Shown here: positions 1 through 64,000 of the stretch, piece by piece
Layout of the letters: every line of letters starts with the position of its first letter
Numbering within the stretch: position 1 is the stretch's first letter
Source: Myxococcota bacterium
GTDB lineage: Bacteria; Myxococcota; XYA12-FULL-58-9; JALHOP01
Reading direction: 5' to 3'
DNA: 64,000 nt
Assembly: GCA_022842935.1 (NCBI GenBank)
Contig: JALHOP010000021.1
Location: 1-64,000 of the forward strand
Translations under genes and position numbers: made by a program
The notes under the pieces: model-generated
Told to the model about the DNA's origin: nothing
Seen by the model: only the letters and a program-made list of their open reading frames with translations
Databases searched by the model: none

Positions 1-28
1 ATCGCCTCAGCAACGCAGGAGATTGAGC

Positions 29-313
29 ATGGCCAAGATCGAAACTACGCAAATTCGGAGAACAATCCGGCGGCAGCAGTTGCGGGAGATGGTGCCGATG
101 GCTGACAGCACTATTTATGAAATGGAGCAGCGTGGCGAGTTTCCCCGTCGGTTCGCGCTCTCGCCGCGCTGTATCGTATGGGACCTGGCTGAGGTCGAGG
201 CTTGGCTCACGGCACGGCGGGCTGCGCCGATCCGTCGAGCACAGCATCCTGATGTCACCAAGCGCAAAACCCGCCCCGTCAAAGAGCGGGATCCAGTTCC
301 ATCAAGGGCATAG
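29..313 (+). CDS. AlpA-family phage/element regulator (excisionase-like)
   Basis: Small DNA-binding protein of 94 residues. A predicted winged helix-turn-helix covers about residues 15-60: the segment around MADSTIYEMEQ is the recognition region, followed by the family pattern of FP..., an aromatic W and EVEAWL. AlpA proteins activate excision or integrase genes in P4-like prophages and integrative elements. The ATG at 29 is chosen because AGGAG at 17-21 sits 7 nt upstream; the TTG at 23 is too close to it. The gene is tail-to-tail with the integrase, and their 3' ends overlap by 35 bp. The Lys/Arg-rich C-terminal tail is encoded in that overlap. It probably regulates the element or acts as its directionality factor. 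Confidence 0.8.
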   Translation: MAKIETTQIRRTIRRQQLREMVPMADSTIYEMEQRGEFPRRFALSPRCIVWDLAEVEAWLTARRAAPIRRAQHPDVTKRKTRPVKERDPVPSRA

Positions 314-1535
314 CTTGCGGCAAAAGCGTGGGGGCATACTTCCGGCCGTCGATCCAGGCGTCCACGGTATCCGCCCACTCCTGCATCATATGCCGACGCT
401 GCACCTCATACTCGGCCTTGTTATAGACGCCGCGCGACGAACGCCCGTCCTCGTGCGCCAGGCACTTTTCGATCCAGTCGCTGTTAAAGCCCAGCTCATT
501 TAATAGCGTCGAGCCCGTACGCCGCAGATCATGGACCGTGAATGGCTCCAGTGGCAGCCCCTCCTTCTTAGCTCGCTCGACGACGGCGTAGGTGATCCGA
601 TTGAAAGTCGCGCGAGACATTGGCGCGTCCGCGTCGTACCGGGACGGCAAAAGATATCGGGAGTTGCCGGAGCAAGTCTTGAGCGCGATCATGATGTCTA
701 ACGTTTGTCGGCACAGGTAGACGTTGTGCGGCTTCGATCGCTTCATGCGCTCCTTCGGGATGGTCCAGACAGCGTTGTCGAAATCGATCTCGTCCCAAAC
801 TGCATCCTGCAACTCGCTCTTCCGGACCATGGTGAGCAGGTAGAGCTTCATACCGAGGCGGATCGTTGGCAACGTCGCAACATGCTCGAGCTGCTTGAAC
901 ATGATGCGGATCTCTGCGGGCGAGAGCGCGCGGTCCTTCGGCGTAAAGGTAGCGATCGAGGCTGGACCGACGTCATCGGCCGGATTGGCGACCTTCTCGC
1001 CGTGCAGAATGGCAAAGCCGTAGATCTGCTTCAGGATATCCCGCACATGGATAGCAGTTGCAGGCGCGCCCCGTTCGACGATCTTGCCGCAGTGAGTGCG
1101 TAGATCATCCGGTGTGATCTCCGTCAGGAGACGATTTCGCCAGACGGGCATGAGTTCGCGTTCGAAGATGGAGCGACGCATCGCGCGCGTGCTGTCGGCC
1201 ATGGTCGCGTTGGTCAGCCACTTCTCGCCGAACTGGCCGAAACTCTTTGCTTCCTTGATCCGGCGCTTCTCGCGCTGCTTCTCGATGGCGGGAGACCGCC
1301 CCTCGGTGATCGCGCGCCGCGCGTCGATGCATAGCTCGCGAGCCCTGGCGAGCGATATTCCGTCACGGGCATATCTGCCGAGATAGACGGTCTCCCGCCT
1401 GCCGTTCAGCCGATAGTCGAGCCTGAACGAGATGGCGCCCGACGGTGCGACGCGCACATACATGCCGTCACGATCGGAAACCTTGTACATTTTGGCTTTT
1501 GGTTTCAAAGACTTGAGTGCTGCATCGGTCAACAT
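279..1535 (-). CDS. Tyrosine recombinase / P4-type integrase
   Basis: Full-length 418-residue integrase of the P4/CP4-57 class. Residues 1-90 form the arm-binding domain (DUF4102-like, with GRRETVYLGRYARDGISLARAR). Residues about 100-185 are the core-binding SAM-like domain. The catalytic domain follows with R238 (MVRKSEL), K265, H335-x-x-R338 (HDLRR), H361 (LAHED) and nucleophile Y371 (VYNKAEY). All five recombinase signature positions are present, so it should be active. It catalyses site-specific integration and excision. The gene starts about 295 bp from the 3' end of guaA, the expected position for an element integrated there. Codon use and G+C look somewhat lower than in neighbouring chromosomal genes. 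Confidence 0.93.
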   Translation of the reverse strand: MLTDAALKSLKPKAKMYKVSDRDGMYVRVAPSGAISFRLDYRLNGRRETVYLGRYARDGISLARARELCIDARRAITEGRSPAIEKQREKRRIKEAKSFGQFGEKWLTNATMADSTRAMRRSIFERELMPVWRNRLLTEITPDDLRTHCGKIVERGAPATAIHVRDILKQIYGFAILHGEKVANPADDVGPASIATFTPKDRALSPAEIRIMFKQLEHVATLPTIRLGMKLYLLTMVRKSELQDAVWDEIDFDNAVWTIPKERMKRSKPHNVYLCRQTLDIMIALKTCSGNSRYLLPSRYDADAPMSRATFNRITYAVVERAKKEGLPLEPFTVHDLRRTGSTLLNELGFNSDWIEKCLAHEDGRSSRGVYNKAEYEVQRRHMMQEWADTVDAWIDGRKYAPTLLPQAMPLMELDPAL

Positions 1536-1552
1536 TTCGGGCCTCCTCGCGG

Positions 1553-1667
1553 AAAAGTACCGTCACGCGGTTTTTGCAGGCCGATGGCGTCGAAAATGCT
1601 TTTATTTCAGCGCATTAGTTCGAAAAAAGTACCGTCATTGGCCTCGTTTGACCTGACGGTACTTTCG
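1553..1667. repeat. Three GTACCGTCA elements upstream of integrase
   Basis: AAAAGTACCGTCA occurs at 1553-1565 and again at 1625-1637. Its reverse complement TGACGGTACTTTCG lies at 1654-1667. The last two form a 13-14 bp hairpin-like inverted repeat around a 16 nt spacer. Repeated short motifs next to an integrase are typical of arm-type integrase or excisionase binding sites, or of a repressor operator. Which of these applies is inferred from position. Confidence 0.6.
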
Positions 1668-1722
1668 TTTTTCCGGTTGATCAATGGGGGCGAGGCCCGT
1701 CAGCGAGGCCGCCGAACGCGAT

Positions 1723-1754
1723 CTATGCCCACCGATAGATATCGATAGGCATAG
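1723..1754. repeat. Inverted repeat CTATGCC...GGCATAG near attachment junction
   Basis: CTATGCC (1723-1729) and GGCATAG (1748-1754) are perfect 7 bp inverted arms. The spacer between them is itself rich in GATA/TATC. It lies in the AT-rich part of the integrase-guaA gap and could bind a recombinase, an excisionase or a repressor. No function is proven. Confidence 0.4.
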
Positions 1755-1829
1755 GATGGATTTATTTTTGTTTTCAGTATGTTAAGTCGTATCTTGGCGT
1801 AAATTCGGCGGCGTTCGGACGGGCCTGAA

Positions 1830-1856
1830 TCATTCCCACTCGATCGTCGCGGGCGG
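1830..1856. other. Candidate attachment site (guaA 3' end)
   Basis: The last codons of guaA (encoding ...TIEWE, then TGA) are a well-known target for integrative elements in many bacteria; the integrase restores the end of the gene on insertion. An integrase with its control region lies immediately beyond the guaA stop here. The boundary is a positional inference: the second att copy, at the other end of the element, is outside this window. Confidence 0.45.
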
Positions 1857-3392
1857 CTTGCTACTTACGTCATAGACAACGCGGTTGATCCCGCGGACCT
1901 CGTTGATGATGCGACTCGACATGCGGGCGAGCACCTCATACGGGAGGCGCGACCAGTCGGCAGTCATGCCGTCCGTCGAGTCGACGCAGCGGATGGCGAT
2001 GGTCTCGTCGTACGTGCGGTCGTCACCCATGACACCGACGCTGCGCACTGGCAGCAGCACCGCGAACGACTGCCAGACCTTCCGGTAGTAGTCAGCCGCG
2101 ATGATTTCTTCTTCGACGATGGCATCGGCCTGGCGAAGCACATCACAGCGCGCTTGGGTCACGTCACCGATGATGCGCACCGCAAGCCCTGGGCCGGGAA
2201 AAGGCTGTCGGTAGCAAAGGTGGTCCGGTAGGCCTAGCTCCGCGCCGAGCAAGCGAACCTCGTCCTTGAAGAGCTCGCGAAGCGGCTCGACCAGCTTCAT
2301 ACGCATCCGCTCCGGCAGCCCGCCGACGTTGTGGTGCGACTTAATCACGGCCGATGGCCCCTTGAAGCTCACCGACTCGATGACGTCGGGATACAGCGTA
2401 CCCTGCGCCAGGAAATTGGCGCCGGCGATGCTCTTCGCCTCGTGCTCGAAGACCTCGATGAACTTGCCGCCGATGATCTTTCGTTTCTTCTCGGGGTCGA
2501 CTACGCCCGCTAAAGCGGTCATAAAGGTCTCGCGTGCGTCCACGACCTGCAGTGGAAGATGCAGCGCGCGACCGAAGATGTCTTTGACTTGCTCGACTTC
2601 GCCCCGACGCAGGAGTCCGTTGTCGACGAAGATGCACTGAACCTGATCGCCGATGGCCTTGCCGAGCAGCGCCGCGACCACCGACGAGTCGACACCGCCC
2701 GACAAGGCGCAGATGACCTTCTCGTTTTTGGGGATATCGGCGCGGAGCTTCTTGATCTGTCCTTCGAGAAACGAGCCCATCGTCCAGGTGGGTGTCAGGC
2801 CCGCGATGTCGAAGAGGAAGGCCTCGAGGATTTGGATGCCGCGCGGCGTGTGAGCGACCTCGGGGTGGAACTGCAAGCCGAAGATGGGCTTTGACTTGTG
2901 CGCCATGGCAGCAAACGGAGTGCTGTCGGTGCTGGCGATGGCGACGAAGTCAGGGGGCAGCGCCTCGATGCGGTCGCCGTGGCTCATCCAGACTTCGAAG
3001 GGTTCGCCGGCATTGAAGGCATGGAGCAACGTGTCTGCTTTGCCCGTGGTCGCCCGGGTGCGCGAGACGAGAGCGCGGCCGTATTCGCGTTCGCTGGCTT
3101 GAACGACTTTACCGCCAAGCTCGTGTGTGAGGAGCTGTTGGCCGTAACAGATGCCCAGGAGGGGTCCGCTGCGCTCGAGGATGGCGCGGTCGACCTTGGG
3201 AGCGTTGGTGCCGTAAACCGACGAGGGGCCTCCGCTCAGGATGATGGCCGAGGGCTGGAACTTGTCGACGTCAGCGGGTGACATCGTGTGGGGGTGAATC
3301 TCACAATAGACGCGCAGTTGGCGGACGCGCCGGGCGATGAGCTGGGTGTACTGCGAGCCGAAATCGAGAATGAGGACGCGCTGGTCGGCCAT
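1830..3392 (-). CDS. guaA: GMP synthase (glutamine-hydrolysing)
   Basis: 520 residues, the usual GuaA length. It converts XMP to GMP using ATP and glutamine in the cytosol. The N-terminal class I amidotransferase domain has nucleophile C82 (GICYGQQ) and H176/E178 (QFHPE). The ATP-pyrophosphatase domain starts with the PP-loop SGGVDSS at 231-237. The C-terminal dimerisation domain ends with the conserved PPATIEWE. The frame stays open for 92 codons further upstream, but the family N-terminus is [14 protein letters not shown], so the ATG at 3392 is used. It is divergent from the TPR lipoprotein gene with 81 bp between them. Its 3' end borders the integrative element and is intact. Confidence 0.98.
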
Positions 3393-3473
3393 GACCCCGG
3401 GAAATCGCAGAGACGGCCCGGACTCGCAAGCGTTGAGCGAACGACCCCTCTTCGTGGTAGACAAATCGAGCAA

Positions 3474-4823
3474 ATGACTCGTTCCTGGCTGGGCGTTTTG
3501 TCCCCTCTCCTGCTCGCTTGTGGTCTTGCCTGCGCCGGCGGTGGTGGCAGCGGCGGCAGCCGTGCCAACATGAGCGGCGACGAGCTGCGCTCGAAAGGCG
3601 ATTTGAGCGGCGCCTACTCGGCCTACTTCAAGGAGGCCCAGAAGAAGCCGGACAACGAGAAGGTCCACACGAACCTGGGCGAGGTCGCCGTTGACCTCAA
3701 GCGCTACGACGAAGCCGTGGTCGCGCTCGAGAAGGCAAAGCAGCTCGGCGCTGGCAATCGCGCGACCGTCGCGCTCGCGGCCGCCAAGGCCGGCCAGGGC
3801 AAATTCGACGAGGCGTCCGCCATGATGGACGAGGTCCTCAAGGACGACGACAACGCCGAAAACTTCTACAAGGCCGGCAACATCAAGCTCGCAGCGCGTA
3901 AGCCGCGCGACGCCCAGCCGCTACTCGAGACCGCGCTCAAGAAGGACGGCAAGAAGCCCGAATACCAGGGAGCGCTCGGCCGCTGCCTATCGGCGCTCGG
4001 CCAGCACGACGAGGCCATCAAGACGCTCGAGAGCGTCCTGAAGGTCTACAAGAAGCAAGGGGCCGTCGCCGCCGAGATGGAGACCGCGCTCGGCAACTCC
4101 CTGGTCGCGACTGGCCGTATCGACGAGGCGTTCCAGAAGTACCGTCACGCCGCCGGCATGGACCCGCGCAACGGCGAAGCGCAGGCCCGCTACGCCGCCA
4201 TGCTGCGTGAGCGCGGTGACGTCGAGGGCGCCATCAACGTGTTGAAGGCCGCAGAGTCGAAGCAGCCCCGCTCGGGCTTCGTGCAGTACCAGCTCGGCCT
4301 TTCGTATCGCGACTTCAAGCTGCGCGACCAGGCCGTCGCCGCGCTGCAGAAGGCCATCCAATACGACCCAGGTCTCGGTGAAGCCTACGCCCCGCTGTTG
4401 TCCATGATGGAAGAGGACAAGGTCTCGACCGACAAGCTCTATGGCACTCTCGAGGCCGCGGCCAACGGCGCGCCGGACGACTTCGACCTGCAGATGCGCT
4501 TCGCGAAGCTCGCGGAGGGCAAGAAGCAATACGCGAAGGCACTCGCGGCCTACGACCGGGCCGTTCGGGCGACACCTGGGAACGTCGAGGCGAACTTCGG
4601 CCTTGGCTCGATGCAAGTCGCGATGGGCAAGATCGAGGACGCCAAACAGTCGTACGACGCGCTGCGCACCATCGACGAGATGAAGGCCGCCGACCTTCTC
4701 GCGATCATCGAGCGCGCCCCACCGCCCCAGCAGCCGAAACAGGCACAAGCGGACACACCCAAGCCCGCCAAGGGTAAGGCGAAGCAGACGAAGAAGGCCA
4801 AGGCAAAGAAGAAAGGCCGTTAG
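3474..4823 (+). CDS. TPR-repeat lipoprotein
   Basis: 449 residues. The N-terminus [17 protein letters not shown] is a lipoprotein-type signal with a Cys after LLLA, followed by a Gly/Ser linker (GGGGSGGS). From about residue 40 to 400 it consists of tetratricopeptide-like helical repeats: A..Y.EA.....A.....P.. units recur about every 34 residues. The tail is highly basic ([19 protein letters not shown]) and could contact peptidoglycan, LPS or nucleic acid. The ATG at 3474 is chosen over an upstream in-frame start because it begins the signal peptide. The kinase gene follows after 3 bp, so the two are probably co-transcribed. It is likely an envelope scaffold or assembly protein; the partner is unknown. 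Confidence 0.85.
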
Positions 4824-4826
4824 CCC

Positions 4827-5519
4827 ATGAGTGTCCTCGCCGTCGACATCGGTGGCAGCAATTTGAAGTTCCGTACTCAGCACCATAAGGCCCACGTCTC
4901 GGTGCCGTCGGGTCCCCACTTCACCCCCCGCCAAATGATCGCCGCTATCGCGGAGCACGCATCCGGCTGGAAGTTCGACCGTGTGACGCTCGGCTATCCC
5001 GGCCCCGTGGCGAACGACCGCCCCCTGCTCGAGCCGCACAACCTCGGCCGGGGCTGGACTCGCTTCGACTACGCCAAGGGGTTCAAGCGCCCCGTGCGCA
5101 TGATCAACGACGCCGCGATGCAAGCCTTAGGCGCTTATCGCGGTGGCCGCATGCTGTTCCTCGGCCTCGGTACCGGTTTGGGATCCGCCCTCGTCCTCGA
5201 CGGCGTCGTCCAGCCCATGGAGCTCGCCCACCTCACCTGGCGCAAGGGCAAGACCTACGAAGAGCACCTGGGCGAAGCGGCCCTCCTCGGCGAGGGCAAG
5301 AAGGCCTGGCGCAAGTCGGTCACCCGCGCCATCGAAGACCTCTCGGCGGCATTCCTGGTCGAATACATCGTCATCGGCGGCGGCAACGCCAAGCGCGTCA
5401 AAGACGTCCCCGACAACGTCTACATCGGCAGCAACGCGGACGCGTTCGTCGGCGCCTTCCGGGTCTGGGACGACCCCGTGGTCAGCCCGCGACGAATTTC
5501 GCCGCGGCTTGCGGGGTAG
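4827..5519 (+). CDS. ROK-family sugar kinase-like protein (polyphosphate-glucokinase type)
   Basis: 230 residues of the ASKHA fold. Phosphate-1 motif VDIGGSNLKF lies at about residues 6-15. YPGPVAN and HNLGRGW follow, then INDAAMQALGAY with the presumed catalytic Asp, the GLGTGLGSAL phosphate-2 motif and IVIGGG near the end. These match the ROK/polyphosphate glucokinase group, which phosphorylates glucose with ATP or polyphosphate. The usual ROK zinc motif is not apparent, as in the polyphosphate-dependent subgroup. It is somewhat shorter than typical family members. It starts 3 bp after the TPR gene. Substrate and phosphate donor cannot be fixed from sequence. Confidence 0.8.
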   Translation: MSVLAVDIGGSNLKFRTQHHKAHVSVPSGPHFTPRQMIAAIAEHASGWKFDRVTLGYPGPVANDRPLLEPHNLGRGWTRFDYAKGFKRPVRMINDAAMQALGAYRGGRMLFLGLGTGLGSALVLDGVVQPMELAHLTWRKGKTYEEHLGEAALLGEGKKAWRKSVTRAIEDLSAAFLVEYIVIGGGNAKRVKDVPDNVYIGSNADAFVGAFRVWDDPVVSPRRISPRLAG

Positions 5520-5964
5520 CTCTCTGAGCGGTGCCGCTGATTGAACAGCACCAGCCGTGGATGATTGATGTTTTCCGAGTGCGTGCGGGATTTGCCTTTT
5601 CGCACCGCTCGGCTCGGCCGTGGTTAGCGCGCCTCCCGCGTCGAGACCGAGAGCAGGCCAGGTACACTAGCCCAGGAATAGTCGCACGCCGTCTTCTCGC
5701 ATCCGGTGGCCGGCCCTCGGGTCCATGTGCCCCAAAATTCTAGTGAAGATTTGCTCTGATCTCCAGTGGACTCCAGCCCATCGATTTCGGGAACCTCTGG
5801 GTGACCCTTGGGCGATTCACTACCTGCGAAGTGGCTGCAATGGGCGATCGTTGGACGAAAGCCGGCCACGGGCGCGCAGTCAATTCGGTACGTATTGCGG
5901 ACCGGTCACGGCAGTGATGAGCACAGCTTTCTCCACGCTCAGCGGCTAGCCGAAGAAACCAGCG
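5520..5964. other. Gene-poor stretch, nothing recognised
   Basis: 445 bp between the kinase gene and the convergent gene 5965-6678. Short frames exist on both strands, but none has family-like composition, a good ribosome site or the third-position G+C bias of real genes here. No tRNA, clear terminator or insertion-sequence end was seen. It could be decayed DNA. Confidence 0.4.
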
Positions 5965-6678
5965 TCACCGCTCGAGTTCAGGATACCAGTGGGGGTAAAG
6001 ACATTGTTCAAGCTCGTTGGCCAGCTCCCACACGCGGCCAAGCACAGTGGTCGCTGGGCCGCTCGGCTCACGGTAGTCGTCCCGGGCGCACTCGTCCCAC
6101 GCGCGCTGAAAGTGCGCCATAATCTCGCTCACTCGAATCTCGGCGTCCTTCGCAAGCACGTTCTTCCCGTCGCGCGTCGTCTCAAAGCGGAAGAAAGTGT
6201 CGCAGTCGTCATCGGCTCTGCTGAACGCATCAACAGCGACGTCCGTGGCCTTCAGCGGGTCGTCGATGCCAACGCGCTGCAGCGCATCGGAGGCCAGCGA
6301 AAGCAGCTTGCGAAGGCTGTGCTTCCTGAGGGGCTTCAGCTCGTCTTTCGTGAATCGCGCATACAGCGGCGCTCGGTTGCATTCGAATTGGGCAAGCTGG
6401 TGCTCGTAGTTGATTACGCGGAGCACCTCGTGCACCAACTGCTTGAGAACAAGCTCAAGGGAGTGGCGCGCGAGGAACAAAGCGGGCAGCCCGATCCGAT
6501 GGAGTGCTTTCGTTGCCCGTGCTCTGTCGTGCAACTCTTCCGCCGCGTCGCGATACGCCTCCGTGTACGGGCTACGCCAGCCGCGCCACGCGCGTTGCAA
6601 GTGCACAACACCGGCAGCTTCGTACGCGTTGCGCTGCTCGATTGTATCGGGCCGGCTACGGACCGGTGGCTTCGCCAT
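5965..6678 (-). CDS. Hypothetical helical protein (orphan)
   Basis: 237 residues, cytosolic (no signal or membrane segment) and mostly alpha-helical. A segment at about residues 62-82 (IGLPALFLARHSLELVLK) is typical of uncharacterised HEPN-like helical-bundle proteins, but the RX4-6H ribonuclease motif was not found. It is Trp/Arg/Asp-rich near both ends. An antisense frame of similar length covers the same interval; this strand is preferred because its protein has amphipathic helices and ordinary composition. It stands alone between two gene-poor stretches, which suggests an accessory insertion. Function unknown. Confidence 0.6.
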   Translation of the reverse strand: MAKPPVRSRPDTIEQRNAYEAAGVVHLQRAWRGWRSPYTEAYRDAAEELHDRARATKALHRIGLPALFLARHSLELVLKQLVHEVLRVINYEHQLAQFECNRAPLYARFTKDELKPLRKHSLRKLLSLASDALQRVGIDDPLKATDVAVDAFSRADDDCDTFFRFETTRDGKNVLAKDAEIRVSEIMAHFQRAWDECARDDYREPSGPATTVLGRVWELANELEQCLYPHWYPELER

Positions 6679-6828
6679 TGACGTCTCGCTATTCTCGGTT
6701 GCGACCGACGCCGTTTTAGCGCACTCCGGCCGTCACCGCGAGGTCAGCAGGCCCGCGCGCGAGCTACAAGCCGCCCGCCCCGCCCTACTCCCACCTGGTG
6801 ACAGAGCCTCGGTGCAGCGGGCACCGGA

Positions 6829-6854
6829 GGTTTGGGGGTCGCGTCCCCCAAACC
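6829..6854. repeat. Palindrome GGTTTGGGGG...CCCCCAAACC
   Basis: Perfect 10 bp arms (6829-6838 and 6845-6854) around a 6 nt loop TCGCGT, flanked by near-symmetric GGAGG/GAGG. There is no T-run next to it, so it is not a canonical terminator. Such G-tract palindromes are often dispersed REP-like elements; only this copy was seen in the window. Confidence 0.6.
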
Positions 6855-6908
6855 GAGGAGCGCAACGCGAAGCCGAGGCGGTCTCGCACGTCGTAAAAAT
6901 TCTGTCGA

Positions 6909-6961
6909 CGCAGCCGAACCGCCACTGGCAAGGGATCCCTTGCCCCACGCAGCCGAGCCGC
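6909..6961. repeat. Palindrome flanked by direct repeats downstream of guaB
   Basis: GGCAAGGGATCCCTTGCC (6927-6944) is a perfect 18 bp palindrome. Near-identical direct repeats flank it: CGCAGCCGAACCGC on the left and CGCAGCCGAGCCGC on the right, ending next to the guaB stop codon. It could fold as a 7 bp stem with a GATC loop at the guaB mRNA 3' end. No adjacent T-run is present, so a terminator role is only possible. Confidence 0.55.
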
Positions 6962-6962
6962 T

Positions 6963-8450
<1,488 letters not shown>

Positions 8451-8473
8451 TCAACGGAGCCGGACGATCACTC

Positions 8474-9499
8474 TCAATTTTCGAGGAGGTGCAACGCGGT
8501 GTCGGCCTCTTTCACCAGCATTTCCAGCTCATGGAGGTCGTCGTAGGTCTCGTTGAGATCGCCGTTGTCTCCGTAAGCCACCAACGCGTGGCTGTGCTCC
8601 GAGGCGATCGGCGCGAGCAAGAACGTGGCCGCAGACCCAAGTCCGAAATAGCGGGCGAGCTCAGAGGCACGCGGGTCGTTATTCGACAAGCCGTGCGCGA
8701 GTCCCTTGGCTTTGGCATGTGCGGTGACCTGCGGAAGGTCTTCGAGCGCGCCGTCGGTGCGCGACGGTGTGACTCCGCCATAGGCGACGACCTTGAAGTT
8801 CGTACCCAAGCGCTCGAACACCACGACGCGCGCGAAGTAGTTGAGCAAGGCTTGCGCCACTGCGCGTCCGACGCTGCGTACCGTCTCGGCCTCGTAGATC
8901 TTCTCGACCGCTTCGTACAGGCTGCACTTTTCGACACCCGGAAACGACGGGGGCGACGCGAGCGTGGACCGCTTTGGCGGACTCGAGGGCGCTGCGGCTT
9001 GTGCGACGCTCAGGGTTGGTGGCCTGGCTCGACCCGAGAGCGCGGGCGGTGGCATGACCCCACGGAGGCTCGGATAGAGCTTACCGAGCGTTTCTTCGAT
9101 CTCGGTCTCCAGGGCGACGTAGGCGCCGATGGCCGCCTTGGCATGCATGGCGACTTCATGGAGGTGGTTGAGCACGCGCCCATCGGCGACGGCGACACCC
9201 AGCATCTCTCCGTCCCATGAATACGGCACGATGCGCAGGCGATGTGCCACCTCGGCGGGTACACGGCGTACAGCTTCTTGCGAGGCACGAATCAACAGGC
9301 CGCGGGGCAACGCCGGTACGGCCAGCTGTTTGGCGAGGATCGCGAGCAAACGATCGGCGTCGACATAACCCAGGGTCAAAAGACAGGTGCCCAGCAGGCG
9401 ATTGTTCTGCCGCTGCAGCCGTAGGGCGTCATAGAGCTGCGGCCGGGTGATGAGCCCTTCGCGGACGAGGATGAGGCCCAATGTTTCGTGGGACGACAC
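8474..9499 (-). CDS. MshEN-domain protein with GAF-like C-terminus
   Basis: About 341 residues. The N-terminal 60 residues (LGLILVREGLITRPQLYDAL ... LGTCLLTLGYVDADRLLAILAKQ) form an MshEN/GspE N-terminal domain. In type II secretion and pilus ATPases this domain binds cyclic-di-GMP. The ATPase itself is absent. A Pro/Ser-rich linker (about 160-195) leads to a GAF-like domain up to the end. The start is uncertain: the GTG at 9499 directly precedes the domain, a TTG after AGGAG lies about 30 bp further upstream, and the frame is open to 9616. It is divergent from ompH. It is probably a signalling or regulatory protein; the ligand is inferred. Confidence 0.75.
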   Translation of the reverse strand: MSSHETLGLILVREGLITRPQLYDALRLQRQNNRLLGTCLLTLGYVDADRLLAILAKQLAVPALPRGLLIRASQEAVRRVPAEVAHRLRIVPYSWDGEMLGVAVADGRVLNHLHEVAMHAKAAIGAYVALETEIEETLGKLYPSLRGVMPPPALSGRARPPTLSVAQAAAPSSPPKRSTLASPPSFPGVEKCSLYEAVEKIYEAETVRSVGRAVAQALLNYFARVVVFERLGTNFKVVAYGGVTPSRTDGALEDLPQVTAHAKAKGLAHGLSNNDPRASELARYFGLGSAATFLLAPIASEHSHALVAYGDNGDLNETYDDLHELEMLVKEADTALHLLEN

Positions 9500-9633
9500 G
9501 GCGGGTATTGTGGGCCTTTTCAAGATCTCCTGCAAACGTTGACGGTTATGGCCCTTTGCGATAGTCCCGCGCCCTTGAAATGGGCTCGCGCGCCACGGCG
9601 TCCAATACGAGCTCAACCGGAGATTAGTGCGCT

Positions 9634-10188
9634 ATGAAGCACCTCAAACTGCCGTTCCTTGCCTTGGTCGCCACCTCCCTGATTGCCGCGACCGCTGCTG
9701 CAAACGATAAGGTCGGCTATGTCGACATGGCTCGCGCCTTCAACGAGCTCGAAGATAGCAAACAGGCCAAAGATCAGCTGAAGAAGGACTTCGACGTCAA
9801 ACAGAAGCAGCTCGACGAGGCCCAGAACAAGCTAAAGGCCAAGAAGGACGAATTCGACGCCAAGTCGGCCATGATGAAGCCCGAGGTCAAGCAGCAGAAG
9901 CAAGACGAGCTGCAGAAGGACTTCGCCCAGCTTCAGCAGACTTACATGCAGCTTCAGCAGGACTTGTCGAAGCGCGAAGGCGCGTTGGTGCAAGAGATCA
10001 CCCGCAAGCTCCGCAAAGTGGTCGAGAAGCTCGGCGACCGCGAGAGCTACAGCATGATCCTCGATATTGGTGACGGCGTTCTCTACTACAAGCGCCATCT
10101 CGACATCACCGACCAGGTCATTCGCGAGTACAACAAAGACTACGGCACAAGCACCGCTAAAGAAGCCAACGCGGCAAACAAGAAGTAG
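9634..10188 (+). CDS. OmpH/Skp-family periplasmic chaperone
   Basis: 184 residues. The signal peptide MKHLKLPFLALVATSLIAATAAA is cleaved before ND. A short beta strand with the family motif KVGYVDMARAF follows, then long Lys/Gln/Asp-rich helical coiled-coil arms (about 45-120), and C-terminal strands with YSMILDIGDGVLYY. Skp/OmpH trimers hold unfolded outer-membrane proteins in the periplasm and hand them to the BAM complex. It is the first gene of the operon with lpxD, 5 bp upstream of it, the same order as in many proteobacteria. The next barrel-assembly gene, bamA, is in a separate operon about 9 kb away. Confidence 0.92.
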   Translation: MKHLKLPFLALVATSLIAATAAANDKVGYVDMARAFNELEDSKQAKDQLKKDFDVKQKQLDEAQNKLKAKKDEFDAKSAMMKPEVKQQKQDELQKDFAQLQQTYMQLQQDLSKREGALVQEITRKLRKVVEKLGDRESYSMILDIGDGVLYYKRHLDITDQVIREYNKDYGTSTAKEANAANKK

Positions 10189-10193
10189 CAAGC

Positions 10194-11258
10194 ATGATGA
10201 CGGTCGGAGCGTTGGCCGGCTTGGTCGACGGTGCCGTGTTCGGGGATGCCACACGTGAGATTCGCGGAGTCGCGGATTTGACGAGCGCGGGCCCGAGCGA
10301 CATCACCTTCCTTGCCAACGCCAAGTACGCGAGCAAGGTAGCAACGACACGCGCGGGCGCCGTGATTGTGGTGCAGCGGCTCGATGCGTCGCCGTGCGCA
10401 CAGGTCGTTTGCGCCAACCCCTATCTTGCGATGCAGACCATCGCCCAGCACCTGAACCCAGCGCCGACGTATTCCGCTGGAGCAGAACCCGGCGCGTTCG
10501 TTCACCCCGATGCCCGCCTCCACCCAACCGCCGTCGTCCGTGTGGGCGCCGTCGTCGACGCCTTCGCAGTCATCGGCGAGCGCACCGTCATTGAACCGCT
10601 CGCTTTCGTTGGCCGCGGCGCCAAGGTCGGAGCCGATTGTTTGCTCCACCCTGGGGCGAAGGTCATGAGTCGTTGTGAGGTCGGCGATCGGGTCATCATC
10701 CAGCCCAATGGGGTCGTTGGCTCCGACGGCTTCGGCTATGCCCCCGATGCCGCCGGCAAGCGCCACAAGATCCCGCAGGTTGGCATCGTCGTCCTCGAAG
10801 ACGACGTCGAGATCGGTGCGAACTCCACTATCGATCGCGCGACCTTTGGCGTGACCCGCGTTGGCAAGGGCACCAAAATCGACAACCTGGTTCAGATTGG
10901 TCACAACGTCGTGACCGGCAGCGACTGCGTCATCGTCAGTCAGTCGGGGGTCGCCGGCAGCACGACCCTGGGAGATCGCGTCGTGATGGGAGCACAGACG
11001 GGGATCACCGGCCACGTGACGGTTGCATCCGACGTAACACTCGCCGCGCGCGCCGCGGCCGCTGGTCGCATCGCCGCCGCTGGCATTTATGGTGGCATCC
11101 CGGCTATCCCGCACACGAAGTGGGTGAAGAGCATGGCCGTCGTGGCGATGCTTCCTGAGCTGCGCAAAAGGGTGCGCGAGCTCGAACGTAAGGTCACCGG
11201 TAAGTTCTCGAGCGCAGAGGGAGTCGATGGCGATTCATCCGACAGCAATCGTTCCTAA
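10194..11258 (+). CDS. lpxD: UDP-3-O-acylglucosamine N-acyltransferase
   Basis: 354 residues. It transfers a hydroxyacyl chain from acyl-ACP to the 2-amino group of UDP-3-O-acyl-GlcN, the third step of lipid A synthesis. An N-terminal uridine-binding domain (1-100, with ITFLANAKY) leads into the left-handed beta-helix of hexapeptide repeats (about 100-300) and a C-terminal helix (LPELRKRVRELERKV). Catalytic His is H237 in QIGHNV. Its 3' end overlaps lpxA by 32 bp in another frame. fabZ, usually between lpxD and lpxA, is absent here. Confidence 0.96.
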   Translation: MMTVGALAGLVDGAVFGDATREIRGVADLTSAGPSDITFLANAKYASKVATTRAGAVIVVQRLDASPCAQVVCANPYLAMQTIAQHLNPAPTYSAGAEPGAFVHPDARLHPTAVVRVGAVVDAFAVIGERTVIEPLAFVGRGAKVGADCLLHPGAKVMSRCEVGDRVIIQPNGVVGSDGFGYAPDAAGKRHKIPQVGIVVLEDDVEIGANSTIDRATFGVTRVGKGTKIDNLVQIGHNVVTGSDCVIVSQSGVAGSTTLGDRVVMGAQTGITGHVTVASDVTLAARAAAAGRIAAAGIYGGIPAIPHTKWVKSMAVVAMLPELRKRVRELERKVTGKFSSAEGVDGDSSDSNRS

Positions 11259-12039
11259 GGGCGCCGAGATCGACCCCTCGGCCGAGATCGGGCCCTATTG
11301 TGTCATCGGCCCGCGCGTGAAGATCGGCCGCGAGACACGGCTGGTTGCGCACGTGGTCGTCGACAACGACACGACCATCGGGGCACGCAACGTGCTCTAC
11401 CCTTTCGCCTCCATCGGCGGCCCGCCGCAAGACCTGAAGTTCAAGGGCGAGCCGGCCCGTGTCGTCATCGGCGACGACAACGTGATCCGCGAGGGCGTCA
11501 CCATCAACATGGGGACTGCGGGCGGGCACATGGAGACGCGCCTCGGTAGCAACTGCCTGCTCATGGCGTATTCGCACATCGCGCACGACTGCATCGTCGG
11601 TAGCCGCGTCATCATGGCGAACAATGCGACGCTCGCCGGTCACGTGACCGTCGAAGATGAAGTCCGCATCAGCGGAATCGCAGCGATCCACCAATTCGTC
11701 CGCATCGGCCGCGCCGCGTTCTTGGCCGGCGGCGCCATGGTCGCGCAGGACGTTCCTCCCTGGTGTATCGCCCAGGGCGATCGGGCGGAGCTTGCCGGCC
11801 TCAACGTGGTGGGCCTCAAGCGTGGGGGCTGGAGCCGCGAGCGCCTAGGCGCGCTACGCCAGTGCTTCAAGATGATCTTCTACCCCGAAGGCACGCGAGC
11901 CCAGGGCCTCGAGCGCGCAGAGACCGAGCTCGCGCCCAAGAGCCAGGACGTGGCCGAATTCGTCGCCTTCATCCGCGCCTCGAAGCGCGGTGTCGCCTCG
12001 GCACGGCCCGTTGGTGCAAACGAGCCGGACGAGACGTGA
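11227..12039 (+). CDS. lpxA: UDP-N-acetylglucosamine O-acyltransferase
   Basis: 270 residues, the usual length. It performs the first lipid A step, O-acylation of UDP-GlcNAc (or of its 3-amino analogue in some species). The left-handed beta-helix begins at residue 2 (IHPTAIVPKGAEIDPSAEIGP). GPPQDLKFKGE is the family signature and catalytic H120 lies in SHIAHDC. The C-terminal helical part carries GLKRGGWS. The start inside lpxD is required by the conserved N-terminus. Its TGA overlaps the GTG start of lpxI, so translation is probably coupled. Confidence 0.97.
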   Translation: MAIHPTAIVPKGAEIDPSAEIGPYCVIGPRVKIGRETRLVAHVVVDNDTTIGARNVLYPFASIGGPPQDLKFKGEPARVVIGDDNVIREGVTINMGTAGGHMETRLGSNCLLMAYSHIAHDCIVGSRVIMANNATLAGHVTVEDEVRISGIAAIHQFVRIGRAAFLAGGAMVAQDVPPWCIAQGDRAELAGLNVVGLKRGGWSRERLGALRQCFKMIFYPEGTRAQGLERAETELAPKSQDVAEFVAFIRASKRGVASARPVGANEPDET

Positions 12040-12890
12040 GCGGTAACCAGCCGAGCGACCGCATCGGTCTCATCGCGGGCAACGGTTCCTTCCCCATCTT
12101 TTTCGCTCGCGCCGCCAAGAAGCGCGGTTTGAAAGTGGTCGCTGTTGGCATGAAAGGCGAGACCAAACCCGAGGTCGCCCGTGAAGTCGACGCGATGACC
12201 TGGGTGAAGGTCGGCCAGCTCAAGGCGATGATCGAAGCCTTCGTGAAAGGCGGTTGCAAACAGGCGGCCATGGCAGGTGGTGTTCGCAAGACCCGCTTGT
12301 TCGAGCGCGCCCGGCCCGACTTTCTCGCCATGAAGCTCCTGGCACGGGCCGCCATCCGTCGTGACGACGGCATGTTGCGCGCCGTGGCGGATGAATTCGA
12401 GAAGGCAGGCGTCACCATCATCGACTCAACCGTCTTCATGCCCGAGGCGCTGGCACCAGAAGGCGTGCTCACCAAACGCAAGCCCGAGCCACGTGAGTGG
12501 CAGGACCTGCGCTACGGGCTCATTGTCGCGCGCGAGATTGGGAAGCTCGATATCGGCCAGACGGTGGTGGTGAAAGATGGGGCGGTCGTCGCCCTCGAAG
12601 CCATCGAAGGCACCGACGCTTGCATCGCCCGCGCAGGCGAGCTCACCGGCAAAAGAGGCGCGGTCATCGTCAAGGTCGCTAAGCCCACGCAGGACATGCG
12701 CTTCGATGTTCCGGCTATCGGCCCGAAAACGTTGGTGTCGATGCGCGACGCGGGCGTGCGCGTGCTCGGCATCGAAGCGGGACGTACTCTCATCCTCGAG
12801 CCCGAGCAGTTCGTGAACGAAGCGGACACTGCCGGGCTCGTCATCGTGGGGCTCACGAGCAACGAGATCCTCACAGCGGCGGCATCATGA
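12036..12890 (+). CDS. lpxI: UDP-2,3-diacylglucosamine pyrophosphatase LpxI
   Basis: 284 residues (DUF1009/LpxI family). It hydrolyses UDP-2,3-diacylglucosamine to lipid X and UMP, replacing LpxH in many alpha- and deltaproteobacterial lineages. Family segments visible are IGLIAGNGSFPIFFA at the N-terminus, the LRAVADEFEKAGVTIIDSTVFMP region, GAVVALEAIEGTDACI and FDVPAIGPKTL near the C-terminus. The GTG at 12036 (GTGA overlap with the lpxA stop) is chosen because the LpxI N-terminus starts there. The frame is open upstream, but that protein is an Arg/Pro-rich shadow. Its end overlaps the next gene by 4 bp. Confidence 0.94.
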   Translation: MSGNQPSDRIGLIAGNGSFPIFFARAAKKRGLKVVAVGMKGETKPEVAREVDAMTWVKVGQLKAMIEAFVKGGCKQAAMAGGVRKTRLFERARPDFLAMKLLARAAIRRDDGMLRAVADEFEKAGVTIIDSTVFMPEALAPEGVLTKRKPEPREWQDLRYGLIVAREIGKLDIGQTVVVKDGAVVALEAIEGTDACIARAGELTGKRGAVIVKVAKPTQDMRFDVPAIGPKTLVSMRDAGVRVLGIEAGRTLILEPEQFVNEADTAGLVIVGLTSNEILTAAAS

Positions 12891-13834
12891 GCAGCAAAGT
12901 TCGCGTCGTGGTCGTAGGTGGCGGCCACCTCGGCACCTACCACTGTCAGAAGATTGCGGCCGATGAGCGCGCGCAGCTCGTCGCCGTCGTCGACCCGATC
13001 GAAGAGAAGCGCCAGAAGCTCGCGGCTCAACACCAGGTGGCGTCATTCGCAACGCTTGCCGAGCTGCGTGAGCCGGTCGACGCGGTCATCATCGCGACCC
13101 CAACGCGTACGCACTCCGCTATCGCGCACGAAGCGCTCGAGCGCAATTATCACGTGCTCGTCGAAAAACCCATCACCGCCACCATGGCCGAGGCAGTCGC
13201 TCTGGTCGAAGCAGCCAAGAGGCGCGGCCGCGTCTTGCAGGTGGGTCACACCGAGCGATGGAACCCAGCCGTTACCGCGGCGCTCGCGATGGTCGACAAG
13301 CCTGGCTACATCGTGGCGGAGCGCCTGGCGCCCTTCTCGGGCCGTAGCACGGACGTCGATGTCGTCCTCGACCTCATGATCCACGACCTCGACATCGTTG
13401 GCGCGCTCATCTCGGCGAAGCTCGTGGAGTCGCGCAGCGTCGGCGTTCCGGTCATCACGACAGAGATCGATATGGCCGCGGCGCGCCTTCAGTTCGAAGA
13501 CGGCACCGTCGCGCAGATTTCTGCTGGGCGCGCGAGCCTCGAGCCAGTCCGCAAGATCCGCCTTTTCACCAAGGAGCGCTACGTGTCCATCGACTGCGCG
13601 GCGCGCGAGGTGAAGTCGGTGCGCCGTTTGCCGCCCGACCCGGGGAGTGCGTGGCCTCAGATCTCGGGCGAGCCGGTCGACGTGCCCGCCGGTGACGCCC
13701 TCGCCCTTCAGGACCGCGACTTCATCCGCTGCGTCATCGAAAACGCGCGCCCCAAGGTCGACGGCGTAGCCGGTATGCGCGCGCTCGAGCTTGCTGAAGC
13801 GGTCAAGCGCACCCTGACCGCCCCGCTCACTTAG
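12887..13834 (+). CDS. Gfo/Idh/MocA-family oxidoreductase in the lipid A operon
   Basis: 315 residues. The N-terminal Rossmann fold has GGGHLGTYH (11-19) for NAD(P) and the signature EKP (93-95, LVEKPITAT). The C-terminal alpha/beta substrate domain includes HTERWNPA and DLMIHDLDIV. The family oxidises hydroxyls of sugars or sugar nucleotides. It is coupled by a 4 bp overlap to lpxI, so a role on lipid A precursors is likely. In Leptospira and Acidithiobacillus a related enzyme, GnnA, with aminotransferase GnnB makes UDP-GlcNAc3N for LpxA. No GnnB is in this window, so that role is only a hypothesis. It ends 35 bp before a convergent gene. Confidence 0.88.
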   Translation: MSSKVRVVVVGGGHLGTYHCQKIAADERAQLVAVVDPIEEKRQKLAAQHQVASFATLAELREPVDAVIIATPTRTHSAIAHEALERNYHVLVEKPITATMAEAVALVEAAKRRGRVLQVGHTERWNPAVTAALAMVDKPGYIVAERLAPFSGRSTDVDVVLDLMIHDLDIVGALISAKLVESRSVGVPVITTEIDMAAARLQFEDGTVAQISAGRASLEPVRKIRLFTKERYVSIDCAAREVKSVRRLPPDPGSAWPQISGEPVDVPAGDALALQDRDFIRCVIENARPKVDGVAGMRALELAEAVKRTLTAPLT

Positions 13835-13869
13835 GCGTCACTGCTCGCGCTGAACGCAAGGTAGCGTGT

Positions 13870-15477
13870 CTACTTCACCTCGGAGCTTCCACTCTCCGTC
13901 CGGTTTTCCACCGGCTGCGCCTGAACGCCATTGCGGTCAATCTCAGCCAGGCGACGGCTCATGCGGTCATTGTCGACGCGCAGAAAGCGCTGCTCTTCGC
14001 GTAGCGCCATCAGCTCGCTCGCGAGGTCCGATGCCTTGGTCTCGGCGGTGCTGCTGCCCTCGCGAACCAACCGAAGCTCGGCCTCGGAGGCATCGAGCTG
14101 TCGCTGCAGCGTCGCCACGTCGGTTTTGAGACCTTCGATCTCGCGCTTTTGCTCGTCGAGAGACTTCTGCCGGTCGGCGATCTCGAGCTTCAGTGCCTCC
14201 TGGGCACGGCCAGCGTCCTCGATGGCAAGCTCGCGCTCACGGATGGTCCCTTGCAGCTCGGCGGCGCGGGTCTCGCGCTCGTTGCGCGCTTGTGCTGCCT
14301 CGTCGCCCACCTCTTGCAAGCGCTTGTCGCGCTCGCTGACAGTCGCGCGGAGCTCTTCGAGGCCACGGGTGGCGTCGACGATCTGCGCCTCGAGCGTGCC
14401 AACCTTGCCCTCGAGCTCGCTCCGTACGCGCGCAAGCTCCGACTCGAGCTCGCCGCGCACGCGGCCAAGCTCGTCGTTCGCGGTGTTGAGCTGGGCTTCG
14501 CGCTCGCCTAGCACCTGGCGTGTGCTCTCGAGGTCGCGTGTCGCGATGGCGAGCTTGTCGATGAGCTCGACCTGCTTTGCGTCGGCGGCTGCGAGACCCG
14601 CGCTCAGCTCGTCGATCTGCTGGCGGGCGCTGGTCAAATCGTTCTGGGTGGTCGTCAGCTCGTTGGTGAGCGACGCGATACGCGCTTCACTCTCGGCGAT
14701 GGTGCGGGTCGACGTTTCGCGAAGCTCGTTGAAGACCTGTTGTGCCGTCTCGATTTTGGCGCGGAAGTCCGCCATGAGCGCGTTCTTCTCGTCGCGCTCT
14801 TGCTCGAGCTTGAGGGTCCATGCCTCGTTGCTGGCGTCCATCTCCTGGCGCAAGCCCGCAAGCTCGCCCTGAAGTTGCGAATTGGCTGCGACCCCTTCGT
14901 TGATGACCGCGTTCAGGCGGGCTTCCTCGGCACGAAACGCCTGGGCGCTCCGGGTCGCCTGGTCTCGGACTGTCGCATAGCGTTCGACGGCAGAGGCGCG
15001 CTCGCTCTCCTTGGCATCGAGGAGCTGATCGACGGCGTCGACCTGGCGCTGCTTGATGCTCCAGACCCACCCAACACGCGCGAGGTCGCGCTCGAGCTCG
15101 CGTACCCGGTCGCGCAAGAACTGCATCTTCTTGTCGAGACCAGCGAGGTTCTTGCGAGGCGGGGGCGGAGGCGCCGAGCGAAAGTCGACGTCCTTGACCT
15201 GATTGAAAACGCGGTTGATGAACGCGCGGTCTTCTTCTGTGATTTCACTGATGTCTGGGAGATTGGTGCGCGCGCGCATCGCGGGAGGCGCGTTTACATC
15301 CGTAATCGCGACGATTTCCTGCGTGTCGTAGCTATCGACCTCGTCGACAGCCTCGACTGAAACGGCCGAGACTTCATCGAGTGGCAGCTCTTCAGGCGCC
15401 AGCTCCTCGGCAGGTTCGGCTGCGGCCTCTGCGGAATACTGCGCAGACGCGGCGTCGTCGGTTGGTTCCGTCGCCAT
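13870..15477 (-). CDS. Large coiled-coil protein
   Basis: 535 residues. The first 60 residues are acidic and Ala-rich (AEPAEELAPEELPLDE). A short conserved-looking segment DISEITEEDRAFINRVFNQVKDVDFRS and a run of six prolines follow. From about residue 115 to 520 it is one continuous heptad-type coiled coil (LDKKMQFLRDRVRELERDL ...) rich in Glu, Arg, Leu and Ala. No signal peptide or membrane segment is present, so it is probably cytoplasmic. Such proteins in myxobacteria serve as cytoskeletal, polarity or chromosome-organising scaffolds; the specific role here is unknown. It is convergent with the Gfo/Idh gene and divergent from the barrel gene at 15556. Confidence 0.8.
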   Translation of the reverse strand: MATEPTDDAASAQYSAEAAAEPAEELAPEELPLDEVSAVSVEAVDEVDSYDTQEIVAITDVNAPPAMRARTNLPDISEITEEDRAFINRVFNQVKDVDFRSAPPPPPRKNLAGLDKKMQFLRDRVRELERDLARVGWVWSIKQRQVDAVDQLLDAKESERASAVERYATVRDQATRSAQAFRAEEARLNAVINEGVAANSQLQGELAGLRQEMDASNEAWTLKLEQERDEKNALMADFRAKIETAQQVFNELRETSTRTIAESEARIASLTNELTTTQNDLTSARQQIDELSAGLAAADAKQVELIDKLAIATRDLESTRQVLGEREAQLNTANDELGRVRGELESELARVRSELEGKVGTLEAQIVDATRGLEELRATVSERDKRLQEVGDEAAQARNERETRAAELQGTIRERELAIEDAGRAQEALKLEIADRQKSLDEQKREIEGLKTDVATLQRQLDASEAELRLVREGSSTAETKASDLASELMALREEQRFLRVDNDRMSRRLAEIDRNGVQAQPVENRTESGSSEVK

Positions 15478-15555
15478 CGTTCCCCTAGATCCTTTAGCGT
15501 ACGAGTCTTTCGCCAGCGTACCCGGTTCTGTCTTCTATGCAAGCGCCACCTCTGC

Positions 15556-18138
15556 GTGCGTGCTAACCTCGCGCTGGTGCTTGCGGTCGCCGTCGTTTCC
15601 TGGGTCACACTCGCCTCGGCGCCACATGTTGCGCCATGTGCGCGGGTCACCGTCACCGCCTCCCTCGACCCCCGCTCCCACACCATCACGGGAACGGCCA
15701 CCTGTATCGTCGCGCGTGACACGCAGCTCCGCGTCGCCACCTACCCGCGTCTATTTCGCACCCCCGCTGGCATCAACGATGTGACCCAGCCGTGGTTCTA
15801 TCCGCAAGGCTTCGACCCTGGCGACATGGTACTCACCGACGCAGCCGGCACGGCGCTCCTCGGAGACGGTCCATGGCAGACCCTCGGCGCGCGGCGGGCA
15901 GGTGACGTCGTAACGCTCGCGTTCGTGACCCGTGTGCCGCGTCGAAACGGGGTTTTCGGCGAACGCGACGGTACGTTCTACATGCTGGGGGGCTGGCATC
16001 CCGCTTTCGCGGACGAGCACAGCCCGGTGGTCGCGACAACGGTCGAATTCCACGTGACGATGCCACCGCATACGGTGGGCTTCGCCGGCGAGACGCCGTT
16101 CGGTGCGCGGGCGCCACGCCGACTCGACGGGGTCATGGACGCGCGCTTCGTGCCATGGCTCGTGGCAGGCGCGGCTTCGGTGAAGTTACGCGACGCTGCG
16201 GTGGTCGTGACTCCCGCGCCCGCCCGGCATGGCGAGACACCTTACGACCTGCGTGACCTGTCGGCGGGTCTCGATGGACTTGCATCACGTGAGCTGTCGG
16301 AGACCCTCGAGGTTGGCGCGAACTGGGCAGACACCCAAGTGCTACCGCGGCGGCGGCTCATTGTCGTGATGGCGCCGTTGCGCGAGCGACTCGTCGAGCG
16401 CTTCGACGGTGGCTTTGCCGTTTCGGACCGGGCCTTCCACGTGGCGTCGATTCTGCAACGTTTGCATCGTTTGGCGATCTGGCGAGCCCAGCTTGCAAGC
16501 TACGCTCTACCCAAGGCGCGAAGTGTCGAAGTCGGCGCGGACGCCCTGCCGGCCGAGCTCGTCGCCGATACAGTTGGGCTCATCTTGCGCGACGCTCTCG
16601 CGCGCAGCCTCTACCGCTCAAACGAATACGCCGCCCAAATGTTCGAGCACGTCGCCATCATTCCCGAGATCGACTCGCTCATCTTCGCGCCGCAAGTGGC
16701 GTTTGCGGACGCGTACTACGAAGCCATCGACGAGACGCCGGTGGTCGCCAATCACCTCGACGATTTCGACACCTCTCTACCGCGCGGCAAGATGGTCGCG
16801 ACCAAGCTTGTGGACCGTGTCGGCGACGCTGGCGCGCTCGCCATCACCCAGGCGTATCTGCCGAGCACCTCGAACTGGCTGTCGCTCATCCGTGCGAGCG
16901 CTGGCGACGAGGTCGTAAGGGGGCTGCGCGAGTGGCTGGGTCCGACGCCAAAGCTCGACTACGTGCTCGCCGAGGTCGAGTCCACGCCCTCTGGGACGCG
17001 GGTGCGTATCGACGCCGTAGGTCCCGACGCAGACAAGGTTCACGAGCCGATCATGGTGCGCCTGCGTCTGGCGGGAAAACACCGCCTCGAGGCTACTCGC
17101 ATCGGACCGGGCGAGTTGTTTTTCCCCGGCCACGAAAAGCCCAAACTTGTCGAGCTCGATCCGTTCGAGCGGACCGTTCAACTCGCTACGACCCCCGGCG
17201 AAACGACGCGCTACAACGACCGAAGCACGCCACGCTGGCGTTTTCTCTTGAACGACATTACGGGGCTCTTCCAGATCACCAACCAGCAAGTCAGTGCCAG
17301 CGCGGATTTCGCGCTGCGGCGCATCCATGACCTGCGTTACGCCTTCGGCTTCAGCGCATCGTACGCGCCCGAGTCAGTCGGCGTGTCCGCGAGCGCGGTC
17401 TATAAGTTTGGCGAGGCCGTGACTCCCTTGCAGCTCGCTGACCGCATCGGCGTGGGCTTGGGCTACAACCGCCTGCGTGGCGAGTTCGACGACGCGACCC
17501 CAGGCGACCTCTTGTCGCTCTCGCTTGGCTACGGTCACGACGACCGCCTCAATCCCTACTTTAGCTTCGAGGGCTCCGGCTGGTCGCTTTCGAGCGGTGT
17601 CGCCTATGGCCGGGACGACCGCGGCGTCGACTACGTCTTCGGTCAGGTGGGCGCCGGGGTCTTGAAGATCTGGCAGCTCGCCATGGGCCACGCTCTCGTA
17701 GGCCGGCTTCGCGGTGATGTGTTGATCGGTGCGGCACCCAAGCAGAGCGAGCTACGTTTGGGCGGCCGCAATCGCGGCGGTCGAGGCTACGAAATCAACG
17801 AGGCGCGCGGGACCGAGCGGCTCGTCGCAAGCGCCGAATACCGCCACGTCCTCGAGAACGACATGCGCTCCGATTGGCTGCGCCTCTTCACCTTCACACG
17901 CGTCGAGGGGGCCTTCTTCGGCGACGTCATCGTGTTGCCGGTCGACCGCGCTGGCTGCCAACGCTCCGTCTTCACCGATGTCGGCTACAGCGTCCGCTTC
18001 ATCGGCGATGTGTTCAACCTCTACACCAGCAGCCTGGGGTTCGACTTTGGCTTCCCCTTGAACCGGTGCCCAGATGAAAGCGACCGTTTTCCGGTCACCA
18101 TCTATGCGTCATTCCTGCAATCGTTCGCGTCGTTCTAG
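15556..18138 (+). CDS. M1-peptidase-like N-domain fused to Omp85-like outer-membrane barrel
   Basis: 860 residues. A signal peptide (1-22, ending ASA) starts at GTG 15556. Residues about 30-130 resemble the N-terminal beta domain of M1 aminopeptidases: LDPRSHTITGTATC, then FGERDGTFYMLGGWHPAF. A helical region (about 260-460) follows at the place of the gluzincin domain, but no HExxH is present. From about 560 the protein is a beta-barrel with many alternating aromatic strands. R743-G744-Y745 matches the VRGF/Y loop motif of Omp85/BamA proteins. The likely location is the outer membrane with the inactive M1-like part in the periplasm. Function unknown. It is divergent from the coiled-coil gene. 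Confidence 0.75.
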   Translation: MRANLALVLAVAVVSWVTLASAPHVAPCARVTVTASLDPRSHTITGTATCIVARDTQLRVATYPRLFRTPAGINDVTQPWFYPQGFDPGDMVLTDAAGTALLGDGPWQTLGARRAGDVVTLAFVTRVPRRNGVFGERDGTFYMLGGWHPAFADEHSPVVATTVEFHVTMPPHTVGFAGETPFGARAPRRLDGVMDARFVPWLVAGAASVKLRDAAVVVTPAPARHGETPYDLRDLSAGLDGLASRELSETLEVGANWADTQVLPRRRLIVVMAPLRERLVERFDGGFAVSDRAFHVASILQRLHRLAIWRAQLASYALPKARSVEVGADALPAELVADTVGLILRDALARSLYRSNEYAAQMFEHVAIIPEIDSLIFAPQVAFADAYYEAIDETPVVANHLDDFDTSLPRGKMVATKLVDRVGDAGALAITQAYLPSTSNWLSLIRASAGDEVVRGLREWLGPTPKLDYVLAEVESTPSGTRVRIDAVGPDADKVHEPIMVRLRLAGKHRLEATRIGPGELFFPGHEKPKLVELDPFERTVQLATTPGETTRYNDRSTPRWRFLLNDITGLFQITNQQVSASADFALRRIHDLRYAFGFSASYAPESVGVSASAVYKFGEAVTPLQLADRIGVGLGYNRLRGEFDDATPGDLLSLSLGYGHDDRLNPYFSFEGSGWSLSSGVAYGRDDRGVDYVFGQVGAGVLKIWQLAMGHALVGRLRGDVLIGAAPKQSELRLGGRNRGGRGYEINEARGTERLVASAEYRHVLENDMRSDWLRLFTFTRVEGAFFGDVIVLPVDRAGCQRSVFTDVGYSVRFIGDVFNLYTSSLGFDFGFPLNRCPDESDRFPVTIYASFLQSFASF

Positions 18139-18164
18139 CTAGAACGCTCTCTCGACGCCCCGCG

Positions 18165-18449
18165 TTAGCTCCGGCTCGCGGCCCGCATAGCTGCCTGTGC
18201 GCCCAAAAGAAGCGCCGGCACCAAGCTGCTTTCGAGCTTGGTGAAGTCGCCAATGGTGTAGACGCCGAGGCGCGAAAAATGCGCCGCGCGATGGGGGCCA
18301 ACCTGCAGAAGCGACTGCACGCTCTCCCGCGAGAGGTTTACCAGCGGGCGAATCCCGTGCGCGCGCCGATAGGCATTCTCGGCGACCAAGGCGCCGCGAA
18401 TGGGCTTGTCGAGATAGGCCGCGGTGCGGTTTGTCAGGCTGATTCTCAT
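18165..18449 (-). CDS. Small helix-hairpin-helix protein
   Basis: 94 residues. The ATG at 18449 has GGAGG 6 nt upstream, a strong ribosome site. The N-terminus is MRISLTNRTAAYLDKP. Residues about 48-75 (LLQVGPHRAAHFSRLGVYTIGDFTKL) match a helix-hairpin-helix of the DUF4332/RuvA-like type (GIG...A..L...GI.T..DL). The gene is downstream of bamA on the same strand after 110 bp. It may be a DNA-binding or scaffold protein; its role is unknown. Larger frames overlapping this interval lack the ribosome site. Confidence 0.6.
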   Translation of the reverse strand: MRISLTNRTAAYLDKPIRGALVAENAYRRAHGIRPLVNLSRESVQSLLQVGPHRAAHFSRLGVYTIGDFTKLESSLVPALLLGAQAAMRAASRS

Positions 18450-18559
18450 GGGTTCCTCCAGGGGGAGCCCGATTATCGTGCGACAGGGCCGGATGTTTCG
18501 TCTTAGCCACCCAGCCGACACCGAGCTGCCGCCACGGCCTCGAGCGCTCTCGTCGGGAA

Positions 18560-21163
18560 CTAGAAGAAGTTGCCGATGGTGAACTCGAAGATGAGGCTGC
18601 GGTCGGTTGGGCGAACCTTGGTAATCGGGATGCCCCACTCGAAGCGCAACGGGCCGATAGGCGACAGCCAGCGAAGACCGAAGCCGAACGAATAGTAGAG
18701 ACCCAACGGGGGCTTGATGGGGTCGGTGCTGCTGAAAAGGTAGGCGTTCGGCCGCAGGTCGCGCGGCGTGTTGAGGTAGAAGAAGCCCTCGTTGTCATCG
18801 TAGGCGTTGCCCGCGTCCGCAAACACGACGCCCTTGATACCGGCGGCGGTCAGGATGGGGAACTCGAGCTCGAGGTTGAAGACGACCTCCTTGTTGCCGC
18901 CGCGCACGAACTCAGTCGTCTCGCCCAGGGGCTCCCCCTTGAAGCCAACGTTGACGCGCGGGCCCAGAGAGCGCGGATTGAAACCGCGGACCGAGTAGAT
19001 GCCGCCAGGGAAGAAGCGCTCCGAGATCTGGACGCCCTGCTCGCCGTTGCCAACGATGTAACCAAACTGACCGCGGAACTTCAGGGTGAAGTTCAGCGGC
19101 AGCGGGACGTAGCGCTGAATGTTGAGCGTGTAGCGTTGGTACTCGAGGCCCGTGTTCGAGCCCCACGCCTTGTTGGAGACCTCGGTCGAGAGGATGTGAT
19201 AGTGCCCCGACCGCGGGAATAGACGGTTGTCGCGCGTGTCGTAGGCGATGCTGGCGTTGAACGCCGAGTTCATGCCGTCGTTGTTGAGATTTTCGAAGTC
19301 TATCTGGCGACCACCGCCGACCTCGTCGATGTTGATCCGCTCGAGCGTATAGCCGACGTTGACGCGCCAGTCCGGCGTGATGGGGTAGCCGAGCGTCGGG
19401 GAGAAGCCGGTCGCCGCTCGCGAGAAGTCTTGGAAAAAGCGCCGCGTCGTATAGGCCTTGAAGCCCAGCTGCCAGCGCGTGTCGAGGAAGTATGGTTCGA
19501 TGAAGTCGAAGGTCGCGAGCTGACGCGCAAAGACACCGAACGACAACTGCGCCGATAGCGACAGCAGGTTGCCGTTCCCCAGAAAGTTGTTCTGGGAGAT
19601 CTGCATCGTCGCGATGAACGACTCGACGCTCGAGAAGCCGGCGCCAATCTGGAAGGTACCGGTGGACTTCTCCTTGATCTCGACCTGGACATTCATGGTG
19701 TCCGGGCGCGAACCGCGGTTGGTCGTAATCTCGACGGTCTCGAAGTAGCCGAGCTGATAGATGCGCGCCTTCGAGCGTGCGATGCCCGTCGCGCTGTACT
19801 TTTCACCCTCGAACACGCGCATCTCACGGCGGAGCACTTTGTCGCGCGTCTTGGTGTTGCCAACGATGTCGATGCGCTCGAAGTAGACAAGGTCGCCGCG
19901 CTGGACCTGCAACTCGAGATCGACCGTCTTGGTCTTCGGGTCTGTCCGTGTTAGCGGATTGACATTGGTGTATGCGTATCCTTGGTCGCGATAGGCGTCA
20001 GTCACTGCCTGGAGGTCCGCGAAGAGCTTCGTGCGGTTGAAGAGCTCACCGCGTCCAATGGTCAGGCGCTGCCGCAGAGCCCCTTCGCTGACGACCGTGC
20101 TGCCGGTCTCATCCACGAGCTCGACGTCACCACTGAAGGTGATCTTGCCAATGTCGTATTGCTCGCCCTCGTCGATCGGGACGGAGAGATAGATGTAGCG
20201 CCGGTCCGGCGAGATGGTCGCCGAGGGCTCGCCGACCTTCACCGAAACGAAGCCGTTGTCGTAGTAGAGCGCCTGGATGCGGAACATGTCCGTTTCGAAG
20301 AACTCGCGCTTGTAGGTCCCTGACTGCGAGAGGAAGGAAAGCTCGTTGCCCTCGCGCGTCTGCAGCACACTCTTGATCTGGTCGTCGGGGATCTTCTGGT
20401 TGCCGACGAAGGCGATGTGCTTGACGATGACTTTGGCGTTTTCCTGAATTTCGAAGACGACGTTGACTTCGGCGTCGTCGCCGTCGATGGGCTCGATGCG
20501 ATAGCGGACCTGCGCGAGGAAGTAGCCCTTCTCTACATAGAGGTCTTTGATCTTCTCGACGTTGCGCTTGAGCTGGTCGGTGTTGAGAATGCTGTAGGGC
20601 TTCACATCGACGACCGGTTTCATGTCGTCTGCGCCGAGGTCGTCGAGGCCGACATACTTCACCTCTTGCACCGCGGGGCGTTCGACGACCACGAACACGA
20701 GGCGAACGCCGCCCGTGGCGGGCTCCGTCTCGGCGCGCACGTCGCGGAAGAAAGTCGTACCCCAGATGGCCCGCAGGTCGGTGGTGACCACCGTTGGGTC
20801 AAGGGCCGCGCCGGCGCGCGACTTCACGACCGCGAGCACGGCTTCCGGGTCGACCCGGCGAACGCCTTCCACGCTCACGTCGACGATGCGCAGATCGTCG
20901 CCATCGGTCTTCGGCGTCGGGGGGCGCTTGCCACGCGGCGGGGATGGAGCCGGTTGGGGCTGTGGATTGACTTCGGACGCCTCGCCCTTGTCGGCCGGCG
21001 GATCGTTCTTGATGGTAGCGCCGCGGTCCGTGGTGCTCGGCGGTGGCGGCGTGGCGGACGCGGGCGCCCGTGAGGTCGATGGGTCACGCGCGGGGGGCGT
21101 CGTCTCTTGCGCGGCCGCGGTGGTGGACCAGGCGACCGCTATCGCGGCAAGCAGCAACTTCAC
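18560..21163 (-). CDS. bamA: Outer-membrane barrel assembly protein BamA
   Basis: 867 residues. The signal peptide 1-18 ([18 protein letters not shown]) is followed by an unusual Pro/Thr-rich low-complexity stretch to about residue 88. Five POTRA domains (about 90-490) come next, each with the G.......L....G.....G pattern. The C-terminal Omp85 barrel carries V725-R-G-F728 in the L6 loop and ends in Phe (IGNFF), the barrel C-terminal signature. It inserts outer-membrane proteins. Its start overlaps lolD by 4 bp, so lysS, lolC/E, lolD and bamA form one coupled minus-strand operon. The proline-rich leader is longer than in E. coli BamA. Confidence 0.97.
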
Positions 21164-21933
21164 GCCCGCTCCTCGATGAGGCCATTGTGCAACACGAGAC
21201 GCCGCGACATTCGATCCGCGAGGCTCCGGTTGTGAGTGACGACGATCAGCGTGATGCCACGGGTCGAATTCAGCCGGAACAGTAACTCGTGGATCTCCTC
21301 TCCGGTGCGCTCGTCGAGGTTGCCGGTAACCTCGTCGGCCAAGAGCAGCGGCGGGTCGAGGACCAGGGCGCGGGCCAACGCGACGCGCTGCTGCTCGCCC
21401 CCGGAGAGCTCACCAGGACGGTGCTCGATGCGGTGCGACAGGCCGACGTCGTTGAGCGCCCGTGTGGCTCGGTCGTGTGCATCCTGTCGCGGGAGCCGGC
21501 GGATCAGTGCCGGCATCATGACGTTTTCGAGAGCGCTGAACTCGGGCAGCAGATGGTGGAACTGGAATACGAAGCCCAGCTCGCGGTTGCGGAAGTCGGC
21601 GAGTTCGGAGGGCGACAAGCTGGTCAGCTCGCGACCGCCATAGTGGATGGTTCCAGAATCCGGAAGGTCGAGGGTACCGAGCGTGTGAAGCAACGTGCTC
21701 TTACCCGCCCCCGACGCGCCGATGATCGAGACGACTTCGCCTTTCTTGATGACGAGTGATGCCCCGCGCAACACGTCGATGACCGCGCCTCCCTTGCGGT
21801 AGCGCTTGTTCAACGAGCGCGCTTCCAGCAGTACGGAGGCGGCCGACGTAGCGCTGGCGCCGTGGCTGCTGTCGTGTGTGGCTTCGCCACTGGTGGGCCG
21901 CGCCAATGGTGGCACGAGGGGACTATCCGTCAC
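21160..21933 (-). CDS. lolD: Lipoprotein-releasing ABC transporter ATPase LolD
   Basis: 257 residues. This is the ATPase of LolCDE, which extracts lipoproteins from the inner membrane. Walker [10 protein letters not shown] is at 72-80, the Q-loop is in [12 protein letters not shown], the signature LSGGE at 176-180, Walker B LLLADE at 196-201, and the H-loop in VVTHN. The residue after the catalytic Glu is Val instead of the usual Pro (DEVTGNLD). The first about 35 residues are a low-complexity extension absent from E. coli LolD. The GTG at 21933 has GAGGG about 5 nt upstream. It overlaps the permease gene by 11 bp and bamA by 4 bp. Confidence 0.95.
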
Positions 21934-23674
21934 GCAAACCCTCGACCGGCGTCAGAGAGGAGCCGCGTAGCGCGGGAAAAACAGCAAAGTTCCAGACAAT
22001 GAGAAGAGCCGAAAGCGCCACGAGGACGACGTCGGAGACCTCCAAATGCACGGGGAGCGCATCGATATAGTAGACGTCGTTGGGAAGCCAGAGCTTGCGT
22101 AGGATGGCGACCAGGCCGAGCGCAAGGGCGACCCCGACAGCGATCCCGAAGCCACCTACGAGCAGCCCCTGTGTGATGAAGATCTTCATGATGCCCGCGT
22201 CGTGGGCACCCATCGTCTTCAGGATAGCGATTTCCTTCTTCTTCTCGATGACGCTCATGGTGAGCGTGTTCACGATCGAGAAGCTAGCGACCAAGATGAT
22301 GAACACGAGCACGATGAAGGCCACGACCCGTTCGAGCTTGAGGGCGGCGAACAGAGTCTGGTTGCGGACCTTCCAGTCCACCAAGGTGAGCGGTGCCAAA
22401 GCACTCTTGGCATTTTCGAGGGCGGCGTTGCCGTAGATGTCGCTCTTCTCGGGGTCGGCGGTCAGGATCTGGATGCCTGTCGCCTCGTTGGCGCCGAGCT
22501 CGTAGAAGCGCCGCGCCTCGTCGATAGCGACGAACGTGAGGTGCGCGTCGTATTCGTACATCTTGCTCGAGAATACGCCGACGACCTGAAGGCTTACCGA
22601 TTTGGGGGCGACGCCAATGGGCGTCAGGACCTCGAGAAGTGGCGAGAGGACGCGCAGCTTGTCGCCGACCTTGACCTGCAAGCTGTTGGCCATCTCGACG
22701 CCAATCACGATTCCGGGGACCTTCGCCGGCGGCGCGAACTCGCCGTCGTCGTCCTGCGGTTTGCCCGCGTCGAGGGGCGCCTTGAGACCGTCGAGGCTCC
22801 CGCGCGTGACTTGGCCAAGGACGGTGAGCACCGATGGCGCTCGGAATGGGTCGATGCCGACCATGAGAGCGGTACCCGTGTAGTTGGCGCCGGGGTTTGC
22901 CACCGCGACTTCCCCTTGGACGTAAGGGGACGCCGCGACCACACCGGAAGTTGAAGCGATTTCGTCGACGAGGGTCGGTGTCAGCTGCAGCGGACGCCCG
23001 TCAGCTGCCTCGATGCTCGCGTGGGCATTCGCGCCGATGATCTTGGTACGCAGGTCGCCTTCGAAGCCCGACAGCACCGCGAGCGCGCCGATGACCGCCA
23101 TCACCCCAACAGCGACGCCGATGATCGAAATGGCCGTGACGATCGAGACCGCCTGGGAGCTCTTCGACAAGAGAAAGCGGCGACCGATCATCGCCTCGTA
23201 GCCAAGCCGCATGCTCGACGGGCCGCTCGCCAGGAAGAGAAAGCCAACCGAGGCGCCGAAATACGTGCACGCCGCGAGGGCCGCGGGCGCGATGAGCAAG
23301 GCCCGCAACGGCGCAGAGGTGAGACCATGGTCCCCGGGGCCAACCACTGCCATCACCGCGGCGACGTCGAGCACCAGGAGACAACCGACGAAAAGCTCCC
23401 AGGTGGGCATGCGCTTCTGAAGCGCGGCTGCCCCGCCGCCCAGCAGAATGGAGGTTGCGCAGACCCAGATCCAAAGCAGGGTCGGCTCGCGCTCGAGTGT
23501 CATGGACGACCGCGCGTAAACAGCCCAGAGGCCAGTCCCCGAGACCAGTAACGCGGCCGTGATGCCCGCGACCGCGCGCAGAGAAAAACGACGAGATGCC
23601 AGACGTCGTCGCGCCAACCCCGTGAGTGCGAGCTGCACCAGCAGGAGAATGGCGATGACGACGAGGCCGCTCAC
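21923..23674 (-). CDS. LolC/LolE permease with five extra N-terminal membrane helices
   Basis: 583 residues against about 400 for LolC or LolE. The canonical part starts near residue 154 ([15 protein letters not shown], then TM helix [18 protein letters not shown]). It includes the periplasmic MacB-like domain (about 205-430) and three C-terminal helices ([40 protein letters not shown], and a final one). It ends with the family motif [14 protein letters not shown]. Before it lie about five hydrophobic helices (roughly 3-20, 34-53, 66-84, 91-111, 125-150) in the same frame. The start overlaps the lysS stop by 4 bp, which supports the long form. LolC and LolE cannot be told apart; one permease may form a homodimer here. 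Confidence 0.9.
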
Positions 23675-25185
23675 GTCGTTCGACGTAGCTGCGGGAAGAG
23701 GATCACCTCACGAATCGACAGGGCGTTGGTGAAGAGCATCACCAAGCGGTCGATGCCGAGCCCGAAGCCACCAGTCGGCGGCATGCCGTGCTCGAGAGCG
23801 CGTACGTAGTCCTCGTCCATCTGATGCGCTTCTTGGTCGCCAGCCTCGCGCTGCGCGAGCTGACCCTCGAAGCGCGCCTTCTGATCGAGCGGGTCGTTGA
23901 GCTCCGAGAAGCCGTTGGCAAACTCCCGCCCGGCAACAAAGAGCTCGAAGCGGTCGACGAACCACGGGTTCGAAGGCTTCTTACGGGCTAGCGGCGAGAC
24001 ATCGAGGGGGAAGTCGTAGACGAAGGTCGGTTGAATGAGCTTCGGCTCGGCGAAGTGCTCGAACAACGCGACGACACGCGCGCCGCCCGTCATGCCCTTC
24101 TGCCAAAGCCCGAGCTTCTTCAAGATCGCCGTCGACTTGTCTTCGTCGCGCGAATCCTCGGGCGAGGGGCCGCCATGCTTATGGATTGCTTCGAGCATCG
24201 ACAAACGCTCGAATGGGGCAGCCATCGAGATTTCGTGCTCGCCAAAGCGGATGTTCGTGGTGCCAAGCACGGCCTGGGCCGCACCCGACAGCAACTCCTC
24301 GATGAAGCGCATCAGCTTCTGGTAGTCGCTGTACGCCTCGTACGACTCCAGCATGGTGAACTCAGGGTTGTGGAATGTGCTGATGCCCTCGTTGCGGAAG
24401 TTGCGGTTGATCTCGAAGACCCGCTCGAGGCCGCCGACCACGAGGCGCTTCAGATAGAGCTCCGGGGCGATTCGCAGGTAGAGGTCGACGTCGAGCGTGT
24501 TGTGGTGCGTCTTGAAGGGACGCGCTGCGGCGCCGCCGGCGATGGGATGCATCATCGGCGTCTCGACCTCGAGGAAGTCGTTCTTCACGAAGTAGTCGCG
24601 GATCCAATGCACGAGTCGCGAGCGCGTACGAAAAATGCGACGTGTCTCGGCGTTCGATACGAGGTCGAGATAACGCTGGCGGTAGCGGATCTCGGTGTCG
24701 GTGACGCCATGCCATTTCTCGGGCAGCGGTCGGAGCGTCTTGGTCAGGATCCGAAACTGATCCGCCGCAATGGACAGCTCCCCTGTTTTGGTTCGCATCG
24801 GGGCACCCACGACACCGATGAAGTCACCGATGTCCATGTGCTTCAAAAGCTCGAACGCTTTCTCTCCAACGCGATCTTTCTTGAGATAGATCTGAAGTTT
24901 GCCGACGGGCTCGTTGTTTGGCCCGAGGTCGTCGGTGGTGCCGTCCTGGATGCGCAGGAATGCGGCCTTGCCCATGAGATTGACGGCCACGACCCGGCCT
25001 GCCACCGCGTGCTTTTCGGTGACCGCGTCGAGGGCGGCTGCCGATTGTTCGCTGCCGTAGCGCTTCACGAACGCGGCAACGGTGGTATCGACCGCGAAGT
25101 CGTTTGCGTAAGGGTCGATGCCAAGCTCGCGCAATTCGTTGGTCTTGCGCAGGCGCTGCTCATACTGCTCGTCGCGTTCAGTCAT
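23671..25185 (-). CDS. lysS: Lysyl-tRNA synthetase (class II)
   Basis: 504 residues, standard for LysS. It charges tRNA-Lys in the cytosol. The N-terminal OB-fold anticodon domain (about 55-160) includes the VAGRVVAVNLMGKAAFLRIQDGT segment. The class II core has motif 2 (FRNEGISTFHNPEFTMLE) and motif 3 (GFGLGIDRLVMLFT). The frame is open for 56 more codons upstream, but the family start MTERDEQYEQRLRKTNELRELGIDPY fixes the ATG at 25185. It is the first gene of the lysS-lolC/E-lolD-bamA operon and is divergent from the PEGA gene with 109 bp between them. Confidence 0.97.
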   Translation of the reverse strand: MTERDEQYEQRLRKTNELRELGIDPYANDFAVDTTVAAFVKRYGSEQSAAALDAVTEKHAVAGRVVAVNLMGKAAFLRIQDGTTDDLGPNNEPVGKLQIYLKKDRVGEKAFELLKHMDIGDFIGVVGAPMRTKTGELSIAADQFRILTKTLRPLPEKWHGVTDTEIRYRQRYLDLVSNAETRRIFRTRSRLVHWIRDYFVKNDFLEVETPMMHPIAGGAAARPFKTHHNTLDVDLYLRIAPELYLKRLVVGGLERVFEINRNFRNEGISTFHNPEFTMLESYEAYSDYQKLMRFIEELLSGAAQAVLGTTNIRFGEHEISMAAPFERLSMLEAIHKHGGPSPEDSRDEDKSTAILKKLGLWQKGMTGGARVVALFEHFAEPKLIQPTFVYDFPLDVSPLARKKPSNPWFVDRFELFVAGREFANGFSELNDPLDQKARFEGQLAQREAGDQEAHQMDEDYVRALEHGMPPTGGFGLGIDRLVMLFTNALSIREVILFPQLRRTT

Positions 25186-25294
25186 GGGGTCGCGCGCGGC
25201 ATAGCGTGCTGAACTCGAGGGGTCAAGCGACGGTTTCGTGAGTCGAAACGCCATCGTAGAGGCCTGTCGGGGGATGTGGTAAACCCTCGAAACG

Positions 25295-26932
25295 ATGTGC
25301 TCGCGCACCGTGGCTCTGGCCACGACCATGGTTTTCCTCGCGCTCGGCGACATTGGTCACGCTGGAGCGGCGCCCGAGCGTGTCGCCGCTGCGGGGCGAC
25401 GAGCAACCGCCAAGAAGCCCAAGCCGCAAACCAAGCGCGTGGTCGAGCCCGAGCTCGAAGCCCCACCGCTCGAGGAGCCACCGAAGCCAGCCGAAGCCTC
25501 CGGGGTGCCGGGTCCACCAGCTCTGTCCAACAAGTACCGCGCGGTCGCCATCTTACCCTTCGAAGCGTCGGACGTCGGCGAATCGCTGATTCGTTCCATC
25601 GAGCAGGCATTGACGAGCGAAATCGAAGACAAGGGTGGCTTTCGTGCGGTCTCACCGCGAGACGTCGTCAGCGAGGCGTCCTCCTACAACCTCGACCCCA
25701 GCAAGTGCCCGAGCGAAGACGTCGGTTGCTGGGCACAGGTCGCGCGCCACGCACGCGCTCACCTCGCCATCGTCACCCGCGTCGCCGCGCTTGGCGGAGT
25801 GCTCAACCTATCGTTACGCTTGTTGGACGCTCAGACTGGTAGCGAAGTTGGCCGCGTAGCCGAGGCATTGTCCGACAAAGTGGACGAGCGTGCGGCGCAG
25901 ATCCACCGCATGGCGGTGCAGTTGTTTGCTCCTGCGGACTACGTCGGCACTCTCATCGTGAAGAGCGACGAGGCTGGCGCCGACATCTACCTAAACGACA
26001 AGCTGGTCGGCACGACACCCCTGAAGACGCCGCTCAAGAACCTGCCGGCGGGGCCTTATATTTTGCACGTGGCCAAAGAAGGCTTTGCCGACGTCTACCA
26101 GTTCGTCGATGTCGCCTATAACCGCGTCTCCACCATCACGGTGAGCCTCGCGACCAACACCATCTCGGGGGCAATCGCTTTCGGATCCGATACGGGCTTC
26201 GGCAGCTTGTACGTCATTTCGGATTTACCTGAAGTCGAGGTGCGCATTGACGGCGAACCCAAGGGCATGACGCCCCTCGAGGGTGCCATCGCCCAAGTCC
26301 CCGCAGGAAGTCGCCGCCTATCGCTGCGTCGCGGCAACGCCGCCCCGCTGGTGCGCGAGCTCGTCATCGAGAAAGGCAAACGCACGGACGTTGGCGTCAG
26401 CGTCGCCCCCGACGGTACCCTCACCGCGATCGTCATCGTGAGCGCCATCGACAGTCCGTTACCCGTCGACCCAGGCTTGTCGACGCCAGTGGCGAGCGTC
26501 AACGCGACGGCTGCGCCGGCGCAGCGCAGCCACCCCGTATTCACCAGTGGCCTCGTCGTCGCCGGTCTCGGGGTCGTTGGTCTCGGCGTCGGAGGTTTTT
26601 TTGCGAGCCAAGTGCGTGCGGCCACCAACGATGCCACGCGGTACGAGCGCATCATTCGTACGAGTGACGACCCGGTCGAACGCAGCGATGCCAGGGAGAG
26701 GCTCGCCGAGCTCAACGCCAGCGGTCCGAACAAGGAACGCAACCAATGGGTTGCGCTCGGGGTCGGTGGTGGCCTTCTGCTCACCGGTGGACTCCTGATG
26801 GCTGCGGACCACTGGCACTGGTTCGGAATCGGAACCGCGAGCGCCGCTCGCGCTCCGGACGATGACTTCCGGGTAGGCGTCTTTCTGGGGCCTGGTGGCG
26901 GCGGCATGTTGAGTGTCGCGGCTCCGTGGTAG
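25295..26932 (+). CDS. PEGA-domain exported protein
   Basis: 545 residues. A signal peptide (about 1-26) precedes a Lys/Pro/Glu-rich linker (27-75). Next comes a domain of the FlgO/TolB-N-like type (RAVAILPFEASDVGESLIRSIEQALTSEIE..., about 80-215), with a CPSEDVGCWAQVARHARAHLAIVTRV segment. Two PEGA-like carbohydrate-binding repeats follow (about 220-285 with LIVKSDEAGADIYLNDKLVGTTPLK, and about 305-375 with VEVRIDGEPKGMTPLEG). Two hydrophobic segments lie near 410-435 and 480-500. It is probably periplasmic and inner-membrane anchored. It is translationally coupled to the next lipoprotein gene (GTG start overlapping its TAG). Confidence 0.85.
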   Translation: MCSRTVALATTMVFLALGDIGHAGAAPERVAAAGRRATAKKPKPQTKRVVEPELEAPPLEEPPKPAEASGVPGPPALSNKYRAVAILPFEASDVGESLIRSIEQALTSEIEDKGGFRAVSPRDVVSEASSYNLDPSKCPSEDVGCWAQVARHARAHLAIVTRVAALGGVLNLSLRLLDAQTGSEVGRVAEALSDKVDERAAQIHRMAVQLFAPADYVGTLIVKSDEAGADIYLNDKLVGTTPLKTPLKNLPAGPYILHVAKEGFADVYQFVDVAYNRVSTITVSLATNTISGAIAFGSDTGFGSLYVISDLPEVEVRIDGEPKGMTPLEGAIAQVPAGSRRLSLRRGNAAPLVRELVIEKGKRTDVGVSVAPDGTLTAIVIVSAIDSPLPVDPGLSTPVASVNATAAPAQRSHPVFTSGLVVAGLGVVGLGVGGFFASQVRAATNDATRYERIIRTSDDPVERSDARERLAELNASGPNKERNQWVALGVGGGLLLTGGLLMAADHWHWFGIGTASAARAPDDDFRVGVFLGPGGGGMLSVAAPW

Positions 26933-29205
26933 GCGCGCTGCGCGCAAGCGCTTGCTTGCTCGCCGCCTCCATCGCCTGCGGCGTCGACATCGAAACGCCC
27001 GCCGACTTGCGGATCCGCTGTGTCGACGGCGACGATTGCCCAACCGGGCGCTGCAGCGTCACTGTCGATGTCTGCATCGCCGCAGACGACGATGACTCAC
27101 CTTTACGTGTCATCAGCGTCGAAGCGCTCGACTCGCGCCGAATCGTTGTGCTGTTCAATCGCGTCGTCGATCCGGTCTCGGCTGCGGACTACACGGTCTA
27201 CGCCTTGAGCCCTGCCCTCTCGCCCGAGTCCGCCGTGGTCGCGGACGACCGGCTCAGCGTCACGGTGCAGACAACCCAGCAGAAGTTGCGCACCTACCTG
27301 CTCGACGTCGTCGATGTGTTCGACCCCATCGGCCGTCCGCTTGAGCGCACACAGCGGGAGTTCACAGGCATCGGCGAGCAGGTCAGCGGCCAGGCGCCAA
27401 CCCCCCTGTCACCGCCCGACCGGACCCTCTTTGCGGAGCCGAGCGTGACGTTAACGTGGAGCGCACTCGAGGAGGCGGTGAACTACGCAGTCGAGGTCGT
27501 TCGTGAAACGCCCTCGGGCGACGTCCCGATCGAAGGGTCGCCGTTCATCCTACGTGGCACGGAGCTCACGCTGTCGGTCGCAGCAGACGCCACGTACTCT
27601 TGGCGGGTTACGGCGGACATCAGCCGCGAGCCTCCGGTGACCTCGTCTTTCGCGGTCTTCGGCGAGGCTGTGCACGTTTACTGTGCGGCCTCGGCTGACT
27701 GCGCGTCGCCGGAGAGCTGGGACGCGGGGACGAGCGCAAAACCAATGCGTCGGATCGGGCGGGCTCTCGCTCTCGGGGCCTTTCTCTCGCGCCCGGAGCT
27801 TCGTATCGCCGGTCGGGGCGGCGGCGCCGTCTACGAGGAGGCTCTCATCCTGGGCGCATCGCTTGCGCGTGTAAGCGGGGGCTATGACCCGACGTTTACG
27901 GTCGTCGACCCGGTTGCGACACCCACCGTCATCCGCGGTGACCCCGCGGCCGTGCGGGTCGTGACCAATGCTCGGCTCGAGATGGTGGACCTCGAGCTGC
28001 ACGCGGGTGGTGGAGCCGCGCTGGTACTGACGGGAATCGACGATTTCACAGCGACGCGCCTTACGCTGCGCTCCACCAACGGCGCTCGGCCGCTCGACGC
28101 CCGGCGATGCACCCCTGGGCGAGTCGCTTCGTTCTTCGACCTGCGCGCGGGTGTGTTGTTGGGTTCGGGGGCTCCCGCCGCAGCGCGGGTGGCAGGCGCC
28201 TGCGAGGCTCTCTTCGACCACGCTGCGCTCGAGGGCGCCGGCATCGAGGTGACGCGTGCAAGCGCGACCTTCCTCGATTCGTCAATCGTCGCGACCGACG
28301 GACGCCCCTCGGAAAGCCAGGGATATTCGGGTATCGACATCACAGCAGTGAGGGCCGACGGTGGTGCAGTGATCATGGAGCGCAGCGTCGTCCGGGCTGG
28401 CGTGGACGACGATGCCTCGAACCGCGTCGCCTTGCTCGTCCGGGATGGGGGTAACGTTCGGGTCAACGCGAGCAATCTGGTCGCTGCCCGTGTCGGCAGC
28501 AGCGACTGTTTTCCGCAGAATTGCCAAGGCGGCGCGAGCGCACTCATCGTCAACCCGACTGGTGACCTCTTTGAAGAGCTGGCCACCGTCGAGGTCATCG
28601 TAACCAACACGGTCCTCGTCTCCAGCGCGCAGCCCAGCACACCCGACCTTACCGCGTCGACCGTGCAGGTCGGCGCCAACTCGAAAGTCTCGCTCATTCA
28701 CGACATCATCTACGTACGGGATGGAACCGGTATCGTCGCCGCAGCCCAAGCTCCGAGCGGCGACTTACAACTGCTCAACAGCGCGGTGGTGTGTGAAGGG
28801 AGCAGCACGGGCGCCGACAACCTTTCCAGCGTGCCTCCGCGCTTGCTGCGTGCGAGTGCTTTCGTGGGCTGTGCGACGCCCTACCGTCGCCAAGGGGTGA
28901 GCTACACCACGGCGACCGCCATCGAGACCATCAGCGATCCCGCGCCGCACACTTTCACCGGCCTGCATGTCTTCGGCGCCCCCGTCGTCGCGACGTTTCC
29001 GTTCTATAGCGGCGCGGACGGCACGGCTGGAACCGCGGACGATGATTGGTCGTGCAGTGCCGCGTGCTCTGAGCTTGGGGAACCGAGCCAAGCCGACATT
29101 TGTGGCGCGAGCGGCGCGGGCCCGTGCGCCGCGCAGGTGACGCAGGACAGTGTCGGCGCGATGCGCACCCTGCCCGTCAGTCTCGGGCCCCGCGAGGTCG
29201 ACTGA
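26926..29205 (+). CDS. Large Cys-containing lipoprotein, paralogue 1 (beta-helix-like)
   Basis: 759 residues. The lipoprotein signal MVGALRASACLLAASIAC is followed by a Cys cluster RCVDGDDCPTGRCSVTVDVC. A bacterial Ig-like domain (about 60-150) and a fibronectin-III-like domain (about 160-245, ATYSWRVTADI) follow. A long region of short beta-strand repeats (about 260-640) resembles a right-handed parallel beta-helix (DUF1565/pectate-lyase-like, with PMRRIGRALALGAFLSRPELRIAGRGGGAVYEEAL). The tail is Cys-rich. The GTG start overlaps the PEGA gene stop, and the stop overlaps the start of its paralogue (TGATG). It is likely an outer-membrane or surface lipoprotein; function unknown. Confidence 0.85.
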   Translation: MVGALRASACLLAASIACGVDIETPADLRIRCVDGDDCPTGRCSVTVDVCIAADDDDSPLRVISVEALDSRRIVVLFNRVVDPVSAADYTVYALSPALSPESAVVADDRLSVTVQTTQQKLRTYLLDVVDVFDPIGRPLERTQREFTGIGEQVSGQAPTPLSPPDRTLFAEPSVTLTWSALEEAVNYAVEVVRETPSGDVPIEGSPFILRGTELTLSVAADATYSWRVTADISREPPVTSSFAVFGEAVHVYCAASADCASPESWDAGTSAKPMRRIGRALALGAFLSRPELRIAGRGGGAVYEEALILGASLARVSGGYDPTFTVVDPVATPTVIRGDPAAVRVVTNARLEMVDLELHAGGGAALVLTGIDDFTATRLTLRSTNGARPLDARRCTPGRVASFFDLRAGVLLGSGAPAAARVAGACEALFDHAALEGAGIEVTRASATFLDSSIVATDGRPSESQGYSGIDITAVRADGGAVIMERSVVRAGVDDDASNRVALLVRDGGNVRVNASNLVAARVGSSDCFPQNCQGGASALIVNPTGDLFEELATVEVIVTNTVLVSSAQPSTPDLTASTVQVGANSKVSLIHDIIYVRDGTGIVAAAQAPSGDLQLLNSAVVCEGSSTGADNLSSVPPRLLRASAFVGCATPYRRQGVSYTTATAIETISDPAPHTFTGLHVFGAPVVATFPFYSGADGTAGTADDDWSCSAACSELGEPSQADICGASGAGPCAAQVTQDSVGAMRTLPVSLGPREVD

Positions 29206-31415
29206 TGCGCTGGCTTGCACCTGTCTTGCTCGCGCTTGCCATGGCGTGCAGCGTCTCCCTCGTCGCCGATGGCATAGCCGTCGTATGCGACGCGGACGAC
29301 GACTGCCCGACGGGGCGCTGCGAGATCGCGCTACGTCGGTGCTTTGCGGCTGGGAGCGGTACCCCACTGCGTTTGACGTCCGCCGTGGCGGTCTCGTCCG
29401 TACGCGTCGACGCCGTGTTCAATCAAGCCGTCGCGCCGGGGAGCGTCGTCGACCTGGGGCAAGTCACGATCGAGCCGGCCCTTACAATCACCGGGATCGC
29501 ACTCGACCCGAGCAATCAACGCTTGTCGGTGACAACCGCGCCCCAAGCCTTCGACGTCACGTACACACTTACCGTCGCGGGCTTCGTAAGCAACCTGGGA
29601 GATGCCCTCGATGCTGAGGCGCGAACGCAATCGTTCGTCAGTTACCTCGGGCTCGCGGATCGGAGCCCACCCGCTATCATCCGCCCAGCCGACGGTAGCC
29701 GCGTCGTCGGGGGTGACGTCGAATTCGCCTGGCAAGCAATTAGCAACGTGACGACCTACACGATCGAGGTGCAGCGCCGCGACGACGTCGCCGCGCCCAT
29801 CGTCGTCGAGGTGCCTGGCGGCACCACGCTCACGACGATCAACCTCCCGCTCGAAGGCACCTATGACTGGCGGGTGCGGGCAGACGTTACCACTCCGGGT
29901 GTCTACAATAGCGCAGCTTTCGATGCCCTGGTCGACGCGGTGTACGTGTCCTGCCCCGATGGTGAATGCCCGGCCCGTATCGGCAACGGGAGCCGGCGCG
30001 CACCGCTGCAGCGGATCACCGAGGGTTTAGCGCTCGCCCAACAGCTCGGACTCGTCACGGTCCGCATCGCGGCGCGCTCGAACGGGGGGAGTTACGAGGA
30101 GGTCCTGGTGCTCGCGGATACCGGGGTGACCGTCGACGGGGGGTTCGACGCGAGCTTTACGCCCGGTGCTGGACGCGCCGAGATCAGCGCGGTTGGAACC
30201 GTGCTGGTCGCAAGACCCTCCGTGGAGCCCCTGCGCATCAAGGGCGTCCTGCTGTCTGCCCTACAGGCGCCGATCCTCGAGGTCGTCAGCGTCGAGGGCG
30301 CGACCAACATCACTCTCGAGGACGTCGTCATCATGGCAGAGCCAACCAACGAGAGCAGCATTGGTATCAGCGCCGATGGGCGGCCTGGGGTCGCCGACGT
30401 CCACCTCGACGGTGTCACGATGCTTCTTCCGGGCAGCCTCTTTGCGACCGAGCTTTTGGTTGGCATTCGCGCGCGCGAGACGCGCCTCGTGGTCAATGAC
30501 AGTTTGGTCTCCGTTGGGGTGGAGCGAGCAGCGACAGAAGTCCTCGAAGCGCGCGGCATCGAGCTCCTTGGTTCGGCCGCCTTCAACGCCACGCGTGTGG
30601 ATGTCGCGGTGGGCTACTCCATGATTTTCTCAACTGCGCTCTTCGACGACCGTTTGGCGAGACCCGTGGGCGCGGTGCCGTATGACGTGATCGACAGTTC
30701 CCGTTTTTGGGTGCCGGTCGCCAGAGAGACCATCGTGACCCTCTTCAACAGCCGCATCCGCGAGCTCGTCGTCCGCAATAGCGTCATCGTCGCGGGAGCG
30801 GCTCCACTGGCAGAGGCTGTTCGCCTCGGGCCGACCGGTGGCACTGGCGTTGGCCCCAGGTTCATTCACGACTTCATCCAGGTCACCAGTGAGCGTCCCG
30901 CGGACGCGATCAACAGCAGCAGGAAGGGCTTCGTCGTCGCCAATTCCTTCATCACGGCCGCGCCATGCACAAGCCTGGAATGTGCCACCTCGACGAATCC
31001 CTGTATCGACACCAACAACGACAGCGGGCCTTCGACGCTCGTCGGCACGGCTCTCGCGTGCCAAGTGCCGTACGTGGGGACGGGTCTCGGCGCTCCGGAC
31101 TTCAACGCGCCGTCTCCGACCTGCACCGACGGCATGGGGCGTGTCATTCGCTGCGATGGAACCTTCATGGTCGCGCCCCCCATCGACGGCTTCTTTGCCG
31201 ACCTCGATGGCCCCGATGGCGCCATCGCGGAGGCTCGCGACAACGACTATCATCTGGTGCCGGCCGCCCCGGCCGCCCTGCGAAGCGGAGGTGCGACCAT
31301 CACGGGCAATGTCTGTGGCTACGCGGACCAAGCACTGCCGTGTGAAGCCGGGAGCGTCGATGCGGATGGTACACCCCGCAGCGCGCCTTTTTCGATTGGG
31401 CCTTACGAATACTAG
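29205..31415 (+). CDS. Large Cys-containing lipoprotein, paralogue 2 (beta-helix-like)
   Basis: 736 residues with the same plan as the preceding gene. It has a lipoprotein signal (MRWLAPVLLALAMAC), a Cys cluster CDADDDCPTGRCEIALRRC, an Ig-like domain with VFNQAVAP, an FN3-like domain (YDWRVRADV) and a beta-helix region opening with RAPLQRITEGLALAQQLGLVTVRIAARSNGGSYEEVL. It ends SAPFSIGPYEY. The shared DDDCPTGRC motif, domain order and adjacency show a tandem duplication that has since diverged strongly. The ATG at 29205 overlaps the upstream TGA; the longer in-frame start has no signal peptide. It is convergent with prfB. Probably a surface lipoprotein; role unknown. Confidence 0.85.
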   Translation: MRWLAPVLLALAMACSVSLVADGIAVVCDADDDCPTGRCEIALRRCFAAGSGTPLRLTSAVAVSSVRVDAVFNQAVAPGSVVDLGQVTIEPALTITGIALDPSNQRLSVTTAPQAFDVTYTLTVAGFVSNLGDALDAEARTQSFVSYLGLADRSPPAIIRPADGSRVVGGDVEFAWQAISNVTTYTIEVQRRDDVAAPIVVEVPGGTTLTTINLPLEGTYDWRVRADVTTPGVYNSAAFDALVDAVYVSCPDGECPARIGNGSRRAPLQRITEGLALAQQLGLVTVRIAARSNGGSYEEVLVLADTGVTVDGGFDASFTPGAGRAEISAVGTVLVARPSVEPLRIKGVLLSALQAPILEVVSVEGATNITLEDVVIMAEPTNESSIGISADGRPGVADVHLDGVTMLLPGSLFATELLVGIRARETRLVVNDSLVSVGVERAATEVLEARGIELLGSAAFNATRVDVAVGYSMIFSTALFDDRLARPVGAVPYDVIDSSRFWVPVARETIVTLFNSRIRELVVRNSVIVAGAAPLAEAVRLGPTGGTGVGPRFIHDFIQVTSERPADAINSSRKGFVVANSFITAAPCTSLECATSTNPCIDTNNDSGPSTLVGTALACQVPYVGTGLGAPDFNAPSPTCTDGMGRVIRCDGTFMVAPPIDGFFADLDGPDGAIAEARDNDYHLVPAAPAALRSGGATITGNVCGYADQALPCEAGSVDADGTPRSAPFSIGPYEY

Positions 31416-31502
31416 ACCGCTAAATCACACGCGCTCAGATAGCTCGCGGCGTGCGGCGGGTCATGCGACACGTCCTCGGCCCTGACAGAACCGCTCGCGC
31501 CG

Positions 31503-32616
31503 CTACTCGAGCTCCTTCTGATCGGTCGCCGTTTTGCCGAGGAGATACGCTTCGATGAAGCCATCGAGGTCGCCGTCGAGCACGGCATCGGTGTTACCCG
31601 CTTCGTGTCCCGTGCGATGGTCCTTCACCAGGCGATAGGGCTGCAGCACGTACGAGCGGATCTGCGAACCCCATTCGATTTTCTTCCGGTCGCCGGCGAG
31701 TTTCTCTCGCTCTTCCTCGCGTTTGCGAAGCTCGAGCTCGAAGAGTTTGGCGCGCAACATCTTCATCGCCTTGTCTCGGTTCTTGTGCTGACTGCGCTCG
31801 GCCTGACAGGCGACCACGATGCCCGTCGGCATATGCGTAAGTCGAATGGCGGACTCTGTCTTATTGACGTGCTGTCCACCCGCGCCACTCGAGCGGTAGG
31901 TGTCGACGCGCAGGTCTTCGTCGCGAATCTCGACTTTCACGTCATCGTCGATCTCGGGCGCCGCTGCGACCGACGCAAACGACGTGTGGCGGCGCTTGGC
32001 TGAGTCGTAGGGGCTGATGCGCACCAAGCGATGCACGCCCTGCTCTGCCTTCAGGTAGCCATAAGCGTACGGGCCCGTGATCTCGAGGGATGCGCTCTTG
32101 ATGCCAGCCTCCTCGCCGTATTGAACGTCGAGCACCTCGACCGTGAAATCGTGCTGCTCTGCCCAGCGGCTCAGCATGCGCATGAGCATTTGAGCCCAGT
32201 CCTGACTCTCTGTGCCGCCGGCACCAGCGTTGATCGAAAGTAGAGCGTTGTTCTTGTCGTATTCGCCTCCGAGCATGCGCTGGAGCTCGAACTGTTCGAC
32301 CGCCTTCCTCGCGGTGGCGATGTTGTTGTCGACCTCGGTGGCGATCTCGGCGTCCTGATCGGCGAGCTCGAGCAAACCTTCCGCGTCGGAGAGGAGCTTA
32401 CCGACGTAGCGAAACTGCTGCACGACGCGCTCGAGACGGGTGCGTTCTTGCTGGAGCTTCGCAGCAGCCTGCGCGTCTTGCCACAGCGCGGGGTCGCCGG
32501 AGCGTTCTTCGATCTCGAGGAGCTGTTTCTCTAGGCCGGCGATGTCAAAGATGCCTCCGCAGCAAGGAGACGCGGTCTTGGAGCTGCGTGAGGAGTGGCT
32601 TGCGGTCGTCGCTCAT
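31503..32616 (-). CDS. prfB: Peptide chain release factor 2 (programmed +1 frameshift)
   Basis: Encoded as join(32616..32548, 32546..31503) on the minus strand: 23 codons, then a +1 shift skipping one base, then 347 codons, for a 370-residue RF2 (E. coli 365). The first part starts at ATG 32616 and meets an in-frame TGA at 32547-32545 in the context CTT TGA C. After the shift the protein continues DIAGLEKQLLEIEERSGDPALW, the normal RF2 N-terminus. It recognises UGA/UAA and hydrolyses peptidyl-tRNA. The GGQ motif is present in RSSGAGGQHVNKTESAIR. A simple ORF call beginning at 32423 would lose about 64 residues. It starts 34 bp downstream of the CFA-fusion gene. Confidence 0.95.
32544..32559 (-). 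promoter_or_regulatory. prfB programmed +1 frameshift signal
   Basis: The minus strand reads CGGAGGCATCTTTGAC. It has a Shine-Dalgarno-like GGAGG three bases before the slippery codon CTT, the in-frame stop TGA and a following C. This is the canonical autoregulatory site: low RF2 lets the ribosome shift to GAC, while sufficient RF2 terminates at the 24th codon. All elements (SD-like spacer, CUU, UGA C) are intact. Confidence 0.95.
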
Positions 32617-32650
32617 GACGCACGCATCTGCATGCGGGAAGGCCGCGCTG

Positions 32651-35380
32651 TCAACCGCTCGACGCGACCTGTTCGGCGATACGCTTGGCGAACGCGTTGA
32701 CGTCGGCCATGGTGCTCATCGACAGCGCCTCGTTGGCGTAAAACGTGCCGCGCTCGCCCTGGAGATTGCGAGCGCGCTCGAAGAACCTGTCGCAGCGCAT
32801 GGCGTCACCGTCGACGTGGGGGAAAAACTTCCAGCGGCGGGCCTCGACGAGCTCGACCTTGGTGGCGCCGAGCTTGCCCATGTCCTCGCGGATCTTCGCC
32901 ATGACCGCGTCGTCACTCAATGCCTCTGGCGCGAACAGATGGAAAACAAAGACATCGTCGTCGGCATAGCGCTTGATCCAAGCCATGGGGTGGCCAGCGC
33001 GGTCTTCGAGCATGTTCTCGCGAAGATAGCCAACCTCAGCCCTCCCTTCGGCAAGGCCCCGAACGCGGCACGCGAAGGTGCTGTAGGGCATATGCTTGAT
33101 CAGCGAGAAGACCTGACGTTCTTCGCTGCTCGCATCGAGGACGCTCACTGCCTGCGACGGATCGCAGGCAACCACGACACGGTCATACGCCGTCTTGCCC
33201 GTCGCGGTCTCGACCATCGGGCGCACGCCCGAACGATCGATGCCGAGTACCGGTGTGTTCAAGCGGACATCGAGGTCCTTTGCGACTCCCTCCCAGATGG
33301 GCGTCGTGCCGTTCTCCCACATGAGAAGCTCGCCGCTGGCCGCGCCGACGATCGCCTTGGGTCCCAGCATGCGGAAGCCGAAAACAGCGGGTGTGCTGGC
33401 GGGAAAGCCGTATCCATAGCCCGTAAGATAGGTGTCGAGCGCGCTACCGACGGCGCTGAAGCCGTAACGTTCAGCGACGATTCCAAAGGGCTCGGCGAGA
33501 TCCTCGTGAGGAACTTCGAGGTTGCCGTCGCTCTTCGCGCGGAACCGCATGTTGGTCGCGATGTATTGCAGCGCACCCGCATAAAACGCCGCGGTCTCCG
33601 AGAACGTCCGTGGAGCACGCTTCGTACCGGTCGTCAGGTCGTATTGCACTTGCGGAGGGAACGCCGTGGCGCGCGCGCTGCTCGCCTCACCGAGCCGTAC
33701 AACGTCGTCGTACATGTACGGGACGCCCATGGTCGCACCGAGGTCATGGGGGCGGCCGGCGATGTCCACTGTGTAGCTCTTACCGCCGACCCTCTCGCTT
33801 GCTTCGAGCACAACGACGTTCGCGTAACCCCTGGCGCGGAGCTCGCTCGCGACCGACAAACCCGAGGGGCCCGCCCCGATGACGCAAATGCGCGCGCCCG
33901 GGTCCAATGCCTGCGCAGGGAGCGACGGCTTGGGCGCGGCCATGCGCGCGATGTACTTCGTTTGCTCCGTGACCGCGGCAACGCAGCGCTTGATTGCGTC
34001 GGCTTGCTCCGGGGTCGCGCGCAGCGCGTCGAGCTTGGCGCGACTGGGCAGCTCGCGCACCGATTCACGCGACGCGTCTGGTCCGCCTTTGCGGTAGACG
34101 ACCTGATCGACGTTCATCCGTTCGCTGCGGAAGCCACCTGCGATGCTGAGCAGGTAGAAGTCCCACATGCGCTTGAATCGGTCGCCGTAATCGCCAGCGA
34201 GCTCTGGCCAGGCGCGGGTGAAGTTGTCGTGCCAAGCCATCAGCGTCTTGTCGTAGCTATCGGTGATGCGGTGCACGTCCTCCGCACCGCCAAACCAGTC
34301 GGCTGCGGCGGTATCGACCTGGCCCCGCGAAGGAGCGCAGCCGTCCGCGAAGATGTACTCGGAGAACCAGGCGTTGCTCCCGTAGACATCGTTTTTGTCG
34401 CAGATGGCTTGCAGCGCGAAGGTGCCGCCACGTTTGAGACATGACTGCGCGCAGTCGAAATACGCGTGCAGATTGTGGGCGCCAACGGCCTCGATCATCT
34501 CGATCGACACGACGTGGTCGAAGTGGTCCTTGGGGAAGCGCTTCGGGATGTCGCGATAGTCGCTGTACATGAAAGAAACGTCCCCGACGCCCTCGGACAA
34601 AGCCCGCGCTGCCTTGAGCTGCTCGTTCGAAATCGTCAGCCCCACCACACGGGCGCCGTAGTGTTTGGCGGCGTAGCGCGCGAAACCGCCGAAGCCGCAG
34701 CCAATGTCGAGCACGCGATCGCCTGGTTTCAGGCCCATCTTGCGGCACAACAGGTCGTGTTTGGCGTTCTGCGCGTCCTCGAGCGTGTAACCCGGCGCGA
34801 ACACACCGCTCGTGTACGCCATAGTCGGCCCAAGCTGATGCGAATACAGGACGTTGCCAACGTCGTAGTGCTCTTTGGCCACCTTCGTCGAGCGCGCGAT
34901 GGTCTGACGATTGGTTAGCGCGTCGCGCAGGTAACGAAACGTCTTGCGCGCGCCGGCCTCGGCGACCGCCAAGGGGGCCTGGCACAGTACGGCGGGCTCC
35001 ATGAGCTTGGCGCGGACCCGCGAGCCGGTCAGCCGCTCCGTGAGCTGATCGATGGCAGCACAATCCCAAAGGCCGTCCATGTACGTGACGCCGATCTGCA
35101 GATCGGGGTCGCGCAAGATACGCCTGAAGAACGCGGGGTCGTTGACCTTGAGGTCCCAGGGATTTGCACCGTTGACCTGAACGCCCGCGCTCGCGAGGAG
35201 CTCCACGACGACCCGCTGGGCCCCGTCGGTCGCGGCGCCACTGCGGCATTTTTCGGCGCTGTCGGCTGCAAACGGGGCACGCGTGGTCTGGGCCTGTTTG
35301 GGGGGGCTGCTCCCTGGGGCTTGCACATCGGGGCGGCGTACAGCTCCCCCATTGCCGACACGCGTGTCCTTCATCGTCAC
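32651..35380 (-). CDS. Fusion: cyclopropane-fatty-acid-synthase-like methyltransferase + FAD amine-oxidase-like domain
   Basis: 909 residues. Residues about 60-435 are a CFA synthase-type SAM methyltransferase (HYDVGN 171-176, SAM motif VLDIGCGFGG 223-232, EYIFADGCAPS, MAWH, QVVY). Residues about 495-905 are a flavin amine-oxidase/desaturase-like domain with FAD motif GAGPSGL 502-508 and E526 of VVVLEASERVGGKS. Against E. coli Cfa, recalled from memory, bicarbonate-site residues C139 and H266 align to S191 and Q324, while E239 (E297), I268 (I326) and Y317 (Y376) are kept. Substrates are probably unsaturated phospholipid acyl chains; the product may not be a simple cyclopropane. Starts at GTG 35380 or ATG 35374. 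It lies between lnt and prfB. Confidence 0.9.
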   Translation of the reverse strand: MTMKDTRVGNGGAVRRPDVQAPGSSPPKQAQTTRAPFAADSAEKCRSGAATDGAQRVVVELLASAGVQVNGANPWDLKVNDPAFFRRILRDPDLQIGVTYMDGLWDCAAIDQLTERLTGSRVRAKLMEPAVLCQAPLAVAEAGARKTFRYLRDALTNRQTIARSTKVAKEHYDVGNVLYSHQLGPTMAYTSGVFAPGYTLEDAQNAKHDLLCRKMGLKPGDRVLDIGCGFGGFARYAAKHYGARVVGLTISNEQLKAARALSEGVGDVSFMYSDYRDIPKRFPKDHFDHVVSIEMIEAVGAHNLHAYFDCAQSCLKRGGTFALQAICDKNDVYGSNAWFSEYIFADGCAPSRGQVDTAAADWFGGAEDVHRITDSYDKTLMAWHDNFTRAWPELAGDYGDRFKRMWDFYLLSIAGGFRSERMNVDQVVYRKGGPDASRESVRELPSRAKLDALRATPEQADAIKRCVAAVTEQTKYIARMAAPKPSLPAQALDPGARICVIGAGPSGLSVASELRARGYANVVVLEASERVGGKSYTVDIAGRPHDLGATMGVPYMYDDVVRLGEASSARATAFPPQVQYDLTTGTKRAPRTFSETAAFYAGALQYIATNMRFRAKSDGNLEVPHEDLAEPFGIVAERYGFSAVGSALDTYLTGYGYGFPASTPAVFGFRMLGPKAIVGAASGELLMWENGTTPIWEGVAKDLDVRLNTPVLGIDRSGVRPMVETATGKTAYDRVVVACDPSQAVSVLDASSEERQVFSLIKHMPYSTFACRVRGLAEGRAEVGYLRENMLEDRAGHPMAWIKRYADDDVFVFHLFAPEALSDDAVMAKIREDMGKLGATKVELVEARRWKFFPHVDGDAMRCDRFFERARNLQGERGTFYANEALSMSTMADVNAFAKRIAEQVASSG

Positions 35381-35415
35381 TAACTTGTCGGCAGAGGCGC
35401 GCCGTTGGTGCGTCT

Positions 35416-36906
35416 CTACTCAACTTTCGCGCTGTGCCGCCGCAGAGCCACACGATCGATGAGGCGAATGAAGCCGAGCCCCACGGTGATGAGGGCGAGC
35501 CAGACGATGACGTCGCCGACTCGGACATACGGCGTGGTCGTGTCACGCATCCCGATGTCTCCGGTGAGTACCGTCTCCTCTCCCAACGCGGTCTCGCCGA
35601 CGATGCGGCCCCGGGGGTCGATGACCGTCGAGATCCCGGTGTTGGTCGCGCGGGCCACCCAGCGGTCGGTCTCGACCGCGCGCATCACATAGGCATCGCG
35701 GTGCTGGTAGGGGCCGCTGGAGGCTCCGTACCAGGCATCGTTGGTCAGGTTTACGAGGAACCGCGCGCCACGGAGCGCGAGCCCCCGACTGATGGCGGGA
35801 AAGATCCCGTCGTAGCAAACCATGGCGCCTGCTCGCGTCGCGCCGATCGGATCCGTGTGGCGCCCGGCCCGCATCTCGCCCATCTGAGGAACGATGGCGC
35901 TGAGGGCAAGAAGACGCGCAAAAGGCACGTATTCGCCGAACGGGACGAGCGCGATCTTATCGTAGCGCCCCGCCACACTGCCGTCGGCATTGACGGCGAA
36001 AGCGGAGTTCGTGACCTGGCTGTTTCCGTCCTCGAAACGGAGCGTCGCCGCACCGATGATGGTGGGGATGGTCCCCGTCGCGAACGGAAAGAGCACGATG
36101 CGAGGGTCGGGCCGCCCGGGCCACGCTGCCTCGGGCCACACGGCGAGCTGGGCGCCTGCGTCTTGGGCGCGTTTGGTGAGGTCCTCGTAGGTTGCACGGA
36201 TGGTGACCGCGTTGTCGAGGTCGCGGTTCTTGATGTCCTGGGCAATGTTGCCCTGTAACAAACCGACCCGCAGGGTCTCGACGTCTCCGCGAGAATGGAC
36301 CAGCCGCAGCCCCCCCGCGAGATGGAGGAGCGCGACGAAGAGCCCGACGATGGTGCTCGACCAAGGGCGCCCACGCAGGTCGCCAATGGCCGCTCCACAG
36401 AGCGCGACAACCGCAGTCACGGCATGGCTGCCACCAACGGCGGCGAGCTGCACCAGCGGTAGGTCGCGCGCCATGGCCCAGCTCCACTCGCCCCACGGGA
36501 ACGCGGCGATCACCCAACCGCGCAGCCAGTCCACCGTGAGTACCGCCGCTGCGAACGCGAGATACGGGTGAACGATCCGCACCGCCAAAGCAGCCAAGCG
36601 CGGAATGAGCGCCCAGTACGCGGCGCAATAAGCGATGAGGAGCACGAGTGCCGGCATCGCTTGCCAGGCTGGCATGCCGCCGTAGCGGAGCATTGCGATC
36701 GATAGCCACCAGAGCAATACGGCGAAGAAGCCCAGGCCCGCGGCGAACGGCTCGCGTCCGCGATAGAGGTAAGCTGCGCCGAACAGCAAGAAGACTTCGC
36801 GTGGTAGCCATTCGAACAGCGGCCCCTCGCCAAACCCGGGCACCGCGAACGGAAAGGCGAGCGCCGAAAGAGCGCCGACCATCAAGCCGAAGACGATGCG
36901 GGTCAC
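35416..36906 (-). CDS. lnt: Apolipoprotein N-acyltransferase
   Basis: 496 residues. It adds the third acyl chain to the N-terminal Cys of lipoproteins on the periplasmic face of the inner membrane, the step before Lol sorting. About six N-terminal membrane helices (1-205) precede a nitrilase-like domain with the catalytic triad E259 (VWPEAAW), K317 (RYDKIALVPFGEYVPF) and C364 (MVCYDGIFP). A last helix lies near the C-terminus (VIVWLALITVGLGFI). Its start overlaps the end of ybeY by 4 bp, the conserved ybeY-lnt neighbourhood. The fusion gene follows after 35 bp. Confidence 0.96.
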   Translation of the reverse strand: MTRIVFGLMVGALSALAFPFAVPGFGEGPLFEWLPREVFLLFGAAYLYRGREPFAAGLGFFAVLLWWLSIAMLRYGGMPAWQAMPALVLLIAYCAAYWALIPRLAALAVRIVHPYLAFAAAVLTVDWLRGWVIAAFPWGEWSWAMARDLPLVQLAAVGGSHAVTAVVALCGAAIGDLRGRPWSSTIVGLFVALLHLAGGLRLVHSRGDVETLRVGLLQGNIAQDIKNRDLDNAVTIRATYEDLTKRAQDAGAQLAVWPEAAWPGRPDPRIVLFPFATGTIPTIIGAATLRFEDGNSQVTNSAFAVNADGSVAGRYDKIALVPFGEYVPFARLLALSAIVPQMGEMRAGRHTDPIGATRAGAMVCYDGIFPAISRGLALRGARFLVNLTNDAWYGASSGPYQHRDAYVMRAVETDRWVARATNTGISTVIDPRGRIVGETALGEETVLTGDIGMRDTTTPYVRVGDVIVWLALITVGLGFIRLIDRVALRRHSAKVE

Positions 36907-37355
36907 CCGGTGTGGGTACGCCGCCTTGCCCCCGCTTTCAACACGCGCAGGAGACGCTCTTCTTCACGCTTCATTTTCCGCGCCTGCGGGCCGCCGTGGA
37001 TGTGGTCGTGCCCCACCAGGTGCAAGATCCCGTGCACAAGCAGGCGCTCGAGCTCGGCGCTCAAGTCGTTACCGAACCTCGGCGCCTGGCGCGAGGCTGT
37101 CTCGACGCTGATGATGACATCACCCAGCACGCGGGTGCGCTCGAAGTCCGCCTGGGGAAAGGACAGCACGTCGGTCGGCTTATCCTTGCCCCGCCACTGC
37201 CGGTTCAGCGCGTGAATCGTCGCGTCGTCGGTGAGCACGAGCGACAGCTCGCCGTCCGAAAAGCCGATAGCAAAGAGGACCAGCCTCGCCTTTTTCGCCA
37301 GGTCGCGGACCGACACCCGTCGGTCACGCGCCTGATTGTCGACACTGACGGCCAT
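36903..37355 (-). CDS. ybeY: Endoribonuclease YbeY
   Basis: 150 residues. This is a zinc-dependent endoribonuclease for 16S rRNA 3'-end maturation and ribosome quality control. The zinc motif HGILHLVGHDH supplies three His (108, 112, 118 from this start). GKDKPTDVLSF and LGDVIIS are the other family signatures. The ATG at 37355 gives the family N-terminus MAVSVDNQ; an upstream in-frame GTG at 37382 would add nine residues but has no ribosome site. It overlaps lnt by 4 bp. The Arg/Lys-rich C-terminus (ARKMKREEERLLRVLKAGARRR) is longer than usual. Confidence 0.93.
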   Translation of the reverse strand: MAVSVDNQARDRRVSVRDLAKKARLVLFAIGFSDGELSLVLTDDATIHALNRQWRGKDKPTDVLSFPQADFERTRVLGDVIISVETASRQAPRFGNDLSAELERLLVHGILHLVGHDHIHGGPQARKMKREEERLLRVLKAGARRRTHTG

Positions 37356-37392
37356 GGCTTTACTTCGCGCCTCGTCCGCCACGACGGCGCAC

Positions 37393-37875
37393 CTACTTGC
37401 GCTCGATGTACTCGGCTTCGTAGTAGTTGCCCTTCTTCTCGCCGATGCGGACCGCGACCTTGTCGCCTTCCTGCAGGTAGAAGGCGCCTGCGTTCAGCAT
37501 CGTCTGGGGATCCTTGAGCTCGACGTTGCCGCCTGCGATCTTGAGCTTCGGTACGACGACGATCTTCTCGTTCGCCTTCATGTCCTTGCCAGCGCCTTCC
37601 TTGGCGGGCTTCTGCACGTTGAGGCGCAGGGCTACGACTGGGAAGCCCTTGGCGTTCACCTCGACAACTTTGGCCTCGAAGTTTTTCGCGTCATTGAGCC
37701 GCTGCGTGCGACCAACGTCGCCCTCCTTCTTGGCGCGGATCGAGCCACCAGCTTCCGGCTGTGCTTCGCCAACGGCGTTACCCAAGGCAGCGAGCTCAGC
37801 CAGTGGATCCGAGCCCTGCGCGAGAACACGAGCTGCTGCCAGCAGAATTACACCCATCACCAACACCTTCTTCAT
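37393..37875 (-). CDS. Exported hypothetical protein
   Basis: 160 residues. A clear signal peptide MKKVLVMGVILLAAARVLA is cleaved before QG. The mature part is a small, Lys/Glu/Val-rich, predicted beta protein (KIVVVPKLKIAGGNVEL, GDKVAVRIGEKKGNYYEAEYIERK). ATG 37875 has GGGAG about 8 nt upstream. It lies 13 bp after the gene 37889-38389 on the same strand and 37 bp before ybeY. Together with the two genes upstream it may form a small secreted set. No family recognised. Confidence 0.75.
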   Translation of the reverse strand: MKKVLVMGVILLAAARVLAQGSDPLAELAALGNAVGEAQPEAGGSIRAKKEGDVGRTQRLNDAKNFEAKVVEVNAKGFPVVALRLNVQKPAKEGAGKDMKANEKIVVVPKLKIAGGNVELKDPQTMLNAGAFYLQEGDKVAVRIGEKKGNYYEAEYIERK

Positions 37876-37888
37876 TTGTCATTCTCCC

Positions 37889-38389
37889 TTAAGGCACAGG
37901 CTGTTGTTCGCCTCTGGTCGGGTCAATGCGCGGTTTGCGCAAGACACCATACTTCGTCACCTTGAGCTCGCCCGATAGCAGCTTCGTGCCGGCAACCCAA
38001 ACCTTGGCTCCTGCCATCGGCATGAGCTTGCTCAAGGTCCGCGCACCGAGGTTCAGCGGAATGGCGTCTGCTTCCCCGTCGCGCAAGGCGAGCCGGTCGC
38101 CCGTCCGCTCGAGCATACCCACGAACGGCTTCACGCCCCCGCCGACGTCGATGATGCGGTACTCCCGCACGTCCATTCCATCTTTGGCGGGGAAGCCAAC
38201 GATCTCGACCTTGAGCGACTGCAGCTGCGCAACTTCTTCGCTCAGCTCGCCGGTCACGGTCATGGTCTTGCCCTCATCGAAGACCTGCACGCCACGGTCT
38301 TGCGCGGGGCCAACTACGCGCACCGTGCCGACCATGGTGATGGGATCGTTCGCCGCGAGGGCCAGAGCGAGAGCAAGAGTCGCCATCAT
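37889..38389 (-). CDS. Exported hypothetical protein
   Basis: 166 residues. A short hydrophobic leader (MMATLALALALAA) is probably a signal peptide. The mature part looks like one or two OB-like beta domains (ITMVGTVRVVGPAQDRGVQVFDEGKTMTVTGELSEEVAQLQSLKVEIVGF ... VWVAGTKLLSGELKVTKYGVL). ATG 38389 overlaps the TAA of the metallopeptidase gene upstream (TAATG), so translation is coupled. A longer in-frame upstream extension is a shadow. No family assigned. Confidence 0.75.
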   Translation of the reverse strand: MMATLALALALAANDPITMVGTVRVVGPAQDRGVQVFDEGKTMTVTGELSEEVAQLQSLKVEIVGFPAKDGMDVREYRIIDVGGGVKPFVGMLERTGDRLALRDGEADAIPLNLGARTLSKLMPMAGAKVWVAGTKLLSGELKVTKYGVLRKPRIDPTRGEQQPVP

Positions 38390-40017
38390 TATCGCACCTT
38401 GACCACATCGAGGTTGATGTCGGACGCATCGTCGGCGGTGAGATTCACGGTGACCGCGCCGTCCCCACCGGTGACAAGGTAATAGCGGGCGCCCGAAGAC
38501 GCGATCGAGTCGCTGACCTCGCCAAAGCCTGTGTCGTTGCTGTCGTCGACGCCGCCTGGGCCGGCGAGTGGAACGTCCGCTCCGCGCGCGTCCACGTACT
38601 CGTGGTAGGCGTTGAATCCCATCCACTGACCGTTGGCTTGCGTCGATGACGCGACGGCAAGGAACGCCGTGAACTGCGGAGCCCCTGTCGCCTCGGGGTT
38701 GCTCGTGAGATAGACGGCACGCAGCCAGTCGACGATACGTCCGTCATTGCGGGCGTCCTGCAGCAGCGCGTGCTGAAAGCCGCGTCGCTGTTGCGTATAG
38801 AGTGGCGCCAGGATCTCCCGCGCGTACTGGATCACCGACGGCGCATTGGCGCTGCTAACGCTCGCCGCGCGCGCCCGCTTGTCGATCAGGTAACGCAGCA
38901 AGGTGTAAGCGCGGCCGCGTTGCGCGACCGTGTCGTTCGGACCGGCGAACGGCGCGTTGTCCCACTGTTCGAGCGCCAGGGCGTACGCGTCGACGGTCGA
39001 CCCACCCCAACCGGTGAGGTCCTCCATGAGGTGTGAGACGCCCTCGTCGAGCCAGAGAGTCTCGCGTAGCTGGCTCGGGTCGCCGAGCTTGCTGCGCAGC
39101 GCAAAGCTGACGAGGTGCTGATACTCGTGCGCAAGCGTCCCGATGAGCAGCGCGTCGGTCGTCGCACCGCTCGGTACCCGTGCCCAAAGAATGTCGGAAC
39201 GGTTACCCGTGGCGCCGCTGACACCCGACGCCAGATAGTCGCCAAACACGAAGACGCCCACGGTACTCGCGGGCAGCGAGCCGAAGTTGCTGGTGAAGGC
39301 GATGGTCAGGCTCTCGCTACCGTCGACGTCGAGCTCATCGGTGTGGCCACTCTGCCCCATGACCTCGAGCACCGTGTCGGCAGCCACCGCGAATTCCTCC
39401 GCGATAGCGGTCAACGCGGCAGCACTCACGCCCACATCGCCGACGATGGTGATCTTGATGCCATCGGGCGAGGTCACCGAACCGGCGACCGTCATCTGGC
39501 GGCTCGCTCCCGCGAGCGTCAGAGTCAACGAATCGACGCACGTGCTGCTGCCGGGGGCACAGGTCTGGCTCTCTGGACAGTCACAGGCTGCGCGCAAAGC
39601 CTGGCGGTCGCCCAGCTGCAACGACTGCTTGCGCGTGGTGAGCTCGGAGGCCAGCCGATCGATACCATCGCGGCGCTGTTTCTCGACCGCGAGGCGAGCG
39701 TTCCAATACGCGTGGTCGACGGTAGCGCCCAAGGTGAGCGCTTGCGGCATGCGGTTCACCCGTAAGCCCGACGTCTGGGTGGCGGGGGCGATTTCGTACA
39801 GCACGTCGGCGGCGGGGCTCGCTTCGCTGACCCCGGGAGTGCTGAACACAGTGAGCAGAAAGACGTCGTCAGGCGAGGCGAAATTCAGCGTCGCAGTGCG
39901 CTGCTGCTCAGGAAACTCGAGGTCGCCTCCCTGCTCATCCTTGTCGGTCCCGCACGCCACGGTCAGTGCAATGACCGCCGACGCAACGAGGGTTTCTAGC
40001 TTGCGCTTCTCGAACAT
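38389..40017 (-). CDS. Metallopeptidase-like lipoprotein (HExxH, M30-like)
   Basis: 542 residues. A lipoprotein-type signal ends at C22 (ALTVACGTD). A Cys-rich stretch lies near 144-160 (CDCPESQTC). The zinc motif is H297-E298-Y-Q-H301, followed 24 residues later by E325 in WLDEGVSH. This gluzincin pattern resembles hyicolysin-type M30 peptidases (HExxH ... WLNEG). A C-terminal beta domain (about 475-542, ARYYLVTGGDGAVTVNLTADD) resembles pre-peptidase C-terminal domains. It is likely a surface or secreted protease tethered by lipid. It is coupled to the next two exported genes. The start is supported by the signal peptide. Confidence 0.85.
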   Translation of the reverse strand: MFEKRKLETLVASAVIALTVACGTDKDEQGGDLEFPEQQRTATLNFASPDDVFLLTVFSTPGVSEASPAADVLYEIAPATQTSGLRVNRMPQALTLGATVDHAYWNARLAVEKQRRDGIDRLASELTTRKQSLQLGDRQALRAACDCPESQTCAPGSSTCVDSLTLTLAGASRQMTVAGSVTSPDGIKITIVGDVGVSAAALTAIAEEFAVAADTVLEVMGQSGHTDELDVDGSESLTIAFTSNFGSLPASTVGVFVFGDYLASGVSGATGNRSDILWARVPSGATTDALLIGTLAHEYQHLVSFALRSKLGDPSQLRETLWLDEGVSHLMEDLTGWGGSTVDAYALALEQWDNAPFAGPNDTVAQRGRAYTLLRYLIDKRARAASVSSANAPSVIQYAREILAPLYTQQRRGFQHALLQDARNDGRIVDWLRAVYLTSNPEATGAPQFTAFLAVASSTQANGQWMGFNAYHEYVDARGADVPLAGPGGVDDSNDTGFGEVSDSIASSGARYYLVTGGDGAVTVNLTADDASDINLDVVKVR

Positions 40018-40141
40018 AGTGCCCCCAGGAATGCATCAAAGACGCATGCAGCATGGGCACTTATTCACGTCCCAGCACGGCTCACAACACCACGCGAGAC
40101 GATTTCGTGTAGCGCCAAGGAGCGACCCTATCGGCAGCCCG

Positions 40142-41368
40142 CTAGTAGAGCGGCCGCAAGAGCTCGTACCTGCCTTCGCGTGTCGCGTAGAAGTACGGCT
40201 GCTTCCAGGGGAAGCGAATATCTTTCGGTTTTAGCAGCCCCGCGTCAACCAGTACCGCGAGCTCTTTGGGGTAGTCACCAGCCTCGGCGCGGTAGACCGC
40301 GAGGGCGCGCTCGATCTTTTGCATCTGGGTTGCCGCGACGACCGATTGGACGTCTTGTGCGACGTAACCCGTCGACTCGCGCAACGAGACCCAGCCGCGC
40401 AGGCGCCACCCATAGGTGCGTTGGCCCACCATGAACAGGACCAACAGCCCAACGACGACGGCGGCGACCTTGAACATCAATGGCGCCACACCGCCGACGC
40501 GGCGCGCCGCGATGCCGCCGCCAAGCGGAGCGGCAGCCTGAATGGCGCGTTGTTGGCGGGTGTCCGCGACCGTCTCTGTCTCGATGATGCCGGCGCCGAT
40601 GAGTGTTACGAGGGCTTTGCATGTCTCGAATTCACCGAGCCGCGAGAGGTCGATGATCTTTTGCACATCGCGCCCCGGCACGATGAGCTGATAGACCGTT
40701 CGCTCCTTGCGGCCGACATCTTTGAGTCTGCCGGTACGCTCGCTCGCCTGTCCGGACTCGAACTCCGCGAACGCGTCGTCGAAGTCGAGCTCTTCCTCGC
40801 GCTGTCCTTTCTCGCCAGCGTCGAGCTTCTCGAGATCCTCGAGCTTGTGAAAGGTGATCGCGTAGCCGGGAATCGACTTACGGATGAGCGGCCACTCGTC
40901 GACCTGCCGAAACCCCTCCATCAGCACCGTTTCACTACGGATCGGCTCGACATCGGTCGGTAGCTCGACGTCGGTCTGATTGAACTCGTAGGTGCCGCTC
41001 GTCCAGAGAAACAGCTGATAGAGCGTCTCATTGAGCTGGAGCTTCACGAACATCGCCAAGCTCGGAGGTTCGACCAGGCCCGAGTTGATGAGCACGTCGC
41101 CCAGGCGGTCGCCGCTCTTCTTCTGGATGTCGAGCGCCTGCCCTAGTTGCTCGTGTGTGATGACCTCTGCTCGAACCAGTAGCCCGCCCAGCATATCGCG
41201 CTCGCGGCGCGTCGTGGACGCGGCGCTGACGACGTTGCCATCACGAAAACCGATTTTCACTTCGCGTCCGCGTTCGCGGACGATGAGATAGCCGGTCTTT
41301 CCTTGATGACCAATGAGTTGGAAAATGTCGGCGATGCCAAAGTCGCGCAGTGTTCCACGGAGGGCCAT
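40142..41368 (-). CDS. PATAN (DUF4388) and MshEN-like signalling protein
   Basis: 408 residues. Residues 1-55 (MALRGTLRDFGIADIFQLIGHQGKTGYLIV) are a PATAN/DUF4388 domain, common in myxobacterial regulators. Residues about 55-125 (ERDMLGGLLVRAEVITHEQLGQALDIQKKSG) look MshEN-like. A helical linker follows, then a single membrane helix near 300-318 (LMFKVAAVVVGLLVLFMVG) and a C-terminal domain with the look of a pseudopilin or major-pilin soluble part (IERALAVYRAEAGDYPKELAVLVDAGLL). ATG 41368 overlaps the TAA of the TPR gene upstream (TAATG). It could link cytoplasmic c-di-GMP-type signals to the envelope; this is inferred. Confidence 0.8.
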   Translation of the reverse strand: MALRGTLRDFGIADIFQLIGHQGKTGYLIVRERGREVKIGFRDGNVVSAASTTRRERDMLGGLLVRAEVITHEQLGQALDIQKKSGDRLGDVLINSGLVEPPSLAMFVKLQLNETLYQLFLWTSGTYEFNQTDVELPTDVEPIRSETVLMEGFRQVDEWPLIRKSIPGYAITFHKLEDLEKLDAGEKGQREEELDFDDAFAEFESGQASERTGRLKDVGRKERTVYQLIVPGRDVQKIIDLSRLGEFETCKALVTLIGAGIIETETVADTRQQRAIQAAAPLGGGIAARRVGGVAPLMFKVAAVVVGLLVLFMVGQRTYGWRLRGWVSLRESTGYVAQDVQSVVAATQMQKIERALAVYRAEAGDYPKELAVLVDAGLLKPKDIRFPWKQPYFYATREGRYELLRPLY

Positions 41369-43245
41369 TAGGCATCCTCCGTTTGCGCATCGATGAGTGA
41401 CATGAGGTAGGCGGCTGCGGCCGCGCCAGCGTAGATGATGAGGGCGAGCAGCGATGGTCCGCCCGCCAGCGGAACCGGCGAGGGAACCACGTCCATACCG
41501 ATGAGCAGCATGATGAGGCTGGTCATGAACACGAGCAGGAAAGCGAGTCCCGAAAGCGCACGCCCCACCATGAGCTGACCGGCGCCAGCAACGAACACCG
41601 AGACCACCCGCCGCATGCGCAAGAGACGGATGCTGTGGCGGTGAACCTCGATCTCGTGGCGGATGCGCTGAAGGGGCTCTATCGTGCTCCTGCCCATACC
41701 CTGTTGCGCCTTTGCGGCCAGGCCGAGCGGGACCTTCGGGGCTTTCCTAAAGACACCGACGAGCCCCACCAAGAGGCACAGAGCCATCGCTATCGCCATG
41801 TACCAGATCGGGATGGTTCGCCCGGACAGCTCGCGCCATACATCGTGCGCCGCGATCGACACGAGTGGGGCGGGACTGTTGTGACTCGCGAAGGTGCGCC
41901 GCGGCACCTCAGCCGGGGCCATGTACGCGGGCCCGTGTTGCTTGGCGTCGCGATCAAAGAGCTCGACCATCTCGTAGTCCACGGCCGTCGCAGCGCGGTG
42001 CGCTTCGCCAGCCTTCTGGTGCTCGGTCATGGAAAAGTAGACACGCGAGATGTTGAACAAGGCAGGGACGTACTTGGCGTCACGCGCCAGGGCTTTCTCG
42101 TAAGCCGCGATCGCCGCCGACCGGTCTGCCGTAGCGAACTTGAGGTTACCAAGCACCGTGTAGACGCTCGGCTCTTCCATGCCGCGCTCGATGGCCTGCT
42201 CGATGAGGCGCGTGGCTTCGGAGAGTCGTCCTGCGTAGCGTTCGCGCAGGCCGAGGGCGACAAGCTCCGCAGTGGTCGGCTTTGGCTGGGCGCGCACGCG
42301 CGAAGCAGCTGCCTCGGCACCCATGTCGGTGGCCGCAAGATAGAGGTCTTGAGCTCGTGAGCCGGGATAGCCCAGGTACTCGGTCGCCTTCGGCAAGAGC
42401 AGCGGCAACACGGCGAGAAAAGCGATGATCAGGCACGCGCCGACTCGCTCATTGCGGTCGTAGTAGGCGATGGGCAGGGCGATCCAGATGAGCACCGTCC
42501 AGACTGGACCCACCGCAACCAGCAGAGGGGTTGCGATCACTGCGGTCACCAGCAGAGCGGCTTGCAGCCGCGTCGCACCGCTGGGGAGGACCTGCAACAC
42601 GCCAAAGACGAGCTCGCGGCCATGCCGGTAGAGTGCGATGACCGCAAAGACGAATGCGCCGACCAGACCAGCAGCGATGGCGGCAAGCGCGAGGTTACCC
42701 AGCCGTAGACGGAACTCGATGGGATCGCTCAAGATCGCGCTCGCGGCATGCACAAGGTCGGTGGCGGCAGCGAGTGGCTGGCTTCCTTCGAAGTTGGCGC
42801 GCGCACGCGCCAGCCACGTCTCGGGTCGCGAAGGGGCAAGCTTGCTTGCGGCCTCCGCCAGACGCAGCGCCCGCGCGCCCTCCCCCGTGTTGCCGATGGC
42901 GACGCTCTCGCGCGCGATAGCCAGACCGTAAGTCGTCAGGTTTGGCCAGCCAGCGAGCTGTTTCGCCTCGACCATTGCGTTGAGCAACGCATCAGCAGCC
43001 GCGCGGTCGAAGTCGGCGAGCGCGCGACGGCGGAGGTTCCATAGGTCGGCGAAGGTCTCGGGCGGCGCCCCGCGCAACTGATCGCTACTGGGTGGTGGTG
43101 GTGCCTCGGCGACGGCTGGCGCAGGCGATGGATCTACGGTGGGCGCGCCCCCGGCCTGTGCTGCGGCGGCGCTCGCGATAACGGTCAACGAGAGAGCAAC
43201 GAGCGGCCCAACGGGGAGCCAACGGAGCGAGCACCTCATCGACAC
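41368..43245 (-). CDS. TPR-containing multi-pass membrane protein
   Basis: 625 residues. A signal or first membrane segment (about 8-30) is followed by a Pro/Ala-rich linker and a helical TPR-like region to about 170. Next come membrane helices (about 178-205, 228-246, 250-262, 268-285), a second TPR block (about 320-420, GLRERYAGRLSEATRLIEQAIERG... YTVLGNLKFATADRSAAIAAYEKAL) and four further C-terminal helices. It is translationally coupled to the PATAN gene, so the two proteins probably act together. Family not recognised. It is divergent from mazG. Confidence 0.75.
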   Translation of the reverse strand: MSMRCSLRWLPVGPLVALSLTVIASAAAAQAGGAPTVDPSPAPAVAEAPPPPSSDQLRGAPPETFADLWNLRRRALADFDRAAADALLNAMVEAKQLAGWPNLTTYGLAIARESVAIGNTGEGARALRLAEAASKLAPSRPETWLARARANFEGSQPLAAATDLVHAASAILSDPIEFRLRLGNLALAAIAAGLVGAFVFAVIALYRHGRELVFGVLQVLPSGATRLQAALLVTAVIATPLLVAVGPVWTVLIWIALPIAYYDRNERVGACLIIAFLAVLPLLLPKATEYLGYPGSRAQDLYLAATDMGAEAAASRVRAQPKPTTAELVALGLRERYAGRLSEATRLIEQAIERGMEEPSVYTVLGNLKFATADRSAAIAAYEKALARDAKYVPALFNISRVYFSMTEHQKAGEAHRAATAVDYEMVELFDRDAKQHGPAYMAPAEVPRRTFASHNSPAPLVSIAAHDVWRELSGRTIPIWYMAIAMALCLLVGLVGVFRKAPKVPLGLAAKAQQGMGRSTIEPLQRIRHEIEVHRHSIRLLRMRRVVSVFVAGAGQLMVGRALSGLAFLLVFMTSLIMLLIGMDVVPSPVPLAGGPSLLALIIYAGAAAAAYLMSLIDAQTEDA

Positions 43246-43331
43246 TCATTGGGGGTAACACCCAACCCGTCGTGCTTCAACAATTGTGCAAGACCTTCTC
43301 CACCTGCTCCTCGCGATGCTAAAGCCCGACC

Positions 43332-44189
43332 GTGAGCAACGAACCTACATCGCCCGATGCCCGCTTCGAACGTGCCGCAAGCGCTGTCGAGAGACTCTGC
43401 CGCATCATGGCTCAGCTGCGAGCCCCCGGTGGCTGCCCTTGGGACCGGGAGCAGACGCTCGAGACCCTCAAGACTTACTTGCTCGAAGAGACCTACGAGA
43501 CGCTCGACGCTATCGACGCCGGTGACCCCAACGGACACCGCGACGAGCTTGGTGACCTTCTCCTGCAAATCGTCTTTCAATCCGAAATTGCTCAGGAAGC
43601 GGGGACCTTCGGCCTCGCCGAGGTGGCAACCGCTATCGCCGACAAGCTCGTCCGCCGCCATCCTCACGTGTTCGCGGGCAGCTACGCCCATACGTCCGCC
43701 GACGTCAGCAAGAACTGGGAGCGCATCAAGGCGGAGGAGCGAGCCAAGAGCGGCAAGTCTAAGGCTGCCCAGGGGACGCTCGACAGCGTTCCCAAGGCAC
43801 TCCCCGCTCTGCTGCGCGCCCTCCGCACAGGCGAGAAAGCGGCGGCAGTTGGCTTTGATTGGACCCGGGCGGCTGACGTTCGCGCCAAGGTCTACGAAGA
43901 GTGGTCTGAGCTCGACCAGGCCCTCAAAGAAAGAGAAGGAACGCGAGACTCACGGAATCACGCGCAAGTCACTGAAGAGATTGGGGATCTGCTCTTTTCG
44001 GTCGCCAATCTATCGCGCCACCTCGGTGTCGACCCAGAAGACGCGCTACGCCGCACCCTGGAGAAATTCCAGAGTCGATTCAGCTACATAGAGCGCGAAC
44101 TGGCAGTGCGCGGGAAAGTGCCAAGCGAAGCAACTATTGACGAGCTAGAGCGATTATGGGAAGACGCCAAACTCTTTTTCCGGACCTGA
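43332..44189 (+). CDS. mazG: Nucleoside triphosphate pyrophosphohydrolase MazG
   Basis: 285 residues. It contains two MazG repeats, as in E. coli MazG. The first has CPWDREQTLETLKTYLLEETYETLDAI (about 35-61) with Mg-binding Glu and D/E of DELGDLLLQIVFQ. The second lies at about 165-255 (GFDWTRAADVRAKVYEEWSEL ... EEIGDLLFSVANLSRHL). It hydrolyses NTPs and dNTPs to monophosphates and pyrophosphate; in E. coli it limits (p)ppGpp effects and cleans aberrant dNTPs. The start is GTG 43332. It stands alone, divergent from the TPR membrane protein and convergent with murJ. The 264 bp after it hold no gene but contain one perfect DnaA-box sequence. Confidence 0.95.
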   Translation: MSNEPTSPDARFERAASAVERLCRIMAQLRAPGGCPWDREQTLETLKTYLLEETYETLDAIDAGDPNGHRDELGDLLLQIVFQSEIAQEAGTFGLAEVATAIADKLVRRHPHVFAGSYAHTSADVSKNWERIKAEERAKSGKSKAAQGTLDSVPKALPALLRALRTGEKAAAVGFDWTRAADVRAKVYEEWSELDQALKEREGTRDSRNHAQVTEEIGDLLFSVANLSRHLGVDPEDALRRTLEKFQSRFSYIERELAVRGKVPSEATIDELERLWEDAKLFFRT

Positions 44190-44453
44190 GGCGTTTCTCC
44201 TGTGGCTTCTGGTGTGGATATCGCGAGCGGGGGCCGATCCGTCGGTCCAGACAGTGCCCCCCTGGTTTCTCACCCTTCCCCGATACGCCCCTGAATTCAG
44301 CTGCTTAGGCGATCGCCAGCGGACTGTCCGACATAGCGTTCCCAGCGACGGGCAAGACGCGCACAATTCACAAGCACCAACAGGTTATCCACAGGCGCGG
44401 CCTTCGACGTTGTCGCGTTTTTCACGATTCAGGGTCTCCCCGACAACCGGGTG

Positions 44454-46007
44454 TCAGGTCCTGCGCCTACGTCGAAGCAAGCGATTTTTCAGGGCATTGA
44501 GCTCTGGTGCGCGGAAAGCAGTCTGACAGAGGGCGTAAGCGAGCCCGCCGGTCACGCATGCGGCGGTCAGAACCACCGCGTTCCAGGCGGTAAAGCCATT
44601 CTCCCACTGGCCAAACGTCGCGACCTGCCACGCGCAGGCCCCCATGAAGCCTGCCGCAAGACAATCACGGACTGCGCGCCCCAGGATGCCCAGCATGCCG
44701 AGTCTGCCGGCGCGCCTTCCGAGCAGCCAGAGCTCAATGACGAGCTGGAGCCACGCCGAAGCGCTGATGCTCATCGGGAGCCCGCGAAAGCCATAACGCA
44801 GCGAAAAATACGGGGCCAAAGCGAGGTTTGCGACGAACCCGATGGCACCACAGACGACCGGCGTGCGCGTATCCTGCAGGGCAAAAAAGACCTGCGACGC
44901 CACCCGAATGTTGGCGACTGCGACGAGGCCCGCAGCAAGCCAGATGAGTGCCTCGGCGGTGTCGATGGACATGGCGTGCGTGAAATGTCCGTGTTGCGAG
45001 ATGGTCGCCGTGATCGGGAGCGCGAGAACGATGAGCCCCACGGCTGAGGGAACCGTAATGAAGTTGTTGAGCTGCACCGACTGGCGAAACGTTGCGGTCA
45101 GCTTCTCTTTGCCTCCCGTGTTGAGGGCCTCCGTGAGCGCCGGTAACGAGGCCGTAGCGATGGCGACTGCGAAAACGCCAAGCGGGAGCTGGAAGAAGCG
45201 ATCGGCGCTGTAGAGATAGGTAACGGCGCCCTCGTCGAGGTAGCTGGTGAAGAAGCGCAGCGCCGCGATATTGAGCTGATAAATGGCCAGCGACGCGACG
45301 GCCGGCGCCATGAGGTTCAAGATACGGCGCACCTCCGGGCCAAAGCGCAAGCGGGGCCGCACCCAGAGCTTGGCCTGCTTGAGCGCCACGATCTGCACGA
45401 TGACCTGTGCGACGCCGCCGGTGAGGACCCCGAAGGCGACCCCGAGCATGGGCGGGTCGACGAGCCGCGCCGCGGTCACGATGAAGCAAATGTGAACGCA
45501 ATTGAAAATGAGCTGCGAGGCGCTCGACGAGGCGAAATAGCCGCGCGCATTCAACGCGCCCATGGTGAGCGCGACGAAGCTCACCAGCGCGAGGTACATG
45601 AACATCCAGCGCACGAGGAGCACTGTGAGCTCGAACTTGCCGGGGACCGTCTTGAAGCCAGCGGCGAACAGATGAACCAGCGGGGTCGCAAAGACGATAC
45701 AGAGAATGGAGACCAAGGCCGCGAGCAGCGGGAAGACGGCCAGCGCCTGTCCCATGAGGTTGCGGACGGCGTCGTCGCCACCCTCGCTCTCAGTCTTCTT
45801 GAAGACCGGCAGGAACGCAACCGTGAGAGCGCCCTCCGCGACGAGGTTGCGAAAGGCGTTCGGAATGGTGAACGCCATGAGGAACGCGTCGCTCGCGTTG
45901 TTCGCCCCAAAGATGTGCAGAAAGATGGTGTCGCGGGCGAGCCCAGTGATGCGGCTCAGCATCGTGTAGAAGCTAACGATGCCGGCGTTACGGGCGAGCG
46001 AGCTCAT
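44454..46007 (-). CDS. murJ: Lipid II flippase MurJ
   Basis: 517 residues, MOP-superfamily membrane protein with about 14 helices. It begins MSSLARNAGIVSFYTMLSRITGLARD, the MurJ N-terminal pattern with Arg residues facing the central cavity, and includes NAFRNLVAEGALTVAFLPVF (loop 1). It moves undecaprenyl-PP-MurNAc-pentapeptide-GlcNAc to the periplasmic face for peptidoglycan synthesis. The C-terminal tail is short and basic (LRRRRRT). It is monocistronic here, with a possible small exported peptide gene divergent from it. Confidence 0.94.
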   Translation of the reverse strand: MSSLARNAGIVSFYTMLSRITGLARDTIFLHIFGANNASDAFLMAFTIPNAFRNLVAEGALTVAFLPVFKKTESEGGDDAVRNLMGQALAVFPLLAALVSILCIVFATPLVHLFAAGFKTVPGKFELTVLLVRWMFMYLALVSFVALTMGALNARGYFASSSASQLIFNCVHICFIVTAARLVDPPMLGVAFGVLTGGVAQVIVQIVALKQAKLWVRPRLRFGPEVRRILNLMAPAVASLAIYQLNIAALRFFTSYLDEGAVTYLYSADRFFQLPLGVFAVAIATASLPALTEALNTGGKEKLTATFRQSVQLNNFITVPSAVGLIVLALPITATISQHGHFTHAMSIDTAEALIWLAAGLVAVANIRVASQVFFALQDTRTPVVCGAIGFVANLALAPYFSLRYGFRGLPMSISASAWLQLVIELWLLGRRAGRLGMLGILGRAVRDCLAAGFMGACAWQVATFGQWENGFTAWNAVVLTAACVTGGLAYALCQTAFRAPELNALKNRLLRRRRRT

Positions 46008-46064
46008 GGCGTCGCGGCCTTAAATCACATCGATCGACGGAGCCATAGGGCGCTAGAGGGCGCC

Positions 46065-46178
46065 ATGATCGTTTTGGCTCTCGCCGCCGTACTGCTGGCG
46101 GCGCCTTCCGCGGCAGCGGACACCTACTTCACGCTCAGGTGGCGCAGAGGCGAGCCCAAGACAAGGCTCGAACTTTAG
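46065..46178 (+). CDS. Possible small exported peptide (in-frame amber)
   Basis: 37 codons from ATG 46065, with GAGGG four bases upstream: a signal-like N-terminus MIVLALAAVLLAAPSAAAD, then YFTLRWRRGEPKTRLEL and TAG. The frame continues in register after the TAG for 15 codons (EKIDTLRAKLVAIDG) to a second TAG at 46226. A clean signal peptide in so short a frame suggests a real but possibly truncated gene. It sits between murJ (divergent) and the rpsT promoter. Low certainty. Confidence 0.35.
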   Translation: MIVLALAAVLLAAPSAAADTYFTLRWRRGEPKTRLEL

Positions 46179-46238
46179 GAGAAGATCGACACCCTGCGGG
46201 CAAAGCTCGTTGCTATCGATGGCTAGCGGCGAGTTTGG

Positions 46239-46268
46239 TTGACACCCGCGCCCGCGCTTTGATAGACG
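46239..46268 (+). promoter_or_regulatory. Probable rpsT promoter
   Basis: A perfect -35 box TTGACA (46239-46244) is followed after 18 bp by TAGACG (46263-46268), a partial -10 match. It lies 62 bp upstream of the S20 start codon. A small hairpin AGCCC-TAT-GGGCT (46292-46304) lies in the leader. The -10 is weak, so the assignment is moderate. Confidence 0.5.
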
Positions 46269-46329
46269 CGCGCCCCTCGTAAGATGCCGAAAGCCCTATG
46301 GGCTAACCCGGCCGTTTGGAGTCGAGATC

Positions 46330-46593
46330 GTGGCAACGCATAAGTCTGCAGAGAAGCGCGCGCGTCAGTCGGTGAAGCGGGCGGCCCGTAACGTCAGCCG
46401 TCGTAGCAAGGTGCGCGGCGCCATCCGGGCTTTTCGCGAAACCCTGACCGGCGGCGACAAGAAGAAGGCCGAGAAGGCCTTGGCCGAGGCGACCCGCGAG
46501 ATCCGCAAGGCTGCTTCCAAGGGTGTCGTGCACGCCCGCAACGCGAGCCGTCGGGTTTCGCGCATGGTTCTGGCGTTCAATAAGCTCGGTTAG
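46330..46593 (+). CDS. rpsT: Small ribosomal subunit protein bS20
   Basis: 87 residues, the normal S20 length. Lys/Arg/Ala-rich helical protein (MATHKSAEKRARQSVKRAARN...), ending VHARNASRRVSRMVLAFNKLG. It binds 16S rRNA helices 9, 11 and 44 early in 30S assembly. The start is GTG 46330 (GGAG about nine bases upstream); non-AUG starts on rpsT are common and support autoregulation. A G+C-rich imperfect hairpin (46643-46668) downstream lacks a T-run but may mark the transcript end. Confidence 0.96.
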   Translation: MATHKSAEKRARQSVKRAARNVSRRSKVRGAIRAFRETLTGGDKKKAEKALAEATREIRKAASKGVVHARNASRRVSRMVLAFNKLG

Positions 46594-46823
46594 TTGCCCC
46601 CCGCGTTGCTCGCGTTGAGCGAGCCTTGGCGCCGCGATACCAGGCGGGCGAGGTTTACCCTCCCCGCCCGGAGCCGCCAACGTCACCTGGCCGTAGCCCG
46701 GTTCATGCGCCTGTCCTGGTCATCCAGGCCACGCCCTTCGTCGTTCATCGCTGACTCGGCGTCACCTGCCGCTGATGCGCCCCAAAAGCAACCGGACCGG
46801 GCGCGTGGCGATATTTGTCGGCG

Positions 46824-47687
46824 ATGAACACTGCGCGTGTGGAAACTGGCGTTGCCCAACCTCGGTCTGGTTTCGTGCCGCTCGACATCGTACCTCCCGA
46901 GGCGCGGCCGCTGGTGACAACGCCGGTGCGGACCTCCGCGTCGCAACTCTTCGCAGTCGCCGACAGCCTCGACCGTGCCATGTATCGCGCGACCGCAAAG
47001 ATTGGCGAGCGCGGCCGGGTTGGGTTCTTGGCGGGCGAGCTCCCCAAAGCGGCCCTCCTGCTCACAGGCGTCGTCGGAACCGTGGTCAGCATCCTCGCCC
47101 TCCCCATCGGCATGGATGCCGGCTGGGGAGTGGCCGCCAAAATCTGGCTGGGTGCCGCGCTCGCGATAGGCACGCCGAGTGCGATGATCGCCGCTGGAGA
47201 GCGCGCAAAGCACCGCGTGCTCGATCCGGAGTTCATCGAACCTTTCGCCAAAGCGCGCGCCGGGGACAGTGACGACATACGCGCGCTGGTTGCGGCACTG
47301 GCGGGGCGCTGGCGCGAGACGCTGCGCAGCCGAGGGGTCGCCGGCGAAGCCTCGCGGCGAAAGCTCGCCGAGCTCGCGACCGCCCCGCAGCTCCCTTACG
47401 ACCGCGCCAAGACGATCGACGCCATCGCCCAGATCCTGACCCTGGTTCGCGACGAGAACGGCAGACCGCTGACCGAGCTCACCAAAGCGCGGTGTGCAGA
47501 GCTCACGGCGCAGCTCCAGCGCCTCGATGGTCAGGACTTCCGGGATGCGGCAGACTTCGTTCGCAAGCGCCTCTTCAAGAACGAGCGTCCTCGCGTCGCA
47601 GTCGAGAGCCAGGTGAATAGTCAGGAGCTCTATAGTCTGCTCGCTTCCGACCTGCCGCCATCAGCCCCAACGAGCCCTGGGCGCTAG
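46824..47687 (+). CDS. Hypothetical membrane protein
   Basis: 287 residues from ATG 46824 (a TTG at 46815 is also in frame). The N-terminal about 80 residues are probably cytoplasmic. Two adjacent membrane helices (about 78-95 LPKAALLLTGVVGTVVSILAL and 102-122 WGVAAKIWLGAALAIGTPSAM) form a hairpin. The remaining about 160 residues are helical and soluble (KAR.GDSDDIRALVAALAGRWRETL, RAKTIDAIAQILTLVRDENGR). The sequence shows no enzymatic motif. It is convergent with the RelA/SpoT-like gene, 33 bp apart. Unknown function. Confidence 0.75.
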   Translation: MNTARVETGVAQPRSGFVPLDIVPPEARPLVTTPVRTSASQLFAVADSLDRAMYRATAKIGERGRVGFLAGELPKAALLLTGVVGTVVSILALPIGMDAGWGVAAKIWLGAALAIGTPSAMIAAGERAKHRVLDPEFIEPFAKARAGDSDDIRALVAALAGRWRETLRSRGVAGEASRRKLAELATAPQLPYDRAKTIDAIAQILTLVRDENGRPLTELTKARCAELTAQLQRLDGQDFRDAADFVRKRLFKNERPRVAVESQVNSQELYSLLASDLPPSAPTSPGR

Positions 47688-47720
47688 ACTCTCGCCGCGC
47701 AACGCCCGTAGGCGCTTCGC

Positions 47721-48956
47721 CTAGACGTCGTCGTCGTTGACGGCAGTTTCGACGCCGTTTTCGGCGCCCGACTCGAGGCGCCGCTGAACGCGCTCGCGCT
47801 GGCGCGCCTTGTAACGTGGGTGAGCGTTTTCGCCGGCGTTGTTGGCACGCTCCGTTTCGACATCGACAAGCTGAATTTCTGCCTGGACGTACGCAATAGC
47901 GGGCGCCTCGTCGGGAGCGAGGTCGTCGATACGAATGGGAATGTCGGCGACGAAATTCACACAGCGGTACGTCTTGCCGGAGAACTCGTTCTGCGGGGTC
48001 GGGGACTGACCGTCGACTCCGGTTTGCGCCGACGCCCCACCCCAACACGACTCGACGACGTCGAGGGGAAGTTCGAGGACCCGCGCGAGGTCCGAGGGCA
48101 CGATGATGCCGTTGAGGGATTGCTCCGGCACGACGTAGTTGTACGGAAACAGCTCGCGAATCATGAGCAAGAGTGCCTGCACGATGTTCTCGCGGCTCTC
48201 GAAGATGACGCGATAACGGAGGCGATCGAAGATGTGGGTGGCCAAGGTATCGCGCTTGGCAAGGAGCTTCGTGACGAGGGAGCTGCGTGTCTTCTTGCCA
48301 GCAGCAAACTCCCGCACCCCCAGTTTCTGAGCCCGCATGCGGTCGACGAGCGCAAAGACCTTCGCGTTCAGTCTGTCGAGCAGCTCGGCCTCGGAGATGG
48401 GCATGTTGAAGGCGAGCTCACGACCCGCGATATGCTGCAGGATATGCATGACCTTGAGCGTCATGCAGGCGGGCCGACGGAGACGTTGTGGCCCAAACGA
48501 CGCGACCAGGAAGAGGTCGTGGATGTCAGCGGGCTCTTCGACGTCGGCTGGCAGCTTGTAGCCATGGACGTCAGCCAAGTAGGCCACGGCGTCTTCATGC
48601 AGCTCTTGAAGGCGCGCCATGTCGAGGGGATTGTCCGTGTCGTAGCCAGACAGGCGCAGGAAGTCGTCGACCGCCTCACGGGAGCGGAACCACGCCCGCC
48701 CGCCATCAATCACGGACTCGCCGGTCAGCAGGACCCGCAATGCCGCGAGATCGGCCAGCCGCGGGATGGCCGAGGCGTCGCGCAGGAGATCGCGACGAAT
48801 CCCCCCGAGGAGTCTCCGGTCCGCTTTAGCGGGCGCGGCGTTCTTTGTGGGGGTTCCGAGCATGGCTTTGATGGCGGAAACGTCGACGTCGTCTTGACGC
48901 GCCGCTTCTTGCGGTTCCTTCGCACGCGAGGAGCGCGGCGTGTGATCGTTCAGCAT
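47721..48956 (-). CDS. RelA/SpoT-like domain protein (divergent)
   Basis: 411 residues, cytoplasmic. An N-terminal disordered part (1-45) and a helical region (45-210) precede a segment that resembles the (p)ppGpp synthetase fold. K230-LLAKRDTLATHIFDRLRYRVIFES254 corresponds to the KD..G.RII strand, followed by NIVQALLLMIRELF. AYVQAEIQLVD (355-365) corresponds to the E-x-Q-x strand, and AGENAHPRYK (374-383) to the AE..H..YK motif. Key acidic and basic residues seem partly retained. An insertion (about 275-335) is unusual. It may be an inactive or altered nucleotidyltransferase; this is my reading of motifs, not a search. It probably belongs to a Myxococcota-restricted family. Confidence 0.6.
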   Translation of the reverse strand: MLNDHTPRSSRAKEPQEAARQDDVDVSAIKAMLGTPTKNAAPAKADRRLLGGIRRDLLRDASAIPRLADLAALRVLLTGESVIDGGRAWFRSREAVDDFLRLSGYDTDNPLDMARLQELHEDAVAYLADVHGYKLPADVEEPADIHDLFLVASFGPQRLRRPACMTLKVMHILQHIAGRELAFNMPISEAELLDRLNAKVFALVDRMRAQKLGVREFAAGKKTRSSLVTKLLAKRDTLATHIFDRLRYRVIFESRENIVQALLLMIRELFPYNYVVPEQSLNGIIVPSDLARVLELPLDVVESCWGGASAQTGVDGQSPTPQNEFSGKTYRCVNFVADIPIRIDDLAPDEAPAIAYVQAEIQLVDVETERANNAGENAHPRYKARQRERVQRRLESGAENGVETAVNDDDV

Positions 48957-49088
48957 CGGAGCCCCTCGCGATGTCCTGGGACTATAAGCAGCGCCACATA
49001 GCGGTGCAATCGAAGAACGTTGGCGTGGCGCGTCAGAACGCAGGTTTCGCGTACGTGTGGTCGTCCCTTGGCTGCCCCGTCACAAATG

Positions 49089-50261
49089 TCACTCTGGGGC
49101 GGCGAAACGACTGTCGCTGACGAACTCGAGATCCGTAAGGGCGTCGAGAAACGCGACGACCGCGTCGATTTCGGCGGGAGATGCGTCGAAGGGGCGGACG
49201 AGGCCGGACTTCAAAGGGCTCGCGCGGCCGTCGCCCGCGTAGGGACCGTCGGCGACGAGCCTCCCCCCGGCGACGTAGTGCTCGACCACACCACGCAGAG
49301 TCGCGATCGTTCCGTCGTGCATGTAGGGCGCCGTGAGGGCGACGTTGCGCAGGCTAGGTGGGCGGAAAAGTCCCCGGTGTTCGGGGTTACCAGTCAGGTC
49401 GTAAAGACCTTGATCGTAGCGAGGGTAGCTGCCGTCGCCCCCGACGTTGTAGAGCCCATTGTTGAAGAACGACAGGCGTGGCTCCTCGTCGCGCGCATCG
49501 CGATAGCTGCCGGTGAAAAGCGAACCATTGTGGCAATGGAAGCACTCGAAGCGCTCACCGAAGAACAGATCGGCGCCAAGCTTTTGTTCGGAGGTAAGAG
49601 CGCTCGCGTCGCCGGCGAGATAACGGTCGTAGGCGCTGCCGCGGCTCACCATGGTCCGGCAGAACGTCGCGAGGGCGAAGATGACGCGCTCCAGGGTGAC
49701 GGCGCCGTCAGAGAAGGCGCTGGCGAAGGCCTGCGCGTAGGAAGGGTCCTCGCCCAGTGACGCAAGAACGCTATCGCGGACGCCGTCGGTGAGACCAAGC
49801 TCGACGGGGTTATCGTTGGTCAGCGGGATATGGATCTGCTGCTCGAGTGTCAGCAAACCGTCGCTCGCCCACGTCAAGCTCGCCGCGTAGGCGACATTGG
49901 CTAGCCCCTGGCTGTTGCGCGTCAGCGTCTCGCCCGTCGACCCGACCGGCAGAGCTTTGCCGTCGCTGAACGCGAGCGCCTGGAGATGGCAGTCGGCGCA
50001 GGCCTGCGTGCCGTTGCCAGACAGACGACGCTCGTAGAACAGTCGTCTCCCGAGCTCAATCTTGGCGGCGCTCGGCGGATTGCCAAAAGGGATGTAGGGG
50101 AGCTCTGCGCGGTCAGGAAGCCCGAGCAGCGCGCGTAGCTCAGCCTCTCTCGCCGCTGCGGCGGGGTCGTCGTCGTCGAGGCGCGTCGAGGCGTCGCCGC
50201 CACAGCAGGCAAGCGCCACGAGCATCGCCACGACTGCGAACCACCCCACCCGCGTTTGCAT
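49089..50261 (-). CDS. Di-heme cytochrome c peroxidase-like enzyme (MbnH-like)
   Basis: 390 residues. The lipoprotein-like N-terminus is MQTRVGWFAVVAMLVALAC. Two c-type heme motifs are present, CADCH (88-92) and CFHCH (240-244), in the MauG/CcpA fold. NGTQACADCHLQALAFSDG and AYMHDGTIATLRGVVEHYV are family segments. The paired gene just upstream is MbnP-like. In characterised pairs the di-heme MbnH converts a Trp of MbnP to kynurenine. ATG 50261 overlaps the TAA of mbnP (TAATG); the longer upstream frame is a shadow. Periplasmic or outer-membrane side; likely an MXAN_0977-type di-heme enzyme. Confidence 0.88.
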   Translation of the reverse strand: MQTRVGWFAVVAMLVALACCGGDASTRLDDDDPAAAAREAELRALLGLPDRAELPYIPFGNPPSAAKIELGRRLFYERRLSGNGTQACADCHLQALAFSDGKALPVGSTGETLTRNSQGLANVAYAASLTWASDGLLTLEQQIHIPLTNDNPVELGLTDGVRDSVLASLGEDPSYAQAFASAFSDGAVTLERVIFALATFCRTMVSRGSAYDRYLAGDASALTSEQKLGADLFFGERFECFHCHNGSLFTGSYRDARDEEPRLSFFNNGLYNVGGDGSYPRYDQGLYDLTGNPEHRGLFRPPSLRNVALTAPYMHDGTIATLRGVVEHYVAGGRLVADGPYAGDGRASPLKSGLVRPFDASPAEIDAVVAFLDALTDLEFVSDSRFAAPE

Positions 50262-51184
50262 TAGCGTACCGAGAGGACCTCGTTGGCGGAGGCGCTGGCG
50301 AAGCCGCTCTCCATATCGACGCCCAGGCTCGCGAAGACCGCAGCGCAATCGGGCTGCGAAGGCGCCGAGTGACACTCGACCCCGGGTCCGTCACCGATGA
50401 CATCGAAGGACTCGGGGTCGTAGACGGGCGCCATGAAGTCGACGCCAGCGAGCAGCGCCGCGACGTCGAGCTCGACCACGCGATCGCTTAAGTCCTCGAC
50501 CTCGAGCATCGCGGTCGGCGTGTTGACGAAGCCGCATTCGGCGCGGTCGGTGAGGGCCTTCTGGCCCGCAGTACCACAAGCGCGGCTGCCCACGTGGACG
50601 TAGCCCTCGCCCCTGCCCTGGCTCGTCTCGACGGCCATGTTCATGACGAAATGACGATAGCCACTCGCCCACGACCAATACATCTCGCGCAGCGGAGAAG
50701 GCGCGCCTTCTTCGGTGTTCGCGGCAATGACCGACCGCATGACCGCTTGGGGCACGCCGACGTCGAAGCGTACGGTCCGCACCTTGTCGACCAGCGTGGC
50801 CCCATGCACGTGATCGTTGACGCGACTCGTGCCCTCGGCGAACGCGATTGCGGAAGCGTTGCAAGCACCTTCGGTGTTTCCGGTCAGGTCGATGAGCGCG
50901 ACGTGACCCTCGGCGCTCGAATATTGAAACTCGTTCTCCTCGAGGGTGAGCTCGAGCTCTTCGCCGTCTTCGTCTAGCGCTCTGATGTTGCTGATGTAAA
51001 AGCGCAGGTCGGCGACGTCGACGGCCGCGTCGCCGCGCGTGCCGAGACCCTCGACGCGCGTCCCACAGCCAACCTCGGCGCCCTGCGCCATGGCGGCGAA
51101 GCGCAGCGAGAACTCCGCTGGCTCGTCTTCGCCGCAGGCGACGAAGAGCAACGAGGTGAACGATAAGACGAGGGAACGCTTCAT
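50261..51184 (-). CDS. MbnP-like copper-binding lipoprotein (metallo-mystery pair)
   Basis: 307 residues. The lipoprotein signal ends at C17 (LLFVACGEDE). FSLRFAAMAQGAEVGC starts the domain. The hallmark W-x-W motif is present as M168-Y-W170-S-W172-A-S-G-Y, followed by RHFVMN. Six further Cys occur at 40, 108, 203, 217, 271 and 280. In known MbnP proteins one Trp of this region becomes kynurenine and helps bind copper. It is followed by its di-heme partner. No methanobactin precursor or MATE exporter is present, so this is the stand-alone form common in Myxococcota. A strong GGAGG precedes the ATG. Confidence 0.88.
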   Translation of the reverse strand: MKRSLVLSFTSLLFVACGEDEPAEFSLRFAAMAQGAEVGCGTRVEGLGTRGDAAVDVADLRFYISNIRALDEDGEELELTLEENEFQYSSAEGHVALIDLTGNTEGACNASAIAFAEGTSRVNDHVHGATLVDKVRTVRFDVGVPQAVMRSVIAANTEEGAPSPLREMYWSWASGYRHFVMNMAVETSQGRGEGYVHVGSRACGTAGQKALTDRAECGFVNTPTAMLEVEDLSDRVVELDVAALLAGVDFMAPVYDPESFDVIGDGPGVECHSAPSQPDCAAVFASLGVDMESGFASASANEVLSVR

Positions 51185-51261
51185 GAGGCCTCCGGGGGCT
51201 GTGGTGTCGCGGGCCTATAGCGTACAGCCGTCGTGGAGGCCTGCGGCGAAGCGTCGCAGCG

Positions 51262-52065
51262 CTAGCGGACGAGCTCGTCGAGCATCGTCGAAGCGGGGTT
51301 CGGCGACCGGCGGGCAAGCTCGAGCTGCAAGCGCACGAAGAGCTGCACCGCATCGCTGGTCGCTTGGGTGACATGCCCCTGCTCGACCTGCTGACGCGCC
51401 CGCTGAATCGACTCCTTCATTCCGGCTGCGTTGCCACCGAGCGCCATGACTTGCGAGACAAGCTCGCGGACGTACTCGAGGAGACGTCGCGTCCGCGCTG
51501 CACCGCCTTGCTCGAGATCAGCGACGACGGTCATTGCATCGTCAGCGTGCTCGACCAGGGACGACACCAGAACGACGTCTTCTGGAACAGATGCAAGGTG
51601 CTCGTCGAGGCTGCGGCGGAGACGTCGAAGCGAGGCGAGCTCGAGACGCGCCTCGTCGCGCTGGAGCGCCATCGACAGGACAGTCACCACGCGTGCATCG
51701 ACCACGTTCAGCACCCGATGCAATGTGGCCGTGGCCATCGCGCTCGATGGTCCAGAGAGGCGAACCCCAACCGTGGCCGGGGGCCCGACCGGCGTGTGCT
51801 CACCGGTCAAACGCATGCCGATCTGGGTGCGACCCGCACGCATGACACGCGCTGCGGGATTCGGTGACTTCTCGCCAATGAGTCGGCGAACCCGCTCCTG
51901 CACCTGGCGTGGCTCGGCTTGGCCCTGTTCGAGCTGGCCCGCGAGAAGCTCGAGCTGGCTGATGCGCTCGTCGAGATCGGCGAGCAACAGGTCGCGCCGG
52001 CCACGAAGGTCAGCGAGCGCCGCGGCAATGTCTCGACTCGCTTGCTCGGACGGGGTCGTGCTCAT
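51262..52065 (-). CDS. Hypothetical helical protein
   Basis: 267 residues, soluble, almost wholly alpha-helical with Arg/Leu/Gln-rich heptads (residues 10-65, 120-155, 185-240). Residues 78-110 (RTQIGMRLTGEHTPVGPPATVGVRL) form a Gly/Pro-rich break. No signal peptide, enzyme motif or known family recognised. ATG 52065 directly follows the TAA of the CBM9-like gene (TAAATG), so it is co-transcribed with that gene and with the amidase upstream. Confidence 0.7.
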   Translation of the reverse strand: MSTTPSEQASRDIAAALADLRGRRDLLLADLDERISQLELLAGQLEQGQAEPRQVQERVRRLIGEKSPNPAARVMRAGRTQIGMRLTGEHTPVGPPATVGVRLSGPSSAMATATLHRVLNVVDARVVTVLSMALQRDEARLELASLRRLRRSLDEHLASVPEDVVLVSSLVEHADDAMTVVADLEQGGAARTRRLLEYVRELVSQVMALGGNAAGMKESIQRARQQVEQGHVTQATSDAVQLFVRLQLELARRSPNPASTMLDELVR

Positions 52066-53301
52066 TTACGGGTGCTCTACATCCCCTACTCGCGCTTGAA
52101 ACACCAGCGTACCAAAACGGTCTAAGTTGTGAAAATCCCCCATCAATGGGGGAGACCAGGCGCTTTCGTCGCCGGTTAGACGATCGTCTGCCCCCCCGGC
52201 CAGCCGGGCCGCGTCTTTGCCAACCCGGAAGAAGTTTACGCCCCAGCGCGTCCCCGCGGTCATGGGCACCGTGACGCCCGGGATGCTGGCAAGCCCGACC
52301 CGCCACTCACAGGACCAACCGTCGTCCTGGTCGGTGGGGTCATTGATGCTGCCCTTTGCGACGCAGGCCGCCGTGAAGTCGGCATCATAACCGACCTTCA
52401 TGTTGCGACGGGCGCCGCCGGTGAACGCCGCGTCGAAGGTGACCCCGCGCGGACTCGATTGCAGCTCGATATAGTCGCCAGGCCCCCCGGTGGCGATGAA
52501 CATCTCCACGGTCTCTTCGCGGTAGATAGGCTCGTCGTGTTTGGTCATGGTGGCCCGAATGTCTGGGTCGCGCGCCGTGAACGCGACGTACAGCGTCGTG
52601 TCGTCCCAACCGGCGACGACGTTGGTCTGAACGCGCGCAGGACCGTCGCCGCGGCTTTTGGTAAAGCCCTCGATACCGGGCAGGCCCTTCCACGCCTCGT
52701 CTTCGAGGAGGCCATCGATGACTGGCGGCTTGGAGACGCGCCGCGCCGCGTAGGTTGGTCGCGGCAACGCAGTGCCGGCTACCGCGAGGCGCCCAGCGCG
52801 CACCCGCCGGCTGCCGTCATCGCGAAGCGCGTCGTCGACCGAAAGGCGCTGCTCACCGGCGAACAGTCCGACACGAAGCTCGACCTGAGCTCCCGGGAGG
52901 TAGTCCGGCAGCTTCACCTCGCTGTGCGTGACGATGACGTCGCCGGGGCGCCACGCCGAAAGCGCGGGCTCCGGCTGGTGGTCACCGTTTTTCACCCAAC
53001 CACTCGCCCCCTCGAGCAGAAAGTGCACGAACACCTGGTAGTCGCGGTCGAGCGCGCGCTCGCACGCCCAGTAGTGGACGATGCCGAGCTTGCCCCCTGG
53101 AGCGCCTAGCGCCGGCATGGCAACGTATCCGAGATAGCGGACAGAACCGCCACCCAAGGTCGTGTCGACGACCTGGCCATCGCGCGCAATCAGCGCTAGC
53201 GCGGCGTTCGCGTCCCCGTGGAAACGAGCGTTTTGTCGGCAGGCGCACAACGCAAGCAAGGTGGCGGCAACGGCATACTTCAAGCCCGCAGGTTTGTTCA
53301 C
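52066..53301 (-). CDS. Lipoprotein with CBM9-like domain
   Basis: 411 residues. The lipoprotein signal ends at LLALCAC (Cys about 21). An N-terminal beta domain (about 40-165, with YWACERALDRDYQVFVHFLL) is followed by a linker and a carbohydrate-binding module of the CBM9/DOMON-like type (about 190-405). That module opens with PPVIDGLLEDEAWKGLP and continues with WDDTTLYVAFTARDPDIRATMTKHDEPIYREETVEMFI and WSCEWRVGLASI. These modules bind polysaccharide ends or small ligands. It overlaps the amidase stop by 4 bp, so it may attach to cell-wall or surface glycans. Ligand unknown. Confidence 0.8.
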   Translation of the reverse strand: MNKPAGLKYAVAATLLALCACRQNARFHGDANAALALIARDGQVVDTTLGGGSVRYLGYVAMPALGAPGGKLGIVHYWACERALDRDYQVFVHFLLEGASGWVKNGDHQPEPALSAWRPGDVIVTHSEVKLPDYLPGAQVELRVGLFAGEQRLSVDDALRDDGSRRVRAGRLAVAGTALPRPTYAARRVSKPPVIDGLLEDEAWKGLPGIEGFTKSRGDGPARVQTNVVAGWDDTTLYVAFTARDPDIRATMTKHDEPIYREETVEMFIATGGPGDYIELQSSPRGVTFDAAFTGGARRNMKVGYDADFTAACVAKGSINDPTDQDDGWSCEWRVGLASIPGVTVPMTAGTRWGVNFFRVGKDAARLAGGADDRLTGDESAWSPPLMGDFHNLDRFGTLVFQARVGDVEHP

Positions 53302-55067
53302 GGACGGCGCGGGGAAGCAACCGCCAGCTCGTCGTTTTTCGACGGAGTGGCCCTGGCGCTCACCGTTGTCGGGGCGGCCACGCGTCGCGCTCTCGTCGCC
53401 ACGGCCTTGGCATTGCCTTTCGTCGGTGCGACCGTCGCCGCGATGTTTGCCGCCGCCTTGGCCGACGGCTGCTCGAGGCTCGCCTGTACGGCCTGGGTGA
53501 TGGCTCGGGCCAGGCGTTTCTGGTAGCCGCTGCTCACCAAGAGCTTCTCTTCGGCTGGGTTCGAAATGAAGCCTGCCTCGACGAGCACGGCCGGCATGCG
53601 GGCACCCAGGAGCACGTAAAAGAGCGAGCTCTTCACGCCATGATCTTTGGCGTCGGCGTCCGCTGCGCGAGCGCTCTCGAAAACGTTCTTCTGAACCTTC
53701 TGGGCGAGCTTCTTGGCCTCGCGCACCGCCGCCTTCGTTGCGACGTCGGCGAGCGCGAGCTCGGTATCGCTTACACGGTCTTCGCTTACACGGTTCTCGC
53801 GCGCCGCGAGGCGCAGTGCGTAGCGGTTGCTCGTGGTGTCGAGATAGTAGGTCTCGACGCCACGCGCGGTGCCGCTCTTGGTTGCGTTCAGGTGAATCGA
53901 CACGAAGAAGTCGGCGTCCGCCTTGTTTGCGATTGCGGTGCGCTCCTCGAGAGAGACGAAGGTGTCATCGCCACGCGTCAGCACAACCTCGAGACCGGCG
54001 GCGCGGAGCTGCTCCGCTGCCTGCTTGGCGATGGCCAGTGCCACGTCTTTCTCGCGCGCCCCTCCGGGGCCGGTGGCCCCAACATCTTTGCCCCCGTGGC
54101 CGGGATCGATCACGACAACCGACTTGTCACGCTTAGGCGCCTTGTCGGTCGCCAAGGCTGGCCCTTTGGCAGCCTCGAGACCCGGCTCATCACCGCTGAC
54201 GTCGACGACGACGCGATAGGGATTCTCGAGGATCATGATGCGCTGTTTCGCGGCACGCGACAGTGTGAGCGTGAGCCGCACCGTATCGTCGCCTCGCGCC
54301 TCGGCGCTGACCCTCGTGACCAGCGTGTCTTCGGCCGTGGGGAGCGCAAGGCCGTCCGGCAAGCGCGCCGGCGTGACGTCGACGATGAGTGCCCTCGGGG
54401 ATCCAGGCGACGCGCCCGGAATCCAGCCGCTACGTGCTTGGACCGCACCTGCGAGGGTAATCGCGAGCCGCGAATACGTGGGCGTGCTCCAGCGTTTGAC
54501 GTCAACGACGTCGTGGCGCTCGATCGCGTTTTCGCGCCGACCGAACACCTTGTCGGCGGTCTCTTCCTTGGCGGCAGGCTTCACCCCGAGCGCGGTGAGC
54601 TTGCCCATGAGCTCCCGCGCCTTCGGCGCCATATCGGAGGCGGCGTGTCTCGCGATGATCTGCGCCACGGCCCGGGCTGCCTTGTCGTCGTCGTGTCGGC
54701 GCGCGTGGTACAAGACAGCCGCCGCGTACAGCGCATCGTCCGCCAAGGTGCTCGCTGGGTGCTCGCTCGCAACCCGCTCGTAGTTGGCGAGCGCTTGATC
54801 GGCGTCCGACCCAAGGTGCGAAATCGCCGACAGGTCGTTCCACAGCTCGGCTGCAGTGTAGAGTGCCCTCGCCGCTTCGTCGCTCTTTGGATTGTCCTCG
54901 GCGACGCCGGTGAACGCGGCGATCGTGCGCAGCCAATTGTGCCGTAGCGTCTGGCCTCTTGGGTTGGCTTTGAGCCGGTAGTAGCTGGCACGGGCCGCCT
55001 CGTACCCCGCCCGCGCGTCACCCGGCGCTTGCGCGGACAAGGCTACGGCGAGGACCACGGCCAACAT
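53298..55067 (-). CDS. N-acetylmuramoyl-L-alanine amidase (AmiC type)
   Basis: 589 residues. A signal peptide (about 1-20) leads to TPR-like helices (22-160), an AMIN domain (about 190-295, KRWSTPTYSRLAITLAG ... NPYRVVVDVSG) and an Amidase_3 catalytic domain (about 315-520). Zinc ligands are H324 (VVIDPGHGG), E339 (AREKDV), H of VSIHLNA and the catalytic Glu of VLVEAGFISNPAE. A Ser/Ala/Lys-rich tail follows. It hydrolyses the MurNAc-L-Ala bond of peptidoglycan during daughter-cell separation or wall turnover. The TPR extension distinguishes it from E. coli AmiC. It lies 60 bp downstream of mutS on the same strand. Confidence 0.93.
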   Translation of the reverse strand: MLAVVLAVALSAQAPGDARAGYEAARASYYRLKANPRGQTLRHNWLRTIAAFTGVAEDNPKSDEAARALYTAAELWNDLSAISHLGSDADQALANYERVASEHPASTLADDALYAAAVLYHARRHDDDKAARAVAQIIARHAASDMAPKARELMGKLTALGVKPAAKEETADKVFGRRENAIERHDVVDVKRWSTPTYSRLAITLAGAVQARSGWIPGASPGSPRALIVDVTPARLPDGLALPTAEDTLVTRVSAEARGDDTVRLTLTLSRAAKQRIMILENPYRVVVDVSGDEPGLEAAKGPALATDKAPKRDKSVVVIDPGHGGKDVGATGPGGAREKDVALAIAKQAAEQLRAAGLEVVLTRGDDTFVSLEERTAIANKADADFFVSIHLNATKSGTARGVETYYLDTTSNRYALRLAARENRVSEDRVSDTELALADVATKAAVREAKKLAQKVQKNVFESARAADADAKDHGVKSSLFYVLLGARMPAVLVEAGFISNPAEEKLLVSSGYQKRLARAITQAVQASLEQPSAKAAANIAATVAPTKGNAKAVATRARRVAAPTTVSARATPSKNDELAVASPRRP

Positions 55068-55127
55068 GTCGCGACCTTACGGTGGGCCTCTGTAACGCGC
55101 AAAAAACCGGTCAGCTGGCTGGTCGGA

Positions 55128-57749
55128 TCAGAGCTCGAGCAGACGCCGCAACCGCTCGAGGTGCGCGAGGGCCTGCATGGGGGTCGTCGCCATCGGGTCG
55201 ATGGCGCGCAGCTCTGCTTCGACCACCGACGGGCTAGGCCGCGGTGGCGCAAACAGGGCTAGCTGCCCGCCGAGGTCGCGCCCTTCTCGCCGACTGTAGG
55301 CAAGCACCGGCATACCCTTGCTGTCGAGCTCCCCGCTCTCGAGGTTCGTCAGGATCTCTCTTGCGCGCGCCAACACGGGCTCGGGCACCCCGGCAAGCTG
55401 CGCCACCTGGATGCCGTAGCTACGATTGGCGGCCCCGTCGACCAGTCGGCGCAAGAAGACGATGGTGCCTTGGCTCTCCTTGACCGCGACCGAGACGTTG
55501 ACGATGCGCGGCCTCTCGCGCGTGAGATCGGTGAGCTCGTGATAGTGCGTGGCAAACATGGCGCGACAGCCGAGAACGTCGTGGACGTGTTCGGCCACCG
55601 CCCAGGCGATCGATACGCCGTCAAAGGTGCTGGTGCCGCGTCCGATCTCGTCGAGCAACACCAGCGACCGCGCGGACGCCTGCTTGAGGATCGTCGCGGT
55701 CTCGAGCATCTCGACCATGAAGGTCGACTGACCGCGCCCGAGATTGTCGGAGGCGCCAACCCGGGTGAAGACGCGATCGCAGAGTCCAACCAAGGCCCGC
55801 TGCGCCGGCACGAACGAGCCGACATGCGCGAGCACCGCGGTGAGCCCAACCTGACGCATGATGGTCGACTTGCCAGCCATGTTTGGGCCGGTGACCACGA
55901 GGAGCTGGCGGGTCGTGGCGTCGAGATTGACGTCGTTGGCGATGAAGCGCTCACCATTGGGCAGCAAGCGCTCGATGACGGGATGGCGGCTTTGCTTGAG
56001 CTCGAGCACGGGAGCTTCGGTGAGCTCGGGTTGCACGTAGCGGCACTCGTCGGCCACCTGCGCAAGCGATGCTAACGCATCGGTCTCCGCGACGAGGCGT
56101 GAAACGGCGCGCAGCCGCGTCGTGAAACCGCCGACCTCGGCGGCAAGCGACTCGAAAAGTAGCTGCTCACGGGTCCGGCGACGCTCGTCGGCGCCCAAGA
56201 CGCGGTCTTCGTAGGTCTTGAGCTCGGGGGTAATGAACCGCTCGGCGCCCACGAGGGTCTGCTTACGGATGTAATCGGCCGGCGCCTGCGCGAGGTTCGC
56301 CTTGGTGATCTCGATGTAGTAGCCGAAGACTCTGTTGTAACGGACCTTGAGGTTCGTGATGCCGGTGCGCGCCCGCTCGCGCTTCTCGAGCTCGTCGAGA
56401 AAGCCGTGACCTTCGGTGGACGCTTCGATGAGGACGTCGAGGTCAGCGTCGAAGCCCTTGGCAAAGATGCCCCCCTCGTTCGTCGCGAAAGGTGGGTCGT
56501 CGACCAACGCCCGCGCCAGCAGATGCTGCAAGTCGTCGACAACATCGGCCTCGAGCCAAGCGGCGCCCAGATACGAGCCAAGCTTCGACGCCACGTTCTT
56601 CACGTCAGGCAAGCGAGCAAGCGAAAGGCGCAAGAGACCAAGGTCTTTCGGGGTCGCGCGGCCCACAGCGACGCGGCCGACCAAGCGTTCGATGTCGCGC
56701 ACGCCCTCGAGCGCGGCTTGGGCTTTTTCGCGCGCCGAGCGCTCGCTTTTGAACGCGGCCACTGCGCCTTGGCGCCGCTCAATGGCGGCTCGCTCGCGCA
56801 GGGGGAAGAGTAGCCACTGATGCAGGGTACGCGAGCCCAGGGCGGTGCGGCAGCGGTCGAGGTGCCAGAGCAGCGAGCCGCGCCGCTCGGAGTCGCGTTG
56901 TGTGCGCGTCAACTCGAGATTGCGACGCGTCGCCTCATCGAGAACGACATAGTCGGCGATGCGATAGGTGCGCGGCGGCATGATGTGCTTTAGCGGACGC
57001 CGCTGTGTGCGTTCGGCGTAACGCACCGCCAAGCAAACGGCGAGCTCTTCTTCGGCGAGGGCCGACGGCAAAGCGCCAAAGATAGCGTGCCACGACCCCT
57101 TCTCGGGCAGCGCCTCAGCCGCGCGAACGGGAATTGTGCTGGCGACAAGGGCTGCAACCGCCGCGGCACCCTCCGGTACGGCCACGACTTCGCGAGCGCC
57201 CATGCGGCCGAGCTCGTCCGTGAGCTGCCCTTGCGGGACACGCGTCATCAACACTTCGCCGGCAAGCAGGTCGAGCAGCGCAAGCACGGCCTCGCCCCCT
57301 TTGAGTACGACCGCAGCGAGGTAGGCAGCGGCGCCGGGGTCGAGAGCCTCGAGCTCGCACACCGTGCCAGGCGTCACGACGCGCGTTATCGCGCGTTTCA
57401 CGATACCCTTGGCGAGCTTGGGATCTTCGAGCTGGTCGCAGATGGCGACGGAGAAGCCGCGCTCGACCAAGCGCGCGATGTAGCCTTGTGCCGCGTGGTG
57501 CGGTACGCCGGCCATCGGGACGGGCTCGTCGGAGCTCTTGTCGCGTGAGGTCAACGTAAGGTCGAGCTCGCGCGCCGCGATCTTCGCGTCGTCGAAGAAT
57601 GTCTCGTAGAAGTCGCCCATCCTGAAGAACAGGATGGCGTCACGCGGCGCATCGGCCTTGGCGTCGAGGAACTGGCGCAGCATGGGGGTGATCTTGCGCT
57701 CGCCCACCCCTCCGTCCGCGTTGCCGCTCAAGCCGTCTGTCGCGCCCAT
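55128..57749 (-). CDS. mutS: DNA mismatch repair protein MutS
   Basis: 873 residues. Domain I has the mismatch-wedge motif F47-Y-E49 in FFRMGDFYETF. Connector, lever and clamp domains follow (about 140-590), and the C-terminal ABC ATPase has Walker A GPNMAGKST starting at 621. LLDEIGRGTSTFDG is Walker B, and ATHYHEL is the switch region. It recognises base mismatches and recruits MutL; mutL is not in this window. It is 42 bp downstream of ihfB and could share its transcript. The extreme C-terminus has the helix-turn-helix region that follows the ATPase in other MutS proteins (MATTPMQALAHLERLRRLL). Confidence 0.97.
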   Translation of the reverse strand: MGATDGLSGNADGGVGERKITPMLRQFLDAKADAPRDAILFFRMGDFYETFFDDAKIAARELDLTLTSRDKSSDEPVPMAGVPHHAAQGYIARLVERGFSVAICDQLEDPKLAKGIVKRAITRVVTPGTVCELEALDPGAAAYLAAVVLKGGEAVLALLDLLAGEVLMTRVPQGQLTDELGRMGAREVVAVPEGAAAVAALVASTIPVRAAEALPEKGSWHAIFGALPSALAEEELAVCLAVRYAERTQRRPLKHIMPPRTYRIADYVVLDEATRRNLELTRTQRDSERRGSLLWHLDRCRTALGSRTLHQWLLFPLRERAAIERRQGAVAAFKSERSAREKAQAALEGVRDIERLVGRVAVGRATPKDLGLLRLSLARLPDVKNVASKLGSYLGAAWLEADVVDDLQHLLARALVDDPPFATNEGGIFAKGFDADLDVLIEASTEGHGFLDELEKRERARTGITNLKVRYNRVFGYYIEITKANLAQAPADYIRKQTLVGAERFITPELKTYEDRVLGADERRRTREQLLFESLAAEVGGFTTRLRAVSRLVAETDALASLAQVADECRYVQPELTEAPVLELKQSRHPVIERLLPNGERFIANDVNLDATTRQLLVVTGPNMAGKSTIMRQVGLTAVLAHVGSFVPAQRALVGLCDRVFTRVGASDNLGRGQSTFMVEMLETATILKQASARSLVLLDEIGRGTSTFDGVSIAWAVAEHVHDVLGCRAMFATHYHELTDLTRERPRIVNVSVAVKESQGTIVFLRRLVDGAANRSYGIQVAQLAGVPEPVLARAREILTNLESGELDSKGMPVLAYSRREGRDLGGQLALFAPPRPSPSVVEAELRAIDPMATTPMQALAHLERLRRLLEL

Positions 57750-57791
57750 TGTCTGGGAACCCTAGCAGCAGGGTCCGACAAGCACAGGCGC

Positions 57792-58124
57792 CTAGCCTTC
57801 TTTGGCTTGGGACCCGTTGGCCAGACGACCGGCGTTCACGCGCTCACGCAACTCGTGCCCAACGGTGAAAAACGGGACACGTTTTTCGGGTACCGCGATC
57901 GCGTGTCCAGTCTTCGGATTGCGCCCGGTCCGCGATCGCCGATGGCGAACCGAGAAGCTCCCGAAGCCACGGATCTCGATGCGATCTCCGTTACGCAGCG
58001 CCTGCGTCATGGCGTCGAAGATCGTGTTCACCACGATTTCAACATCGGTTGCGCGAAGATGCGAAAAACGCTGAGCGACCGCCTGAATGAGGCCACTCTT
58101 GGTCATGCCCTGATTGCTGTCCAC
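57792..58124 (-). CDS. ihfB: Integration host factor beta-type subunit
   Basis: About 110 residues from GTG 58124, which has GGAG seven bases upstream; an ATG at 58106 gives the exact family N-terminus MTKSGLIQAVAQRF but a poor ribosome site. The HU/IHF fold contains SHLRATDVE, RIEIRGFGSFSVRHRRSRTGRNPKTG (including the DNA-intercalating Pro and arm) and VPFFTVGHELRERVN. These match IhfB more closely than IhfA or HU. It bends DNA in replication, recombination and transcription. It follows rpsA on the same strand, as in E. coli, but with a 570 bp gap and a terminator in between. Confidence 0.93.
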   Translation of the reverse strand: MDSNQGMTKSGLIQAVAQRFSHLRATDVEIVVNTIFDAMTQALRNGDRIEIRGFGSFSVRHRRSRTGRNPKTGHAIAVPEKRVPFFTVGHELRERVNAGRLANGSQAKEG

Positions 58125-58356
58125 TACACGTCTCCGTGAGGACAACTACGCCCTATTGCCCGGAACCCACCGGCCACCAGCGCGCCTTCGCGAAGGTAAC
58201 CCTGGAGTGCTGCACGGAAAGGACGTTAACCCCGGCGGGCCCCTGCGTGCAAGCGCAGATGACACCACGCGCGGTTTCTCCTGACGAGTCACCCGGTGTT
58301 TGCCCGCAGTGCTCCGCGATCGTGGTGCGATCGCGGGCATCTCGCGTGGCCGCTGA

Positions 58357-58611
58357 GAGCCATCAGCTCTGGACGTCGGTCATGGCACCAGCCGAGACGT
58401 TGGCGTCCGCTTTCGCGAATTCCTGCTGGTCCTTTGGAAGGCGAAAGACCTCTTCGGTTCTTCTATCTGGGACGAGGTGTTCATCGACCTCACTGCATAC
58501 GCGCCCGGCAACGTCCGCATCGAAGTCGGCTATATGAACCAGTTCATCGACGTGTCGACGCGCAATGGAATGCGTCACGTCGCAGCGTTGAACTTTTTCG
58601 CCGATCTCTGA
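58357..58611 (+). pseudogene. Decayed DUF2490-like outer-membrane barrel fragment
   Basis: One frame encodes SALDVGHGTSRDVGVRFREF, then DEVFIDLTAYAPGNVRIEVG, then YMNQFIDVSTRNGMRHVAAL and NFFADL before TGA at 58609-58611. The pattern of GYxNQF, a central charged stretch and a terminal N.F..L strand is that of the C-terminal half of DUF2490 beta-barrels. There is no upstream start codon in frame (TGA at 58354-58356); only an internal ATG exists. An adjacent frame reads ESHQLWTSV, possibly the remnant of the N-terminus. It looks like a decayed gene in the rpsA-ihfB gap. Confidence 0.45.
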
Positions 58612-58628
58612 CCCGAGCACCGGCCCAA

Positions 58629-58669
58629 CGAAAAACGGCGCGCTCCAGGTTTCCCCGAGAGCGCGCCGT
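58629..58669 (-). terminator. rpsA intrinsic terminator
   Basis: The minus strand has perfect 11 bp arms ACGGCGCGCTC and GAGCGCGCCGT around a 13 nt loop, followed by a TTTTT run. It starts about 30 bp after the rpsA stop. This is a classic intrinsic terminator and separates rpsA from ihfB. Confidence 0.93.
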
Positions 58670-58697
58670 CGTTCAGACTAGCTCTGCGACCAGGACG

Positions 58698-60410
<1,713 letters not shown>

Positions 60411-60588
60411 CACTCTTTTGGACTCAACTTACCCGGACCAAACTGCGGCGCGGGGCTAAGGACCTGGCTCAAGCTCCCAGATGCACCATGCATCGGTAGC
60501 GCGGGCACACGTCCGCTTTGGGCGCCGTCCTACAGATCAAGGAACGGTTTGTCCAGTGCCGGTCGCGTCGAGGTCGCGCGAGCTCGAC

Positions 60589-62064
60589 TTAGGTCGGCGA
60601 GGCGGCGGCTCCACGCCAGGCCTGTCGCTCGGCGTCGAAGCGGTCGAGCTGATGGCCAACCGAACGGGCACCACCATAGAGCCACGACCAGTCGCTGCCG
60701 GTTGCCCAGATCTTGTCACGGAGCGCCGCGTAGGTGCCGTCGTCCATGGTCGTAAAGAAGGGCTGACCTTCAGCCGCGACGCCATCGCGGAAGAATCGAT
60801 AGCGTTGGCTCGCGGTCCCCGAACGCGGCGACGCTGGACCAACTCCCTCGGCGCCGAAGACATCGTTGAGCACTGCGTGCGTAAGTCCCCAGCGGGCGCG
60901 CGTATCGTCAGTGGCAGCGCTGGGGTTCGGCGGTAGCTCACCATGGACACGGCGCAGCAAAGCCGCTGCGTCTTGGGGCGAGAGGCGGTCGATTGCAGCG
61001 CGTAGCGCGGCGACTGCTTGGTCGCGTGGACCGCGCGTAAGCAAGCCGATGGTCGCAGGATCGTTGGCGGCGACCAACGTGTCGAAGTCACGTCGGTCAA
61101 GCGCTACACCTTCGCCCGCCTTGGCGGTCACCGCCCTCAGACGCAGAGCGCGCCAGAGGTTCGTCGCCGACGCGGCAGCGGTGGCCGCCGGCTGCTCGCC
61201 TGCGATGGCATCGAGTGTCCGCGATGAAAGACCCGACACGTCGAAACCGGGGCGGCCCGCGACGCTCCTAAGCGATTCCCACTGCTGGCTTGGGCGCAGG
61301 CCGCGAATCACGGCGTCGTTGTCCTGGCCCTCGTTGGCGCGCAAATAGTCGACGATGGTCTCGACCGTGGACCCCTGCGCCGTAAGGCTAGCGATGACGC
61401 CCTCGGCTGCCTGAGGATGGGCCCGGACCGCATCACCAATGCGCCTGAAGGCTGGAGCACGCGCATCGCCGGTGAGCGCCGAGGCCTCGACGACCGCCGC
61501 GGCAGCCGTCTGAGCGTCGGTAACCTCTGTGGGCCCGGCAACGGCAGGTTCCTGGCCAGGTGCAGCGAGCTCGGCAGGAAGCGGCGCGGCCTGGGCGAAA
61601 CGATCGGGTTGCTCGCGCATCGCGTCGCGGATGGCGCGGCGGCGCGCGGAAAAGCTGCCCCCTTCGGGAGGCTGCAGGCCGGCCATCGCGTGAACATGCG
61701 ACAAGGCGTAGTACTTGCCGGCGATGTAGTCCTCGCGCTCGCCTACCGCATTCTGGCCGAGCCCCACTGCGGCGCGCGTGTCGCTGCCGAAGATTCCGTC
61801 GACGGTCAACGCATCCCGGGCGTCTTCGACGCCGTCGCGAATGGCGGCCGCACGGGTGATGAGCTGAATGGCGCGGACGTCGTCGCCGCGGGCGCCGAAA
61901 CCAACGACCCGACCGGCTGTGTTGGGTTGCCCGTCCCACTTCTGCAGCAGCTCTTGCGCAATGGCGTAGGCTTGTTGCTGCCCTTCGTCGGTGGAGAGGG
62001 AGCTCTCGAGCTCCCGGAGCTGGTCGGGCGTCATGCGGCCAAGTGCGTCGATCGTCAAAGTCAC
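60589..62064 (-). CDS. Hypothetical protein with PG-binding-like segment
   Basis: 491 residues, no signal peptide. Residues about 55-105 (RGDDVRAIQLITRAA... DALTVDGIFGSDTRAAVGLGQNAVG) resemble the peptidoglycan-binding_1 fold (G..V..LQ....... VDG.FG..T..AV). A Ala/Arg-rich helical region with HEAT-like periodicity runs from 200 to 400. A C-terminal Trp-rich segment (IWATGSDWSWLYGGARS) is followed by QLDRFDAERQAWRG. Unknown family. It lies between rpsU and rpsA on the same strand. Confidence 0.7.
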   Translation of the reverse strand: MTLTIDALGRMTPDQLRELESSLSTDEGQQQAYAIAQELLQKWDGQPNTAGRVVGFGARGDDVRAIQLITRAAAIRDGVEDARDALTVDGIFGSDTRAAVGLGQNAVGEREDYIAGKYYALSHVHAMAGLQPPEGGSFSARRRAIRDAMREQPDRFAQAAPLPAELAAPGQEPAVAGPTEVTDAQTAAAAVVEASALTGDARAPAFRRIGDAVRAHPQAAEGVIASLTAQGSTVETIVDYLRANEGQDNDAVIRGLRPSQQWESLRSVAGRPGFDVSGLSSRTLDAIAGEQPAATAAASATNLWRALRLRAVTAKAGEGVALDRRDFDTLVAANDPATIGLLTRGPRDQAVAALRAAIDRLSPQDAAALLRRVHGELPPNPSAATDDTRARWGLTHAVLNDVFGAEGVGPASPRSGTASQRYRFFRDGVAAEGQPFFTTMDDGTYAALRDKIWATGSDWSWLYGGARSVGHQLDRFDAERQAWRGAAASPT

Positions 62065-62157
62065 GGTGAGCCCCCACGGTGCGCAGGCAGCATAGACGCC
62101 GCCCTATTATCGCTGAAGAGTATCGGCCGACCGTGAACAACGTTTCGTGAAACGACG

Positions 62158-62198
62158 AAAAAAAACGCCCGGACATGCGTAATGCACATCCGGGCGTT
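62158..62198 (-). terminator. rpsU intrinsic terminator
   Basis: The minus strand has arms AACGCCCGGA and TCCGGGCGTT around a 15 nt loop, followed by a run of about eight T (the 62158-62165 A-run on plus). It begins about 20 bp after the rpsU stop. Strong intrinsic terminator. Confidence 0.92.
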
Positions 62199-62220
62199 CG
62201 ACCCTTGCGGAGATAGGGGC

Positions 62221-62418
62221 TTAGCGGCGCGCGCGGTTCGCGCTGCGACGGCGGCGCTTTTCAGCGCTACGCTGCTTCTCCTTCTTGCGAATGGAGGGCT
62301 TCAGGTAGTGCTCGCGGCGGCGAACTTCCTTGAGGATGCCAGCAGCTTCAACCTTCTTCTTGAAGCGCTTCAGAGCCTTCTCGAACGGCTCGCCTTCTTT
62401 CACGACGACTTTCGTCAT
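62221..62418 (-). CDS. rpsU: Small ribosomal subunit protein bS21
   Basis: 65 residues, normal length. Very basic, [46 protein letters not shown]..., ending in [11 protein letters not shown]. It sits at the 30S platform near the anti-Shine-Dalgarno region. ATG 62418 is chosen over the GTG two codons upstream; AAGGAGG lies about nine bases before it. It is a single gene with its own terminator, not in the rpsU-dnaG-rpoD macromolecular operon of E. coli. Confidence 0.95.
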
Positions 62419-62534
62419 ATGCACTCACCTCCTTCGCGATGGATTCGGCCGCGTCAACGGACGCCGAGCCGGGGGCGCGTGGATACAGGAGCCGTCACGG
62501 CACGGCAAGCTGAAACCGTGGGGCTCACAAACCT

Positions 62535-64000
62535 TTACCGCTCTGCCGGAGGCTTCGCGATGAAGATTCGGACGACGCGCTGGTCCACGGCAACCGTCTC
62601 GCCGGCGTGCTCGAACACGAGCTCCCCGTCCCGACCGCGGAGCAGCTGCTTGAAGGAAAGCTCGAGGGTCTGACCATTGCCCGCTCCGACCAGGGCGCGG
62701 CCCGACTGGCCAACGGCGTTATCCCCGTAGCGTCCAGCGAAAGCAGCTCGCGTCCCACCCACCAAACCCGCAGCTCTGCATTCAGCATCGAACGTGGCGA
62801 TGGACTTGGGTGAGCTGTCGGACACAGCAAAGTTGTAGCCATAGTATGCAAAGAACGGCACTCCTTCGCCGCCTTGGTGGGGCCGAATTGTGAAGGCGGC
62901 ACCATCGTGGTCCGCGATGGTGCCCTCGACCATGCTGCGTACCGCCCTGTCTTCATCTGCCGAGAACGCGAGCGCCCTGCGTCCATTGAGGCTCGCTCCG
63001 CCAAAGATGGCGTCGAATTCAGGCGACATGAAGCGCACCAGGCCTCGCCGCTCTGCCTCGGCGGCGAAGTCTTTGAGGGTTACCGTCGATCGGTCTTCGA
63101 TAGCCAGGAACGGCGGTCTCTTGGGAATGCCCGCGAAGTAGTCGAAGCGGAGCGACACCGAGTCTTTCCCTTCGATGGGCTGGTCGAGCGCGATCGTATA
63201 GGTGGTGAAGCGAGAGCGCTCTCCCCCTACAACGGCCTCGCTCGACACTTCGGCTCCGCTTATCACCCCGCAGCCGATACGCAGTGAACCATCGGCGCCA
63301 GCAAAGACCGCGGAGGCCCGGCGACCCACCAGCACGTCTTGATTGGTAGGCGAGGTGACCGCCCAGTGTTCGTCTCCGGGAACAGCGAGGTATCCACTCG
63401 CGACGCTCTTGCGCCACGCGTTGATGGTCGCGCTTGCTTCGGCGCGCTCCGCTGCCTTGGCCAATCGGAACGGGTCGTGCGCAAGACCTGTAATTCGGGA
63501 GCCGAACGCGTCCCACAGCTTCTGGAAATCCGACGTGTCGACGACCGGCTCGAGCTCTCCACGAAACTGTCCGAGGATCCACTCCGCGACAGCGACTTTC
63601 GACGCGCTGTCGAGGTTTTCATGATGCATGTGTGCCGCGATACCCAGTGCATCCAGGACACGAAGTGCGTTCGCTACATCCTCGCGGCTGAAGTTACTCT
63701 TGCGGAGCCGCTCCATCGCTGCGCCCCCGCGCGCGACCAGCGCAGCATGCCGACTTTCGGTCGCCAGGAACGTCGCGAACGTGCTGTGGTCGACGTGGGT
63801 CAGCCCTGAGAGCTCGACCTGCACCGCGTGGCGCACCTCCGGCGTCGGACGACGCAGGAATGCTGCCACCTGGGGACCGAAATCGACTCGGCGTTCGTCG
63901 CCCCGCGCAACAGCGTCCAAGGCGAGACCACGCACGATCTCTGGCGCATCGGCTGTCGATAAACCGAGACCCTTGGCAACCCGGCCAAAGCCACCGTCCG
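62535..64000 (-). CDS. Hypothetical protein, 5' end beyond the window
   Basis: At least 488 residues. The frame stays open from 63935 to the window end (GGFGRVAKGLGLSTADAPEIVRGLALDAVAR), so the true start is outside. The first part is helical with a HEAT-like look (VAAFLRRPTPEVRHAVQVELSGL). The C-terminal half (about 200-466 of the visible part) is predicted beta-rich (FTTYTIALDQPIEGKDSVSLRFDYFAGIPKR, FFAYYGYNFAVS, LVFEHAGETVAVDQRVVRIF). No signal or catalytic motif is recognised in the visible part. It is upstream of rpsU on the same strand. Confidence 0.7.
   Translation of the reverse strand, partial: DGGFGRVAKGLGLSTADAPEIVRGLALDAVARGDERRVDFGPQVAAFLRRPTPEVRHAVQVELSGLTHVDHSTFATFLATESRHAALVARGGAAMERLRKSNFSREDVANALRVLDALGIAAHMHHENLDSASKVAVAEWILGQFRGELEPVVDTSDFQKLWDAFGSRITGLAHDPFRLAKAAERAEASATINAWRKSVASGYLAVPGDEHWAVTSPTNQDVLVGRRASAVFAGADGSLRIGCGVISGAEVSSEAVVGGERSRFTTYTIALDQPIEGKDSVSLRFDYFAGIPKRPPFLAIEDRSTVTLKDFAAEAERRGLVRFMSPEFDAIFGGASLNGRRALAFSADEDRAVRSMVEGTIADHDGAAFTIRPHQGGEGVPFFAYYGYNFAVSDSSPKSIATFDAECRAAGLVGGTRAAFAGRYGDNAVGQSGRALVGAGNGQTLELSFKQLLRGRDGELVFEHAGETVAVDQRVVRIFIAKPPAER

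Follow-up and report, generated by a model that had tools for sequence, protein, structure and literature searches.

Enzymes of the cyclopropane fatty acid synthase (Cfa) type have been described in company with flavoproteins in both plants and bacteria. In cotton, GhCPS1 carries Ser602 and Gln737 at the positions of Cys139 and His266 of Escherichia coli Cfa, and in yeast, in tobacco cells and in Arabidopsis it yields cyclopropane fatty acid; the C139S variant of E. coli Cfa retains 31% of the catalytic efficiency, and the role of the flavin domain in the plant synthases has been stated as undetermined (PMC3132707). The two halves of Arabidopsis AT3G23510/AtUFAMD1 are reported to be 38.5% identical to UfaD and 34.3% identical to UfaM (PMC10940516), and UfaD desaturates a methyl-branched phospholipid chain (PMC7380195). 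Engineered tmsA-B fusions, which join genes of the 10-methylstearate system, are functional (PMC7762315), and a redox mechanism has been stated for isomerases of the type of polyunsaturated fatty acid isomerase (PAI; PMC13365329). A literature search returned no description of a fusion between Cfa and a PAI-like domain, or of the desaturase operon reported below for its relatives.

Such a fusion is encoded in the window, a stretch of 64,000 nucleotides at the start of contig JALHOP010000021.1 from a Myxococcota bacterium (assembly GCA_022842935.1, here G000). The coordinates of the gene, its domains and its neighbours are given in the table; an alternative GTG start at 35380 would lengthen the protein to 909 residues. 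In searches of PDB sequences, E. coli Cfa (6bqc) matches residues 49–433 (9e-83), and the Propionibacterium acnes PAI (2b9w) accounts for the C-terminal part, within which Pfam Amino_oxidase is found at residues 504–766 (1.8e-17). Pfam and PDB matches thus bear out the arrangement given in the preliminary description, with a Cfa-like methyltransferase at the N terminus and an FAD domain at the C terminus of one polypeptide; its assignment of the latter to the amine-oxidase-like proteins holds, and the PAI-like character of this half had been missed. The CMAS and N-terminal lipid-binding domains are both present, as in Cfa-type synthases, and the Cfa half scores 393.9 bits, narrowly under the cut-off of 400 for the NCBIfam Cfa equivalog (NF008686). 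The AlphaFold model has a mean pLDDT of 54.6, is poor in the Cfa half and does not give the mutual orientation of the domains, being too weak for claims on the active site or interdomain contacts; its top Foldseek match is 2b9w (6.6e-27), and 6bqc is also recovered.

Coordinates of the fusion gene, its domains, selected residues and neighbouring genes in the window
Feature	Position	Strand	Basis or remark
Fusion gene (Cfa-type methyl(ene)transferase and PAI-like flavin domain)	32651..35374	-	Single open frame, 907 aa from ATG
N-terminal lipid-binding domain as in E. coli Cfa, aa 49-153	34916..35230	-	6bqc alignment starting at aa 49
SAM-dependent CMAS catalytic domain, aa 161-425	34100..34894	-	PF02353, 2.7e-66
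Linker, aa 432-491	33902..34081	-	27% identity to L064 linker, almost without gaps
PAI-like FAD domain, aa 491-899, with GxGxxG...RVGGK motif	32678..33904	-	2b9w, 1.7e-41
S189 (S191 in the preliminary description), aligned with E. coli C139	34808..34810	-	Alignment
E292, aligned with E. coli G236	34499..34501	-	Always together with Q at the H266 position
Q322 (Q324 in the preliminary description), aligned with E. coli H266	34409..34411	-	Alignment
lnt (apolipoprotein N-acyltransferase), upstream neighbour	35416..36906	-	Homologues next to ybeY and prfB in order-mates
ybeY, overlaps lnt	36903..37382	-	PF02130, 2.4e-34
prfB, downstream neighbour	31503..32616	-	Programmed frameshift site CTTTGAC at 32544-32550

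The bicarbonate-site set of E. coli Cfa (Cys139, Glu239, His266, Ile268 and Tyr317) is incomplete in the fusion protein: Glu239, Ile268 and Tyr317 are retained in the alignment, and Cys139 and His266 are replaced by Ser and Gln, as had been proposed from the sequence. Two further changes, Gly236 to Glu and His240 to Ala, had been overlooked. Positions 236 and 266 are coupled among 41 Cfa proteins, with Gly/His in 22, Glu/Gln in 19 and no exceptions, and the pair has switched at least twice on the Cfa tree; because only two independent switches enter an independent-pairs test, significance is out of reach. The change at His240 tracks this pair in all but three of the 41 proteins, the exceptions forming the group to which the second Cfa-like gene of the window's genome belongs. 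Plasmids of Burkholderia and Aeromonas encode Cfa proteins with the same Ser/Glu/Ala/Gln set next to homologues of UfaD and UfaO. Glu at position 236 corresponds by motif to a substrate-contacting Glu of plant N-methyltransferases (PMC6730481) and, by analogy, may take over from His266 or from bicarbonate in the fusion protein. The Ser/Gln motif does not tell cyclopropane and furan-type products apart, because cotton CPS1 makes cyclopropane with the same residues and because these residues also occur beside UfaD and UfaO homologues. The idea that the Ser/Gln pair precludes ring closure was rejected on the cotton data, and the earlier suggestion that Ser and Gln imply a product other than cyclopropane fails on the activity of the cotton enzyme and of E. 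coli C139S (PMC3132707). Exchanging Gly236/His266 for Glu236/Gln266 in E. coli Cfa would be a simple way to learn what replaces the bicarbonate-site histidine.

By sequence, the flavin half is closest to the Propionibacterium PAI, to which it is approximately 26% identical, and not to the more distant UfaD; PAI, which moves double bonds, is the single characterised enzyme of this flavin group. Two PAI residues that we take to be substrate contacts are not kept: Arg88, in a region that aligns poorly, is replaced, and Phe168 has become Tyr, so that isomerase activity does not follow from the homology. The loss of Arg88 would be compatible, if weakly, with a substrate whose carboxylate is not free, for instance a phospholipid chain. 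TmsA is a flavoprotein of the FAD_binding_4 type, and a TmsA-like identity of the flavin half was rejected because a Pfam search of the fusion protein gave no FAD_binding_4 match. PAI-like flavin domains were also observed in larger frames. In an order-mate, one lies within a polyketide-type megasynthase, between an acyl-carrier-like stretch and a ketosynthase (L026, G001:C81, frame 2–5800, minus strand), and in an 812-residue frame (L010/L032, G045:C8:118958–120211) such a domain precedes an acyl-carrier-like stretch and a part resembling an esterase. The association of these domains with acyl-carrier-like stretches suggests that this flavin group has repeatedly met acyl substrates.

When approximately 85,000 species genomes were scanned with an alignment of the flavin proteins of the window and of G065 (Deltaproteobacteria bacterium SZAS-2), three loci were recovered; the FAD half of the window alone, used as the query in the genome-contig scan, had found no relative. 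The first locus, L064, is a second fusion, of 900 residues and the same architecture, in an independent MAG. Its identity to the window's protein is 58% over the catalytic part of Cfa, 51% over the FAD domain and 27% over the linker, where 16 of 59 positions agree in a nearly gap-free alignment, a value equalled by 4 of 20000 shuffles. That the linkers can be aligned argues for descent of the two fusions from one fused ancestor. The other two loci carry both halves as separate genes of one operon with three desaturases, an arrangement missed in the preliminary description. In Myxococcales bacterium RYN_366 (L065), a single contig encodes a TetR regulator, an FA_desaturase, a PAI-like FAD protein, a cyt b5-desaturase, a second FA_desaturase and a Cfa that extends to the contig end; the same order is found in G065 (L066) across two contigs that overlap end to end by 25 identical bases within the cyt b5-desaturase frame. 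Separate halves in close relatives had been expected to weaken the fusion claim. They are indeed seen in these two Myxococcota, but they lie in one operon and a second fusion exists, which strengthens the functional link between the halves. No desaturase adjoins either fusion gene. Among 195 genomes of the phylum the fusion is present in G000 only, none was found in the plasmid and viral collections, and, at the threshold applied, no other genome of the phylum has the b5-desaturase of the G065 operon.

The trees of the two domains agree. In the Cfa tree, the window and L064 group together (100/99), these join the operon Cfas of L065 and G065 (100/97), and the whole group is sister to E. coli-type Cfa (97/97); in the FAD tree, the corresponding values are 100/99 for the two fusions and 99/98 for these with L065 and G065. 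This agreement means that the two domains share one evolutionary path, whether as separate proteins or as a fusion. UfaM-like proteins are separate in the best Cfa tree, which holds no characterised UfaM, and forcing them to join gives an AU p value of 0.06. UfaD homologues, identified like those of UfaM by gene order rather than by assay, form a group of their own (100/100) that excludes the window's FAD half, in a tree that holds no plant sequence. As the Arabidopsis fusion is reported to consist of UfaD-like and UfaM-like parts (PMC10940516), the bacterial fusion is probably a convergent analogue of the plant fusion, with an independent origin, a comparison that depends on that report and on homologues called by gene order. 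Two further gene sets were noted. An order-mate has a UfaD–DUF1365–UfaM-like cluster (L027, G001:C276:4000–14000), placing a furan-type set in the order and not in the window's genome. On a plasmid of Leptolyngbya sp. NIES-3755 (L073, 1–6075), two FAD proteins, an E. coli-type Cfa that keeps His266 and a phosphoketolase stand in a row, and the amine oxidase among them branches with the UfaD group, but far from it.

The fusion gene is the third in the order ybeY–lnt–fusion–prfB, which agrees with its earlier placement between lnt and prfB. The order-mates G004 and G007 have an uninterrupted run of ybeY, lnt and prfB in which lnt and prfB are direct neighbours, which leaves two histories, insertion of the fusion gene in the window's lineage or its loss from that of G004 and G007; the scattered occurrence of the gene, in 1 of 195 genomes of the phylum, would favour gain over loss. 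Owing to the classical CTTTGAC frameshift site, the plain open frame of prfB (31503–32423) lacks the N-terminal part of the protein. Beyond prfB, at 26926–31415, two adjoining long frames of similar layout, with a Cys-rich N terminus containing 'DDCPTGRC' and a repeat-like body, look like paralogous secreted proteins.

Taken together, these features make it somewhat probable that the fusion is a bifunctional acyl-chain-modifying enzyme, which would add a methyl or methylene carbon and shift or add a double bond. We know of no activity for any member of its subfamily. Acyl-chain modification, as put forward in the preliminary description, is likely, both halves matching enzymes of known acyl chemistry. 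In the proposed scheme, the N-terminal half would bind membrane phospholipid and use SAM to add one carbon at a cis double bond, the phospholipid chain being suggested as substrate by the lipid-binding domain and the SAM site (Cfa mechanism, PMC11387697); the product of this step could be either a cyclopropane or a methyl-branched alkene, the sequence being compatible with both. The FAD of the C-terminal half would then abstract an allylic hydride from that chain and either return it elsewhere, shifting the double bond as in PAI, or pass it to an acceptor such as oxygen, creating a new double bond as reported for UfaD. The fusion would thereby unite two steps performed by separate genes of the desaturase operon in the relatives, where the company of three desaturases ties both halves to the metabolism of unsaturated chains. 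The architecture, the homology of both halves and their operon linkage in two relatives are observed; both activities are assigned by homology, and their order, the shared substrate and the product are inferred. Four desaturases and a 3104-residue PfaA-like synthase (L094, 6181–15495, G000:C1; 917 bits, under the cut-off of 1010) in the window's genome could supply unsaturated chains, a suggestive context. More tentatively, desaturases, a PAI-like flavoenzyme and a Cfa of the Glu236/Gln266 type may together form a new lipid pathway of Myxococcota, whose product would bear a double bond, shifted or conjugated, as well as either a cyclopropane or a methyl branch; two of its steps would have become fused in two lineages, independently of plants.

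The protein might instead be a cyclopropane synthase of the ordinary kind, its flavin half having no part in chain catalysis and serving only for stability, membrane binding or redox sensing. Cotton CPS1 makes cyclopropane with the Ser/Gln pair and retains 30% of its activity without the oxidase domain, which raises activity only and is dispensable for ring formation (PMC3132707), and the sister position of the Cfa half to E. coli-type Cfa fits an accessory flavin domain as well. The flavin half is, however, conserved nearly as well as the Cfa catalytic part between the two fusions, its FAD motifs are intact, and in the relatives it is a separate protein within an operon of chain-modifying desaturases; a purely accessory role is considered unlikely. 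The two reactions could also run in reverse order, the flavin half first conjugating or shifting double bonds in a polyunsaturated chain that desaturases or a Pfa-type synthase had produced, and the Cfa half then adding its carbon to one of them. PAI, the nearest characterised relative of the flavin half, acts on methylene-interrupted dienes, and both the cyt b5-desaturase of the relatives' operon and the PfaA-like gene of the window's genome are consistent with such a substrate, but the two PAI contact residues are not kept, the PfaA-like score is under the family cut-off and the order of reactions is not fixed by that of the domains, leaving this sequence of steps rather improbable.

A one-protein equivalent of UfaM and UfaD, leading towards furan fatty acids as the preliminary description allowed, is very unlikely. 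A pair of Cfa-like and flavin proteins does start the furan pathway (PMC7380195) and the Ser/Glu/Ala/Gln motif is common to UfaM-like proteins, but UfaO (DUF1365) was not found in the window's genome, which is 97% complete, or in G065; the FAD half does not belong to the UfaD group, and the best tree separates the Cfa half from the UfaM-like proteins, although a joint group is not rejected. In a draft genome of 46 contigs, such a fusion might be suspected to be an assembly chimera or two genes read through by chance; this is effectively ruled out by L064, an unrelated assembly that has the same fusion with an alignable linker. The bifunctional enzyme stays the preferred reading.

In comparison with described systems, the fusion resembles the plant cyclopropane synthases (cotton GhCPS, Arabidopsis AT3G23510/AtUFAMD1) in uniting Cfa-type and FAD-oxidase-type domains in one polypeptide, and cotton GhCPS1 also in having Ser and Gln at the Cys139 and His266 positions (PMC3132707). 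It differs in domain order, FAD preceding Cfa in plants and Cfa preceding FAD here, an inversion that had been described beforehand and that the Pfam positions confirm, and in subfamily, the Arabidopsis halves being UfaD-like and UfaM-like (PMC10940516), whereas the fusion combines a PAI-like FAD domain with a Cfa sister to the E. coli type. With E. coli Cfa (6bqc) it shares 42% identity, the N-terminal lipid-binding domain, the SAM site and Glu239, Ile268 and Tyr317, and it departs from that enzyme in C139S, G236E, H240A, H266Q and the flavin domain. PAI (2b9w) is the best match of the flavin half in both sequence and fold, but is not fused and has the Arg88 and Phe168 that the fusion lacks. 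In the UfaM/UfaD/UfaO system, a Cfa-like methylase likewise works with a desaturase on phospholipid chains (PMC7380195), and the Glu/Ala/Gln motif is shared with UfaM-like proteins, but the flavoprotein belongs to another FAD subfamily and UfaO has no counterpart in the window's genome. TmsB and TmsA, which form 10-methylstearate, are a methyltransferase and a reductase that act in turn. The bacterial fusion, built from other subfamilies than the plant enzymes, in the reverse order and from halves that are desaturase-operon partners in relatives, suggests repeated coupling of Cfa chemistry with flavin chemistry, and it provides bacterial proteins in which this coupling can be tested.
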